A model generated the notes under the pieces. That model did no database searches. It was not told the origin of the DNA and was given only the letters and a program-made list of their open reading frames with translations. Shown piece after piece: positions 1 through 64,000 of a stretch of 64,000 bases of DNA (positions are counted from its first letter, which is position 1; every line of letters starts with the position of its first letter). The position numbers and the translations under genes were made by a program. Origin of the DNA: Norana najaformis (Eukaryota > Annelida > Clitellata > Crassiclitellata > Hormogastridae); assembly GCA_964023275.1 (NCBI GenBank), contig OZ029914.1, positions 49,988,530 to 50,052,529 on the forward strand, given 5' to 3'.

Positions 1-271
1 CAGATGTAAAGGCAACATTCAAATCAATTGGTCTAAATACTATTGATATGACCAGACCGCTCAGTCTAGCTATTTGCTACAAGTATAGCTATTTGTTTAG
101 TCATAAAAAAGACCAATTGGTACCGATCGTAAAAGTTGGGTTTGGCTGTCATACAATTACACTGACAGCCTGCATTTTATAGTTACAGTCTACATATGTT
201 AGGAATTTGCAAGACACAGTAATGTAATCCTTTACAACAAAATTACTTCACAAGTTTAACCATTTTTCCAG

Positions 272-3200
272 GAAACGCTCTGAGACGAAGAGTTGAACAC
301 GAAACAGAATGTTACGCCGCTAAAGACGGTAGGTTCACAAGAAAACACTGAAGCAAAACAAAAGTGTTTTGTCATCTGCTTCATTTTTTATTCCAAATTT
401 CCATATCATTTAATTGGCCCCGTATGTTTGCATCACTTCCTGCAAAAGGTTTAAAATCTATCCAAAATACTAGACAAGAGAGAGAATATTGCAGTTTGCA
501 TGTTTTTGCCCAAAAGAAACAGTTTTCGCATTCCACAAAAATTAGTCACGGCTTTTTCGTAGAACTCAATATTTTTATGCACAAAAAAGTGCAACTTTGT
601 TAGATTTATCAACATACTGTACAATTTATTTAGGTTTTTATTTTGAAAGTTTTACGTTTCTGGAAGTGAAGAATAGCGTAATACGTAACATGCTCAGCAT
701 CGACTTCATGAACTGCTTTACCTTATATGTGGATAAAATTTAAGGGGCTGTCGCGATTATTTCAGACCAGCGAGAGGAACCAGAAGTCCCGGTGTATGCT
801 GAGGTCAACAAACCATGCAAATGTCAGTATGTCTTTTTAGAGTAGGAATGCATGAATTATTTTTCTGGTGATTACAAACAATTAATGTCAATAAACAGAA
901 TTCGCTGCAAGCGTATACTGGGTCATTACTATAGCGCCTTTAAGAACCTTTACTACCTGAGAGCACAGCATTCGTTATAGTTCATACAAAAAACCAGGTT
1001 GTTTGATCGTATTTGTAGGCCTAACCTTAAGTGTACTTTCATAAAGCGTCTCTTCAAGATAATACTTGGAAGGTGTTGTTCATCTGACAGCACAAGACCA
1101 CGATAGAACGGTATTGAACCGCTGGCGAAATAGTTTTATGTAAGATTTATGTAGACAAAGGTTCTCTTGCTGTTTCGACATCTAGTGAATGTTTCAGAAA
1201 ATTTTAAAATTACTTATATATCCTGCGGATGCATTACTATTCATTCGATTCTGTATTGACTCTTGATGATGACTACCTTTGTCTTGTTAAGATTTCTTTG
1301 TTTGGTACTTAATCGCGAGTAACTTTGTCTTGTTAAGGCATTTAGACAATCTCTTCATTTCCTATGATTTCAACGATTATATCAAGTTGAGAAGATGATC
1401 CCGAATTGTGAAATCCTTTTTGTTTTGCTATTTAGCAAACACGGTATCACGCAATTACGCATTAAGTAAAACAGTATAAACTGTAGTTCTACATAATACC
1501 ATTTTGAAAATAATGAGGACAACTAAGGTCGGCGTCAACGACCTTGACGGCCATAAGATGTCGTAAAACACTAGATTCTAGTGTTGGAGTAAAATTATCA
1601 TTACTGATAGAAAAATTGACTTAATAAGTGACCGTATAAATGTTTTCACAAAAAATTTACTGTTAGAGTGTATTATCGTTGATTGCTGAAGAAACGCATT
1701 AACTCAATTTTGAAGCGGTGAAAAACTTAATTTGTTATTGCCGAAATCACACATTTTCAGACAGAAAAATTGATGCAGCCGCTTCAAATCAAACGCAGAC
1801 AGATCACATCTACTCCGAAGTCAAGGAAACATCATATGGTGAGTGTTCCGTTTTTAAAATTGGATGTTTCTATATTTAAAAAACGGACAAAGTTATTATA
1901 TTCAGTTTACTCAATCACAAGCAAATGATAAATTGTGGAATTAAACTAGAAATAAAAATAATTATCTTGGTCATTATATTGCGATTCATAGTGTTACTTA
2001 GTGCAATTTTCATACTATGAGACATTTGCAAAATATAGCTGTTAATGAGCTGATTTATCGGTAACAATTTCCTATGACATTTTTACTCAAACGTTGTGTG
2101 TTTAAAACAGTAATCTGCTATTTTAGATTTTAACTGAACACATTTCTTCAACCGTTATACCAGCTTAATTTATGTTGTGTTAGTGGGTTGAGGTATTTGA
2201 GTTACCATATACTTGAGTGTGAGTTCATTCTTGGTATAAAACCACAATTGTAATCTTAAACAAAGAACATTTATTATAGCTAATCAGTCTTATCAATCGG
2301 TAAAGGAGACACACATTGGGTTTTCTTAATAAATTGAATGTAAATGACTTCTGTAGCGCCGTTGTCATATGCCAAAGGCATCAGACGATGGTCACTTCCA
2401 AGTGAAATCGTAAGCCAAGTCATAATCATTTTGTGAAGTCAAGTCGAATTCCTATAGCTCTGAGAAACCAGACGTTAGGCTACGGCGGTTAAGCAAGTTG
2501 AAACAGATGTGTCTTAAGTCATTGCATTTACTTTTGATTGTTCCAGACAAGTTTAAATTCAGTTTTGCAGAAATGTAACATTTTACTTGTAATTGCTGCA
2601 TGAAATGTTCGCAGACAAAAAATTTAATTAGCCATTTTGTGTCCCTCTCAAACACTTCCTGTCGATTCCAAATTCATGACAAACAAATTTGGTAAGTAAT
2701 CCAATTGCTTAACCTTTAATCTGTAATGTGTAGGTAACCAGTTTTTATTCTGAAACTGCCTAGAGTTAGATCTTCCTTTAGGATGTTTTAAGCCAACTGT
2801 GTATTCTTGAAACGTATTATTACAAATAATTGAATGTGCGACTGAATGCATTGAATTTAAATGCATTTAAATAGCTGCATCCGAATGCAAAGCTGATATT
2901 CAAGAAGACACAGCAATGAAGCCGTGTTCATCAAATATGGTAAGATAAGATTGAAATTGCCACAAATCTTTAAATAAATTTCAGTATCTTAGCTTGTTAT
3001 AAACTACTGCAGAGCTTTTGTGAGATACTTGAACAGCGCTACATCAAATGTATTAAGTAAGTAAGTACGAAAGTAATTACATAAGTAATGCACTTGATTA
3101 CACGCAATATGTCCATCGGCTGAGCATGGAATCGTAGGTAATCGTGAGTCACTGCGGTCAAACAACAAAAGCAAGACGGTAGAAATAGCTCTTAAGGAGC

Positions 3201-4370
3201 TTTACTAATATATCTAGTGAGATATTATTATGATGCAAACAGATAGACTATTCCATATGTCTGGTGGAGAATTGCTGGATCCGTGTTGTTAAAAATCATA
3301 CCGATATTCTCTTATATCTGGGAAAGATAGGTTTTGTGTAGCTCATCCCAGTGATATGGATGGCTGGGAGCGCTGAAAGGATGATGACAGGTATGCTGGT
3401 TGATTGGTCGGAGAGTCTTACATGTAAGAAGAACTACATGTATCTTGTAAGTGATTCTGGAACTGACAGGCAGGCAGTGTAGATTTGCCAAACAGGAGTG
3501 ACGTGATTAATCCCTCGACTTCCTATCACCAGACGGGCTATCGAGTTCTGGACGCGTTAGAGTATGGCGATGTTATCCTTTATAGTGCCGTACAGGAGCC
3601 GATTACAGTAGTCGAGTTTTACCCTGACTACAAGTGACTGTCTTTATAAGCTCTGGTGGCAAGCACGATCGAACATTGATACATGCATGCTTATATGTCG
3701 TATTTGTTCCAAGCTTATATGTGAAAAGTATTCATCCATGCCCGCATTTGAACGTAGGGTAAGTGTTATTTTCCGCTCATCGGCGCGTTAGCCGATAACA
3801 GAGGAATGCCAAGATCCTGAACACAGGCCAATGTAGCACAGGACTTGCCATTTATTTCCCAGCTTACGCCAGCACCAAAATCCTCTGCTTTTTGACGGGG
3901 TCATGTGAACGCGAACAACTTGCCCAGGGTCGATACGTGGAGTTCGCTCATCAGCGCGAACCCACATTGTTCGTATTGTAGACCCAACCCGTCAATCGAA
4001 TAGACCACAATTTTCAGTCAGATAAACATAAGCAAGTTTCATTAGTCGAGTCTATCAATGCATTTGACCGTTTAGCCTTTGATGATGAGGCGTTTTGTTT
4101 TTGCGGTTTATTCATTGCAGTTCAATGGATAAACATTTCGACAAAACATTTTACATTTATGTTAATCACCAGTTGTGTGAACCGTTGTGCCTTTGATTTT
4201 TTAAGAGCACAGGCCTTGACGGCACAATCTATGCGGAACTGAAGACAAATGGAGGTCTTCATGAGTCGCAGGCTTCTGGGCCACTGTTTCACGAGCCACT
4301 GTTCAACAAATCCGATTACGCCCGCATTGACCACACAACTGAACCTCCGCCACCTCCGCAGAGAGACTAA
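272..4370 (+). CDS. Gene A: Ig-family receptor, cytoplasmic tail exons only (5' part outside window)
   Basis: The window opens inside an intron of this gene, so signal peptide, Ig domains and membrane segment lie to the left and are unseen. Exons, matched to genes C and D: b 272-328 (starts GNALRRR), c 766-826 or terminal to stop 845 (PVYAEV), d 1761-1838 (HIYSEV), e 2875-2939 (starts AASECKAD), f 4206-4370 (TIYAEL, SDYARI, PPPPP, stop TAA). Phases are 1-1 for b and d, 1-0 for e, and f begins in phase 0. Every boundary has GT-AG. SDYARI fits the ITIM consensus and TIYAEL is close, so the tail probably recruits SH2-domain phosphatases or kinases at the plasma membrane; that role is inferred. 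It runs tail to tail with gene B. Confidence 0.75.
766..845 (+). CDS. Gene A tail exon c, with possible alternative stop
   Basis: The exon starts after TTTCAG in phase 1 and encodes a PVYAEV motif. A donor (TGTCA|GTATGT) would leave phase 2, which does not fit the phase-1 start of exon d. Reading on gives CQYVFLE and a stop at 843-845. The same stop and YVxL ending occur in genes C and D, so this may be a terminal exon producing a short tail, with longer isoforms skipping it (exons b and d are both phase 1). Confidence 0.55.
1839..2445 (+). other. Intron segment present in A and D, missing in C
   Basis: Between exon d and the sequence GTCGAATTCCTATAG, genes A and D each carry roughly 600-720 bases absent from C. 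The segment includes the dispersed motif CATCAG-x-CGATGGTC (A near 2377, D near 56866, again near 63919). It is either an old insertion in A and D or a deletion in C; the junction in C has short homology to both sides. Confidence 0.5.
4206..4370 (+). CDS. Gene A last exon: ITIM-like and proline-rich C terminus
   Basis: This is the terminal exon in phase 0 after TTTTTTAAG, 54 residues plus stop. It carries TIYAEL near its start, SDYARI about 33 residues later, and a five-proline run just before the C terminus QRD. It is collinear with C (33731-33904) and D (57970-58152), which have longer proline runs. SDYARI fits [S/I/V/L]xYxx[I/V/L]. Confidence 0.8.
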   Translation, partial: STGLDGTIYAELKTNGGLHESQASGPLFHEPLFNKSDYARIDHTTEPPPPPQRD

Positions 4371-6720
4371 TATGCCCCTTCCTAGAATTTGAATGGCATT
4401 GACACACGTCAGACTTTCACAAATGTGTTTAGGGTTAATTTTCCAATGCTTCATATTAAGTTGAACATCTTGATTTAGTCGCGCTTCAATTTTTGTGTAG
4501 CATCTAAACTATCCTCGAAATTCAAGATTAGAAGTCTTTTGACTGTTTTTAAAATCAAAGACAGCCTTATCCAACCTTGACAATCGCCAAGTGCTGCGTT
4601 CTTAGTGGTTCAGTGTACAATCTCATGCTGTTACAGTATCTTGCCTTAGAAAAGGTCAAAAATAATAATGAGGATTTGAAATGCGCTATCAAAACGATTA
4701 CGTAATCGTAATGGTGAACCTAATATAGATGACAAAAATTGCCACAGTAAGTGTAAATGTACACTGTGTTCTATAGCGACTGTATGGCCTCTACCCTGCT
4801 CATTGCTTAATGAACTTATTGGAGAGATCCTTCACCACCGCTTCCCGTTTGAATGAGAGCCAAGCCATTTAAGGTCCCCGTGCACGGACCGAGATTCAAA
4901 TCTCTGAAATAAACCCCACGATAGGGTTGCAGACCGGCATCCTAAAGCTTTGAGGCACCTTGACGTATGCTTTTGGCAATATAACAAACGGCGTTGTAAT
5001 CTACTGTTCCTTTGACAGGTTAGCATTTCACATATGAACGTTATTGTTGACTATCGGATATTGTCTTATTTCTTATTTCCACTATGCCCTGTTATTCAGA
5101 AAGTTTTTATTGTCGAGTATTTGAAAGGACTTGCTTACTAAATGAGAAGCAGGAAGCATCTGTGTTTTCTAGCACTCGCAAACGTATTGCACAAAATTCG
5201 TGAGCCAGATAGGCAGAACAATGGTTTCTCTTTTATAACCTCGTGTTTTCTTTTTAGAGCCAGGACCCAATAATGCCTGATGGATCGAGCCAAGTTCAAA
5301 TCCCCATACTTTTCTAACAAACCGACTCACAAAATCCGCTGACATAGACACACATATCCACACGGACACAATGGAAAGTAAGGCATGAATTCGGCATTTT
5401 AGAATTTCTTCCCTTAAGGGCAAACTTTTTCCTAGCTAGTTAAATCTGATCTGTTTAGGTCTGCTGACTTCCCATGTTCATAGCGCTTTTAAGAAATTTG
5501 TGAAATGCGCTTTATAAAAGCCGGGATATATACATACTTAGATACATACACACATGTCGAGAGGAAGACAATCGCCTTACTTCCAGTTGGGTCAATAGGT
5601 TAACACTGTCTGCTTTGTCTGTCGGTTGCGAACAGTCTCTGCCCTCCCTTTCCGTGCAGCAGACTTTTTCTTAAAATGCACTACTGTACCCTTTTCGTAG
5701 CCATCCTGCTCCTAAGCGCATGATAAGCTACATAAGTGCGATAAACGACATTTTACAATGGACCACGGTTGTGTAATTAAGCTGCGAATTAAAACCAGCT
5801 CGCACATATGTGACACACCTTGTGAAAACTAGCCCATAGATAGCCCCTATTTAATGGCCCTTTGACTTCAATCCAACCCATCCTTTCAAGACCTCAATTG
5901 ACTTATGCATTCCCGTTGCCTATAGCTGGGCAATTTGGGAAGAGTTTACTCCTACAAAAGTATGTTCCCCACCAAGTGATTCTGGGCAAAAGCGGCGAGA
6001 CACAAATGCTTCCGCCAGAAGTGTGCAAAGAAAGATTTCCTTAGGAAGGCATCCGAAGGAAGGCGCTATTCCTTCTATATTCAAGTGGACTCTTCAGTTG
6101 AGATAAACCTATAGGAGTGATTTTGCACAATATGAGAAAGAAGAAATGTGAGAAAAGAAACCGAAAACTAATGTTAATCCACAGGGCAAAAAAAGAGAGT
6201 TAAGCGAATAACCGGTTTATGTTTACAGTAAAACATCTTGACACAAATCTGTAAGTTATCACATTGTTTAAAATGACAATCGTCGCCAAAGTTTTCATCA
6301 TTCCTTCTATACAAACTATTCAATGTCATAGTGATTAGATTCATCATTGTGATGATTGTACGTGAATTGGAACATGCACAGGATCTACATGAAAAATCAC
6401 AAAATTGTCTGGAATTCTTGATTATTTTAGTCAATACCACCGTTGAAAGGTCCTTGATTGAAAGTCTAGGCATGCATATTTGAAAAATGAGCCTAGTTCG
6501 ATAAAAAGCCATGGTCTGTAGGAGTAGGCTATAAATTGCACGATTTCAAAAGCTGTCTGGTTTTGAAGAGATGCGCTACTGCAGTCGAACATTAAGGGTC
6601 ACATAACTGTAGTATAGTGCTATCCTTGCAATCAAACGAAAGTAACAGTTTCTTGTGTACAGGTGAGGCGAAATAGCTATTATTAATATCGTAGTTCTAG
6701 GCACGAAGAATTGATTCGTT
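4371..6720. other. Convergent intergenic region between genes A and B
   Basis: I see no gene here. The first 1 kb or so is homologous to the 3' flanks of C (about 33905-35000) and D (58153-59590), for example the CCCCACGAT block near 4915, showing that the A/B, C/F and D/E tail-to-tail junctions descend from one duplicated unit. Short ORFs here are not conserved between copies. Confidence 0.6.
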
Positions 6721-7019
6721 TCACTCAATCACAATATTAGCATAGACTGGGGCTTCCTTTGTTACCCTTTTTGGGAGGACTTCAACATGGCTACTGATGG
6801 CTTCCAGTGAAGTGTAAACAACTGGTTCGTGGACAATAACGGGTCTTTCCGTTAATTTGCTATAAACCTCGGCATCAGCTTCAGCTGGAGCATCTGTTCT
6901 GTCGGGTGTCGTCGATGTTGATGGCGATGTGTTGAATTCTGCCTCGTGAATTGACTCGTAATCTATCGATGGACTTTGAGAATTCTCCTTCGCTACATTG
7001 GCTTTGGTTCTGGATTTCC
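6721..7019 (-). CDS. Gene B cytoplasmic tail exon
   Basis: A single 299-bp terminal exon begins GKSRTKAN after TATTATAG (the glycine codon is completed from the membrane exon) and stops at 6721-6723. Four tyrosine motifs occur in order: IDYESI, EVYSKL, VVYTSL and PVYANI. Gene E has an exon of exactly the same length with all four motifs conserved (IDYDSI, EDYSIL, VVYSSL, PVYVNI). IDYESI and VVYTSL fit the ITIM consensus; YSKL and YTSL are 12 residues apart, at the wide limit of ITAM-like spacing. Confidence 0.85.
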
Positions 7020-10000
7020 CTATAATAGAAACCGTTTGATTCGCCTTCATGTTTATACATACTAATATAAAAACCGAACTAATAACTTTATGGGTACTCT
7101 TCGGAACACATGCGCAGTTTAGCAATACATACAATAACAAGTAGTTCAAAATTGATCCATTAATCAACAATATGTCATATTTTCGCATTTATTGGCTGCT
7201 AGTACAATATATTCAAATATATTGCCTAACAGACGTTGCCTTCGATGTGCCATTAAACATGTTATGAGTTATGAATACATTAATGCATCTGGTTGATTAG
7301 TTAACCTTTCGTATTAAAATTAATATTGCTGTCTCTTAAAAGTATAAATGAGCTATAAATTGATAAATGCAGAAAAAAATGCTCGCTAACTAATCGGCAA
7401 TAACGTATACTCGTAACACAATTTTACAGATTAACGGTTTAACAACAACTAAAATTCTGTACCTGCTTGCGCCGGCAATTGACCTTGTAAAGCACCCTAG
7501 AAGTAGCTGTTTCTTTTCGTGTTGTATAAAATGTCGTTATTAATTACATTACATTTACAAAGCCATTACATTACAAAGCCATTCACTTAGCAACATACTT
7601 TGAAGTGAGCAACAGTTTGCCTACCTTTAGTATGTTTTCGGACCATAACAGGTATGATTAGCAACAAAATGGCGAATATTATTCCCATGAAGAGGGCAAG
7701 GAGCGAAAGCTCGATCCCTGAGCAAATAACAAGAGGTGAGATATGAGTCAATGATAATACACAACCGGTGTGTCATCACAGTTGGGCAAAAAATATTTTA
7801 ATGATGAGCTACATTGAAGGGAATTGCACAATCTGATTACGTTACATTACCGTGAACGATATCTCTAAAAGACCACAATGACATCATATTAGATTCACCT
7901 GCCTACGCTTAAACTCTTTGGTCAAAGAAACACGACGTCGTTTTTAGCGTTCAGTGAGGCTTGCCATTCATTCTACAGGACTGGGACAACTCTCGTGGGT
8001 CACACGGAAGCTGTTCAACCCCATCGGACTTCAGTCCCTTCGCTCCGCTTATTGTGTACATATTCTGGGACTTGGCTTTTGTAAATAACACGAGAAATCT
8101 GCAAATTATCGTGCGTTGGTCCATCTCTCCACAGAATAGACTTTTAGCGAACATACGTACTGTTCCTTCTAAATTGGTTCAAGCTACATAACGACGAACT
8201 TTAGACAGCCGAGTTCACATCTATTTGAGAGATGATTAAAGGCGATAAACGTTCAAGAATATAATTGCATATAAATATACAAGTATACAACCATGCATTC
8301 ATGCATGCATACACGCAAATACGCATACATAAATAAATACATGCAAACATACAGTACATACAGTACATACTGTACATACATAAATAAATACAGTGCATGT
8401 ACATACAATAAATACAGAAATACATACATTCATATATACTGTACGTACTCAGTGTATACATACATACAAGGATATACAGAGACAGACAGACATCCTAAGC
8501 TGTTTATGCCACATTACCTGAGATTGTAATATCGATCGTTGCAGAAGACCGTTTGATCTGTTCAGACACGTGATTTTTAGCAATGCATTCAAAGGTGTAA
8601 CGTTGATCGGTTTCTATTCTAGTGCTATGTAAGGCTAACTGAGGCCCAACTGCAACTGTCTCTTGTGTCTTTACATTTTTCCAGATGTATGAGGGACTTG
8701 GATTTCCATAACCGGTACAGGTTAATACGTCTTCCTGTGAATATTTATTCTTTCGAGGAGTTATTGTAACATTCCTCGCTCCGACTGAAATCGAGGATAA
8801 AATGGATTTAGTTCAAGAATTTATTTCATAACTTTACACAAAGACCTTACACGAAATCGCTATTAATTAGGTCGTATAAGGAAGCACTGAACAAAAACTA
8901 ATAATTTTTGAAAATTTGCAAAATCTTCAATGACTCGAGATAGATGTTCACGTCTCACATTTCAGTGTTCAGTATACAATCATAGCGGTAAGAAGAACAG
9001 AAACGTTTCGTATTGCACAACAAAATTTTTAGTTAACGCAGTTTATCCTTTGATATGACTGTAGCTAAATCAAATTAATGATCAAAATATATTAAAGTCT
9101 TACTTAGCCTATACATTCTTATGTAGTGAAGTTTTTGAAATTAAATACGTAGAAAATAAATTCACATTTAATCTCCTACACCTCTTTCTTTTTCCATAAA
9201 TCACCTGTGCGGAAACGTTTGGCAAGAGTCGTGGACACGGCATCGCTCCAAAGATGGGCACGCCACTGATGGTGATTATGACCATAAGTATGGCGATTTT
9301 TGTTGGTTCCACACACCAGCGTTGTGCTTGACAAATCTGGCCTTGATGCCCAAAATGCTGGAATGATGATGAAGGAAAGTGTCTTCACAATAAGGCAAGT
9401 CAGTGTGACTCGAAGGATGATTATTCTAAATGAATACACTGGCCAACACATAATTTGTTGCCTCAAATGTTAGAACTGTTTCTGGGTATATTTGACCTGC
9501 TGATTCCAGAAAAGGCACCAGTTTTCTCCCAGCATGTCTAGTTTTCGAGATATAGAACATTATGCCATATACCAGTCCTTGCCTCTACTCGCCCATAAAA
9601 CATAAGGCTATAGCTATAATTATGTAGTGCTCAATTTATTATGTGATACACTAATAAACATAATAATACAAATACTTAAAAGAAAATGGTAGTACCTGAA
9701 ACTGTACTTATATGATACCAAACAGAACAAGTTTGTTATAAAAATTTCATGTCATTCGACACCGAAGAAGCTCCTTTTGTACGATTTCCGAGTGTGGCAT
9801 CTGCCGGAACAATCGCGCATAATATTCCAGCAATAGTCTGCCATCATGTGTGCATCCCATCTTCCTTGATATCGATTTTCCATTGTTTTGATGTCTTGGT
9901 GAAATCTTTCACCTTGCTCTTCGCTGAAGTCACCAAGATTCTCTGGAAAGCGATCTAAGTGACTGTGGAGATAATGGACTTTAATGCTCATGTTGCAGCC

Positions 10001-13000
10001 AAGCTTGTTGAAATGAAGAAGCATATCCTCTACTAGTTGTGCATAATTGTCTGCCTTCTTGTTGCCAAGAAAATTTTTAGTTACAAGAACAAAGGAAGAC
10101 CAGGCACAAGATTCGATTTCATTCATTGATGGTATGAAAAGTGGGTCATTCATAAGTTGCCTGATCTGTGGACCATCGAAGATTCCAGCCTTCAATTTTT
10201 CCATTGTAATTCCTGGTAACTTGTGTACTATGTATTCGAAGCATGAACCTTCTTTATTCAAAGCCCTCACAAATTGTTTCATCAGGCCTAGCTTTATATG
10301 TAGTGGTGGCAGTATGATCCTATCTCGTGCCACCAAAGATTCCTTGATTACATTTTGAGCTCCAACCACCATGTCTTTCCTCGAAGGCCAATCTTTTCTT
10401 GTCCAATGTTCATGCTTGGCTCTACTGTCCCAAAGACACAAAAAGCAGGAATACTTTGTGTAGCCACTTTGTTGACCAAGGAGGAAATTTACCATCTTCA
10501 AGTCTACACAAATTACCCATTGATGTTCTTTGTATTTTATCTTTTCCAGTACTAAAGAGATGGCATTGTACTCTTCTTTCATCCTGATGGAGTGACCGAT
10601 TGGAATAGAACCAAATTTGTTGCCGTTATTTAAAAGCACACATTTCAGACTACGTTTTGAACTGTCGATAAAAAGACGCCACTCATCTGGGCTGTAATCC
10701 GACAGACCAATTTTCTTCAATAAGTTGCTGATGTCATTACAGAATACTAGGTTGTTGTCTTCGGTAAAGAATGGCAGCAAATCCTTTTCTCTGTTGCTAT
10801 AAATTGTAATTTTCGTTCCAGGCTGAAGTGCATTCTTTTCCTTTAGTCTGGACGCAAGCAATTCAGAGGACTCTTTGGAAAGATTTAAGTCCCTGATCAG
10901 ATCACTCAACTCTTTTTGGTCAAAACGTTCACTGTGTGAAGTTGATTGGAAATCACTGTCACTGCCCCCACTTTCTTCACTTTCGTCATCTTGTCCGATA
11001 TTGGACATGCAAGTGTCATCGTCTGAGAGCTGAGGTAGTTCGCGAAAAGGTGGAACTGGTACAATATCCGAATGCGGAACAGGTCTCCTGGCTGAAGGTA
11101 TATCAGGGCAAGACAACTTGTGACGATTATTTCGATTGATGCCTATGATATTAACCATACAAAAGTAACAGTCGTCGAAGTGGTTTATCTGTTCCCTCCA
11201 AACCATCGGTACACCAAATTTCAGGCAGCTTCTCTTTCCAGTTGTCCAGTGGCGCAATTGTTCAATACAAGTTTTGCATACTGTATGAGGAGCCCATTGC
11301 TTATCTTGATCTCCAAGTTTGACACCAAAATAACCTACATATGCTCTTTTTACAAACTCAGAAATCGGTTTCCTGTTTGCTTTTAGTGTGTATTCCCCAC
11401 AAATGTAGCAGAATATGTCTGGATGGTTAATGCAGCTCCGTCTGGAAGTAGCCATAACCTTAAGGATGTTCGCATCTGAGGAATTAAATGACTAACCTAA
11501 AAAATAGTAAGAACATGTAGTTATTTAATGCTCACATTCACAGATTGTTCTTGCGACCAACTCTTAATATGCCCTAAGACGACTGCGGCTGCTCTAGCTT
11601 TCAGGAGGCGGTTTATATAGGCTATAAATGCTGACTTCAGCATAATCTATTTACATAGTTCGAAACCATGAAACGCTGTATAAGCACAAATAAATTCTAA
11701 ATGAGGCCATGAATTTGGTGCTGAGTAAGCTGTAGGCTACGGAATAGTTATTTCGTTGAATCAGCAATATCTCAGCACGCGGCAAGATATGCTGATTTTA
11801 CATTATAAGGATGTAGGCATTATATGAATCAGCAAGAATTATAATTAGCCATAAATAAAGCTTATTATGACATTTCAGTTTTGTCAAAGACATCGTTTAA
11901 AGAGTGGACTGGGTTTTCTTTACAAAATCGACGATATCTCAGAAACTAGACCTGATGCACTCAATCCAATGACATTTTCTGAATTATTCTAAATGAATAT
12001 TTCGTTAGGAACTAGATGCTTAGTTGAACGATAAATGCACTTACAATGAACGTTTAATGTGGTATTCCAGTAAAACGAGTAATTTGGTACATTGGTGTAG
12101 TGAAACGTTTCTGGTTTATCACTGAACCCCGTTTTGCAAATAATCGTTGCACCGTTGTCTTCTGTACTGACTTGCCAGATAATAACTGACGACAAATGTT
12201 GCACACAATCAGGCATGTTGGTATTTATAACCAGAGGCGTTTTGTTAAAAGCTTTCCCTCTTATGAACCATTGCATGGATGGAGTCCATTCTCCAGAGTA
12301 ATTGACTGCACATCCGAATGAAACGTAATCGAATTCTTTGATGCTACCGTTTGCTGCAGACATATTCATGCCGCACTGTGGTTCTGATTCTGAACAAAGC
12401 AACAAGTTGATGGTGTTACATGTCTCAAGGTTTGACAACGAGAGTTAAGCCAGTGGAATAAAAGGTCACTGTTTATAGCGTAAAAGTAAAATTCCCTAAA
12501 ATAGAACCAAAACCTTCCAAACCGTAAAATAGTTCACCAGCCCCAGCAATAAAGTAATAAACGTATTGTAGCCTATTTTTTTGATTCGCAGTTGTGTTAG
12601 CCATGTCAGTAAATAGGGATTTCCACTTAGCGGTCGGAAATTTATCGATGATTTATAATTAGTTTTTCGAGAATTTAAAGAAACATAACGTGATAATATC
12701 TTAATTTAGGCGATTAAACACAGGCTAAATAACATCGACTTAGTGTGCTGGTGATTAGCTCTATCAACTCTTTTTTCCTGCAAGATCAGCTGAACGTAAC
12801 CACGTAGAGGATGCGCCAAGCTACTCTATCGTGGACCTTCTCTTTTGAACCGGCTGATCATTGTTTGGTTACCTAGTTTAAGAGGGGCATCCACAACCTC
12901 CAGCCTTTCAATCTGTGGTGCTTTGGATCTGTTTTTGAACCATTTGATCGGCAGACCAAAGGCATTGCCCACTCTACCCAATAGTTCCAGCTCCACAAGC

Positions 13001-13919
13001 AAGTAATTACTAATTTCTATTGCGCCAGTATCTAATGCACAAGCACCAACCGACGTCACATCAAAGCCAGGCCACAATCAGGTCAATATCCAGTAGTTCG
13101 GTCCAATAAGATAGACAACTAAATACTTGTACCATCTCCATCAATAATGAGACAATGAAACTATAATACCTTATCAGTTATGTGATGGCTACATCATCGC
13201 TATAGCTACTTAAAGAAAATTCATTGCAAATATGTGAACTTTACTTTAAAGAAACGCAATGTACGATTTAAAAACACGAGATTACACGGCAATTTACCAA
13301 AGACAATCAAATGGGCGATGTATTGATCAGGCTGTTGTCGTCTCTTGCTAATAACACAGGTGTAGATTCCGGCGTCGTCGAGTCGAGTTGAATTGGAGTA
13401 AAGATCTGCAGAACCACTTTCATCAACATAGATTCCAAAATGTGTAATATTAAGCCTTGCCTCGTCCCTCCAATTTGTCCAAATAGTTGTTGCCTTGGCA
13501 ATGAATGGTCTTTTAATCGTCCACTCGCTGACTTTGTCGCCCTTACATTTCATTTGCATTCTTTGACCGACAGTAACCGCCGCATTCCATGGACGATCAG
13601 GACTCTTAGCACTTCTTGAAGATCCTGGAAATAGGGTAATACTTGGGTGTAGTGGTGTGTATTTGCCAATAAGTTTCCGTATTTAATACAATTATTATAA
13701 CAGAAGAACATATGAAAGATAATGCTCAACTAAAGAATGCTAAAAACAGACCTGTGATATCTACATCATTGTTGTATATATTCAAACACAAAAGTAACCA
13801 TAATGTTATAAAAGTCTTTGTGAATTTGATAGCGGAAACACCCAAATCATGATAAATGTTAATATTACGAACTTACCATATAGAAGAAAGAGTTCTAAAA
13901 GAAGAAAAGACATCCACAT
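6721..13919 (-). CDS. Gene B: three-Ig-domain transmembrane receptor with ITIM-type tail
   Basis: Exons on the minus strand: signal 13919-13877 (MWMSFLLLELFLLYG), V-set 13624-13298, Ig2 12389-12045, Ig3 8784-8518, transmembrane 7717-7625, tail 7019-6721. All introns are phase 1 with GT-AG. The V domain has the B-strand Cys in MQMKCKG, a Trp in SEWTIK and DDAGIYTCV. Ig2 has FGCAVNYSG and a core Trp; Ig3 has LTCTGYGNP and FECIAKN. The transmembrane core is FAILLLIIPV. The tail has IDYESI and VVYTSL (ITIM fits) plus YSKL and YANI. It is likely a cell-surface recognition receptor signalling through SH2 proteins (inferred). The ectodomain is almost identical to gene C, whereas the tail matches gene E, so the gene looks chimeric. 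Intron 3 holds a 2.5 kb insertion. Confidence 0.85.
7625..7717 (-). CDS. Gene B transmembrane exon
   Basis: A 93-bp phase 1-1 exon with a hydrophobic run from LSLLALFMG to LIIPVMV, then basic RKHTK as cytoplasmic anchor. C (28596-28688) and D (50258-50350) are equal in length and similar in sequence, unlike E, whose membrane exon is different. The B/E-like switch therefore lies in the intron between 7625 and 7019. Confidence 0.8.
8265..8475. repeat. CATA/TATG tetranucleotide microsatellite
   Basis: An imperfect (CATA)n tract sits just after the Ig3 exon in the Ig3-to-membrane intron of gene B. Genes C (27735-28065) and D (49212-49690) have the same tract at the same place. The apparent ORFs across it are repeat translations. 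Confidence 0.9.
8518..8784 (-). CDS. Gene B third Ig exon
   Basis: A 267-bp phase 1-1 exon coding an I-set-like domain: Cys in LTCTGYGNP, Trp in YIWKN, and Cys in FECIAKNH, ending ATIDITIS. About 8 of 267 bases differ from gene C by eye. Confidence 0.85.
9437..11982 (-). mobile_element. 2.5 kb insertion with 17-bp target duplication and one intact ORF
   Basis: The direct repeat ATTATTCTAAATGAATA occurs at 9420-9436 and 11983-11999. The matching intron of gene C (near 26789-26810) has one copy and no insert, so this is a clean, comparatively recent insertion into intron 3 of gene B. There is no poly(A) or poly(T) at either edge. An 18-bp imperfect inverted repeat (16 of 18) lies at 9536-9553 and 11934-11951, and the right-end CAGAAAA also appears inverted near 9507, so a terminal repeat may start about 70 bases inside the left edge. 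It carries a single intronless 567-codon ORF. The length of the duplication is more like retroposition, the inverted repeats more like a DNA transposon; I cannot assign a class. Confidence 0.7.
9752..11455 (-). CDS. Uncharacterised Cys-rich protein of the inserted element, 567 aa
   Basis: A long intact intronless ORF, the largest in the window. Residues 16-63 hold paired CxxC motifs (CYIC at 16-19, CKTC at 60-63), reminiscent of a ZAD-type or treble-clef zinc module. A second possible zinc site is C96/C99/H112/C116. An acidic, serine-rich stretch lies at about 150-175. The central and C-terminal parts have conserved-looking blocks: VICVDLKMVNFLLGQQ, CFLCLWDSR with a CxxC, ILPPLHIKLGLMK and SEEQGERFHQDIK. 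An acidic residue in the VDLK strand, an interposed CxxC and a late EE/ER pair could fit an RNase H-like transposase core, but I do not recognise the family with certainty. The same protein type appears, as far as I recall, as multicopy unannotated genes in other invertebrates, which fits a mobile element. Confidence 0.75.
   Translation of the reverse strand: MATSRRSCINHPDIFCYICGEYTLKANRKPISEFVKRAYVGYFGVKLGDQDKQWAPHTVCKTCIEQLRHWTTGKRSCLKFGVPMVWREQINHFDDCYFCMVNIIGINRNNRHKLSCPDIPSARRPVPHSDIVPVPPFRELPQLSDDDTCMSNIGQDDESEESGGSDSDFQSTSHSERFDQKELSDLIRDLNLSKESSELLASRLKEKNALQPGTKITIYSNREKDLLPFFTEDNNLVFCNDISNLLKKIGLSDYSPDEWRLFIDSSKRSLKCVLLNNGNKFGSIPIGHSIRMKEEYNAISLVLEKIKYKEHQWVICVDLKMVNFLLGQQSGYTKYSCFLCLWDSRAKHEHWTRKDWPSRKDMVVGAQNVIKESLVARDRIILPPLHIKLGLMKQFVRALNKEGSCFEYIVHKLPGITMEKLKAGIFDGPQIRQLMNDPLFIPSMNEIESCAWSSFVLVTKNFLGNKKADNYAQLVEDMLLHFNKLGCNMSIKVHYLHSHLDRFPENLGDFSEEQGERFHQDIKTMENRYQGRWDAHMMADYCWNIMRDCSGRCHTRKSYKRSFFGVE
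12045..12389 (-). CDS. Gene B second Ig exon
   Basis: A 345-bp phase 1-1 exon beginning ESEPQCGMNMS. It has a Cys in FGCAVNYSG, a Trp in SMQWFIRG, and an F-strand Cys in TIICKTG without the usual Tyr before it. Several N-x-S/T sites are present. The protein is identical to gene C's second domain (26399-26743). Confidence 0.85.
12800..13080. repeat. Dispersed repeat in V-Ig2 intron (LINE-like relic)
   Basis: A segment containing the CACGATAGAGTAG...TACGTGGTTACGTTCAGCTGA motif. It is shared with C (25710-26000) and D (47170-47480), and related copies lie upstream of C (24350-24540) and D (45790-46010). An 83-codon ORF over it is not preserved in D, so I treat it as a transposon relic, not a gene. 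Confidence 0.6.
13298..13624 (-). CDS. Gene B V-set exon
   Basis: A 327-bp phase 1-1 exon encoding one V-set Ig domain with canonical B-strand Cys, C-strand Trp and the DDAGIYTCV F-strand. Against gene C about 25 bases differ, clustered in the first 15 residues and around PFIAKATTI (B) versus PFTDTRATI (C). Most changes alter the residue, while flanking introns and the Ig2 exon are almost unchanged. This is probably the ligand-binding domain. Confidence 0.88.
13877..13919 (-). CDS. Gene B signal-peptide exon
   Basis: A 43-bp first exon, MWMSFLLLELFLLYG, ending in phase 1 at a GTAAGT donor. Genes C, D and F have first exons of identical length and similar hydrophobic sequence. Confidence 0.8.
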
Positions 13920-14021
13920 AATTCCCTTTTGTTTTGTCTATTGAATTCAAAAAACCAAATTTGCATTCAAAATATAAAAGTTCGCATTCCGACAAGTGTT
14001 GCGAAAGTAACTGGCATAGAT

Positions 14022-14052
14022 AGGATTTTTCAGTCTATATGTTAGTTTAGTG
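14022..14052 (-). promoter_or_regulatory. Conserved upstream block of gene B
   Basis: Read on the minus strand, this is the motif CACTAAACTAACATATAG plus a following ACTGAAAAA, about 130 bases before the start codon. The same block stands 130-146 bases before the starts of C, D and F. It is a candidate core promoter or transcription start region; no TATA box is assigned. Confidence 0.4.
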
Positions 14053-14356
14053 AGAGGGACTAAAGCGACTTTGTGCAACCGAAACCGTTAAATCGCCTAC
14101 TAGACTCATCATGGGTTTGTAACATGGCAAAGTGATAATGCAAATCATATGACATGTAATTATGCTGATGAAGAATAGAGAAACAAATGTCATTTTAAAC
14201 GCAATATCAGTTTTGGGCCTTATCGTTTGAGACAAATATGGCTCAATTTTCGAAAAGTTGCAACGCTGACATGATGAAATCTATTTTGTCACTCAAGTAT
14301 TTCTGAACACTTGTTTTGATGGTGATTAAGCTAGACTATTCCTAACTGACCAAATA

Positions 14357-14455
14357 CTTCAAAGCGACAGACAGACAAAAAGACAAGCAGACAGGCAGAC
14401 ATGTTAGCAGGGAGGCAGGCAGGCTGACAGACATGCAGATATGACAGACAGATGT
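14357..14455. repeat. Imperfect GACA/CAGA repeat upstream of gene B
   Basis: A degenerate CAGA/GACA tract with a similar tract at the matching position upstream of gene F (39112-39175), so it belongs to the duplicated 5' flank. Confidence 0.75.
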
Positions 14456-14842
14456 GATTAATAGAATGACATTCACTACGCAAATAGCCACACAACGTGA
14501 ATTGCATTGCCGTAGTATTGTAGCTTACAACAAAGTGACTCATACTTGTGTCAATTTGGCAGACCTCAAAACAGATACTGCGCCGAGAACGATTTTCTCG
14601 TGTGTAACAATTATTGTCAAAATTATACGTCCTATACATTGTATTTCAAGGGCCATGATGACTTTCGCACGCCCGTTCTACGCTGTCTCTTACTTTACAA
14701 TCATCTTCTCGCAAAATTAACTCACATTTTTAAAAGTTGTTTTTTTGTCTGTACCCCTTCGTTTGACAAAATGAAATCTTTTTTATTTAATATCAATTAA
14801 GTTTGTTTAAATGTTCACCAAAATCAAGACAAATAGCAATAT

Positions 14843-14885
14843 ATGGAATTCCTATGTTCCTTTTCAGCTAGTTTTTTTCTAACTG
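14843..14885 (+). pseudogene. Orphan signal-peptide exon, plus strand
   Basis: ATG then EFLCSFSASFFLTG, 43 bases, ending in phase 1 at a GTAAAT donor. It has the exact length and phase of the receptor first exons, but no intact V exon follows. The nearest plus-strand V-set remnant is at 20490-20739. It is probably the start of a lost E-like receptor head to head with gene B. The mirror copy on the right arm (about 22800-22870, minus) has lost its ATG. Confidence 0.5.
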
Positions 14886-15569
14886 GTAAATAGGTGAGCC
14901 ACATTATTTGCAATTATTAGCTTTTAAATACCTTCACATTATAGTCGAATTTGGAAATGATTTTTATTTAGAAGATAACCACGAAGAAGATTACGATGTC
15001 ATTTTCAGCTTTTTCAGCAAAATATAAGTGTGACATATGCGTTTTGCAAATAACTAATCTAGAGTCAATCTATTGTGCACTCTTTAAATATTTGTTATCG
15101 CATTTCAAGAAATTTTCGAAAGGGGAAGCTTGCCTGCTCGTTGCTGCAATAGGGTTTTTACTGTCGGGCAAATGATTTAAAAGAAATGTAAAATAGACAA
15201 CGTTTACAAAGTACACTAGTGGACGATTCAGATACCACTAAACTGCAGATTACTTCGATTTTGACAAACTTGAGGGACGTTGAAGAAATTAATAATACAC
15301 ACCTTGGCTTCTTTGCTGATAAAAGTAGCTTCCCATAGTGTTACTCCGGCTAAACACGATGACCCCAAAATCTTATAACTCATGATGAACAAGAGATCGA
15401 AGACTGTTCATAGAGCACTTAGTGGTATGTCAGTTAAATTGTTGAATTGCATGTATGTTGTTACGAGTAGTAACCAGGTGGTTCGCCACAAAAGGTGACG
15501 AAAATGGCTGAAAAAGAGCCTACACTGCTCAGAAATAACCAAAGCTTCTCACAAAGTACCAAACTGACA

Positions 15570-16167
15570 CCCACGCAGTGTGGAGACTTATAGACTATTT
15601 AAGACCAAAATGTCATACAGGACTGAGAACCAAAACCAAATCTGAACAAAAGTTTCACAAGGTACATTTTAATGGTCGACTTTGCCGCCAACAATTCCAC
15701 CCTCAGCTGTTACAAGCGCCTTTTAATGTAACACAGAAGGTTTGCAGTATCTTGAAGAAGTAATGTATAGACCAGTGTGCTTCAAATCGTACTTTTAGCT
15801 GTTTTAACTTTCAAGAAGCACAGTAATCTTTATCATTCAATCACCCCGCTCTAACCGCTCATCCTCTTATCTCACTCTTGCTGGTTCTCAATAGCTACAA
15901 ATCTTAAGTTCTCTAACCGATCCTGATGTAATGCTGCAACTGGACTCTAGAGCGATCTTCTTCCTAAATTTAGCATATTCCTCGAACCTCTATCCCTTCT
16001 GCCGTTTCTCCACCATCATCTGTTTCTTTCCCCTCTGTCCATTAATCCTCAGGCTTTCCATTCAAAAATGAAGTACTCCTTAACAAGAAATCTTACCTTG
16101 ATCTATCCAATCCGCTGCCTTCCCATTTCTCTGAACCCAAGCACAATCCACAGCGACAACTCCTCTG

Positions 16168-16228
<61 letters not shown>

Positions 16229-16360
16229 CTTCTGGCCAATTGACTCTGTTCTTTCTAGGGCATCTTTGGTCAAGCCCTCTGACTTCAACCAGAGCTTGTG
16301 AATAAGCTGGTGCCCCGCGCTTAGCTACAAAGTAGCGCATTAGAAACTTTCGAGATTAGT
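15570..16360 (+). repeat. LINE 3'-end relic
   Basis: Stop-ridden plus-strand sequence resembling a non-LTR element 3' end, closing with a GCTGGTGCC...TAGCGC tail. The same tail is seen near 29170-29215 and 50775-50815. Bases 15770-16070 match 21600-21890 in inverted orientation. Confidence 0.55.
16170..16225. repeat. (CT)n dinucleotide microsatellite
   Basis: An almost perfect CT run of about 55 bases inside the LINE relic. ORFs on either strand here are serine-leucine or arginine-glutamate repeats with no gene behind them. Confidence 0.95.
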
Positions 16361-16559
16361 AGAACGATTATGAACACGCATTTCCCAAAAACCTTTTAAA
16401 AGCCAAAGTGCACCATGCAACTGCACTCAGTGACATTGGTTGAAATATGAGCCAGTGAGATAACCGGTAAACTATTTGAATCCTAGGCAATAACATCCCT
16501 TAAACGGCGCACTGTACTCCGTGTTGGCCATCAAATCAGGATCGTTTAAAACATAAAAC

Positions 16560-16735
16560 AATTAACATTCATTTGAAGTTTAGACACACCATAAAACTAC
16601 AAGATCCTAATTTACATCCTCTGAGTTGCACCTGTAGGTAACGAAATTCTAACTGCAGATGGTACACTGGGTTGGAAACCCAGGACGCAGGAGTGAAAGC
16701 TGATGGCATAATCGACTAAGGGTTTCATTCACTTT
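16560..16735 (-). repeat. tRNA-SINE-like element, left arm copy
   Basis: The minus strand reads a B-box-like GGGTTTCCAACCC followed by CTGCAGTTAGAATTTCGTTA, matching the plus-strand element at 21290-21440. The two copies are mirror images about the inverted-repeat centre. Confidence 0.45.
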
Positions 16736-17129
16736 TTATGCCACTGAAGCACTAGGATATTATGCCAATGAGCAGTTATTGGAGGGTTGCCGTCTGCTTA
16801 CACTTATGGGTCTGCTAAGATTTTCCGTAAATGTGCCGCATTTAGTACGGGATTAAAACAAACCAACTATATACGAATGTGTCTGCTGAAATACTTTGTG
16901 CTTAACGGTATTACACACCGTTCAGTGCAGTTAATTTCGCTATGCTACCCTAAGCATTGGCTGTCGATAATAGACTGAATCATGCTAAGTCTTTATTACA
17001 CCCTTAACCAAACGACATAAATATAATGATGAGCGTAACTTTCGACTTTAGAAAAATCATTTGATTTTATAAATAAGCAACTGGTCTTCAAGTATATAGA
17101 TACCAATGCACCACATGGTGGCCTGCATT

Positions 17130-17490
17130 GGAAAATTTTTAATTTTTTTCTATATAGAGTCCTTCCTGTTCAAGTTTGCACATTCGGCATCGCAGCTTCT
17201 TCATTCATCTTTGCCCATTGCTAGTCTTTCAGTCTCATCCCACGACATCTACAAACATCTCAGATTGTCTCTGATGGTTTCTCGATAGTGCTTTCTTCGT
17301 CTTCCTTCCTCGTTTTCCCTTCAAGGAAGCAGGTCAACACTTGGTTGGCTCTCCTATTTTTATCCATACAAATTGCATGTCCCTTCAACTTCACTCTTCT
17401 TTTTCTGATGATATTCTTTACTTCATCTTATCCTGTCCTGTCTCTTTTTCACACCACAAAAAGTGCACAATTCTTCTCAGTCATTTAAAA
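17130..17490 (+). repeat. Non-LTR retrotransposon fragment
   Basis: Reading frames here (for example TLLFLMIFFTSSYPVLSLF) match frames on the minus strand at 19570-19865. They are decayed copies of one repeat in inverted orientation; no complete domain is left. Confidence 0.45.
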
Positions 17491-17499
17491 CTATATCAA

Positions 17500-19560
17500 A
17501 CTTTATGAGTAAAATCCAAAAATTTGGCCCTCTCCACAATTTTCGTAACATTTAGGCGATATACAGCCTCTAAGTGGATATTTGGAATTCCATCAACAAC
17601 TACGACGTAGTCACGACATCATTGCTTCCATGAGACCAAAGTTTCTCAGTGGAAGTAAGGATCATCAAATTATACTACTCTTCAAAAGTCTTACAAAATT
17701 CTAATGGAATATAATATCGTCAACTCTAATCTGAAATATACAATCTAATATTGATAAGCCTGCTTGACCACTGTTGTTCATGCAGGAGAGCGGTCAATAA
17801 CAGCTGAGAAATTAAGGCCGGCATGTGCGTCTGCTTAATATCCTGACCCAAATATTGGGAATCAAATGTTTATGTCAAACGTATGAACAAATATTTGCAT
17901 TAAATTGAGAGTTTTACTCCAATTTTGCATTGGTTTTTTTGGTTCCTTCCTTGTGCAAGCTGTGCCTTGAAACATCTGATCATCGTATCTCACAATTTGA
18001 CAATACAATTTCTCAGCTTTATATAGCAGGTAATGAGTATTAAACTAACATATAAATGTTTTCATCTTTCGAATTTACGAAAAAGGCCTAGTCGTCATAA
18101 TTCGTAGTACTAGAAGCAAAGTTTAAATTTTATTTTAAAATGTTATGGATTAAGTCAGCCTATGCTATTATTAAATAATTTTTTTCTTCATTGTATGTGA
18201 AGGCTAGGGTAATATTTCCGTGATATTCAGTTAATTTTACAAGATCATTCATTCATTCATTTATTCATTCAGTCACTCTATCACTCATTTAATGTGTATT
18301 GTGCCTGTTCAAACTATCAAGTTAATAGTGAATCCAGCTCAGCCTAGGCGGAAGAGAATTTTAAAGCATTGATAGAAGCTGCATGAAGTTTCCACAGTTA
18401 GAAGATGCAGCTAATAAGGATGTCCTTTCTAACTAAATGGCCTAATTAACAAGAAGGCCGGTCGAGCCCAACGACGAATGCCCAACAGATGGCTGTTTTC
18501 AAACCAGAGCAATTGCATGGGCTACAGTTTAAACCGTACGAGTTTAATTAAACGAAAGCCTCGAAATTATCATATTTGCTGTCCTATTTGCAAAAAGATC
18601 GACAAATCACTCGCAGTTGCTACAATAATGGTTCATGTGCAAGTAAACGGCAAATTGTGATGATTAGCTCGGGCAGGATCCTATGCTAGTTGTATCGTTA
18701 AACATTGCATTTATGACCGCATTGTTTTACTTTCTCTATAAATCCACCACTTACAATCTCTATAACGAGTTGCTTTGAATGTTGACCAATATTGAAGAGT
18801 TATAATGAGTGGCCTGATGACAAACATCAGAAGTTCGTATCCCACTTCCTCATACCATACTGACTATCATGAGTCTAATCATTTAGTCCACCAACTTCAC
18901 AACAGGTCCTCTGTGCCCTTCTTTCTCGCTGGTCTTTTTCATCTTGATCTTTATATGGTATCTATGGACAACTCATCTCTTATGTTTCTTGACCTTAACA
19001 GGCTAGTGCCCAGCAATTAACTGTTAACTGGAAGTTTTTGAATCTGTAATAACGATTAGTAACTAAAACTTGTCTTCTTGTTAAAGATTCTTAGTCGCTA
19101 GCAATGCGCAAAATAACAAAATATATAACTTTGCCGCCCTTAAATGGAAAGTCTCATCCAAGAAATTTAGAGGCGATTATACATTCAATCTTGTAGGTTT
19201 GGGCAACAATGTGTTGACGAGGTTTGTTAAATTAATGTTTTGTAAATATTGTGTAGAGTACTAATTTGATTATTATAGCGCCCATTGAGGAACTTTGCTT
19301 TCATTGAAGCGGTGATGTCGCTATTATATCGCATTTGTTGCAGGCATTGCAATTGTCTATATAAAGGCGTGTAATAGTACAGAAAAAATTGAATAAAGGC
19401 GAATGGTCTACATTGGGTCAAATGTTAGACTGTACTCATATTTAGATTGAGTTGTCTAACATATATTCTGCTTCATTATCTGCCAAAGATAATATTTTAG
19501 GAACCTACCATGAGTATATTGCATAATTATCGCAACTGTAAAACTGGCAAATGTTAGCGT
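17500..19560. other. Centre of the B/C inverted repeat, no gene seen
   Basis: AT-rich sequence with a short ATTC repeat (18246-18285) and scattered ORFs under 75 codons, none with a recognisable domain or counterpart in the mirror arm. I see nothing coding in it. Confidence 0.5.
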
Positions 19561-19569
19561 TTCTTCACT

Positions 19570-19865
19570 AAAACCACGTTAAGCACACTGTAATATGGAT
19601 GGGAGACCTGGCCAATGACGGTAACAAGTAAGAGAAGAGCAGAGGCAGCTCATCGTAAATTGTTGAGAAGAATTCTGCACATTTCGTGGTATGGGAGACA
19701 GGATAGGATAAGGGGATGTAAAGAATATCAGCAGAAAGAGAAGACTTAAATTGGAGGGATATGTAATTCGTATGGATAAAGATAGAAGAGCCAACTAAAG
19801 GATAACCTGGATCCTTGAAGAGAAAAAGAGGGAAAGAAGAACAAGAATGCACTGCAGAAAGACCA
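19570..19865 (-). repeat. Non-LTR retrotransposon fragment, inverted partner
   Basis: The minus strand gives frames with FTSPYPILSPI and LQGSRLSFSWLF, alike those of 17290-17490 on the plus strand. Frameshifts break the frame several times. Confidence 0.45.
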
Positions 19866-20489
19866 TCTTACCATGAATTTTATGCATTTCTCCTTCTTAT
19901 CTAATTTAGCTTTTGTTAATATCTTATGCAAGCACCTGAGGTCTGCCTGGCTAACCATTATAATATAGCCACCTGAGCAAAGGCTTAACCACATAATTGA
20001 AAAGCAGCAACATACATAAGTAACATATAGTATTACTGGTGTTTTGACTTTTCGATGGTATTTTGCAGAATGTGGCTATTTGGATTGCAATTTTTCTGTA
20101 CGTTTATGTTAGTTAAGATAAAATATTCATTTGCACATCGTACTTAAGACGAAATTGCCTGATGGTCTTGTGATAAAGCGTCCATCACTGCGTATGTAGA
20201 AAAAACTCAGTAGTCTAGTGAAATAAGCACAACGATCATGAAGGTTAGCTATTTGCTAACAAATATTAATAGATTTGTAATGCAACTGAAAATCATTAAG
20301 ACTGTTTCCTCTGTTTGACAAAGCCCTTACCAAAGAGATGACTACATTGCCATTTAATAAGTTAACGATTTGATGTGCTTCAATGGTAAACTCGCATTCG
20401 TATATTTGAGTTTGGATGTGAAACAGGCAACAGAAAATAGGACAGTAAAAAGGTTACATACAATAGAAATTCTTGCATACTTTTGATAC

Positions 20490-20739
20490 TGAACTATGAG
20501 ACGACTCAGTGGAGCATTACCCCACTCGGTCAAAAGACGTCATCGGTTATATACAACGGTGGCGCAGTCTCAAACAACTTCAAATCCAAATTCCATGTAA
20601 AAATCCACAGGGTCTGGTCAGAGTAATCTGACAGCCAAGACCATCGACATAACAGATGTTGAAATCTACGTATGTGTTATACATAACAGAGCAAAAATCC
20701 CGGATCGAACAAATCCAGTTGCAGTAACAGCAGAATTAG
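20490..20739 (+). pseudogene. V-set Ig exon relic, gene-E type
   Basis: No intact ORF covers it, but two frames joined by one frameshift near 20608 read a V-set domain: ETTQWSITPLGQKTSS then SNLTAKTIDITDVEIYVCV and VTAEL before a GTGAAT donor. Gene E has ETTQWSF..GQKTSW and AELVVLG in the same order. The B-strand Cys region upstream is lost. It is a remnant of an E-like receptor on the plus strand; no second or third Ig exon was found after it. Confidence 0.7.
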
Positions 20740-21284
20740 GTGAATGAACCTCAAATGATTCCCTAAATGAGTGTGTTTATTGATTTCTTCAATTAAAACA
20801 GGCTTATGTACTCTATGTAATATATTGTGTTCTCCCAAAGGATTTTTTGCATAGCTCTAACTTATATGACGACTCTATACCAAGCATATAAACTTATATG
20901 ACTTGAAATACTGCAGCAAAACGAACTGTTTAAACCAGTGAAATGCGTTGATTCAATTTTGTTCAGACTTAATGTGATTTCTAAAGTTGAAAGCTACGCT
21001 TATGTAGTAACATCATTTGGGTAGTCGTGTAATAAAAAATTGGCATTATTGAGACTACGTTTGGACAGTCATCTTGTAGATATTTTGCTACCTCTTTTTA
21101 TCTGCGCTGTGCGTTGTACACATGGACAGACTAACACGAACATAAAAGACTTGTTTTAACCCCGTACGAAATGCGGCATTATTACTGGAAGGTTTTAACA
21201 GACGCGTAATTTTAATCAGACGACCACCCTCCAAGAGCCATGCATTTACATAATATATTTGTGCTTTAGTAACGTAAAATGTAA

Positions 21285-21440
21285 ATGATCAACTCAGTCG
21301 GTTATTCTAACAGATTTCACTGCGGCGTCTTGGGTTTCAATCCCGGTGTATCATTTGCAGTTAGAATTTTGTTACCTAATCAAGCAAATCAGAATATGTA
21401 AATTAAGGTATTGTAGTTTTGATAGTGTGCTTAAGCTTCA
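21285..21440 (+). repeat. tRNA-SINE-like element, right arm copy
   Basis: ACTCAGTCGGTTA resembles a tRNA A-box region and GGGTTTCAATCCCGG, 30 or so bases on, a B box. A non-tRNA tail continues after it. The tRNA-like part lacks a convincing acceptor stem, so a SINE head is likelier than a working tRNA. Confidence 0.45.
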
Positions 21441-21599
21441 AATGAATGTTAATCCAGTCTTGTTTCGTTTAACTATGATTTGTTGGCGAACACAGAATGC
21501 GCTGATGTATTTATGGGAAGTCATTGCCTAGAACTCTAACAGTTTACCGGTTATGTCTCTGGCTGAGTTACCAGACAATGTCACAGGATGCAGTTGCAG

Positions 21600-21900
21600 G
21601 GCACACTTTGGCTTGTAGAAAGTTTGTAAAAAATACGCATTAGTAATCGTAGAAGTAATCTCGAAAATTTCTAATGCACTAGTAATAGATAGAGTGGCTT
21701 CAGACAGATGATGGTGGGTGAACGACGGAAGGGACAGAAGAACAAGAATTTACGATATTCGGAATGTAGATCGTTCCAAAGTTGTGATGTAGTGTGGTAC
21801 ATTGATTGGTTAAAGAATTTAAGGTGCAACAATGTGGGAAGAGAATGAACGGGTAGAGCGGGGTGATTGGATAGCAAAGATTACTGTGCTTCTTTCAATT
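21600..21900 (-). repeat. LINE 3'-end relic, inverted partner
   Basis: The minus strand contains SQLWNDLHSEYR, typical of the C terminus of L2/CR1-type LINE proteins (xLWNxLP). It is homologous to 15770-16070 on the plus strand. Confidence 0.6.
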
Positions 21901-22349
21901 TAAAGAAAGCTTAAAGTATGATTTTAAGCACATTGGATAACATTATAATTTTGTCGGGTAGGCCTACTTCAGCGCTTTGGTAATATATTGGAAGGCGCTT
22001 GATACATCACTGTAACATTGATGTCTGGAAATGTTGCACAACGACTGCACAGTTGGAAGCAAAGTCGACCTTATGAAAAGATACTTTGTGTAACTTTTGT
22101 GTAGACTTGATTCTGGAAGTCTATCGTGTGTGACATTTTTGACAGTGTCTTGACTAGTTTGTTAGTCTCCCTCCGAGGATGACAGGTTTTTCTGAGTCGT
22201 TTTCTTTCTTTGTGAGCCGTTTTCGTTCTTTGTGAGCCATTTTGGTTGTTTTATGAGGCATTTCTCGTCGTTTTTCGTAACACCACATTGTACATTCTAC
22301 CAAAGGCAATCAAGTTTTTGCTGTCTTGTCCACAGCGAACGAATAGATA

Positions 22350-22950
22350 TCGACATATTCCTGTTAAGCTGATTTGGGGTAACGAGCCACAGAATCATTT
22401 TATCAACGAAGAAGCCAAATAATCTCTTTAGCGTCCCTAAATTTGTCAAAATCGAAGTATTTTATAATTTAATGGTCTTGGAATCGTCCACCGACTTATT
22501 TGTATACGTTATCTATTCTAAATTTAAATCTTTTGCGCGACAGTGAAAGCCATATGCATCCAAACTTTCATTTCCTGTAATTCTTTGAAAGGCGACAACA
22601 ACTGGCGACAGAGTGCAAAATAGATTGACTCTTAATTGATTGTCTTCAAAACGCAAATATCAAAGGTGATGCTATACCCAAAATCTTGAAAAAGATATCG
22701 TGACAATTAATTTTATTTTATTCTGAACAAAAAAGTATTTAAAAATTCGAAGAACATCTGAGGAAATTGATCAGCTAATCATTCAAACATTGTAGCTCAC
22801 CTATATACCTATTAGAAAAACTAGTCGAAAATGAACAGTGGACACCCGGATATTGCTAAAGATATTGATCTATTTGTTCTAGTTTTGGTGAAAGCTTAAA
22901 CAAAGCTTAAATAATATTTAAAACAATATTTTTTTAATTTGTCACACTTA
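22350..22950. repeat. Inner right arm of the inverted repeat
   Basis: The reverse complement aligns with about 14820-15330, for example TACTTCGATTTTGACAAA and the GTGGACGATTC block. About 22800-22870 on the minus strand is the mirror of the orphan signal exon at 14843, but its ATG reads ATC. Confidence 0.65.
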
Positions 22951-23997
22951 AGGTACAACATGAAAAATTACCTTTTTATAGATGTCAGTTCTTTCATCGA
23001 GTATCTGATAGTCGGGTAAGAGAATGCTTACAAAGGTCGTGCAAAAATGGCCCTTGATACGATATTGTATATGGCACATAATTGTGCAGACGGAGAAATG
23101 AGAAAGAAGTCATTTTCGGCGCCTTGTCGCTTTTCGGCGCTTACCAATTGAGACTAATATGAGTCAGTTTGTCGCCAGCTACAACAGAGAGGCTTCATAT
23201 TTCACCTTGTGTCTATTTGTATAGTGAATCGCATATCTGTCTGTCATATCTGTCAGTCTGTCTAACTGTCTCTCTTTCGCGTTTCTCTTTCCGAAATCGT
23301 CTTGTTCTGGACAAACCAAGGTCAGTATGATTAGTCGAAAACACTATAGAGAACGAAGTACAACCGAGCATTGTAATCAAATTCACTATTTATTTAACGA
23401 AGCTTCATTAGGTATCTATTTTGCACGTGGAACAATTTTATACAATTCAGAAAATTGGTATCAGGATAAGACAGGCTTTTACATAAATTCACATTTAATA
23501 AACCATTATGCTCGAAAAATGGATTAGTATTTATTCCCAAATTAGGCATATATTAGTTGGTTTCGATGGGGAGCCCAATCAATGTCAAGCATTTTTATGG
23601 CCAACCTTAGCACCACAGATGGCCCAGTGCCACCATGGAAGCCGGAAATACATTGTCATTCTTTTACACTTAGGTAGCAATAGTTTAATGTGATAGTCAG
23701 CAGGAATTTAACCACGCCACAATTCTCTGCAGAAACCCCTATGTCTTAGGAGATCAATTTTTCCTGGGCTAACACCGTCCCACAGCTAAAATACAAAGGC
23801 TCTCAACTGATTTACTTTAAATGGTTGAAGACACTGATAAGATCCCTAAATATAAGTCAAAATAAGTTGGTAGCACAACTAATGGAAGTTGTGCCTAGAT
23901 TTCTGCGCATTCCTATTGATCTACAAATCATGATATCAATCGGTAGAAAATTTCTTAGGGTCGTTGCATGTGCCATTAAGGCTGTTGTTACTTCTCA

Positions 23998-24070
23998 CTA
24001 ATAATAATAATAATAATAACAATAACAATAACAATATTATTAGTAATAATAACAATAGCAATAATAAAGA
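23998..24070. repeat. AT-rich trinucleotide/hexanucleotide microsatellite
   Basis: An AATAAT/AACAAT run. The leucine-rich minus ORF over it is a repeat translation. Confidence 0.9.
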
Positions 24071-24765
24071 CGAGAGATGAGCAGTAGATTTTAATACATA
24101 ATTATCGGAGTTAATAAGTCGCAACTTTGGTACGTCAGTGTGAACTGATTGGTATTTGCCGTGCATGTTATATACAAAACGATGTACAAATACGTTACTA
24201 TGAGCAATGACCACTCACTACGTTGTATGATGGCTACATGTATGGTATCACTCATCAAAAACCGAAAAGCTTGATGTAGACAAGTTTCATGAAAATGCCC
24301 AATTTCCTAAACATTTTGGTAAAATATGCAGGGAGGAAAGTCAAGAATTGGAGAAGAGGTTCACGATAGAGTAGCTTGATGCTGCACATTTTACGTGGCC
24401 ATGTTCAGCTCACTTCGCATGAGAGAGAGAATTCATTGTTGTTTAGCCTGTTTTCAATCGCATAAATTGGTCTATAAGGAATAGTCAAACTCACTCGACA
24501 TCAAAATAAGACTGCAAAACTATGTGAGAGACATAATAAATCTGATAAGATCGGCGTTGCAACTTTTAGAAAATTGAGCTATGTTTGTCTCAAACGTTTA
24601 GGACCAAAACTGATATTGCGTTTAAAATGACATTTGTTTCTCTATTCTTCATCGGCATAATTACATGTCATATGATTTGCATTATCACTTTGCCATGTTA
24701 CAAACCCATGATGAGTCTAGTAGGCGATTTAACGGTTTCGGTTGCACAAAGTCGCTTTAGTCCCT

Positions 24766-24796
24766 CACACTAAACTAACATATAGGCTGAAAAAGC
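24766..24796 (+). promoter_or_regulatory. Conserved upstream block of gene C
   Basis: CACTAAACTAACATATAGG then CTGAAAAA, about 135 bases before the ATG at 24903. It is shared with B, D and F, within a longer conserved 5' flank that starts near 24545. Confidence 0.4.
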
Positions 24797-24902
24797 ATAT
24801 TTATTCCAGTTTCTTTCCCAACACTTGTCGGATTGCGAACTTTTATATTTTGAATACAAATTTGGTTTTTTTTTGAATGCAATAGTCATAAGACAAGGCA
24901 AT

Positions 24903-27900
24903 ATGTGGATATCCTTTACTCTTTTTCAACTATTTTTTCTATATGGTGAGTTCGTTATTTGCAAATTTCATCGTAATTAGGGTCGTTCTGCTATCAAATT
25001 TATTATGTCTGTTTTTGTATTTTAATATATACAAAATTTATGTTGATATTCCCGTCTGCTCTTAGCAGAAAAATATCTTTGATATCATTCGTATTAAAAT
25101 AATTATAATAAATCAGATAAAGTTCAGTCGAATTCACATTCCTTCACTCAAATATTGTCCTATTTCCAGGATCTTCAGGAAGTGTTCAGTTTCATGATCG
25201 TCCATGGAATACGGCTCTTACTGTCGGTCAAAAAATGCAAATGAAATGTAAGGGCGAAAAAGTCAGCGAGTGGACGATTAAAAGACCATTCACTGACACG
25301 AGAGCAACGATTTGGACAAATTGGACTGACGAGGCAAGGCTAAACAATACACATTTTGGAATCTATGTTGATGAAAGTGGTTCTGCAGATCTTTACTCCA
25401 ATTCAACTCAACTCGACGACGCCGGAATCTACACCTGTGTTATTGGCAAGAGACGACAACAGCCTGATCAATACATCGCCCATTTGATTGTCTTTGGTAA
25501 ATTATTGTGTAATCTCGTGTTTTTAAATCGTACATTGCGTTTCTTTAAAGTTCACATAATTGCAATGAATTTTCTTTAAGTAGCTATAGCGATGATGTAG
25601 CCATCACATAACTGGTAAGGTATTATAGTTTCGTTGTCTCATTATTGAAGGAGATGGTACAAGTATTTAGTTGTCTATCTTATTGGACCGAACTACTGGA
25701 TATTGACCTGATTGTGGCCTGGCTTTGATGTGACGTCGGTTGATGCTTGTGCATTAGATACTGGCGCAATAGAAATTAGTAATTACTTGCTTGTGGAGCT
25801 GGAACTATTGGGTAGAGTGGGCAATGCCTTTGGTCTGCAGATCAAATGGTTCAAAAACAGATCCAAAGCACCACAGATTGAAAGGCTGGAGGTTGTGGAT
25901 GCCCCTCTTAAACTAGGTAACCAAACAATGATCAGCCGGTTCAAAAGAGAAGGTCCACGATAGAGTAGCTTGGCGCATCTTCTACGTGGTTACGTTCAGC
26001 TGATCTTGCAGGAAAAAAGAGTTGATAGAGCTAATCACCAGCACACTAAGTCGATGTTATTTAGCCTGTGTTTAATCACCTAAATTAAGATATTATCACG
26101 TTATGTTTCTTTAAATTCTCGAAAAACTAATTATAAATCATCGATAAATTTCCGACCGCTAAGTGGAAATCCCTATTTACTGACATGGCTAACACAACTG
26201 CGAATCAAAAAATAGGCTACAATACGTTTATTACTTTATTGCTGGGGCTGGTGAACTATTTTACGGTTTGGAAGGTTTTGGTTCTATTTTAGGGAATTTT
26301 ACTTTTACGCTATAAACAGTGACCTTTTATTCCACTGGCTTAACTCTCGTTGTCAAACCTTGAGACATGTAACACCATCAACTTGTTGCTTTGTTCAGAA
26401 TCAGAACCACAGTGCGGCATGAATATGTCTGCAGCAAACGGTAGCATCAAAGAATTCGATTACGTTTCATTCGGATGTGCAGTCAATTACTCTGGAGAAT
26501 GGACTCCATCCATGCAATGGTTCATAAGAGGGAAAGCTTTTAACAAAACGCCTCTGGTTATAAATACCAACATGCCTGATTGTGTGCAACATTTGTCGTC
26601 AGTTATTATCTGGCAAGTCAGTACAGAAGACAACGGTGCAACGATTATTTGCAAAACGGGGTTCAGTGATAAACCAGAAACGTTTCACTACACCAATGTA
26701 CCAAATTACTCGTTTTACTGGAATACCACATTAAACGTTCATTGTAAGTGCATTTATCGTTCAACTAAGCATCTAGTTCCTAAAGAAATATTCATTTAGA
26801 ATAATCATTCTTCGAGTCACACTGACTTGCCTTATTGTGAAGACACTTTCCTTCATCATCATTCCAGCATTTTGGGCATCAAGGCCAGATTTGTCAAGCA
26901 CAACGCTGGTGTGTGGAACCAACACAAATCGCCATACTTATGGTCATAATCACCATCAGTGGCGTGCCCATCTTTGGAGCGATGCCGTGTCCACGACTCT
27001 TGCCAAACGTTTCCGCACAGGAGATTTATGGAAAAAGAAAGAGGTGTAGGAGATTAAATGTGAATTTATTTTCTACGTATTTAATTTAAAAAACTTCACT
27101 ACATAAGAATTTATAGGCTAAGTAAGACTTTAATATATTTTTATCATTAATTTGATTTAGCTACAGTCATATCAAGGGATAAACTGCGTTAACTAAAAAT
27201 TTTGTTGTGGAATACGAAACATTTCTGTTCTTCTTACCGCTATGATTGTATACTGAACACTGAAATATGAGACGTGAACATCTATCTCGAGTCATTGAAG
27301 ATTTGGCAAATTTTCAAAAATTATTAGTTTTTGTTCAGTGCTTCCTTATACGATCTAATTATTAGCGATTTCGTGTAAGGTCTTTGTGTATTGTTATGAA
27401 ATAAATCCTTGAACTAAATCCATTTTATCCTCGATTTCAGTCGGAGCGAGGAATGTTACAATAACTCCTCGAAAGAATAAATATTCACAAGAAGACGTAT
27501 TAACCTGTACCGGTTATGGAAATCCAAGTCCCTCATACATCTGGAAAAATGTAAAGACACAAGAGACTGTTGCAGTTGGGCCTCAGTTAGCCTTAAATAA
27601 GGCTAGAATAGAAACCGATCAACGTTACACCTTTGAATGCGTTGCTAAAAATCACGTGTCTGAACAGATCAAACAGTCTTCTGCAACGATCGATATTACA
27701 ATCTCAGGTAATGTGGCATACACAGCTTAGGATGTGTGCTTGTATATATGTACGTATATATGTACGTATGCATGCATTTATTTATGTTAATATGTATACA
27801 TGTATGAATATATGCATGTATATACATATATATGTTTATAATGTAAGTGTGCCCAGATATGTACGTTTGTACAGTATGTATGTATTTATGTATGTACTGT

Positions 27901-30900
27901 ATGTATGCATGTATGTATGCATATATGTATGTAAGTCTTTGTGTATGCATGCGTGTATGTACGCATGAATGCATACATAGATGTAATTATGTATGTGCTA
28001 TACTTATGTGTATATATATGTATGCATTGTATTTATGTATGTATGTATGCATATAATTATGTTTTTGAGCGTTTATTGCCTTTAAGGACTTCTTAAACCG
28101 TTGTTAACTTGTCTATATACGGTGCGTTTTGACATAGGAAGAGAATGTAACTTGATCCTATTTAGAAGGAACAATACTTATGTTCCCAGAAGACTGTTCA
28201 ATGGAAGTATGGACTAACACACGATAGTGTGCGGATTTCTCATGTTATTCGTGAAAGTCATGGTTCAGAAAATCTCCGCAGTTAGCCGAGCTTCAATGGG
28301 TTTAACAGCTTGCTCAGGACCAACGAGTCCGGCCCCAATTCTGAGGAATGAATGATAGACTACACTAGAAGCAACAGAGATCATCATGTATGAGACCACA
28401 GAGCACCATGTATGCATAAAAATCTATTATTTCATTGTAGTCTATTGAAGCCATAGTTCACGGTAATGTAACATAAAATCATTGTCAAAAATCTCTTCAA
28501 CGAAGTTCATTATTAAACTGTTACTAGTCCAACCGTCATGACACACCGGTTGTGTGCTACAGTTGACTCATATCTTACCCCTTGTTATTTTTCAGGCGTC
28601 GATCTTTCGCTCATTACTCTCTTGATGGGAATAACGTTCACCATTTTGTTGCTAATTGTAATTGTTATGGGCAGAGAACGTATAAAAGGTAGGCAAACAA
28701 TTGTTTACTTTTAGGTATGTTGCTAAGTGAATGACTATGTAATGTAATAGCTTTGTAATTGTTATGTAGTGAACTGACGATAATTGATACAACATGCTAA
28801 GTAGCGTGCTCCTTCTGAGGTGCCTTACAATGTCGATTTCCAGCGTAAATACTAAAAGTTACGTAGCCTAGTAAGTATTATTTCATTTGCTTTTATAAAG
28901 GTGAAACTGTGGAACTGATTTATGAGTACTATTACCGATTAGTTAGAAAGAAATTCTGTTGCATTTCTCAATGTATAATTCGGTTTTGCTTTTAGAGGAC
29001 AAGAGTAGTATCCATCGATCATCGGCCTTTCCATTTCTCTCAGCTTAAACACAGCCCATCCTAACAGCTCTTGTCTCCTTTTCTCTCAGGTCTTCTGGCA
29101 AACCGGACTTGGTTCGTGACATGGCATCTTTGGATAACAACATTGACTTGAAGCAGTTCCTTGAATAAACTAGGGCCTGCGCTTACCTTTTAAGTAGCGC
29201 TTTATAAAATAGGAATTTTCGAATAAAATTACGATTTATATTATAAGGAAGATTAATCGAGCAATTGCATTAATAGAATCAGAGCTCGTAACATGTTTAA
29301 CGGCACTCATCAGGCAAATTCTGTAAGATAACATATTTGAGTGTAATATCGGTTAACAATAGCGAAGAATTGACAGATTGACAGTGATTAATGGATAATT
29401 TTTAACTACTGGTTGTAGGATGCATTACTAATACTGCGCATGTTTTCCAACGAGGACCCGACACCGAGCCGGACATCTTACCGAACGCCGGTGAAAATCG
29501 TAATGGTCTGAATATGCATAGCAATATCACAGTATAAAACCTAACCGAGTTGCTCCACTTTCATTTGTATAATCGACATACTACATGCTCGTTCTATGTA
29601 TGGTAAGCAATCTTCACTCATTTACCTTTGTGACCTAACTTAACGTATTTGGGTCTGACTGTTCTTCTGTCCACGTTCACCTTTAAAAGCCGGTCTGTGT
29701 GCGACTCCATACTTATTAGTGATGGACTGATGGTGTATTCTATTGTTTTCAGGTGGAGCTTATGACTACGTGTTGGAACCTTATGGACAATATGCGATGC
29801 CAGCAGAAGTCGGGGCTTTTGGTGAGCTATAATACTGTCAGCACAGTGTTTGTATTAAAATGTTAAACATCACTATTTAACATTTAATTCCACAGCATCG
29901 TTATAATGAAGATTTTCAATTGATGGCCCACTTAAGGGTATCTGAAATTCCTGTAAACTCTAGAGGATCGATCCAATACAATTGAGAAACTGCCCAAGAA
30001 AGAGATGGGCGCTTAAACCGCTACAGAGACATAAACGACCCAGTTGAAAATAGAGATGGATGAAGCGAATCCCTATAAAATGTGAAGCCAATTTGATTTC
30101 AGGTACAAGGTCACAGTGAAGCGAATTAAACTAACATGTTATTCACGCATGGCTTTACAATGCATTAGTTGAAGATATGATTTTAATAAATTGAGCAATA
30201 ATCCTGAATATTTATACAATCATCTGTAGTTAATTGGTATTCTTTGCTAAAGCCTGTATTATGATGTCAGATTATATAGACAAATGACCTGCAAAGGTAG
30301 ATGTCACTTTCTTTCTTAACCTTCTTCATACAAATGTAAATATGGGGTGTTTGGAATACAGTGATCGACATACATATATGGACATTGGTAAAGTATGCTA
30401 TTTGTTAAATTCAGGCTTATGGATATTCAGACTAACTTTTGGAAACATCGAGACATTGACTTCAGAAATCAATGCAAACTATGATATGGCCAAATAGTTA
30501 TGATTAATACCCTACAGATGTGGGGTAGCATGCAAATCAGTTGGTCTAAATACTATTGATATGACCAAATGTTACCGATCGTAAAAGTTTACTTTGTCAA
30601 TCATAAAATTAAAATGACTCTTTGCATTTTACAGTTACAGTCTACATATTTTATGAATTTGCAAGCCACACTAATGTAATCCGTTACTACAAAATTACTT
30701 CAAAAGTTTAACAAATTTTCCAGGAAACGCTCCTAGACGAAGAGGTGAAAACGAAATACAATGCCTCGCCGCTGAAGACGGTAGGTTGACAGCAAAACAC
30801 TGAAACAAAACAAAAGTGTTTTGTCATCTGCTATATTTTTACTACAATTTTGTAAATCCATTTAATTGGCCCCGTATGTTTCCATCGCTTCTTGCAAAAG

Positions 30901-33900
30901 TTTTAAAATCTATCCGAAATTGTAAGCAAGAGAGCGAATATTGCAGTTCGCATGTTTTAGCACCAAAGAAAATTTTTTTGTAGTCCACAAAATTAGTTAA
31001 GGAGTTATGGTAGAAGGTCAATCCGAGATTTCTATCCACAAAAAGCTGCAACTTCGTTAGATTTATCAGCATACTGCACAATATTTTTAGATTTTTATTT
31101 TGAAAGTTTTTACGTTTCTGGTAGTGAAGAATCACGTAATACGTAACATACGTAACATCGACTTCATAAACTACTTTAACGTATATGTTTATATAATTTA
31201 AGAGGCTGTCGCGATTATTTTAGACCATCGAGCGGAATCGGAATTCCCTGTGTATGCTGAGGTCAACAAACCGTGCAAATGTCAGTATGTCGTTTTAGAG
31301 TAGGAATGCCTGCATTATTTTTCTGTGATTATTAACAAGTGTCAATTAACTGAACTCCCTGCACGCGTATACTGGGTCATTTCTATAGCACCTTTAGGAT
31401 CCTTTACTGCCTGAGAGCACAGTATTCGTTATGATTCATACAGCAAACCAATCTGTTTGATCGGATTTGTAGACCTAACCTTAAGTGCACTTTTATAAAG
31501 CGTCTCTTCGAGATAATTCATCAGAAATGTTTCCCACAAGACCACGATCAAATAGAACTGTATTCAACTGCTGGCGAGATGGTTTCATGTCAGTTTCTTG
31601 GGCGCAAGAGTTCTCTTCCTGTTCCGACATCTAGTGAATGCTTCACAAAAATCGAAACATTGGTTTTCTATTCTTCTCGGATACATCGTTCTTTATCTCT
31701 GTCAGTTTTGACTTTTGCATGACGACTAACTTTGCCACGTTAAGGCATTTAGGCAATTTCTGCTTTTCCTATAAATTCAACACCTAAAAGTTGAGAGAAC
31801 CATCCCGAATTGTGGATTCCCTCTTATTTTGCTTATTAGCAACCGCTGTATCACGCAACTGCGCATTTAGTATGTCAATATAAACTGTAGTTCTATATAA
31901 TGTCTTTTTGAAAATAATTAGGTCAGGTTAGGTTGACGTCAATGGCCTTGACAATCATAAGATGTCGTAAAACTCTAGATTCTATCGCTAAAGTCTAATT
32001 GTCGTTACTGATAGAAAAATTGACTAATAAGTAACGGTATAAACGTTTTCGCACAAAATTCATTGTTAGAGTGTACTGTCGTTGTTTGCTGAAGATAGGA
32101 ATATATTCTCTTTTGAAGCGGTGAAATACTAAATTTGTATTTGCTGAAATCAAAACTTTTCAGACAAAAGAACAGATGCACCCGCTTCTTGTCAAGCGCA
32201 GACACTTTCCACCTACTCCGAAGCCAGGTTGAATTCCTATAGTCAGAGAAACCAGAACTTAGGCTACGGTAAGTAAACAACTTGAAACAGATGAGTCATA
32301 GGTCATATGTGCAATTATTTTTGATTATTTCAGACATTATTAAGTTCGGTTTTACTTGTAATTGTTGCATGAAATCTTTGCAGATTACAAAATTAAATCA
32401 GCCATTTTGTGTCCATTGCAAACACTTTCCTGTCGATTCCAAACTGATGAAAAACGAATTTGGCAAGTATTCCAGTTGCTTATCCTTTTATCTGTGACGT
32501 ATGGGTAACCGATTTTTATTCTAAAACTGCTTAGAACTAGATCTTGCTTTAAGATGCTTGAAATCAACTGTATACTCTTTAAAGGTAAGCAATTATTGCA
32601 AATAATTGAACCTGTAGTTGAATGCATTGCAGTTATCTGCTGTATGCTGTTTTCTTAAGTAGCTGCATCCGAATGCAAAGCTGATATTTCAGAAGACACA
32701 ACAATGAAGCCGTGTTCGACACAAATGGTAAGATAAGATTACATTACCACAAATCTTTAAATAAATTTCAGTATCGTAGCATGTTATACAGGAAGACTAT
32801 TCCAGATTGCTGGTGCAGATTTGCTGATTGCCTCTGATGTCAAGGGAGAGCGAAAATGTTTTGTGTTGCTGGTCGCACAGATCTGGATGGTGGGTAGCGC
32901 TGTAAGGATGATGACAGGTAAGCAGATTGATTGTCCGAGAGAGAGTCTTAGGCCCTAATTTTAAGGAGAGCTATCTTGTAAGTGATTCTTGAGCTGACAG
33001 GCAGCCAACGTAGATTTGCGAGTACAGGAGTGACGTGGTCAAACCTTCGGGTTCCTGCCACCAAACGGGCAAACGAGTTCTGGACACGTTACAGTTTGGC
33101 GATGTTAGACTTTGAAGTGCCGTTCAGTGGCGAATAACAGTAGTCGAGTTTTGCTGTGACTACACTACAAGCGACTGTCTTTATAAGCTCCGGTGGCAAG
33201 CACGATCGAACATTTGTACAACTATGCATATATACATCGTGTTTGTTCTAAGTCTAAAAGTGAAAAGCATGTATCCATGCCCACAGTTGAACGTAGGGGA
33301 AGTTGTTACTTTCCGGGTTAGCCCGATAATAGAGGAACTCCAAGGTCGTGGACACGGGGCCAGTGCATCACAGGAACTGTCGTTTATTTCCCAGCTTGCG
33401 CCAGCATCAAATTCTTCTGCTCGGTGACAGTCACTTGTACGCAATTTGCCCGGGGTCGACATACGAAGTCCGCTCAGCAGGGCAAACCCACAACGTTTAA
33501 TTGTAGACCCAACGCGTCAATCAAATAGACTACATTTCACAATTAGATGGGCACAGAGAAGTTTCATTAGTCGAGTCTATCAATGCATTTGACGGTTTGG
33601 CCTTTGATGATGAGGCGTTTTATTTTGCGGTTTATTCTTTGCAGTTCTAAGTGAATAAAACAGTCGTCAAAACATTTTATATCTTTGTCAATAACCAGTT
33701 GTGTGAACTGTTGTGCCTTTGGTTTTTAAGAGCATAGGACTTGACGGCACAATCTATGCGGAACTGAAGACAGATGGAGGTATTCGTGAGTCGCAGACCT
33801 CTGGATCACGGTTTCAAGATCCATTGTTCAACAAATCGAATTACGCCTTCATTGACCACACAGCTGAACCTGCGCCACCTCCTCCACCTCCGCAGAGAGA

Positions 33901-33904
33901 ATAA
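24903..33904 (+). CDS. Gene C: three-Ig-domain transmembrane receptor with multi-exon tail
   Basis: Exons: signal 24903-24945 (MWISFTLFQLFFLYG), V-set 25170-25496, Ig2 26399-26743, Ig3 27441-27707, transmembrane 28596-28688, tail a 29753-29821, b 30724-30780, c 31224-31284 or to stop 31303, d 32164-32268, e 32663-32727, f 33731-33904. Introns are GT-AG and phase 1 up to exon d. Ig cysteines, tryptophans and the DDAGIYTCV motif are intact. The membrane core is LLMGITFTILLLIVIVMG followed by basic RERIK. Tail motifs are PVYAEV, STYSEA, TIYAEL and SNYAFI (the last an ITIM fit), then a poly-proline end. The ectodomain is nearly the same as gene B in inverted orientation. It is probably a cell-surface recognition receptor. 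A possible extra cassette at 29419-29602 carries an in-frame stop and is left out of the model. Confidence 0.85.
25170..25496 (+). CDS. Gene C V-set exon
   Basis: A 327-bp phase 1-1 V-set exon. It differs from gene B mainly in the first 15 residues (SVQFHDRPW versus SAKSPDRPW), at PFTDTRATI, and at RLNNTHF. The C-terminal half, including DESGSADLYSNST, is almost invariant. Introns on either side are nearly identical between B and C. Confidence 0.88.
27735..28065. repeat. TATG microsatellite in gene C
   Basis: An imperfect TATG/TACA tract after the Ig3 exon, at the same position as in genes B and D. ORFs rich in MYVC or HTYI come from the repeat. Confidence 0.9.
29020..29220 (+). repeat. LINE 3'-tail fragment in gene C membrane-tail intron
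   Basis: The pyrimidine-rich stretch and closing GCCTGCGCTTACCTTTTAAG tail match 50645-50820 in gene D and the end of the relic at 15570-16360. It was inserted before the C and D copies separated. Confidence 0.5.
29419..29602 (+). pseudogene. Extra tail cassette of gene C, with in-frame stop
   Basis: After GTTGTAG a phase-1 frame reads GCITNTAHVFQRG and continues to DILPNAGENRNG, then a TAA at 29535-29537. A donor stands at 29603, but the exon would end in phase 2, which does not fit exon a. Gene D has the same cassette (51038-51255), open to the end but with the donor lost. It is either a decayed exon or an alternative terminal exon; which one cannot be told here. Confidence 0.5.
31224..31303 (+). 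CDS. Gene C tail exon c with conserved alternative stop
   Basis: The exon encodes PVYAEV, then if unspliced CQYVVLE and stop TAG (31301-31303). A GTATGT donor at 31285 exists but leaves phase 2. The stop and YVxL ending are conserved with A and D. Confidence 0.55.
32164..32268 (+). CDS. Gene C tail exon d, fused with former intron sequence
   Basis: A 105-bp phase 1-1 exon, 27 bp longer than its 78-bp counterparts in A and D. After LSTYSEA it continues into RLNSYSQRNQNLGYG, which is intronic in A (near 2445) and D (near 56925). The join lies in a GAAGYCARG sequence common to both sides. The tyrosine motif is STYSEA, weaker than A's HIYSEV. Confidence 0.6.
33731..33904 (+). CDS. Gene C last exon: ITIM-like motifs and poly-proline end
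   Basis: Phase 0 start after TTTTAAG, 57 residues and TAA. It has TIYAEL, SNYAFI (ITIM fit), then a proline run interrupted by alanine, close to the stop. The proline run may bind SH3 or WW domains. Confidence 0.8.
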   Translation, partial: SIGLDGTIYAELKTDGGIRESQTSGSRFQDPLFNKSNYAFIDHTAEPAPPPPPPQRE

Positions 33905-34737
33905 TATGCCCCTTCCTAAAGTTTGAATGGCATTGATAAAAGTGAGACTTTCACAAATGTGCTTGGGGTTAATTTTCCAATGTCTTATATCAAGTTCACG
34001 CTTCATGTTTCAGTTTTTGTGCAGCATCTAAACTATCCTCGAAACTCAAGACTACGGATCTATAGACGCCTCTAAAAGTAAACTTGGCACAACCTTCACT
34101 TTTGATTTAAATGCTTTTAGAGCGAACATATGTGTCAAATGTTCGTTCGTCAAGTGTTGCGTTATTAGAGCTTCAGTGTACGACTTTTAACATCTCTCTG
34201 AGTAAGGTCACTAGATGAGGACTAAAATGCGCTATACAAACAGTCACATGGTCATAGTTGTGAACCGTAAGCAAGCTGACGAAGATTGCCACAGTAAATG
34301 TGAATGTAATTGTAAACTGTTTTCTATAGCGACCGTATGGCCTCAACCCTGCTCATTTTAAATGAATTTATTCGGCGTGATCCTTCACCACCGCTGCCAG
34401 TTTGAATTAGCGCCACGCCATTTAAGGTCTCGGGGACGGACCGTACTATCCCGAGATTAAAATCTCTGAAACAAGCCCCACGATTGGGTCGCAAACTGGC
34501 ATGCTGATTCATAGAGGGACCTCGAAGTATACGCTTCTACCAAAGTAACAAACTAGGCCAGTTTTGTAATCTACTGTTCGTTGGACTATGTTTGCATTGA
34601 ACATATGAACGCTACTGCCGAATGTCGAATATTGTCTTATTTCCAATCTACGCTGTTATTCAGAAAGTTTTGTTATCGAGTAGAAGAGAAACAGAAAGCA
34701 TGTGTTGTCTAGCAGTCGCAAACATATTGCACACTAC

Positions 34738-35470
34738 TTGATTTGGTCACGATGTATTTAGGACTCTTTACATACTTACACTTCGTATCGTTGATATAGA
34801 GGAATAATTATCTTGTGTATTTTATGTCTTGCTAGACCAGAGCTCGCGTTGCTGTTAATAGTTAAGTCTGACAGTTTCTATCTGACGTCATGTGTCACGT
34901 AAACCATTCACAATACTTTTCGGAATTGTTTTGACCCCAGGCGATGTAGCGCATTAAGCTGGTGCGGCCAATACCACACATACACCAGGACCTGCTCCCT
35001 CTCTGACAGCGTCATTATAACCTGTTATAGGCTAGCATTGGTTTCTCTTTCATAACCTCGTGTTTCCTTTTAGAGTCTCTCTTCCTTCGTAACTGTTATT
35101 ATTCAATTGGCTGCAAACCAATTCATTTGTTAGCTTTAAAAGACAGTCTGAGTTAGTTCAAAATAGCTGCGCCCAAATGATTTGATTTCTTTAGGACTAT
35201 TTACAAGTTTAAAGGCTCATAATTGGACACGATTTGGTCACAATTTTTTAAGACTCTTTACATACTTGCACCGTGTCTTTGATATAAAGAAATAATTGTC
35301 TTGTGTATTTAATGTCTTGCTGGACCAGAGCTCATAATTGGACACTACTTGATATTAATAGTTAAATCTGATAGTTCCTATCTGAGATCATCGGTCATAT
35401 GAACCAGTCAGAAGTTTTCGGAACTGTTCTGACCCCAGACCATGTAGCGCATTAAACTGACGCCGCTGTC
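34738..35470. repeat. Tandem duplication in the 3' flank of gene C
   Basis: Two copies of about 240 bases (near 34738-34980 and 35224-35465) containing GACTCTTTACATACTT, ATGTCTTGCT-GACCAGAGCTC and TTTTGACCCCAG-like blocks. The D flank has one copy (59150-59400). No coding signal was seen. Confidence 0.6.
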
Positions 35471-35574
35471 AATTTTAGTTCGGTATATGTTGCTAATTAA
35501 TTTATCTACTCAAAGGCGTAAGTCGAAGGTGTAGAGTCAATGTTTCAGATTCTAATTCACAATTCTGGTCTATG

Positions 35575-36110
35575 TGGTCTTAGGTCAGCGCGTAGTAGTC
35601 TCCGATCTTCTTCGGGTTTTTGAATCCAATCAACAGGGTTCTGCGGTGGTTCTCATCCTCTGAAATGCGTGCAACATGCCCTGAGAAACGCAATCCCCAG
35701 TTTCGAACTCTGGGAGAGAGTGGTACTGTTACCGCTCTTCTCCTGATCGCCAAGTTGCTGGCATGGTCCACATATGGAAACCGCAATATTCTGCTGAGGC
35801 AATACATGTCGAAGGGGTCAAGCATCTTATTCAGGGCCTGATTGTATGATCCTTAAAGTCTCTGGCAACTGCAGAAGAGTACTGCCAAGCACAGAGCTGC
35901 AGCTTGGTGTTCAGCTCAATTGACTGCCTGGTAAACGCGATTATGCGTTTCATCTTCTGTTCGCCTAATCTACTGAGCATCTTTTCAACGTTTCAATCCG
36001 GGTACTCTGGATATTCATCTTGTCCTATTTGTTTAATATCCAGACCGAATGCATTGACTTTCCTACCCATTTTTCCCAGTTTCATAAGTGAAATTGTTCC
36101 ATCACCATGA
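35575..36110 (-). repeat. RTE-like LINE relic (ORF2 C terminus)
   Basis: Minus-strand frames read RILRFPYVDHASN and LRFSGHVARISEDE, matching the 'CLRRIL..WxDxVsN' and 'LRWxGHVARM' blocks at the end of RTE-type LINE proteins. An upstream fragment has KLGKMGRKVNAFGLDI. It occupies the place where gene F's second and third Ig exons should be. Confidence 0.65.
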
Positions 36111-37059
36111 GAAATGAGACTCAATAACTGCTTACCGGTGTTATAGGTACATGATCGTTATACAGCTACTTAAAGACATTTCCTGGCAAATATGTGAATA
36201 TTATTTTAAAGAAACGCAATATACGATTTAAAAACATGAGATTACACGACAATTTACCAAAGACAATCAATTGGGCGGTGAAAAGATCAGGCTGTTGTAG
36301 AGGCTTGCTAATAACACAGATGTAGATTCCGGCGTCATCAAGTTTAGTTGAATTGGAGTAAAGATCTGCAGAACCACTTTCGTCAACATAGAAGCCAAAA
36401 TGTGTATTATTTAGCCTTGCCTCATCCCTCCAATTTGTCCAAATCGTTGTTCCTTTGTCACTGAATGGTCTTTTAATTGTCCATTCGCTGACTTTGTCGC
36501 CCTTACATTTCATTTGCATTTTTTGACCAACAATTACAGCCGTATTCAATGGATGATCAGGAAACAAAACACTTCCTGAAGATCCTGGAAATAGAATAGT
36601 ACTTGACTTAAGGGATGTGATTTCGACTGAACTCTTTCTGATTTGTTATAATTAACATGACATGAAAACGTATCGAAAATCATGCTCTTCGTAAGAATAT
36701 CAAAAGAAGACACGGTATATCTGGAGAACTATGTCTTGACCTTGTTTAATTTTTGGAAAACAAAATTAATAAATTGAAATTAAAAATTATTCAGTGTCCT
36801 GATAATCTAAGATGGAATGTTTTGCTCCTTGAGTCTGATTTGTTTGGTACTGTCTTCAATGATATCCCGCGTGTCACATACTTCTGTCTCTTCTTAATTA
36901 CAGTGTGTCCCTAAATCCTCTCCAATATACTTCATTCCTGTATCACTCATTTTCTCTTGTTCTGATGTTTTCTCCCATATGATATCACATTTGGCTAACT
37001 TGTCTTTTGCTGAAGGCTGTTTTCCATGATCATGTTTTAAATCAGCCTTAGTTATACCG

Positions 37060-38340
37060 TTACATTAAAACCTGATCTAGACACCAACAACCTTCCAAAT
37101 TTTAGACGCACCTCCAACCTCAATAACATTTATATGATTCTTGAACTTCTCTTTCTTACATTGATTAAGCAAAGCGTTACTTCATCTCTTAACTACTGTT
37201 CTTACCAGTCAGCTTACCGTGAAGGCTATTTGGCAACATCTTATCTAACGATGTTGGAAGGAATGCCTTTCAGTGTGCTCCGACCTTAGCGCTGTTTTTG
37301 ACACTGCTGACCAACACCTACTTCTTTCTAGAATCAACAAAAACTTTGATGTGTCTGGACTGCCTTAAATTGGCTAGCTTCTTACCTCTGCAGTCGGTCT
37401 TAACAAGTGGGTATTGGTTCTGCTGGGTCTGTTCTTTTTTCCGCACTGCAAGTGTCCCACAGGGATTTGTCCTTGGACCCTTATTATATAAAATCTTCAC
37501 TCCACTAGTCACCCCTATGGCTAACATTTTTGAGTCAAGTTACAGCAGTACGCAGATGACACTCAGCTTGACATTGCTTTGTCACCCAATGATCAGTCAG
37601 GCAAGGTAAAATAGAAGAGTGCCTCTTATATTCATGCATGGTTTGGTTTCAATGGTTTGGTCATTAATCTAGAAAAATCTGAGGCGATCATATTTGGCTT
37701 ACGCCAACGTCTGCGTTCTCATTTCAGCATTGACCTAGCTGGCACTGCAATGCTGCTATCAAATGCAGTCAAAAATACTCGGGGTAATTTTGGTCAGTAA
37801 TCTCACACGTCAAGCCCACATAAAAAACCTCTGCAACTCTTATTTTCTATCATATCAGGGCATTTCGTCACACCAGTTCTGCTTTTACCAAAGACATGGC
37901 ACAAACTGTAGCCTGTTCTCTGGTCTGCTCTCGCCTTGATTATGCCAATTCGTTTTTAACAGGAATCTGAGATCTTGAACTCAAAATGGTTCAACACATC
38001 GAAAATTGCATGGCTCCTATGATGCTGTCTGCACTTCCTTGTACAAATTTCATAGCTCTATTAAGCCAGCTGCACTGGTTTTCTGTGGAATTCTGGATGA
38101 GGCTTAAACTAGCCTGTCTGACCTGCAAAAATCTTACCTACCACCAAACATTAGTTTTTCCTTACTTTCCCCACAGCCTATGATCTTTTGGTACGGGACA
38201 CCTGTCTGAGCCACGATGTAGAACTGTCCTGGGTTAACGTGCATTCTATACCCCTGCCCCAAGGAATGGGACCAACTACCATTGTTTCTTCGAAGCTCGC
38301 ATTCCATTTCTTCGTTCAATAAATGACTGAAAACTCACTA
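37060..38340 (+). repeat. CR1/L2-type LINE reverse-transcriptase relic
   Basis: Decayed plus-strand reverse transcriptase: YCSYQSAYREGY, then SVPQGFVLGPLL, then a YADDTQLD catalytic box in another frame (near 37545-37570), then LHWFSVEFWMRLKLACLT. Frameshifts and stops throughout show it is dead. It lies in intron 1 of gene F. Confidence 0.75.
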
Positions 38341-38465
38341 TTTCTCATTGTCTTTCAAAAATCTCGATACCTAACTACATTCAGCTTGCTAATGACTAAT
38401 TGTGCCTTCTATTCACATTTCTGTGTGATTTTGCGATAACGATAATAATATTGATGATGATCATA

Positions 38466-38516
38466 CTAATAATGATGATGATGATGATGATGGTAATGAT
38501 GATGATGCTGATGATG
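38466..38516. repeat. (GAT)n microsatellite
   Basis: An imperfect ATG/GAT run upstream of the LINE relic in gene F intron 1. Confidence 0.85.
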
Positions 38517-38782
38517 ACCGATGTATATATTTTAGCACAAACACAGCCACAATAATATTAACGTCATTGTGAATTTGATAGTGTAAACATGCTAATCATG
38601 GTGAAAGTTATAAATGACTTACCATATAGAAAAAGTAGCTGAAAAAGAACAGAAGACTTCCGCATATTGCTAAAGCAATAGGCCCTTTGTCATTTGTCTA
38701 ATGCATTCAAGAAACCCAAGTCAATATGTAATGGCTCGGATTCTGACACGTGTTGCGTAACAACTGGTGTCAAATGGCTTCG

Positions 38783-38812
38783 GAAAAGCCTGTATGTTAG
38801 TTAATGAGAGGG
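38783..38812 (-). promoter_or_regulatory. Conserved upstream block of gene F
   Basis: The minus strand has TAACTAACATACAGGCTT, the degenerate form of the block upstream of B, C and D, about 145 bases before the signal-exon ATG. Confidence 0.35.
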
Positions 38813-39111
38813 ACGATTGGGAGATTGTGCAATCGAAACCGTTAATTGGCCTGCTAGAATCAGCATGGCTTGTAAAATGATAAAGTGATAACTCACATGA
38901 CATGTAATTATGCAGATGGAGTATAAAAAGCAAATGTCATTTTAGGCGCAATGTCATTTTTGGGCCTTATCGTTTGAGACAAATATTTATCAAGTTTATA
39001 GAATTTGCAACTCAGACGTGATGATATCTTTTTTCCACTCAAGTATTTCTGCAGACTTATTTTGACGCTGTTTAAGCTTGACTATTCCACACTGACCAAA
39101 CACTTCAAAAA

Positions 39112-39175
39112 GACAGTCAGAGAGACAGACAAACAAACAGACAAACAGGCAGACAGACAGACAGACAAATTTTGA
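39112..39175. repeat. GACA microsatellite upstream of gene F
   Basis: An (ACAG)n tract in the 5' flank. The ORF through it on the minus strand (repeating LSVCLSV) is repeat translation. Confidence 0.85.
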
Positions 39176-40199
39176 CAGTCAGATATGAGAAGTAGAATGA
39201 CATTCAGTACACAAATAGGCACACAACGTGAAATACATGAATACAAGGATCCATACAGACATATACACATACATACTTGCGTAGATACATACGTACATAC
39301 ATGCAAGTATGCAAGCATCGTATCACTGTTAGTTTTCAGGTTATGTTACATGACTGCAGTTCGTTGGAATGAATCATTAGCCTAACTGCTGATATTCATG
39401 AGCAAATGCTCCAGGATTTAGCGCATGTGTGTTTCAATTAACATAATTACACAGGAACAAGTCTGGATAACATAAAACAGAACCACCAGCATAATAGCCT
39501 ACCACCATGAATCCAAGTTTAAGCGGTTTTGCTCTCGGATGAAATTAACCCGGTACTATCCATTCTCATGCGCGATATACAGGATGCGAGCCCATCCCTA
39601 TATTCTTCATATGTAATGGATGAGTGCCGATATATTACATTGCAAATGGATACACAGCGACCTATATATGTGCAACATATAAAGGAATAGTCTACTGAGG
39701 TTTTATTTGGTATTCTACCTTCGTATAACCACAAAACTGTCAATCAGAGTTGTCACGTATGTCGTCAAAAGAGGCAACTTCAACCATTGGTGTCGATATG
39801 GCGAAGAAATGAATTTCCATAGCTTCATCATCCTGTGACTCGTATTCTTTGCCATCAGGCCGAAGAAATCCCCGAATTCTTCTTCACAGCTGCTGCATTA
39901 CAGGCAAGAACTTTAACTTCTTTTTCCAGTTCAGCCAATTCTTATGACAACATCTTGAGTCCCTTATGTGTCTCTGTTCTATCTTCTCTGTCTGTCTTTT
40001 TGCCGCACGGGCCATCCGTTCTGCATTTTGTTGCTCTGTTATCCAGTCGACCAGTAATTTACTGAGTAAATGTTAGAAGCAACCAAATTGACGATATTAC
40101 TCGTTATGGGGCAGGTTTCTCTAGAACAAAATGTAGTAGTTTAGAATAGTCCTTTTCCGTATAAAGCACCGATAAGATTTGTTGTAAGTGATCGGGTTT

Positions 40200-40430
40200 T
40201 GAAACGTCAATTGCTCTATTCGTAGGGTAGTGTTAACTCCAGCAGAAACGCACATTTTGGGGTTTTAGTCAGTTTTAGACTGAAGCACAAAATAGGCCTT
40301 TCTCGACCTTCACTGTTAATTTGTATCAAAACAGCCCTAACTGCAAAGTAACTGCTGTCACAGTAAAAATTCATATCATTGCCAACACGAATTATAATCA
40401 AAACAGAATTTGAACACAAGCAAAGTTTTA
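40200..40430 (-). repeat. Ty3/Gypsy-type RNase H fragment
   Basis: The minus strand reads FYCDSSYFAVRAVLIQI then GRERPILCFS and LTKT, matching the 'DAS..G.GAVL.Q...G...PI.Y.SR.L...E' start of LTR-element RNase H. A 67-codon fragment with no neighbouring pol domains recognised. Confidence 0.6.
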
Positions 40431-40499
40431 AAATTTCATCTCTCTAACAAAAAATCTCTGTCATTTTCTTGCAAGTTAAATCTGACAATGGTTTTGCAA

Positions 40500-43000
40500 T
40501 CTTTGCAAAATCAGGTTTGAACTGTCGGTAATAATAAACTAGCATTACACAAACTACAAAGCAAACGGTATATCATAAATAGCGTTAGTTAGTGTAAATA
40601 GAAGGAATACCTCGCACTATAGACGACGTTTTTGTATGCAGATCGACCACGTTTTGTGCCAAGTGAACATAGCAACGCGTAAATGCAATCCTTGTTAACG
40701 CAAGGATGACTTAATCAACAACCAGCTCATATACGTCTTGGTAACGTTTACTAAAATTTCACGTACACGTTAGATCAACGTATCTGCATTCTGCAAACTA
40801 ACTTTACATTTCCAATATATTGTAATATGTAAATATCTAGAGCGCCGCCATCAAAATATGCAGATATCAATGGTCAGTCGCTTCGAAGTGAAAGTCAGAA
40901 AGTTTCAGTTGAGATCCATCTAAATTAGATCCACTAAATTTACTGGAACTAAATTCAAGAAATTAGATCCAACCTTCGAATCATAAATTAGACGAGAAGG
41001 TCATTCTCAACCTTGCGTACAATGTTATGAGGAAGTTCACTTGATAATAATATACCATTCATAAAAAGAAACACCCACAATTTTGAAACAATCAAGATAT
41101 TGTTGATGATATTATTACAACTGGAACATAGCATTAAATTGTTTGTTTCATGTCTGTTGGTAGAAACGATACATATAGGTCAAAAGATATTCTAAACCGG
41201 ATCTCTAAGAGACCCTAATGTTGTGCCACTAGCCATAATTAGAATCCAAGCCACTTTAGTCTTGTGATCAAGTGTTTGGGTTTGCAACACGATAATAAAG
41301 CAGAGTCTTATGGTATTTTCCTTTTACGACCAGTTTTGAATAGCGAAACTGAATCGACTTTGTTTATTCCCGCATAAAGATATTCATTTACAGTTAATTA
41401 TACCGGCAGCTGCAGCTTTATCAGTTCTGAAGCACGAGAGCTGTATCCTCAAAAGTATCGGAGTTACTGTTGGTGTTGGCATTCAATGGGGCAGTGATCG
41501 AAGGTAGACAAGAGCAGTGTGTGTATTTTTGTGAAAATCTGTAATTATGAACGAAAAAATTCATTTGGCGATTTAAAACAAAGATCTACAACTTTCTGCT
41601 TAATCATTTTAATTTTGTCAATGCATTGCTTTCTAAATAATTTAATATACAGAAAATACAAATTCTAGAACTATTTCACCCAAGCCTGTCAGCATACCCA
41701 CGTGGGACTCATTAAAATTTCAGTCAATGCATTTATATCGCCCCCTTCAAGTATTATACCCAAGTTTTTTCGCCGCCCAGCTTTGGAGAAAGAGAACAGT
41801 TTTTTTCGGTTGGTAAAAAAGCGTTTAGCATTTCTCATTAGAAAGACACGCAGATTAAGAGGGAGGCCATTTCAAGTAGAGGGCGCAACCACCGAAAAGG
41901 CACTACGTTGCATTGTTGTAAGTTGTGCAAAAGGAACAACAATTTCACCTCGGAATTTCGCGGAATGAAAATTTCCCCGTCCAGCCAAACCGGAAACGAG
42001 GCAACAAAGCTCACGCAAGTAGGAAAGCGTATACCGAGCTGGCATCGCCAGACCCACACCGAAATCTTAAATTCGATGCGGTGTGAAACAGGAAGCCAAT
42101 GATGTACCTCTGATGTACCTCACGCATATAATACGACACATGTTCGAATATGGGACCATATTCACATATTGATTTATGTAGAGCCCATATGGATTCTAAT
42201 AAATTTGTTGGCCATTCAAATGGTCGCCGGCGAACAAACTTCTCCTTTCAGTTCTTGGTGGTGTGCGGTGCTATTAATCAGCGGCTTAACTCTTCGACCG
42301 TCTTTAGCCCTTTAGCTGCACGCGGGTTCGTGAATGGATCTGTCCGACCGTAAAGAGACGTAACGACGATTATTTCTTTCACACGTATATTACAAGTATG
42401 TACACCGTATTTACTGCAACATCAGCAAAATCTGAGTTTTTGGATTCGCATCGACCTGTTAATCTAGCGTGGCCTGTTTAAGAGATTCAATATTATTTCA
42501 TTTCTGCTCTCCAGACCTAACGCCTTCTCGACCGTTTTCCAGCGAATCCCACTTCGCTTGGCACACTTGCTTAACTTTTTCCTCCGTCTGTCTTTCACCC
42601 ACCTTCTCCCTATCGCCTTCCGTTCTGCGTCCCTTTGTTCCGCCTCTCTCTCTCTCTCTCTCTTTCGTTTACTGTATTTCCACCTGTCAATCATGGGCAT
42701 CCTATCCGCCTCGCGTTAATGATAGCCTTGACTAACTGTTCTCCCTTGTTCCATACAAATTAATTACACAAATACATAAGGCTAACTTATCCGACATAAT
42801 ACAATCTACATTACGCAAAAACTTAAAATTCTCATTGTTTTCCAAATTTTCACTACACCCTCTGAAAAATGAAGACGAATGTAGAAGTCATTGTGGAAGA
42901 GGTGCTTAATACGTATTTTAACTTAATGTTTACTCTGTTAGAGCTAAGGAAAATCCTTGAGCCCCCAAAAGATTCCAAGTCTAGATTGATGACAACCTTG
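40500..43000. other. Spacer between F and D, no gene recognised
   Basis: AT-rich; ORFs up to 88 codons at 41702-42100 and 42464-42735 have no motif I know. A short CT run near 42645-42665 explains the RE-rich frame there. The 42480-42735 part resembles the style of LINE 3' ends but cannot be tied to one. Confidence 0.4.
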
Positions 43001-43029
43001 AACTTTACATGAAGTAAATGGAAAAGGAA

Positions 43030-43830
43030 AGGCACAATCAGGAGTTTCAAATGCAGCAATGTAAACTGCAGAGCTACCCCTGGAGTGAAGAGATGCGCTC
43101 AAGTGTCATTGTTTAAAAAGGAACATAACTGAACCATACAACTGTAGGCCAAACCAATTATTTAACCAGTGTTGTATGCAGAGTCACTGAGAGCATTTTA
43201 AAGGATCACATACAGTAGTGGAGCATTTCAATATGTATGATGCAATAAATCAAAGTCAACATGGACTTGCACGAGGTCGTAGATATTTACATATCTGTCA
43301 ATGTCCTTTGAAGCCAATTAAGAGATAATAGATGAGGAAAATCCTGTTGGGGCAGTTTATCTTGATTTTTGAAAAGTACGTCATAAAAGCCCGGTTAAAC
43401 TGTTGAAATGTGGTTAAAATGTGGATTTAAGGAATTAGAAAGTATGTTCTAGCATCTAATATGTATTCAAAGTTATTTATCACACAGAAGTAAAATGTGG
43501 ATTTAAGGTATGTGAAAATATTCTAGCTGGAAGAGTGCTAAACGGTGCGCCACAAGAATGCATACTCAGGCATTTGATCTTTATAAGTTTTATTATCGAC
43601 ATAGATTATGGAAAATTAGCTAAACTATCTAAGTTTAAAAGTGATACAAAACCATTTATAGCATTAGTTGATGATGAAGAAAACAGTGCTTAGTGAAGCA
43701 TATAAAGAAGGGGAAAGAATTTTCTTGTAAAATGGGAGGTCAGATATTTACGGTGATTGAGGAAGAATGGTCATGAGTATGATTTTACATAACAGAACAA
43801 AAACTTTGAAGCCAAATACTGAAGCAGAAA
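43030..43830 (+). repeat. CR1-like LINE reverse-transcriptase relic
   Basis: Plus-strand frames give SVVCRVTESILKDHI, SQHGLARGRRYL, ENPVGAVYLDF, NGAPQECILRHL and KLSKFKSDTKP, in the order of palm and finger blocks of a LINE reverse transcriptase (FxKGRS, VIYLDFxKAFD, GVPQGSVLGP, FADDTK). The catalytic Asp pair is altered and many stops are present. Confidence 0.75.
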
Positions 43831-45239
43831 AAGACTAACTCAGTGTGAAGTTTTGACGAAGAAAACAACTGTTTACAAAGACAATAAATGGCGTGTGTTT
43901 ATTAAGAGAGCTGGGCTTTCGCACAGCTTTGAGACTGGACAAAACTTTTATGCAGATCTAAAATTGAAGACATTTAACGATTTTTTATTTCACTGGTTTA
44001 CTGAATTACAGAAAATGAAACTTATGCAAAGAATTTTCTAGAAGTTATGGGCCTAATTGATTTTAGTAAAACCTTTCCAGGTTTTAGTAGTCAAAACACT
44101 CGACGACTATGCAGAATGTGGTATAAATAAAAAGAATTTCGAAAACATGCAAAACAATTAATAACTAGAATCGATGCAACCCTCTTACCAGTTTTGATTC
44201 CAATTGGAATCTAATCCATAAATTTCTATATAGTGCTAATATCGTTATGCACAAGGCACCAATCGATGGCACTGTTAAAGTAAATCCCTTTCCAAAATCA
44301 CAATCCACTGGGCAGAGCCATATTCTTAATATCCGTGAGGCAATTGAAACCGGATGATGCGTTACGTGGATAAAAAGATGAGATTTAGACCTCACTTAAA
44401 CGACAATCATAGAACAAGAGGCACAGGGATAAAGATGCAGCAAACTGCATATCAGTATAATATAGAGACCCGGTTGGCCTATTTAATTATCTAAATATAC
44501 GAATTTTTAGTTTAAGTAGAATGCTTAGCGTATTCTTTATATGTCAAGTCCCTCGCATTTGTGTGTACATCTTTGTTTAACTTTTCATGTCTTTCAGTAT
44601 TGTCAATGTCCAGATAATAATTGCGTAGATCTGACAGTCAGCTGTATTACAAATTTGACTCAAAAACGACAGTTTCAGTAAAATTACCTGCGAAACATAA
44701 ATGTGGGCCTAGAAACTGTGCCACTTACGCGATTGCAAATGTACTTCACTTAAACGTTATTTTAAAAGTAAATTTTGTTTAACAATGTTATCATGTACGA
44801 TTTCTAACTGCTTCACTGTTCAACATTTCAACTTTTAATTTATCGTTAAGGATTATCGAGGGGGCTCGTCAATTCACAATTTACATGGAAACAATCCCAA
44901 AGAGGGTCGCTTAGAAATCTGTTACGGCGGTGTCAGAGGAACTTTTTCCAGCGATAACATCACAGATGCCAATGCATAAGCCGCCTCTGCCAGCCTCAGT
45001 TTCGGGTATTTCAGATTATTTTACTATCTCTGATGATACTGGCTCATTTGATGAATTGATCACTAATTTCAATATTAATTTTAATTTTATTAATACTGTA
45101 AATATGAACTATAACCAATCGACGAGCTGTCCCTCAAAAGCAAGCAATTGTTCTGTAATTGCTGAAGAGGCTGGAATTGGTGTGAATAATATCATCAGCT
45201 ACAGATCATTCTAAGACGGTACATTTCTAGCTAAGGTTA

Positions 45240-45780
45240 TTTTGCAAAGAATTGGCAGATAATATGAAATATCAGTGATAATAATTGAAGAGTCAACAAG
45301 TTCTGACCATGCGCTAGTGAAGATATTATTAATTAGAGTTTCTGTTGTATCAGTGATTTTAGTGGGTCGAAGTATTGCAGGAAGAAAATATTAAGATGAC
45401 ACGTAGTTGAAGATATTATGTGGTAAAATGTGATCCTGTGATTTCAGTAAATCAGTGTTATAATCCCCTAGCAAAACGATTTTTAAAATCGGTTTTCGAA
45501 AGGTAAGACAATAATTATTTGATCAAATTTCCCATTAAAAGTTTTAAGGGTCTGTCCCGGTGGCCGATAGAGAAACCCTAAAATGCAATCAACTCTCCTC
45601 TTTTATGGAATATTTACAAATAAACTTTCACGTGTAACATGCGCTGACGTTGCTTAATTTGAGTTTAAAATATGAAAGTTTATTCCATCATTAATGAGAA
45701 ATGCAACACCTACGCCCCTTCCAGTTGTTCTACACAAGACACAAATTGATATCCAGGGACGGATATAGTATAAGCATTAA
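45240..45780 (-). repeat. LINE apurinic-endonuclease relic
   Basis: The minus strand reads SVPGYQFVSCVEQLE, then RVDCILGFLYRPPG; the YRPPG box near 45555-45575 is a hallmark of the endonuclease domain of CR1/L2-type LINEs. It is broken by shifts and stops. Orientation is opposite to the RT relic at 43.0-43.8 kb, so it is a separate insertion. Confidence 0.7.
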
Positions 45781-45784
45781 CAGA

Positions 45785-46025
45785 GTCATACCACGATAGA
45801 ATAGCTTGGTGCCGCATCTTTTACGTGGTAACGTTCAGCTGACTTCGCATGAGAGTTGGAGAATTCGTTGTTGTTTAGCCTGTTTTCAATCGTCTAAATT
45901 CGTCTATAAGGAAAAGTCATGCCTACCCTGTGTCAAAATAAGACTGCAAAACTACATGTATCTCAGAGACATAATAAATTTCATAATGTCTCTGTTGCAA
46001 CTTTTAGAAAATTGAGTCATATTTG
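45785..46025. repeat. Dispersed repeat upstream of gene D
   Basis: The CACGATAGAATAGCTTGG...TACGTGGTAACGTTCAGCTGA block, a close relative of 24350-24560 upstream of C and of the V-Ig2 intron repeats. It could carry regulatory elements; I see only its recurrence. Confidence 0.6.
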
Positions 46026-46198
46026 TTTCAAACGAAAAGGCCCAAAACTGATATTACGTTTAAAATGACATTTGCTTCTCTATTCTCAGCCTGCTTAATT
46101 ACACGTCATATGCATTAACATTTTATCATAATTTGCAAGCCATGATGATTCAAACAGGACATTTACGTTTTCGATTGCACACACTCGCTTTCGACTTT

Positions 46199-46227
46199 CT
46201 CACTAAACTAACATATAGGCTGAAAAA
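46199..46227 (+). promoter_or_regulatory. Conserved upstream block of gene D
   Basis: CTCACTAAACTAACATATAG then GCTGAAAAA, 130 bases before the ATG at 46331, shared with B, C and F. Confidence 0.4.
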
Positions 46228-46330
46228 AGCCTATTAATGCCAGTTACTTTCGCAACACTTGGGAAATGTGAACTTCTGTTTTTTTACACAAATTTGGTTT
46301 TTTAATGCACTAGATAAAAGACAAGACAAT

Positions 46331-49300
46331 ATGCGGATGTTATTTGTTCTTTTTCAACTATTCTTTCTCTATGGTAAGTTTGTCATTTGCAACAATCATT
46401 ATCGTTAGGATGTTCAGGCTATAAAATTCACAATGACGTTTACATCATTATGGCTGATTTTGTATATGAATATATACACCAGTGATGTAGATATGCCAAG
46501 TCTGCTCTTAGCATTCTTAAGAAGAGCATTATCTTTGATAAGATTTTTATTATAATAATTATGATAAATCAGAAAAAGGCGAGTCGAATTCACACCCATG
46601 CACTCAAGTATTGTCCTATTTTCAGGATCTTCCGGAAGTGTTAAGTTTCCTGAGCGTCCATTGAATACCGCTGTTACTGTCGGTCAAAGAATGCAAATGA
46701 AATGTAAGGGCGACAAAGTCACCGAGTGGTCGATTAAAAGACCATTCAGTGACAAGGGAATAACGATTTGGACAAATTGGAGGGACGAGGCAAGGTTAAA
46801 TGATACACATTTTGGCGTCTATGTTGATGAAAGTGGATCTGTAGAGCTTTACTCAAACTCAACTCAACTTGATGATGCCGGAATGTACATCTGTGTTATT
46901 AGCAAGGAACGACAACAGCCTAATCGATTCAGCGCCCATTTGATTGTTTTTGGTAAATTATCGTGTAATCTCAAGTTTTTAAATCGTACATTGCGTTTCT
47001 TTGACATAATATCCACATTTTTGAATGAATTTTCTATAAGGAGCTGTAGCTAATATGTAGCCATCACATAACTGGTAAGATTTTATGGTTTCGTTGTCTC
47101 AATGTTGGTGGAGATAGAACAAATATTTCTAGATTATCTCATTGGAGCTACCTTCTGGATAATGACCTGATTGTGGCTAGGTTTTGATGCGCCATCGGTG
47201 GCTGCTTCTACATTAGGCACCGGCATAATAGAAATTAGTAATTACTTACTTACTTATGGACAGGTATTAATGGGCAAAATGGTCAATGCCTTTGGTCTGC
47301 AGATCAAGTGATACAAGAAACAGATCCAGATCACCACGGATTTTGCAGAGTGGACGTTTTGGATGCCATTCTTTAAGTAGATAACCAAACATAGGAGAAG
47401 GTTCACGATAGAGTAACTTGGAACATCTTCTACGTGGTTACGTTCAGCTGATCTTGCAGGAGAAAGAGCTGAGAGAGCTCTTCACTAAAGCCTCAAATCG
47501 TGGTTGTTTATCCTGTGTTTTATGACCTAAATAAAGATATTGTCACGTTATGTTTCTATAAATTATCAGAAAATTAATAATACATCATCGATACATTCCC
47601 AATGCACCACTTACTGACATGGCTGACGCAATTGTGAGGTAAACAAATGAAGCTACAAAACGTTTATTACTTTGTTGTGGGGGTAGGTGCCCAATTTTAC
47701 AGTACGGTAGGTTTGGATTTTATTATTATCGAATTTTATATTTACGATTTAAACAGTGGCCTTTTATGCCAATGTCTTAACCCTCTTTTTGAGACTCTGA
47801 TGAATGTCACAATGTTAACTTTGTTGCTTTGTTCAGAATCAGAACCACAGTGCAGCTTAAATATGTCTGCAGCAAACGGTAGCATCAAAGAGTTCGATTA
47901 CGTTTCATTCGGCTGTGCAGTGAATTACTCTGGAGACTGGACACCATCCATGCAATGCATTGGAGGAATTGCTTTCAACAACACGCCTGTTGTTACGAAA
48001 ACCAACATATCTCATTATTTGCAACATCTATCGTCAGTTATTATTTGGCAAGTCAGCGCAGAAGACAATGATGCAACGATTACTTGCAAAACATGGTTCA
48101 GTGATACACCAAAGAAAGTCGACTACACCAGTGCCACCAATATACCAAACAACTCTTTTATTTGGAATACCACAGTAAACGTTCATTGTAAGTGTATTTA
48201 TCGTTCGATTAAGCATCTAGCTTCTAACTAAATATTCATTTGGAATAATCATGCTTCGAATCACACTGACTTGGATTATTGTGAAGACACTTTCATTCAG
48301 CATCGTTCCAACCTTTTTGAGCATCAATGCCAGGTTAATGAAGCAAGATGCTGGTGTATGGCACCAAAACAAATCGCCAAAATTATCGTCATGATCGCCA
48401 TAGTGGCGTGCCAATCTCTGGAGCGTTGCCGTTTCCACGACTCTTGCCAACCGTCCAGGAATAGGTGATTTATGATACAGAAAGAAGTTTAGACCAGTAA
48501 ATGTGAATTTGCATTCTTCTTAATTAATGAAATTTCTTCACCATATAGGAATTTTTGCACTAAATAAGACTTGAAGACGGCAATATACTTTTATTAATAA
48601 TTAGTTTTAGCTAGTGTAGTTTCAAAGGATAAACGGTGTTTATTAAATTTTTTTTTATTTTTATTTTTGGCTCCTTAGTTTTAAAATAGGAAACGGTCCT
48701 GATCTTGTAAACGCTATAATTATATGCTGTACACTGAAATGTCAAACGTAAACATTTGTCTTGAGTCATTGAAAGATTTTGGCAAATATTCAATAATTGT
48801 ACAAATTTTAATTTGATTCTGTGGTTGTTTATCCGACTTAATTAATAACGATTTCCATATTAGATCGTTATGTATTGTTGTTAAAACAAATCCTTAAACT
48901 AAAGCTGTTTTGTATTCGATTTCAGTCGGGGTGAGAAATGTTAAAATAACCCCTCGAAAGAATAAATATTCACAGGAAGACGTTCTATCGTGTACCGCTG
49001 ATGGAAATCCAATTCCTGTATATAAATGGAGAAATGCAATGATACAAGAGACAGTCGGAGTTGGGCCTCAGTTAGCCTTAAGTGAGGCTAGAATAGAAGC
49101 CAATCAATTGTGCACCATTGAATGCATTGCTGAAAATCACGTGGCTGAACAGATCGGACAGTCTAATGCGACGATCGATATTATAATCTCAGGTAATATG
49201 GCATGAACAGCTTAGGATGTGTGGATGTATGTATGTATGCACGTATAAATATATGTATGTATGCATGCATTAATTTCTTATGTATGTATACATATATTGA

Positions 49301-49656
49301 TGTATATATACATGTGTGAATTTATGAATGTGTATTTGCATGTATGTGTGTATAATGTATATACCCAGATATGTATGTATGTGCATTGTGTGTGTGTTTT
49401 TATATGTACTGTATGTTTGTGTGTATGCATGCAGGCATGTATGGGTGTATGTATGCATGTATGCATACATGTATGTATGTGTATCTGTATGTATATATGT
49501 ATGTATGTAATTATGTATGCATGCATATGTGTATGCATGAATGCAAACATAGTTGTATGTAATTATGTATGTGCTGTATGTACTTGTGTATGCATGTATG
49601 TATGTATGTATGTATGTATGTATGTATGTATGTATGTATGTATGTATGTATGTATG

Positions 49657-49687
<31 letters not shown>

Positions 49688-52600
49688 GCAATTATGTTTT
49701 CGAGAGCATATTGGCTTTAAGGACCTCTTAAACCGTTGTGAACTTGACTCTTTAAGGTGCATCTTGACATAAGAAGAGAATGTAGCTTGCGTCAAGTTAG
49801 AAGTAACAGAGTGTACAATTGTACATGTACATATATGTTAGCAAAAAATATTTCTATTGAGGAATGGACCAACGCAACGATAGCATGCTGATTTCTCATA
49901 TTATTCACGAAAGCCATTGTTCTGGAAATCTCCACAGTTAGCTGAGTGAAGCGCTTGAAGATCGAATGGGTTTAACAACTTGCGTAGGACCAACGACTCC
50001 GGACCCTCAGGGATAAATGACAGGCTTTACCAGACACTACTGTCTTGTATATTTCACCAAAGATATCAATTTATGCATACGAATCTGTAATTTCGTTATG
50101 TTCTATCCAAGCCTTCGTTCACGATAATGTAACGTAAATTCATTGTTAAAAATCTCTTCAAAGGAGCTCATTATTAAGCTATTAGTGGCCCAACCGTCAT
50201 GATACACGGATTGTGTGCTATCACTGACTCATATCTTAGCTCTTGTTATTTCTTCAGGCGTCGGTCTTTCGGTCAATAACCTGTTGATGGGATTAGCGTT
50301 CGCCATTTTGTTGCTAATTGTAATTATTATGGGCAAACAACATATAAAAGGTAGGCAAACAAAAGTATGTTGCTAAGTGAATGACTTTGTAATATTATGG
50401 CTTTGTAATTTTAATGTAATGTGCTGACGATAATTGATACACAATCGTAAGTAGCGAGCTTCTTCACAGGAGATTTACAATATAAATTTCCAACGTAAAT
50501 TGTAAGAATTGTTGTTGTTAAATTGTTAATCTGTGAAATTGTGTTACGAGTATGACTGCCGATTAGTTAGTAAGCAATTGTACTGCATTTCTCAATTTAT
50601 GGTTCATTTTTGCTTTTAAAAGACAGTAGTATCCATCGAATTCTCTGCCTTCCCATTTTCTCTCAGCAACGCAGCCTAACAGCTCCTTTTCCGCTTTTCT
50701 CTCTGGTTTTCTGGCAACCAGACTTGGTTTTTGACATGGCATATTGGACTGACTTGACCCGGCGCTCGTGAATTAGCTGGCGCCCTGCGCTTAACTTTTA
50801 AATAGTGCTTTAGGAATTTGGAATTTACTATTACAATTGCGATCAGTATTAATATTAATAGGAAAGATTTACTAATCAATCAATTGCATTAACAGAATTA
50901 TAGCTTGTAACATGTTTAACGGCACGCATCAGGCTAAGTCTGTAAAATAACATATTTGAATACAATAGCCGTCAACAGCAGCGAAGGATTGACATATTGT
51001 TGTTGATTAATGGATCATTTTTAACGGTTGGTTGTAGGATGCATTACTAATACTACCTATGTTTTCCAACGAAGACCCGACACCGAGCCGGACATCCTAC
51101 CGAACACCGGTGAAAATCACAATGGTCTGAATATGAACTGCAATATCACAGTAGAAAACCTAAAAGATTTGCTCCACTTTGAGTTGTATAATCGACATAC
51201 TTCATGTTCGCCGGATGAGCAATATTCACTAGTCTACTGTTATGTTATTACTTAACTATATTTGGCTCCAGTGTTATACACTTAACGAAAACGAAAACTA
51301 AAACGAAAATGATTAGCAATTCGTTCACGCGAACTAAAACTAGAACGAAAAAGAAATTGTGAACTGAAACTATATAAAACGAAAATGATATGGTGTTGAA
51401 CGAAATAAAAACGAGAACGAAAAAGAATTTTCGAACGAAGTCCTGTGAATCATAATGTATTAGCCTCGTTAGCGTTAACCCCGAGCGTTACTCGGGCCCA
51501 AAATTCTATGCAAAAACGGTTAACCCCGAGCTTGACTCGGGGTAATTAGCACTCATATTATATGGCTCTCAGCCTATCGCAAACGTTATATTTTTGAAAT
51601 CTAACGTCACTTAAGCTAAGATGATATAATTAAGCACAGAAATAAGTGGAAGATATTTTTAGAATTGGGTCATAAACATGAGAATCAACCTATCGAATCG
51701 GACATTTAAATCACGAATTTAAGTAACCCAAAATGGCGGCGTGTTGTGGTTGTGGCTTTACCTTCGACGGCGAATTTCGGCAAATTCTTCAGTTTCGACT
51801 CATCTGACAATAAAAACTTGTATTTTGCTCCCAGTGAAGAAGATAAAGTGTCTTTGGCTAAAAAACATTTTGACATAGACTCCGAGTTCAGACGGCTTCC
51901 GATGCATGCAATGGGACAGTCAAACTGGGTCAGGCGGATGACTCGGGCGAGATAGACTGGACTGAATAGGTATAAGATTTTCCTGTTTCACCATTAAGTG
52001 TTCCATTTACACGTGTCTGTGGCAGACCAGCCCATGGTGCACCATTTTTCACTTTTTCTCAATGTTTTTACATAACAATTTTTTGATGTGCTAGATGGAC
52101 AGACCAATCTGTATGCTCAGCAGAATAGATCAGGTGAACAGCAGGCAGGTAAACCCATGCATGAGTCATTTACAACTATAATTTTCACATGGGTTGGTGG
52201 ACTTGGGTAATCAGAATGCTAATACCCGGTTGGCTGGTTTGGTAATAAAATAGTGGGGGTACATTTTTTGATGGGAATAATGTTGCCATTTGCATTGCCT
52301 ATGTTATCTGGAAAGAAACTTCCCCAAAAGCACAAGCAGATTTGGCAGATTCCAGAAGAAAGTCTAGCACAAAGCATCAACACTTCAGATGGTAACTTGC
52401 CAAAGAACTAAACAGAAGTTTCGGACGTGCTCGGCAACTGACTTCCCTGTTGTGCATCTTGTGGGTATGTTCCTCGCTCGTGCTGGCCAGCAGTGAGAGA
52501 GGTCACATCTGGGTCAAGCTTATGGGTTGCTGCCATACTTGCATCTTATGTTCAGAAATTAAGATCACAACTCCAAAAGGGCTCCCCTAAGAAGACTTAG

Positions 52601-55600
52601 TATAAATGAAAAGCATGCAAAGTTGCTTTGTGCCGAGTTGGATTCTTCCACATTTACCACGAGCAAAATAAAATAGTGGTTCCATGAACCAGTGTTGTAC
52701 AAATAAGTAAGTGCCTGTGGGGTATAAAGAAGGTAAGCAGTATAGGACTGTTCAAATTTTCATTATAAATTGTCCTCTTAGAACTATTCAGTCCAGTCTG
52801 TTGAGAAAGAGGAGTCGATCCAGGAAGCTTCAGCCATCTTCAAGATGACCACCCACTGTCAATCCAGCACACTCAAGCATTTCTCAAATTGGCTCTTTTC
52901 AGAGTCACCAAATATTTGAAAAGGAAACATCAGTCTGTTTGCCTGTCTGTGTGCCTGGCTTGTTGTAATGTTTCTGTTGTTACCCTGTTGTGCAACTTGT
53001 GTTTTTGATTATGTGGTTGTATTGCTGTGCATGTGTTTGGGAGGTGGTGGGTGGGTAGGCAACCCCCAAATTTTATTTCAAAACTGGACAAAGGATTGAA
53101 AGAGGAGATTAAATGTTACGCGGAACGGATTTTTTCATTATGTGGTCTTCTAACTGCTGGTAGGGAGAACAGAATGTCGAAATCACTGGAGATGAATGCA
53201 TTTCTAAAACGAAATTGCAGCATTTTGAAATTGACAACAATGTTTAGATTACTTCACTGGACTTACCTTGTTTTTAGAAATACATGTAGAACTGAAACCA
53301 GAACTAAAACTAAAACTTAAATCATTTTTAAATCAGAACTAAAACTAAAACGAAAAAAATTTGGAAAATAAAAATTGAACTAAAACTAAATTAATTGTGC
53401 TGGGAAAAATAAAATTAGAACTTGAACTAAAATGATCAGACCTGAACTAAATAAAAACTAGAATAAAAAAGATTTCCTGAACTGTAATAACACTGTTTGG
53501 CTCTGATTGTGCTTTTCTCCATGCTTTTTTAAAAAGCGAAACTCTATGCCGCTATATACCTACTGCTGATTGTGTATCCGATTTTTCAGACGCAGCTTAT
53601 GACTACGAGTTAGAGCCTTATGGACACTATATGACGCCAGCAGAAGTCGGGGCTGTTGGTGAGCTATATAATTTCGCCAGTGCAGTGTTTTACTTTGCTT
53701 TATGTACATCACAATGCACCTTTAAATTCTATAGCATCGTTATAATACTGTTTATCACCTGATGGCCCACTGAAGCCTATCTGGAAATCCTGGAAACTGT
53801 AGAGGATCGCTCTAATAAACTAGAGAAATTGCACAAGAAAGAGATTGGCGCAAAAACCGCTAAAGAGACATCAACGACTCAGTAGAAAGTAGAGATGATG
53901 AAGCGAATTCCAGTAAAATGTGATTCTAATTTGATACAGGTTCAGGGTAACAGTGAAGCTAATTAAACTAGCATTTTATTCATGCGTGACTCTACAATGT
54001 ACTATTTGTAAATATGATTTTAATAAATTGTGTGACAATTCTGAATAATTGTACAATCACCTGCAGTTAGTAGGTGATCTTTGCTTAAGCCTGTATTATG
54101 ATATCAGAATATATAGAACTATTATCTACAAAGGTAGAAATAACTTTCGTTCTCATCCTTCTACGTGCAAATATATCTATATGGACTCTTAGGAATGCAG
54201 CGATCGAAACACATATATTGACGTTGGTAAAGTTTGCTTTTTGTTAAATTCAGACTAAAAGATATTCAAGCTAACTTTTGAGAACATCGAGACTTTGACT
54301 TCAGAAAACAATGCAAACTATACTTTGGCCAAATAGTTATGTTTAATACCGTACAGATGTAAATGCAGCATGCAAATTAATTGATCCATATAATATTGAC
54401 ATGAGCAGACTTTGCTGATGAGTTATAATACTAGTACATCAGTCTAGATATTTGCATAAGAATATCTATTTGCTAAATCAAAATGAAGATCAAAAGTTAC
54501 CGACAGTAAAAGCTTGCTTTGGCTATCATAAAATCACACTGACTGTCTGCTTTTTAAATTATTACAGTCTACATATTTTATGAACTTGCAAGCCACACTA
54601 ATATAATCCGTTACAACAAAATTACTTTAACATTTTCACAATTTTTCCAGGAAACGCTCTGAGACAACGAGATGTAAACGAAATACAGTGTTACGCCGTA
54701 GAGGACGGTAGGTTCACAGACAATGAAACAATATATATTTATATTTTATATTTTTATTATTTATAATTTAAATTTTGGTCCAGCTTTGCGAGCCCATTTA
54801 ATTTGCACCGCGTATTTGTATCGCTTCGTGCAAAACTTTTAAAATCTGTCGGAAACAATATACAAGAGAGAGAATATTGCAGTTCGCATGTTTTAGCACC
54901 AAAGAAAATTTTTTAAGTAGTCCACAAAGATTGTCACGGCGTTATGTTTGAAGGCGAACCTGAAATTTGTATGCACAAAAAGTGAAACTTCGTCCGATTT
55001 ATCAGCATATTGTAAAATATATTTAGATTTCTATTTTGAAAGTTTTTACATTTCTGGTAGTGAAGAACAACGTCATACGTAACATACGCAACATCGACTT
55101 CATAAACTACTTTAACGTTTATGTGGATATAAATTAAGGGTCTGTCGCGATTATTTTAGAACAGCGAGCGGAATCGGAAGTCCCTGTGTATGCTGAGATC
55201 AACAAACCAAGCAAATGTCAGTATGTCATTTTAGAATAGGAAAGCATGCATTATTTTTTTATTTGATTACTAACAATTAGTGTAAATTAACAGAATTCGC
55301 TGAATGATTATAATGGGTCATTTCTATAACGCCTTAAGAAACTTTGCTGCCTGAGAGCACAGCATTCGTTATAGTTCATACAACAAACCAGGATTTTCGA
55401 TCGTATTTGTAGGCCTACCCTTAAATGGACTTTTATAAAGCGTCTCTTCAAGATAACACTTCGAAGGTGTTCTTCACCTGACCAGACATCACCGTGATCA
55501 ATTAGAACGGTATTCAACTGCTGGCGAAATAGTTTTATGTCAGTTTCTTGTGTGCAAGAGTTCTCTTGCTGTTCCGACATCTAGTGAATGCGTCACCAAA

Positions 55601-58152
55601 TTCGAAACATTGACTATCTATTTTTCTCGGATACATCGTTCTTTATCTCTGTCAGTTTTGACCTTTACATAACGACTAACTTTTTCTTGTTAAGGCATCT
55701 ACTGTAGGCAATCTCTGCTTTTCCTATGAATTCAACGGCTACAAGTTGAGAGAACGATCTCAGATTAGGGATTACCTTTTGTTTTCCTTTTTAGCAACCA
55801 CTGCATCACGCAATTACGCATTTTGTAAAACAATATAAACTGTAGTTCTACAAAACACCTTTTTTGAAAATAACGAGGTCAAGTAAGGTCGAGATCAACG
55901 GCCCTGACAGCCATAAGATGTCGTAAGACATTAGATTCCAATGCCAAAGTCTAATTATCATATCACTGATAGAAAAATTGACAACTAAGCAACGGTGCAA
56001 ACGTTTTCGCACAAAATTCATTGTTAGATTGTATTATCGTTGATTGCTGAAGATAGGAAAAAATTCAGTTTTTAAGTGGTGAAAAACTTAATTTGTAAAT
56101 GCTGAAATCAAAAATTTTCAGACAGAAAAACTGATGCAGCCGCTTCATGTCAAGCGCAGACACTTTCCATTGACTCCAGAGTCAAGAAAACTGCATATGG
56201 TATGGATTCCGTTTTTAAAATTGATTTTTCTATAATTTGAAAAACAGAGTAAGTTGATTTTTCTATATTTTGAAAAACGGAGTAAGTTGATTTTTCTATA
56301 TTTTGAAAAACAGAGTAAGTTATTATATTCAGTTTGGTCAATTACTAGCAAATGATGAATTGTGGAAGTAAAGTAGAAATAAAAACCATTATTTTATGTT
56401 ATTATATTGCGATTTTATAGTTTTATTTAGTGCAATTTTCACAGTATAAGACATCTGTAAAATACAGCTATTTATGAACTGATATATTGGTACCAATTTC
56501 CTATGACATTTTTGCTAATCGTTGTGCGTTTGAGAATATTCTTGTGGAACTGAATAACTCTGCCAATTTCGTGCAGCTTAATACTAGTCTGTTGTTTCAG
56601 ATTTTAACTGAACACATTTCTTCAACTGTTACACCACCTCAATTTATGTTGTGTTAGTGAGCTGAGCTATTTGAGTTGCATTATACATAATTCAGTGCAT
56701 TCTTTGTATAAAACCACAATTGTAATATTGAACAAAGTACATTTATTATGTGCCTGATTATGGGTAAAGAAGATATTTAGACTCCGGAGGTTTTCTTAAT
56801 AAATTTAATGTAAAAACTAATCTCTATGACTTCCATAGCGCCGTTATCATAATGCCCAAGGCATCAGTCGATGGTCGCTTCAAGTGAAATCGTAAAGTGA
56901 AAATTCTTTGGTGAAGCCAGGTCGAATTCCTATAGGTCAGAGAAACCAGACGTTAAGCTACGGTGGTTAATAAAGTTGAAACAGATAAGTCTTAAGTGTA
57001 TGCATTTCCGTATGATTGTTCCAGATAATTTTAAGTTCAGTATTCAGTGTTCAGTATTGCAGCATTGTAAAATTTTACTTCTAATTGCTGCATGAAATGT
57101 TCGCAGAAAACAAAATTGAATCAGCCATTTTTGTGTCCATCGCAAACACTTCCTGTCGATTCCAAATTCATGACAGACAAATTAGTCAAGTATTCCAATT
57201 GCTTAACTTTTTATCTTTGGCGTATGGGTAACCAATTTTTATTCTGAAACTGCTTAGAGTTAGTCTTCCTTTAGGATGCTTTGAACCAACTGAATATTCT
57301 TTAAAAGTAAGCAATTATTGTAAATAATTGAATGTGTGGATGGATACTTTGCATTTATCTGCTGCGTGTATTGTTATCTTAAATAGCTGCATCCGAATGC
57401 AAAGCTGATATTCCAGAAGACACAACAATGAAACCTCGTTCAACAAAAATGGCAAGATAGGATTGAAATTGCCACAAATCTTTAAATAGATTCAGTATCG
57501 TAGCATGTCATAAACTATTGTAGCGCTTTTGTGAGGTAGTTGAAGAGCGCTACATCAAGCATATTAAGTAAATAAGTAAGTAATTCATTTGATAACACGC
57601 CATATGTCCAGCCGTTTATTTCCCAGCTTGCGCCAGCACCAAATTCTTCTGCTTGGTGATAGTCACTTGTACGCAAACAATTTGCCGGGGGTCGTTGCAC
57701 TAAGTCTGATCAGCAGCGCGAACCAACAACGTTTCTATTGTAGACCCATCGCGTCAATCGAATAGACAACATTTCACAATCAGATAGGCAAATAGAAGTT
57801 TCATTAGTCGAGTCTATCAATGCATTTTACGGTTTGGTCGTTGATGATGAGACGTTTTATTTTGTGCTTTATTCTTTGCAGTTCTAAATGAATAAAACAT
57901 TTCGACAAAACACTTCACATCTGCGTCAATCACCAGTTGTGTGAACTGTTGTGCCTTTGATTTTTTAAGAGCATAGGACTTGACGGCACAATTTATGCGG
58001 AACTGAAGACAGATGGAGGTCTTCATGAGTCGCAGGCTTCTGGATCACGGTTTCAAGAGCCATTGTTCAACAAATCGCATTACGCCTTCATTGACCACAC
58101 AACTGAACCTCCGCCACCTCCGCGACCTCCGCGACTTCCGAAGACAGACTAA
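46331..58152 (+). CDS. Gene D: three-Ig-domain transmembrane receptor with multi-exon tail
   Basis: Exons: signal 46331-46373 (MRMLFVLFQLFFLYG), V-set 46626-46952, Ig2 47837-48187, Ig3 48926-49192, transmembrane 50258-50350, tail a 53590-53658, b 54651-54707, c 55160-55220 or to stop 55239, d 56122-56199, e 57387-57451, f 57970-58152. Splice sites are GT-AG except a GC donor after exon e. V-set: MQMKCKG, TEWSIK, DDAGMYICV. Ig2 has lost the core Trp (SMQC in place of SMQW). Membrane core LLMGLAFAILLLIVIIMG. Tail: PVYAEI, TIYAEL, SHYAFI (ITIM fit), proline-rich end; the exon-d tyrosine is replaced (SIDSRV). A hAT element lies in the membrane-to-exon-a intron. It is the same receptor class as A and C; reading frames are intact in all core exons. 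Confidence 0.82.
46626..46952 (+). CDS. Gene D V-set exon
   Basis: A 327-bp phase 1-1 exon, equal in length to B, C and F. It shares MQMKCKGDKV and TIWTNWRDEARLN with F and B but has its own N-terminal strand (SVKFPERPLN) and C-terminal loop (KERQQPNRFSAH). All length is conserved, so divergence is by substitution and conversion, not indels. Confidence 0.87.
49212..49690. repeat. TATG microsatellite in gene D, long pure tract
   Basis: Imperfect TATG repeat with a pure run of about 23 units near 49593-49685, directly after the Ig3 donor. The MYVCMYVC ORFs on both strands are translations of it. Confidence 0.95.
50645..50820 (+). repeat. LINE 3'-tail fragment in gene D membrane-tail intron
   Basis: Same fragment as 29020-29220 in gene C; ends with GCTGGCGCCCTGCGCTTAAC and AAATAGTGCTTTAGG. 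Confidence 0.5.
51038..51255 (+). other. Extra tail cassette of gene D, open to a stop
   Basis: After GTTGTAG, phase 1, the frame reads GCITNTTYVFQRR, EPDILPNTGENHNG, LLHFELYNRHTSC and ends QYSLVYCYVIT stop at 51253-51255. The donor used in C is missing through a small deletion. It could serve as an alternative last exon giving a tail of about 72 residues with YSLV, or be a decayed exon. The hAT element begins 13 bases after the stop. Confidence 0.45.
51474..51548. other. Two short hairpins inside the hAT element
   Basis: GTTAACCCCGAGC occurs twice 45 bases apart, each followed by a matching arm: CCCGAG/CTCGGG (51480-51496) and CCCCGAG/CTCGGGG (51524-51542). The loops are 5 bases. They could be subterminal transposase-binding repeats of a nested element. 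Confidence 0.5.
53027..53320 (+). pseudogene. hAT transposase C-terminal fragment
   Basis: A 97-codon frame holding the dimerisation motif (FSLCGLLTAGRENRMS, then EMNAFLKRN). No upstream frame keeps BED zinc finger or catalytic residues intact, so the element cannot encode its own transposase. Confidence 0.75.
55160..55239 (+). CDS. Gene D tail exon c with conserved alternative stop
   Basis: It encodes PVYAEI; read through, it gives CQYVILE and TAG at 55237-55239, the same ending as in A and C. The donor GTATGT is present and would leave phase 2. Confidence 0.55.
56223..56321. repeat. 33-bp tandem repeat, three copies
   Basis: Unit GATTTTTCTATATTTTGAAA plus a 13-base remainder ending in AGTAAGTT. 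Gene A has a single degenerate copy at the matching place (about 1860-1895), so the expansion is private to D. Confidence 0.85.
57970..58152 (+). CDS. Gene D last exon: ITIM-like motifs, extended proline-rich end
   Basis: Sixty residues and TAA, phase 0. TIYAEL, SHYAFI (ITIM fit), then PPPPPRPPRLPK, a proline-arginine end that resembles SH3 ligands more than A's short proline run does. It is a 9-bp longer version of C's exon. Confidence 0.8.
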   Translation, partial: SIGLDGTIYAELKTDGGLHESQASGSRFQEPLFNKSHYAFIDHTTEPPPPPRPPRLPKTD

Positions 58153-59594
58153 TATACCCCTTCCGAAAATTGTAATGGCATTGACACACGTCAGACTTTC
58201 ACAGATGTGCTGGGGTTAATTTTCCAACGCTTCATATTAAGTTGAGGCATCTTGATTTAGCCATGTTTCAATTTTTTGCAGCATGTAAAATATCCACGAC
58301 ACACAATGCTACGGATCTATAAAGGCCTCTAAAAGTAGACTTGGCACAACCTTGACTTTTAATTTGAATGCTTGGAGAGCGAACATATTTGTAAAGTGTT
58401 CGTGAATTGTTGCTTTATTAGAGCTTCAGTGTATGAATTTTATCTTGTATCTGAGAAAGGTCAAAAATGATGACTTGAAACGCGTAATGAAAACAATCAT
58501 ATGGTCTTAATTGTAAACCGTAAGCAAGCTGACGAAGATTGCCACAGTTAATGTAAATGTAATTGCAAACTGTTTTCTATAGTGACCGTATGGATTTGAC
58601 CCTGTTCATTGTTGAAATAATTTATCACCACCTCTGCCCGTTTGAATGGGCTCTACGCCATTTAAGGTCCCGTACACAGACCGTACTAGCCTGAGATTAA
58701 AATTTCAGTAATAAGCCCCACGATCGGGTTGCGAACCGACATCCTAACTCACAGAAGCGTCTTGACGTACTCTTTCACCAACGTAGCAAACTTGGCCAGT
58801 TTTGTATCTGCTGCTCGTTCGAGTATTGCTTGAATTTAGAAAGTCATTATTTTCGAGTATTTGAAAGCACTTGCCTACTAGGCGAGAAACAGAAAGCATG
58901 TGTTGTCTAGCACTCGCAAACGTGTTGCACAAAATTCGTGAGCCAATTAGGCTGATCATTGGTTTCTCTTTCATAACCTCGTGTTTTCTTTTCAGAGCTT
59001 CTTTTCCCCGATAAATATTATTGATCAATCGACTAGAAATCAGGTCATTTGTTAGCTTTAAAAAGACAGTTTGAGCTAGTTGAAAATAGTCTGAACCCAA
59101 CTGACTTGATTTCTTTAGGACTATTTACAATTATAAAGGCTCATAATGGGACACTACTTGATTTAGTAACGATGTATATTGAACTCTTTACATACTTACA
59201 CTTCGTATCTTTGATATAGAAGAATAATAATCTTGTGTATTCATGTCTTGCTAGACCAGATCTCGCATTGATGTCAATAGTTATTTCTAACAGTTGCTAT
59301 ATGACGTCGTCTGTCACATAAACCATTCATAATACTTTTCGGAATTGGTTTGACCCCAGGCGATGGTGCGCATTAAACTGGTGCGACCAATACCACACAT
59401 ACACCAGCTGCTCTGCTCGCTCTCTGACAGCGTCATTTTAACTCGATACAACAATAGTCTAATGCCTAATGGGTCGAGTCGAGTTCAATCAAACGAACAT
59501 AACAGTTTCTTGTGTACAGGTGAGGCGATTAGCTAGCATGCATAACTGACCATGTTTGAGTGTCGCAGCTCCAGAAACGAAGAATTGCTTCGAT
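58153..59594. other. Convergent intergenic region between D and E
   Basis: Homologous to the 3' flanks of A and C. Contains one copy of the block duplicated in C's flank. No gene seen; a 118-codon minus frame (58744-59100) is not kept in the A and C copies. Confidence 0.55.
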
Positions 59595-59893
59595 TCACTT
59601 AGTCGCAATATTAACATAGACTGGGGCCTCCTTTGTAACCCTTTTTGGGAGGACTTCAACATGGCCACTTCTGGCTTCCAGTGAAGAGTAAACAACTGGT
59701 TGGTGGACAACAACGGGTCTTTCCGTTAATATGCTATAATCCTCAGCAAGAGCTTCAATTGGAGCAGCTGTTGTTTCCGGTGTCATGGATATCGATGGCG
59801 GTGTGTGGACTTCTGCTTCATGGATTGAGTCGTAATCTATTGATGGACTTTGAGAATCCTCCTTGGCTAAATTTGCTTTGGTTCTGGATTTTC
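59595..59893 (-). CDS. Gene E cytoplasmic tail exon
   Basis: A 299-bp terminal exon, same length as in B, about 70 percent identical by eye. It starts RKSRTKAN (B: GKSRTKAN). All four tyrosine motifs are kept in spacing. Divergence is mostly in the linker between IDYDSI and YSIL. Confidence 0.85.
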
Positions 59894-62714
59894 CTATAAT
59901 ACAAACCGTTTGATTCGCTTTAATGTTTAGTAGCATTTAATATCAATGTGAAAATAAACCTATTTACTCTATGAATAGGGTTTGTTGAAGTTAAGGATGA
60001 AAATTAAGTACAAAGAAAAGACTTTTGATATGCAATATTTTTGCTTGCTAAAGTACCAATTTATGAAAACTTGAACTAAATACGCGAGGAATTGCAATCC
60101 TGCAAACACAGGCCAATCTTGAATTGAGAGCAAGCTAAGCATCCAGACAAACAAAAGAGGCATTTGAAGTACATTACTTGAGCTGAGTTTCTTTTGGACG
60201 CATCTCACGATGAATACTGCTAACAGCGTGCAGAAAATGCCAACACCAGCAGCGACGATGTAACCAAATGGCAATTGCCAAGTTCCTGAAATAAAGCGGA
60301 ATTAAACGCAATAGAACATTTGTTAGACTGATCCTGATCATTTTTACAACGCTTATGTTTATCATATCCACCATCTCCACCATTACCATTCCAACTACAG
60401 GTACTTGCATACGTTTTTCTAAAGCGACTGTATGACCTCAACCTTGCCATGACAACAGCCGCAGTACCACACGAATACCACAAGAACTCCCACAATTAGA
60501 CCGTGTAACACCACCACAACCATTGCACACGTAAACCATACCAACATCAAGGCGATCAGAAAAACCGAACCCACTAGAGTAAGCAATTTAATTTGTAAAA
60601 ATAGTTCACTAAAACTGAAGGAATTGTAATGCTGCCAGACTTTGTAATTACCTTGGATTGTAATATCAATCGTTGCAGATGACAGTTTGATTTGATTTTT
60701 AGCAATGCATTCAATGGTGTAACGTTGATCGGCTTCCATTCTAGCCTTATTTAAGGCGACCTGAGACCCAACTGCAAAAGTCCCTTGTGTCTTTACATTT
60801 TTCCAGATGTATGAGGGACTTGGATTGCCATAACTGGTACATGTGAGAACGTCTTCCTGTCGATATGTGTCCATCTGAGGCGTTATTCTAACATTCCTCG
60901 GTCCAACTGAAATGCAGGTAAAACGCAAAATGAAAGATCAATTTTTAGAACAACGAAAACAATATTGGGGTTCTATACATTTAAAGAAATTACATTTTAT
61001 TTCAACGTTTTCATGTGTCGTTTTAAGCAAATAAACACAAAGAAGTGTTTTGCACTAACCAGATGAACGTTATTATTAATTATAAACTTCTACTGCGGCG
61101 ATGGCCCACCAAAACCAAATCATAATCAACTTTATACCCAGAGGATAAGTATGTATCAATTACGTTTCAGTTATTCGATCACTTACAGTGTACGTTAAAT
61201 GTAGTGTTCCAATAAAAGATGTAGTTCGGCACATTGGTAGCATTGGTGTAGTAGACCTTTTTTGATGTATCACTGAAGATTGTTTTGCAAGTTATCAGAA
61301 TACCGTTGTATTCTGCACCGACTTGTAAAATAATTACGGACGATAAATGTTGCACAACACGAGAAATACTGGCATTCGTTACAATAGATGTTTCGTTTAA
61401 AGTATTTGTTTCTTTTGACCAGTGCATGGATGGAATCCAGTGTCCCGAGTAGTTCACAGCGCAGCGCAATTCAACGTAATCGAATTCTTCGATGATGCCG
61501 TTTGTTTCAGATATATTGGTGTGGCATTGTGGCTCTGACTCTGCACGCAGTAACATTCTGCAGTTATTGATTCACAGTTCACTATTGCTATTCCTACAAT
61601 TATTCTTATTAAACATACGTCCTTATTGCTGACACTGCCAATACATGAATAGAAGAAATGAAGGTATAGCCACTCTGAGAATATTACGTTTTCACTCTCA
61701 CGACAGTCATTTATATTTTCGCTATAACTGTCATAAAGTAGAGTACAGTCAGACATCCAAATCCCAGGGAATATCGAGAGACTTTATTAGAATATAGACT
61801 ACTTTAAGGTGTTTAAAAGCCGTCATGGCAACTCTTGTATTAAGTCAGAAAATTCACATGCAATTAAGGTGATATCACTCAACTCGCTCATACATAGTGC
61901 TGAGTTCCAGAAAAAAAATTAATTGAAATAAAAGATTCAAATAATCCATTTTGCGTAAGTATAATATTCATTTACAAAATAACATGAAAGAAATTGCTTT
62001 ATTGTTAACACATATTAACATGGAAGAACATGCCTTTTGTTTGCTTATTGAAATGCGTTGCATTAATATTCAAAACATATCAAAATTATATAGAATGTCA
62101 AAAGCATTTAATTTGTAGAGACTGTTAAGATTAATTTACCTAATACGACTAATTCTGCCGTTGCTGCTATGGTGTTTGATCGATACTGCGTTGCTCTGAT
62201 AAATTCAACACATTTGTAGATTCCAGCATCTCTCAATACGACGTTCTTGGCTACCAGATCATGCTGACCAATCCCTGTAGATAAATCTACACTGAATCTA
62301 GGTGCGAAGTCGGTTGACACAGCCTCACCGTTGTATACAAGCCATGACGTCTTTTGACCGAACGGGATAAAGCTCCATTGCGTCGTCTCATTTCGACTTG
62401 TGCCACAATCCATCCTCATAGATTGCCCAGCTACTACAACCGTGTTTAATGGAGTCTTACTGAAGGCGGATTCAACTACAAGCAAAACGAATTCGTTATT
62501 ACATTGTAGTAATGAATAAAACAGTAATTAGATTTACTTAAAATGCAATATAGTCATTTAAATAGTCTTTGTTTTCGAGATCAGCTTCATTTCGTGTGCG
62601 GCATTGCTACATAGAAGAACATTGTTTGAAATAGTAATTCATTTTACCTGTTAATATTTTCAGCATAACCTGACACATAACGAAAACTAGTTTTCTTCTG
62701 TGCCGATTAAACAT
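59595..62714 (-). CDS. Gene E: diverged three-Ig-domain transmembrane receptor with ITIM-type tail
   Basis: Minus-strand exons: signal 62714-62648 (MFNRHRRKLVFVMCQVMLKI, then LTG), V-set 62475-62140, Ig2 61540-61187, Ig3 60906-60652, transmembrane 60285-60178, tail 59893-59595. Phase 1 GT-AG throughout. The V domain has MRMDCG, TQWSF and RDAGIYKCV, clearly different from the B/C/D/F type. Ig2 starts ESEPQCHTN and keeps SMHW and ITCKT; Ig3 has LTCTSYGNP and IECIAKN. The membrane core is GYIVAAGVGIFCTLLAVFIV with basic KK after. The tail holds IDYDSI and VVYSSL (ITIM fits), YSIL and YVNI, the same set as gene B. A second hydrophobic frame at 60419-60573 lies between Ig3 and this membrane exon. 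It is probably an inhibitory-type recognition receptor; function inferred. Confidence 0.83.
60419..60573 (-). other. Second hydrophobic frame in gene E (alternative or relic membrane exon)
   Basis: After CTCTAG in phase 1 it reads VGSVFLIALMLVWFTCAMVV, then HGLIVGVLVVFVWYCGCC, and stops at 60419 after EVIQSL. It has no good donor in a phase that fits the next exon. Used as a last exon, it would give a receptor with almost no cytoplasmic tail; otherwise it is an exon relic. Confidence 0.45.
62140..62475 (-). CDS. Gene E V-set exon
   Basis: A 336-bp phase 1-1 exon: V-set with Cys, Trp and RDAGIYKCV. Close only to the relic at 20490-20739 in this window (shared ETTQWS, GQKTS, TAEL), so E represents a second V lineage. 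Confidence 0.85.
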
Positions 62715-64000
62715 GTTAAAAATCTACGTAATGTGTTGCAAAGAAATCTCTGATAATGCGTGAATAGAGACTGAAACAACAGTTAACATATTACAGTTTC
62801 ATTTAGCAGCATCTGGCTTTAAACTGCGGTTAGCCAGACGGATCTGATATGTTTGCTTATGATAATGACAAAAGAAAAAACAGTAGCAAAAGAGAAATGC
62901 ATGAAAGATTCATCAAACAGGTTTATTTATACATTTTTTGCGGGTCTTCCTTTTGAGGCATTTTTGATGTTTGTTTCAAAGTATTTTTAAACCACGAAAT
63001 ACTATACCCCGTTATCCTATTAGTCACTTTTAGTTACCAACAACCTTTTCAACACTCAATTTTACACTATTTTGTCAAAAGACGAAAACTAAGTCCACAT
63101 AGTCAATATTAGGTTCATAATTAAGAAATTTATGTGAACAAATTATGGCTGATAAATGTAGCTATTTAGATTTAAAAACAATGCTCCAACAAGATGTAAG
63201 TCAGATTATTGAAATTCATTTAAATTTGTGAGTCCAATGCAAGATATTTGGTTAAAAATCCTGTATATATTGTGACTATTCGTTGTTTAAATTTGATGTC
63301 CGCTAATATGGGGAGCTTCAAGAAGGCCACCTCAATTAAGTGTAGTTGTATCACCAATGCAATGCCATGTTTTCTGTTATAGTCCTTCTGTCAACCTCAG
63401 ATGGACAATTAGACATGGAGACATTGCATGAGGGTGCTTGAGATTGCTTCAAACTGACTGTTGGTTTGGAAAGATCTTCGCAGTAGAATAATGACTTTTG
63501 ATTCAAGAGCCTCAGGTTTCAAATAGTCTCATCAATTAGACCTTTCGCGTCTTAGCATGAGATGCAACACGCGCGGCAGAATTGGTTCTCCTTGGGTTGC
63601 AATCTTGCGAAATATCTTCGAGTTCGCAAGAAAATTAAATAACTAATTCAGTTATACATAGGCTCTTCATTTTGCGTCGACTATAGTGCCACTGGCGGTC
63701 GACGGAGATGAATAAAGAAGCTGCGTTGCCCGATGACCTGCACAGGAAGGTCTAAGTTCTAAGTAAGTGAAAGTATCACAAAATAAGCCCCTCATTTTAT
63801 CAAGCTCTTAAGCACCATTTCTGAATCTCTTATTACAACAAGCCCCTTTTATCTAATCCAAATGATATAATGTAGCCTGAAACATAAGTAATTCAAATGT
63901 AATAATGTTGAAGGCATCAGTCGATGGTCGCTTCTAACAAAAATCAATTTTCAAAAGTCGGGGTGAGTCCGATTGAAACCTAACATATCTATCTATCATC
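62715..64000. other. Upstream of gene E, no gene recognised
   Basis: AT-rich. The B/C/D/F upstream block is not found before E, consistent with different control of the E lineage. The CATCAGTCGATGGTCGCTTC repeat shared with introns of A and D occurs near 63915-63934. Confidence 0.5.

Follow-up and report, generated by a model that had tools for sequence, protein, structure and literature searches.

Gene models at the locus

The window, which is the whole stretch of 64,000 nucleotides analysed here (C2:49988530-50052529, C2 being a contig of the assembly), contains two predicted receptor genes, B and C, which lie head to head on the minus and plus strands. Their exons and the other V exons of the window are as follows.

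13298..13624, minus strand: V exon of B, 327 bases, phase 1-1, with AG/GT sites, an open frame, C26, W34 and C89
25170..25496, plus strand: V exon of C, with AG/GT sites, an open frame, C26, W34 and C89
13877..13919, minus strand: leader exon of B, coding part
24903..24945, plus strand: leader exon of C, coding part
12045..12389, minus strand: Ig2 exon of B, Ig-like by the C/W/C motif only
26399..26743, plus strand: Ig2 exon of C
8518..8784, minus strand: Ig3 exon of B
27441..27707, plus strand: Ig3 exon of C
7625..7717, minus strand: transmembrane (TM) exon of B, of the type of the plus-strand genes, its end set at G/GTAGG (seven of seven copies)
6721..7061, minus strand: tail exon of B, of the type of the minus-strand genes, with IDYESI, EVYSKL, VVYTSL and PVYANI; start set by phase
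28596..28688, plus strand: TM exon of C, its end set at G/GTAGG as for B
29419..29505, plus strand: tail exon 1 of C
29753..29821, plus strand: tail exon 2 of C (AYDYVLEPYGQYAMPAE)
33725..33868, plus strand: likely further tail exon of C, with GTIYAEL and SNYAFI; boundaries approximate, five copies in the cluster
36259..36582, minus strand: V exon D, without adjacent Ig2 or Ig3 matches
46628..46951, plus strand: V exon of gene E
62138..62473, minus strand: V exon of gene F, of a second V type, 34-35% identical

In B, C and the two genes of a further pair, g10 and g11, the exons for leader, V, Ig2 and Ig3 carry AG/GT sites and agree in phase. All five V exons of the window retain the V-set core (C26, W34, D83, G85, Y87 and C89, that is, the Cys-Trp-Cys and DxGxYxC residues) without variation. 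Pfam V-set scores were 15.6 for B, 17.5 for C and 26.1 for the V of F, the gathering cut-off being 26, and a PDB profile search with V gave 131 matches with E no higher than 0.1, the best among the 60 listed being contactin-1 (2.2e-13). For Ig2 of B, Pfam yielded no Ig domain with E of 1 or less. The solo V exon D is probably a gene remnant. No Rfam match was found in the 64-kb window.

Cluster architecture and tail types

A V search of the assembly gave at least 86 matches (150 of 158 candidates were scored), 80 on C2 and 6 on C4. Eleven of them, 69-100% identical, fall within 49.97-50.12 Mb of C2. At ~0.2-1.65 Mb, C2 also has a large array of V exons that are less similar (30-54% identity). 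In the 162 kb around the window, the 11 V exons and F form six head-to-head pairs (g1/g2, B/C, D/E, F/g7, g8/g9 and g10/g11), and the predicted exons follow the order leader, V, Ig2, Ig3, TM and a tail with tyrosine motifs. The second V type was observed at 62138-62473, at 20498-20738 and at five further places in the 162-kb cluster; it stands upstream of six V exons in the same orientation, where it may be an alternative or an additional V exon, and is the sole V in F. Outside the window, g8 has two Ig3 matches (window-relative 85262-85408 and 85995-86264), one of which is partial and contains a stop.

The plus-strand genes g2, C, E, g7, g9 and g11 share one TM and tail type. The minus-strand genes g1, F, g8 and g10 have the other TM and a tail with IDYESI- and VVYTSL-like motifs and two further YxxL/I motifs. 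B is a hybrid (6721-7717, minus strand) in which a plus-type TM exon is joined to a minus-type tail, the splice phase matching as read. The minus tail is present in five copies in the assembly, all within the cluster, and its pooled pN/pS over these copies is 1.01, which counts against a strong role of this tail; the values were 1.07 for the TM core and 0.45-0.49 for the plus tail exons. The model that the plus genes end after the TM exon was dropped, because the donor G/GTAGG is present in seven of seven copies and later tail exons follow. The assignment of the two tail types as inhibitory versus activating was also dropped, because the later exons of the plus genes carry YxxL/I motifs as well. 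Both tail types contain YxxL/I, and K or R is absent from the transmembrane core of C.

Matched ectodomains with unlike tails were found in B/C (92%) and g10/g11 (95%), and the other head-to-head pairs fall short of such ectodomain identity. When F was left out, long alignments above 90% were obtained for two gene pairs only, again B/C and g10/g11, both of which are head-to-head neighbours.

Divergence between B and C

Because B and C are encoded on opposite strands (minus and plus, respectively), B was reverse-complemented before comparison; a direct plus-versus-plus comparison of the two V intervals, which gave 235 differences in 327 bases, was discarded for this reason. The sequence-only reading had counted about 25 differences in V, few of them silent, next to an identical Ig2 and an Ig3 with about 8 differences. 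These counts were reproduced: 25 of the 327 V bases differ, spread over 22 codons (4 silent and 18 replacement), Ig2 shows no difference in 405 bases across the open frame, and Ig3 differs at 8 of 276. The same reading had both introns beside V differing rarely, which is correct for intron 2 (11 of 847 bases and 6 gap columns) but not for intron 1 (62 of 221 bases and 30 gap columns). The stretch with the leader exon (B14029-13875) differs at 22 of 154 bases and has 4 gap columns. The peak that had been described as limited to the V domain lies in a diverged block that also takes in the leader exon and intron 1. Comparison of intron with exon divergence had been named beforehand as a check that could refute the claimed peak, and on the 5' side of V intron 1 is more diverged than V itself. 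The difference of intron 1 from intron 2 and Ig2 does not fit a single duplication date with neutral introns.

Within V, the differences are lopsided, with 23 in the 188-190 bases of codons 1-62 and 2 in the remaining 139. The following tracts were delimited.

B 13447..14034 (C 24786-25347): diverged block with leader exon, intron 1 and V codons 1 to ~59, by two-state segmentation and segment counts
B 14035..14216 (C 24604-24785): homogenised tract 1, 2 of 182 columns differing, by segmentation and nearest-gene scan
B 12005..13446 (C 25348-26783): homogenised tract 2, with the 3' part of V, intron 2 and Ig2; 13 mismatches and 6 gap columns
B 8476..9436 (C 26789-~27740): continuation of tract 2 through Ig3, 96-99% per 150-base window, ends approximate

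Beyond B14217 the B-C divergence returns (36 of 144). Intron 3 of B carries an insertion of ~2.5 kb (window ~9437-11982), which is absent from C, and near-identity resumes past it. This insertion has a 579-residue ORF with a zf-AD match below cut-off and is transposon-like. The segmentation is not clean inside V, which counts against the mosaic; it left one low-divergence run (B13576-13502) inside the diverged block.

A three-way profile per 100 columns gave comparable B-C, B-E and C-E differences inside the block (10-34%); outside it, on both sides, B-C was 0-4%, and B-E and C-E were 11-25%. In V codons 1-62, B differs from nine other paralogs at 20-30 of 181-190 bases, and C differs from nine other paralogs at 17-30 bases. 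The V codons 1-62 of B and C are thus at the paralog baseline, indicating that the pair is not unusually distant there but unusually close elsewhere, and that the two genes are mosaics, as read from a single assembled genome. The baseline is not a plain one, since V codons 1-62 differ by 12% and intron 1 by 28%, which indicates constraint on V. When B was scanned against 11 other gene regions, its nearest gene changed along the sequence: g1/D-like above 14.4 kb, C from 14.25 to 14.0, and g2 from 14.0 to 13.65 (leader and intron 1). The first part of V had no clear nearest gene, C followed at 92-100% from ~13.5 to 8.5 kb, the TM exon was mixed, and the tail exon was 98% like g10 over 140 bases.

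Probable origin of the V peak by incomplete gene conversion

We consider it probable that the V peak between B and C is an unconverted remnant between homogenised tracts, left by recombination of inverted copies, most likely gene conversion. Recombination between B and C would have made two tracts near-identical: one, which is short, lies upstream of the leader exon, and the other begins inside V and extends through intron 2, Ig2 and Ig3. The leader exon, intron 1 and the first ~59 V codons would have escaped homogenisation and kept their ordinary paralog divergence, and the V peak would be the exonic end of this spared block as viewed against the converted flank. From this arrangement we infer that the mechanism was gene conversion and that the block was spared because the tracts happened to end there, not through selection. 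The edge of a homogenised tract can in this way mimic a peak of selection.

Selection may instead have disfavoured conversion of V while other parts were copied, as proposed for CEACAM32, an alternative that we regard as possible but doubtful. Half of V does lie in the spared block, and a second head-to-head pair, located outside the window ~100 kb away, is in line with this alternative.

116828-117169, window-relative, outside the window: V of g10
126303-126644, window-relative, outside the window: V of g11

These two genes are 95% identical over 4.4 kb, with 144 differences in 4187 aligned bases, and the differences are densest in the FG loop, with 12 within 40 bases, a density matched in none of 5000 permutations. 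No second copy of either FG loop was found within 3 mismatches anywhere in the assembly. The FG loop of g10/g11 is a true V-limited peak, the pattern that had been claimed for B/C. In B/C, however, leader and intron make up most of the spared block, and homogenisation has reached the 3' part of V with its FG loop. The other head-to-head pairs are silent on this point: no long tract was found in g1/g2, D/E or g8/g9, and F/g7 were compared in Ig2 and Ig3 only.

Tests of selection on V

One of the two causes proposed at the outset was diversifying selection, under which the V exons of this pair would have diverged more quickly than the sequence around them since the duplication; for B and C we judge it unlikely. 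Besides the excess of replacement codons, it would account for codons 41-45, all five of which are replaced between B and C, as would also be expected from selection, and the family-level site models described below speak for it as well. By the Nei-Gojobori method, B-C is the sole pair with dN/dS above 1 among the 55 pairs of 11 V exons (median 0.52); Ig2 pairs have a median of 0.36 with none above 1, and Ig3 pairs a median of 0.55 with 3 of 55 above 1. The B-C value is 1.23, but it is based on 4.5 silent and 20.5 replacement changes and is not significant (one-sided p=0.40). Moreover, intron 1 is more diverged than V, the pair is at the paralog baseline in the diverged part, and the FG loop is identical in B and C, the nearest change being S/G at codon 92, just before the loop.

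Across the family, the same idea is plausible for V, and the B-C pair is uninformative on this question. Purpose-written site models were applied to 108 of the 113 columns of the V alignment, the FG insert columns being omitted. For the 11 V exons, the likelihood-ratio statistic was 28.5 for M7-M8 and 25.6 for M1a-M2a, with ~5% of sites at dN/dS near 5 and alignment codons 32, 44, 64, 94 and 105 in the positive class. Ig2 gave nothing, and Ig3 gave a weaker class near 2.1 (LRT 11.1). After removal of near-duplicates the V signal had p values of 0.0013 or 0.00015; when each half of V was given its own tree, they were 0.077 and 0.015. Under star trees the signal of V and Ig3 rose strongly but that of Ig2 did not (p=0.17), and recombination among copies can inflate a codon-model signal.

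With loops named and delimited by sequence motif and general V-set topology, the mean pairwise amino-acid difference was highest in the CC' stretch (codons 40-45; 0.49) and 0.11-0.31 elsewhere without insert columns. The FG stretch gave 0.30 without and 0.49 with the insert columns, the latter value being due to codon 94 (0.89) and to an insert present in 4 of the 11 genes. The view that FG is as variable as CC' was accordingly dropped. A structure model of V from the five window sequences was poor (mean pLDDT 53). Judging from the alignments, selection probably diversifies some V codons in the family as a whole, most of all those of the CC' loop; this signal and the g10/g11 loop are worth following.

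A tentative scheme, to which we give rather little credence, would join these observations: in inverted pairs, arm-to-arm conversion may match the scaffold domains while selection keeps the CC' and FG loops different. If true, each pair would combine a common framework with recognition loops particular to each member, attached to either of the two types of tail.

Search for a V donor

Conversion from another V donor had also been suggested for the B-C contrast. The assembly (608,420,607 bases, 17 contigs) was searched with the B and C islands; best candidates only were scored and common words were skipped. The B island had 16 matches, the best non-self one being g2 at 85%, and C was by score the ninth of its ten close non-self matches. 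The C island had 12 matches, the best non-self one at 83% over most of its length and 88% over part. No recent donor of the 5' half of V is visible among these scored candidates. That a donor elsewhere overwrote the 5' half of V in B or C is thus very unlikely, although mosaicism is common here, as in the g10-like part of the B tail exon. The higher divergence of intron 1, the equality with the paralog baseline, the nonsignificant dN/dS and the lack of a close donor together mean that the B-C contrast is no evidence for selection or for a donor.

The least probable explanation is an assembly error. Two inverted copies separated by 12 kb are difficult to assemble, and an Ig2 without differences is extreme, but identity fades outward from Ig2 (from 0% to 1-4% difference), the ~2.5-kb insertion of B is absent from C, and g10/g11 are homogenised too.

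Comparison with known systems

Among open-licence papers, CEACAM32 comes closest to the present cluster as an example of conversion that leaves out some Ig exons. Excerpts of the CEACAM study describe spared Ig exons and a converted leader exon and introns for ruminant CEACAM1 paralogs and CEACAM32, together with an average N-domain dN/dS of 0.65 and candidate selected codons near the CFG face (PMC7042247). In both systems IgSF genes lie in a cluster, and gene conversion affects some of their parts but not others. In the present cluster, however, Ig2 and Ig3 appear converted, and the spared parts are the leader, intron 1 and half of V; no homology is claimed. Siglec-11 and Siglec-16, in excerpts of their description, likewise have very similar ectodomains through conversion and different signalling parts, but their signalling is opposite, whereas here YxxL/I motifs occur in both tail types (PMC5701461).

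The Alr family of Hydractinia is presented in excerpts of two papers as 41 linked genes with V-set and I-set domains, including candidates with ITIM and ITAM-type motifs (PMC11999971, PMC12065747). Hydractinia is a cnidarian, and the likeness lies in these described features (PMC11999971, PMC12065747); no Alr-named entry was present among the matches listed (30 rows of one search and 60 of the 131 PDB profile matches). Botryllus FcoR, as excerpted, resembles the present genes in its V-type Ig domain, TM segment, tail with ITIM, hemITAM or core tyrosine motifs and paired genes (PMC12065747). FcoR is described with a sushi domain between the V and C2-type Ig domains, and it pairs with fester genes (PMC12065747), whereas both pair members belong to one family here. 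Oyster CgIgIT2 is a molluscan IgSF receptor with a tyrosine-based motif, but it has five Ig domains, and the excerpt does not mention a head-to-head cluster (PMC11999971). No description of the present cluster was found in the open-licence literature searched. It is a compact invertebrate cluster in which receptors with V domains and ITIM-like tails are arranged as head-to-head pairs, and it suits a test of conversion against loop diversification with population data.

Nuclear copies of mitochondrial genes

As a separate observation, nuclear copies of mitochondrial COX1 were seen at C15:412069-412726 and 570464-571281, with a COX2-like stretch after the first. Read in the invertebrate code, the C15 COX1 copy gives NMRWSGLRLERIPLF, with one stop in the translated stretch. 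An AGG-AGA pair in this copy falls at two positions that we take to be glycines, which counts against the invertebrate-code reading. GH6 and molluscan haemocyanin gave no match in the assembly, although no control gene was recovered by these searches either; the source is an animal, perhaps a lophotrochozoan. The COX1 and COX2-like translations presumably resemble lophotrochozoan sequences.
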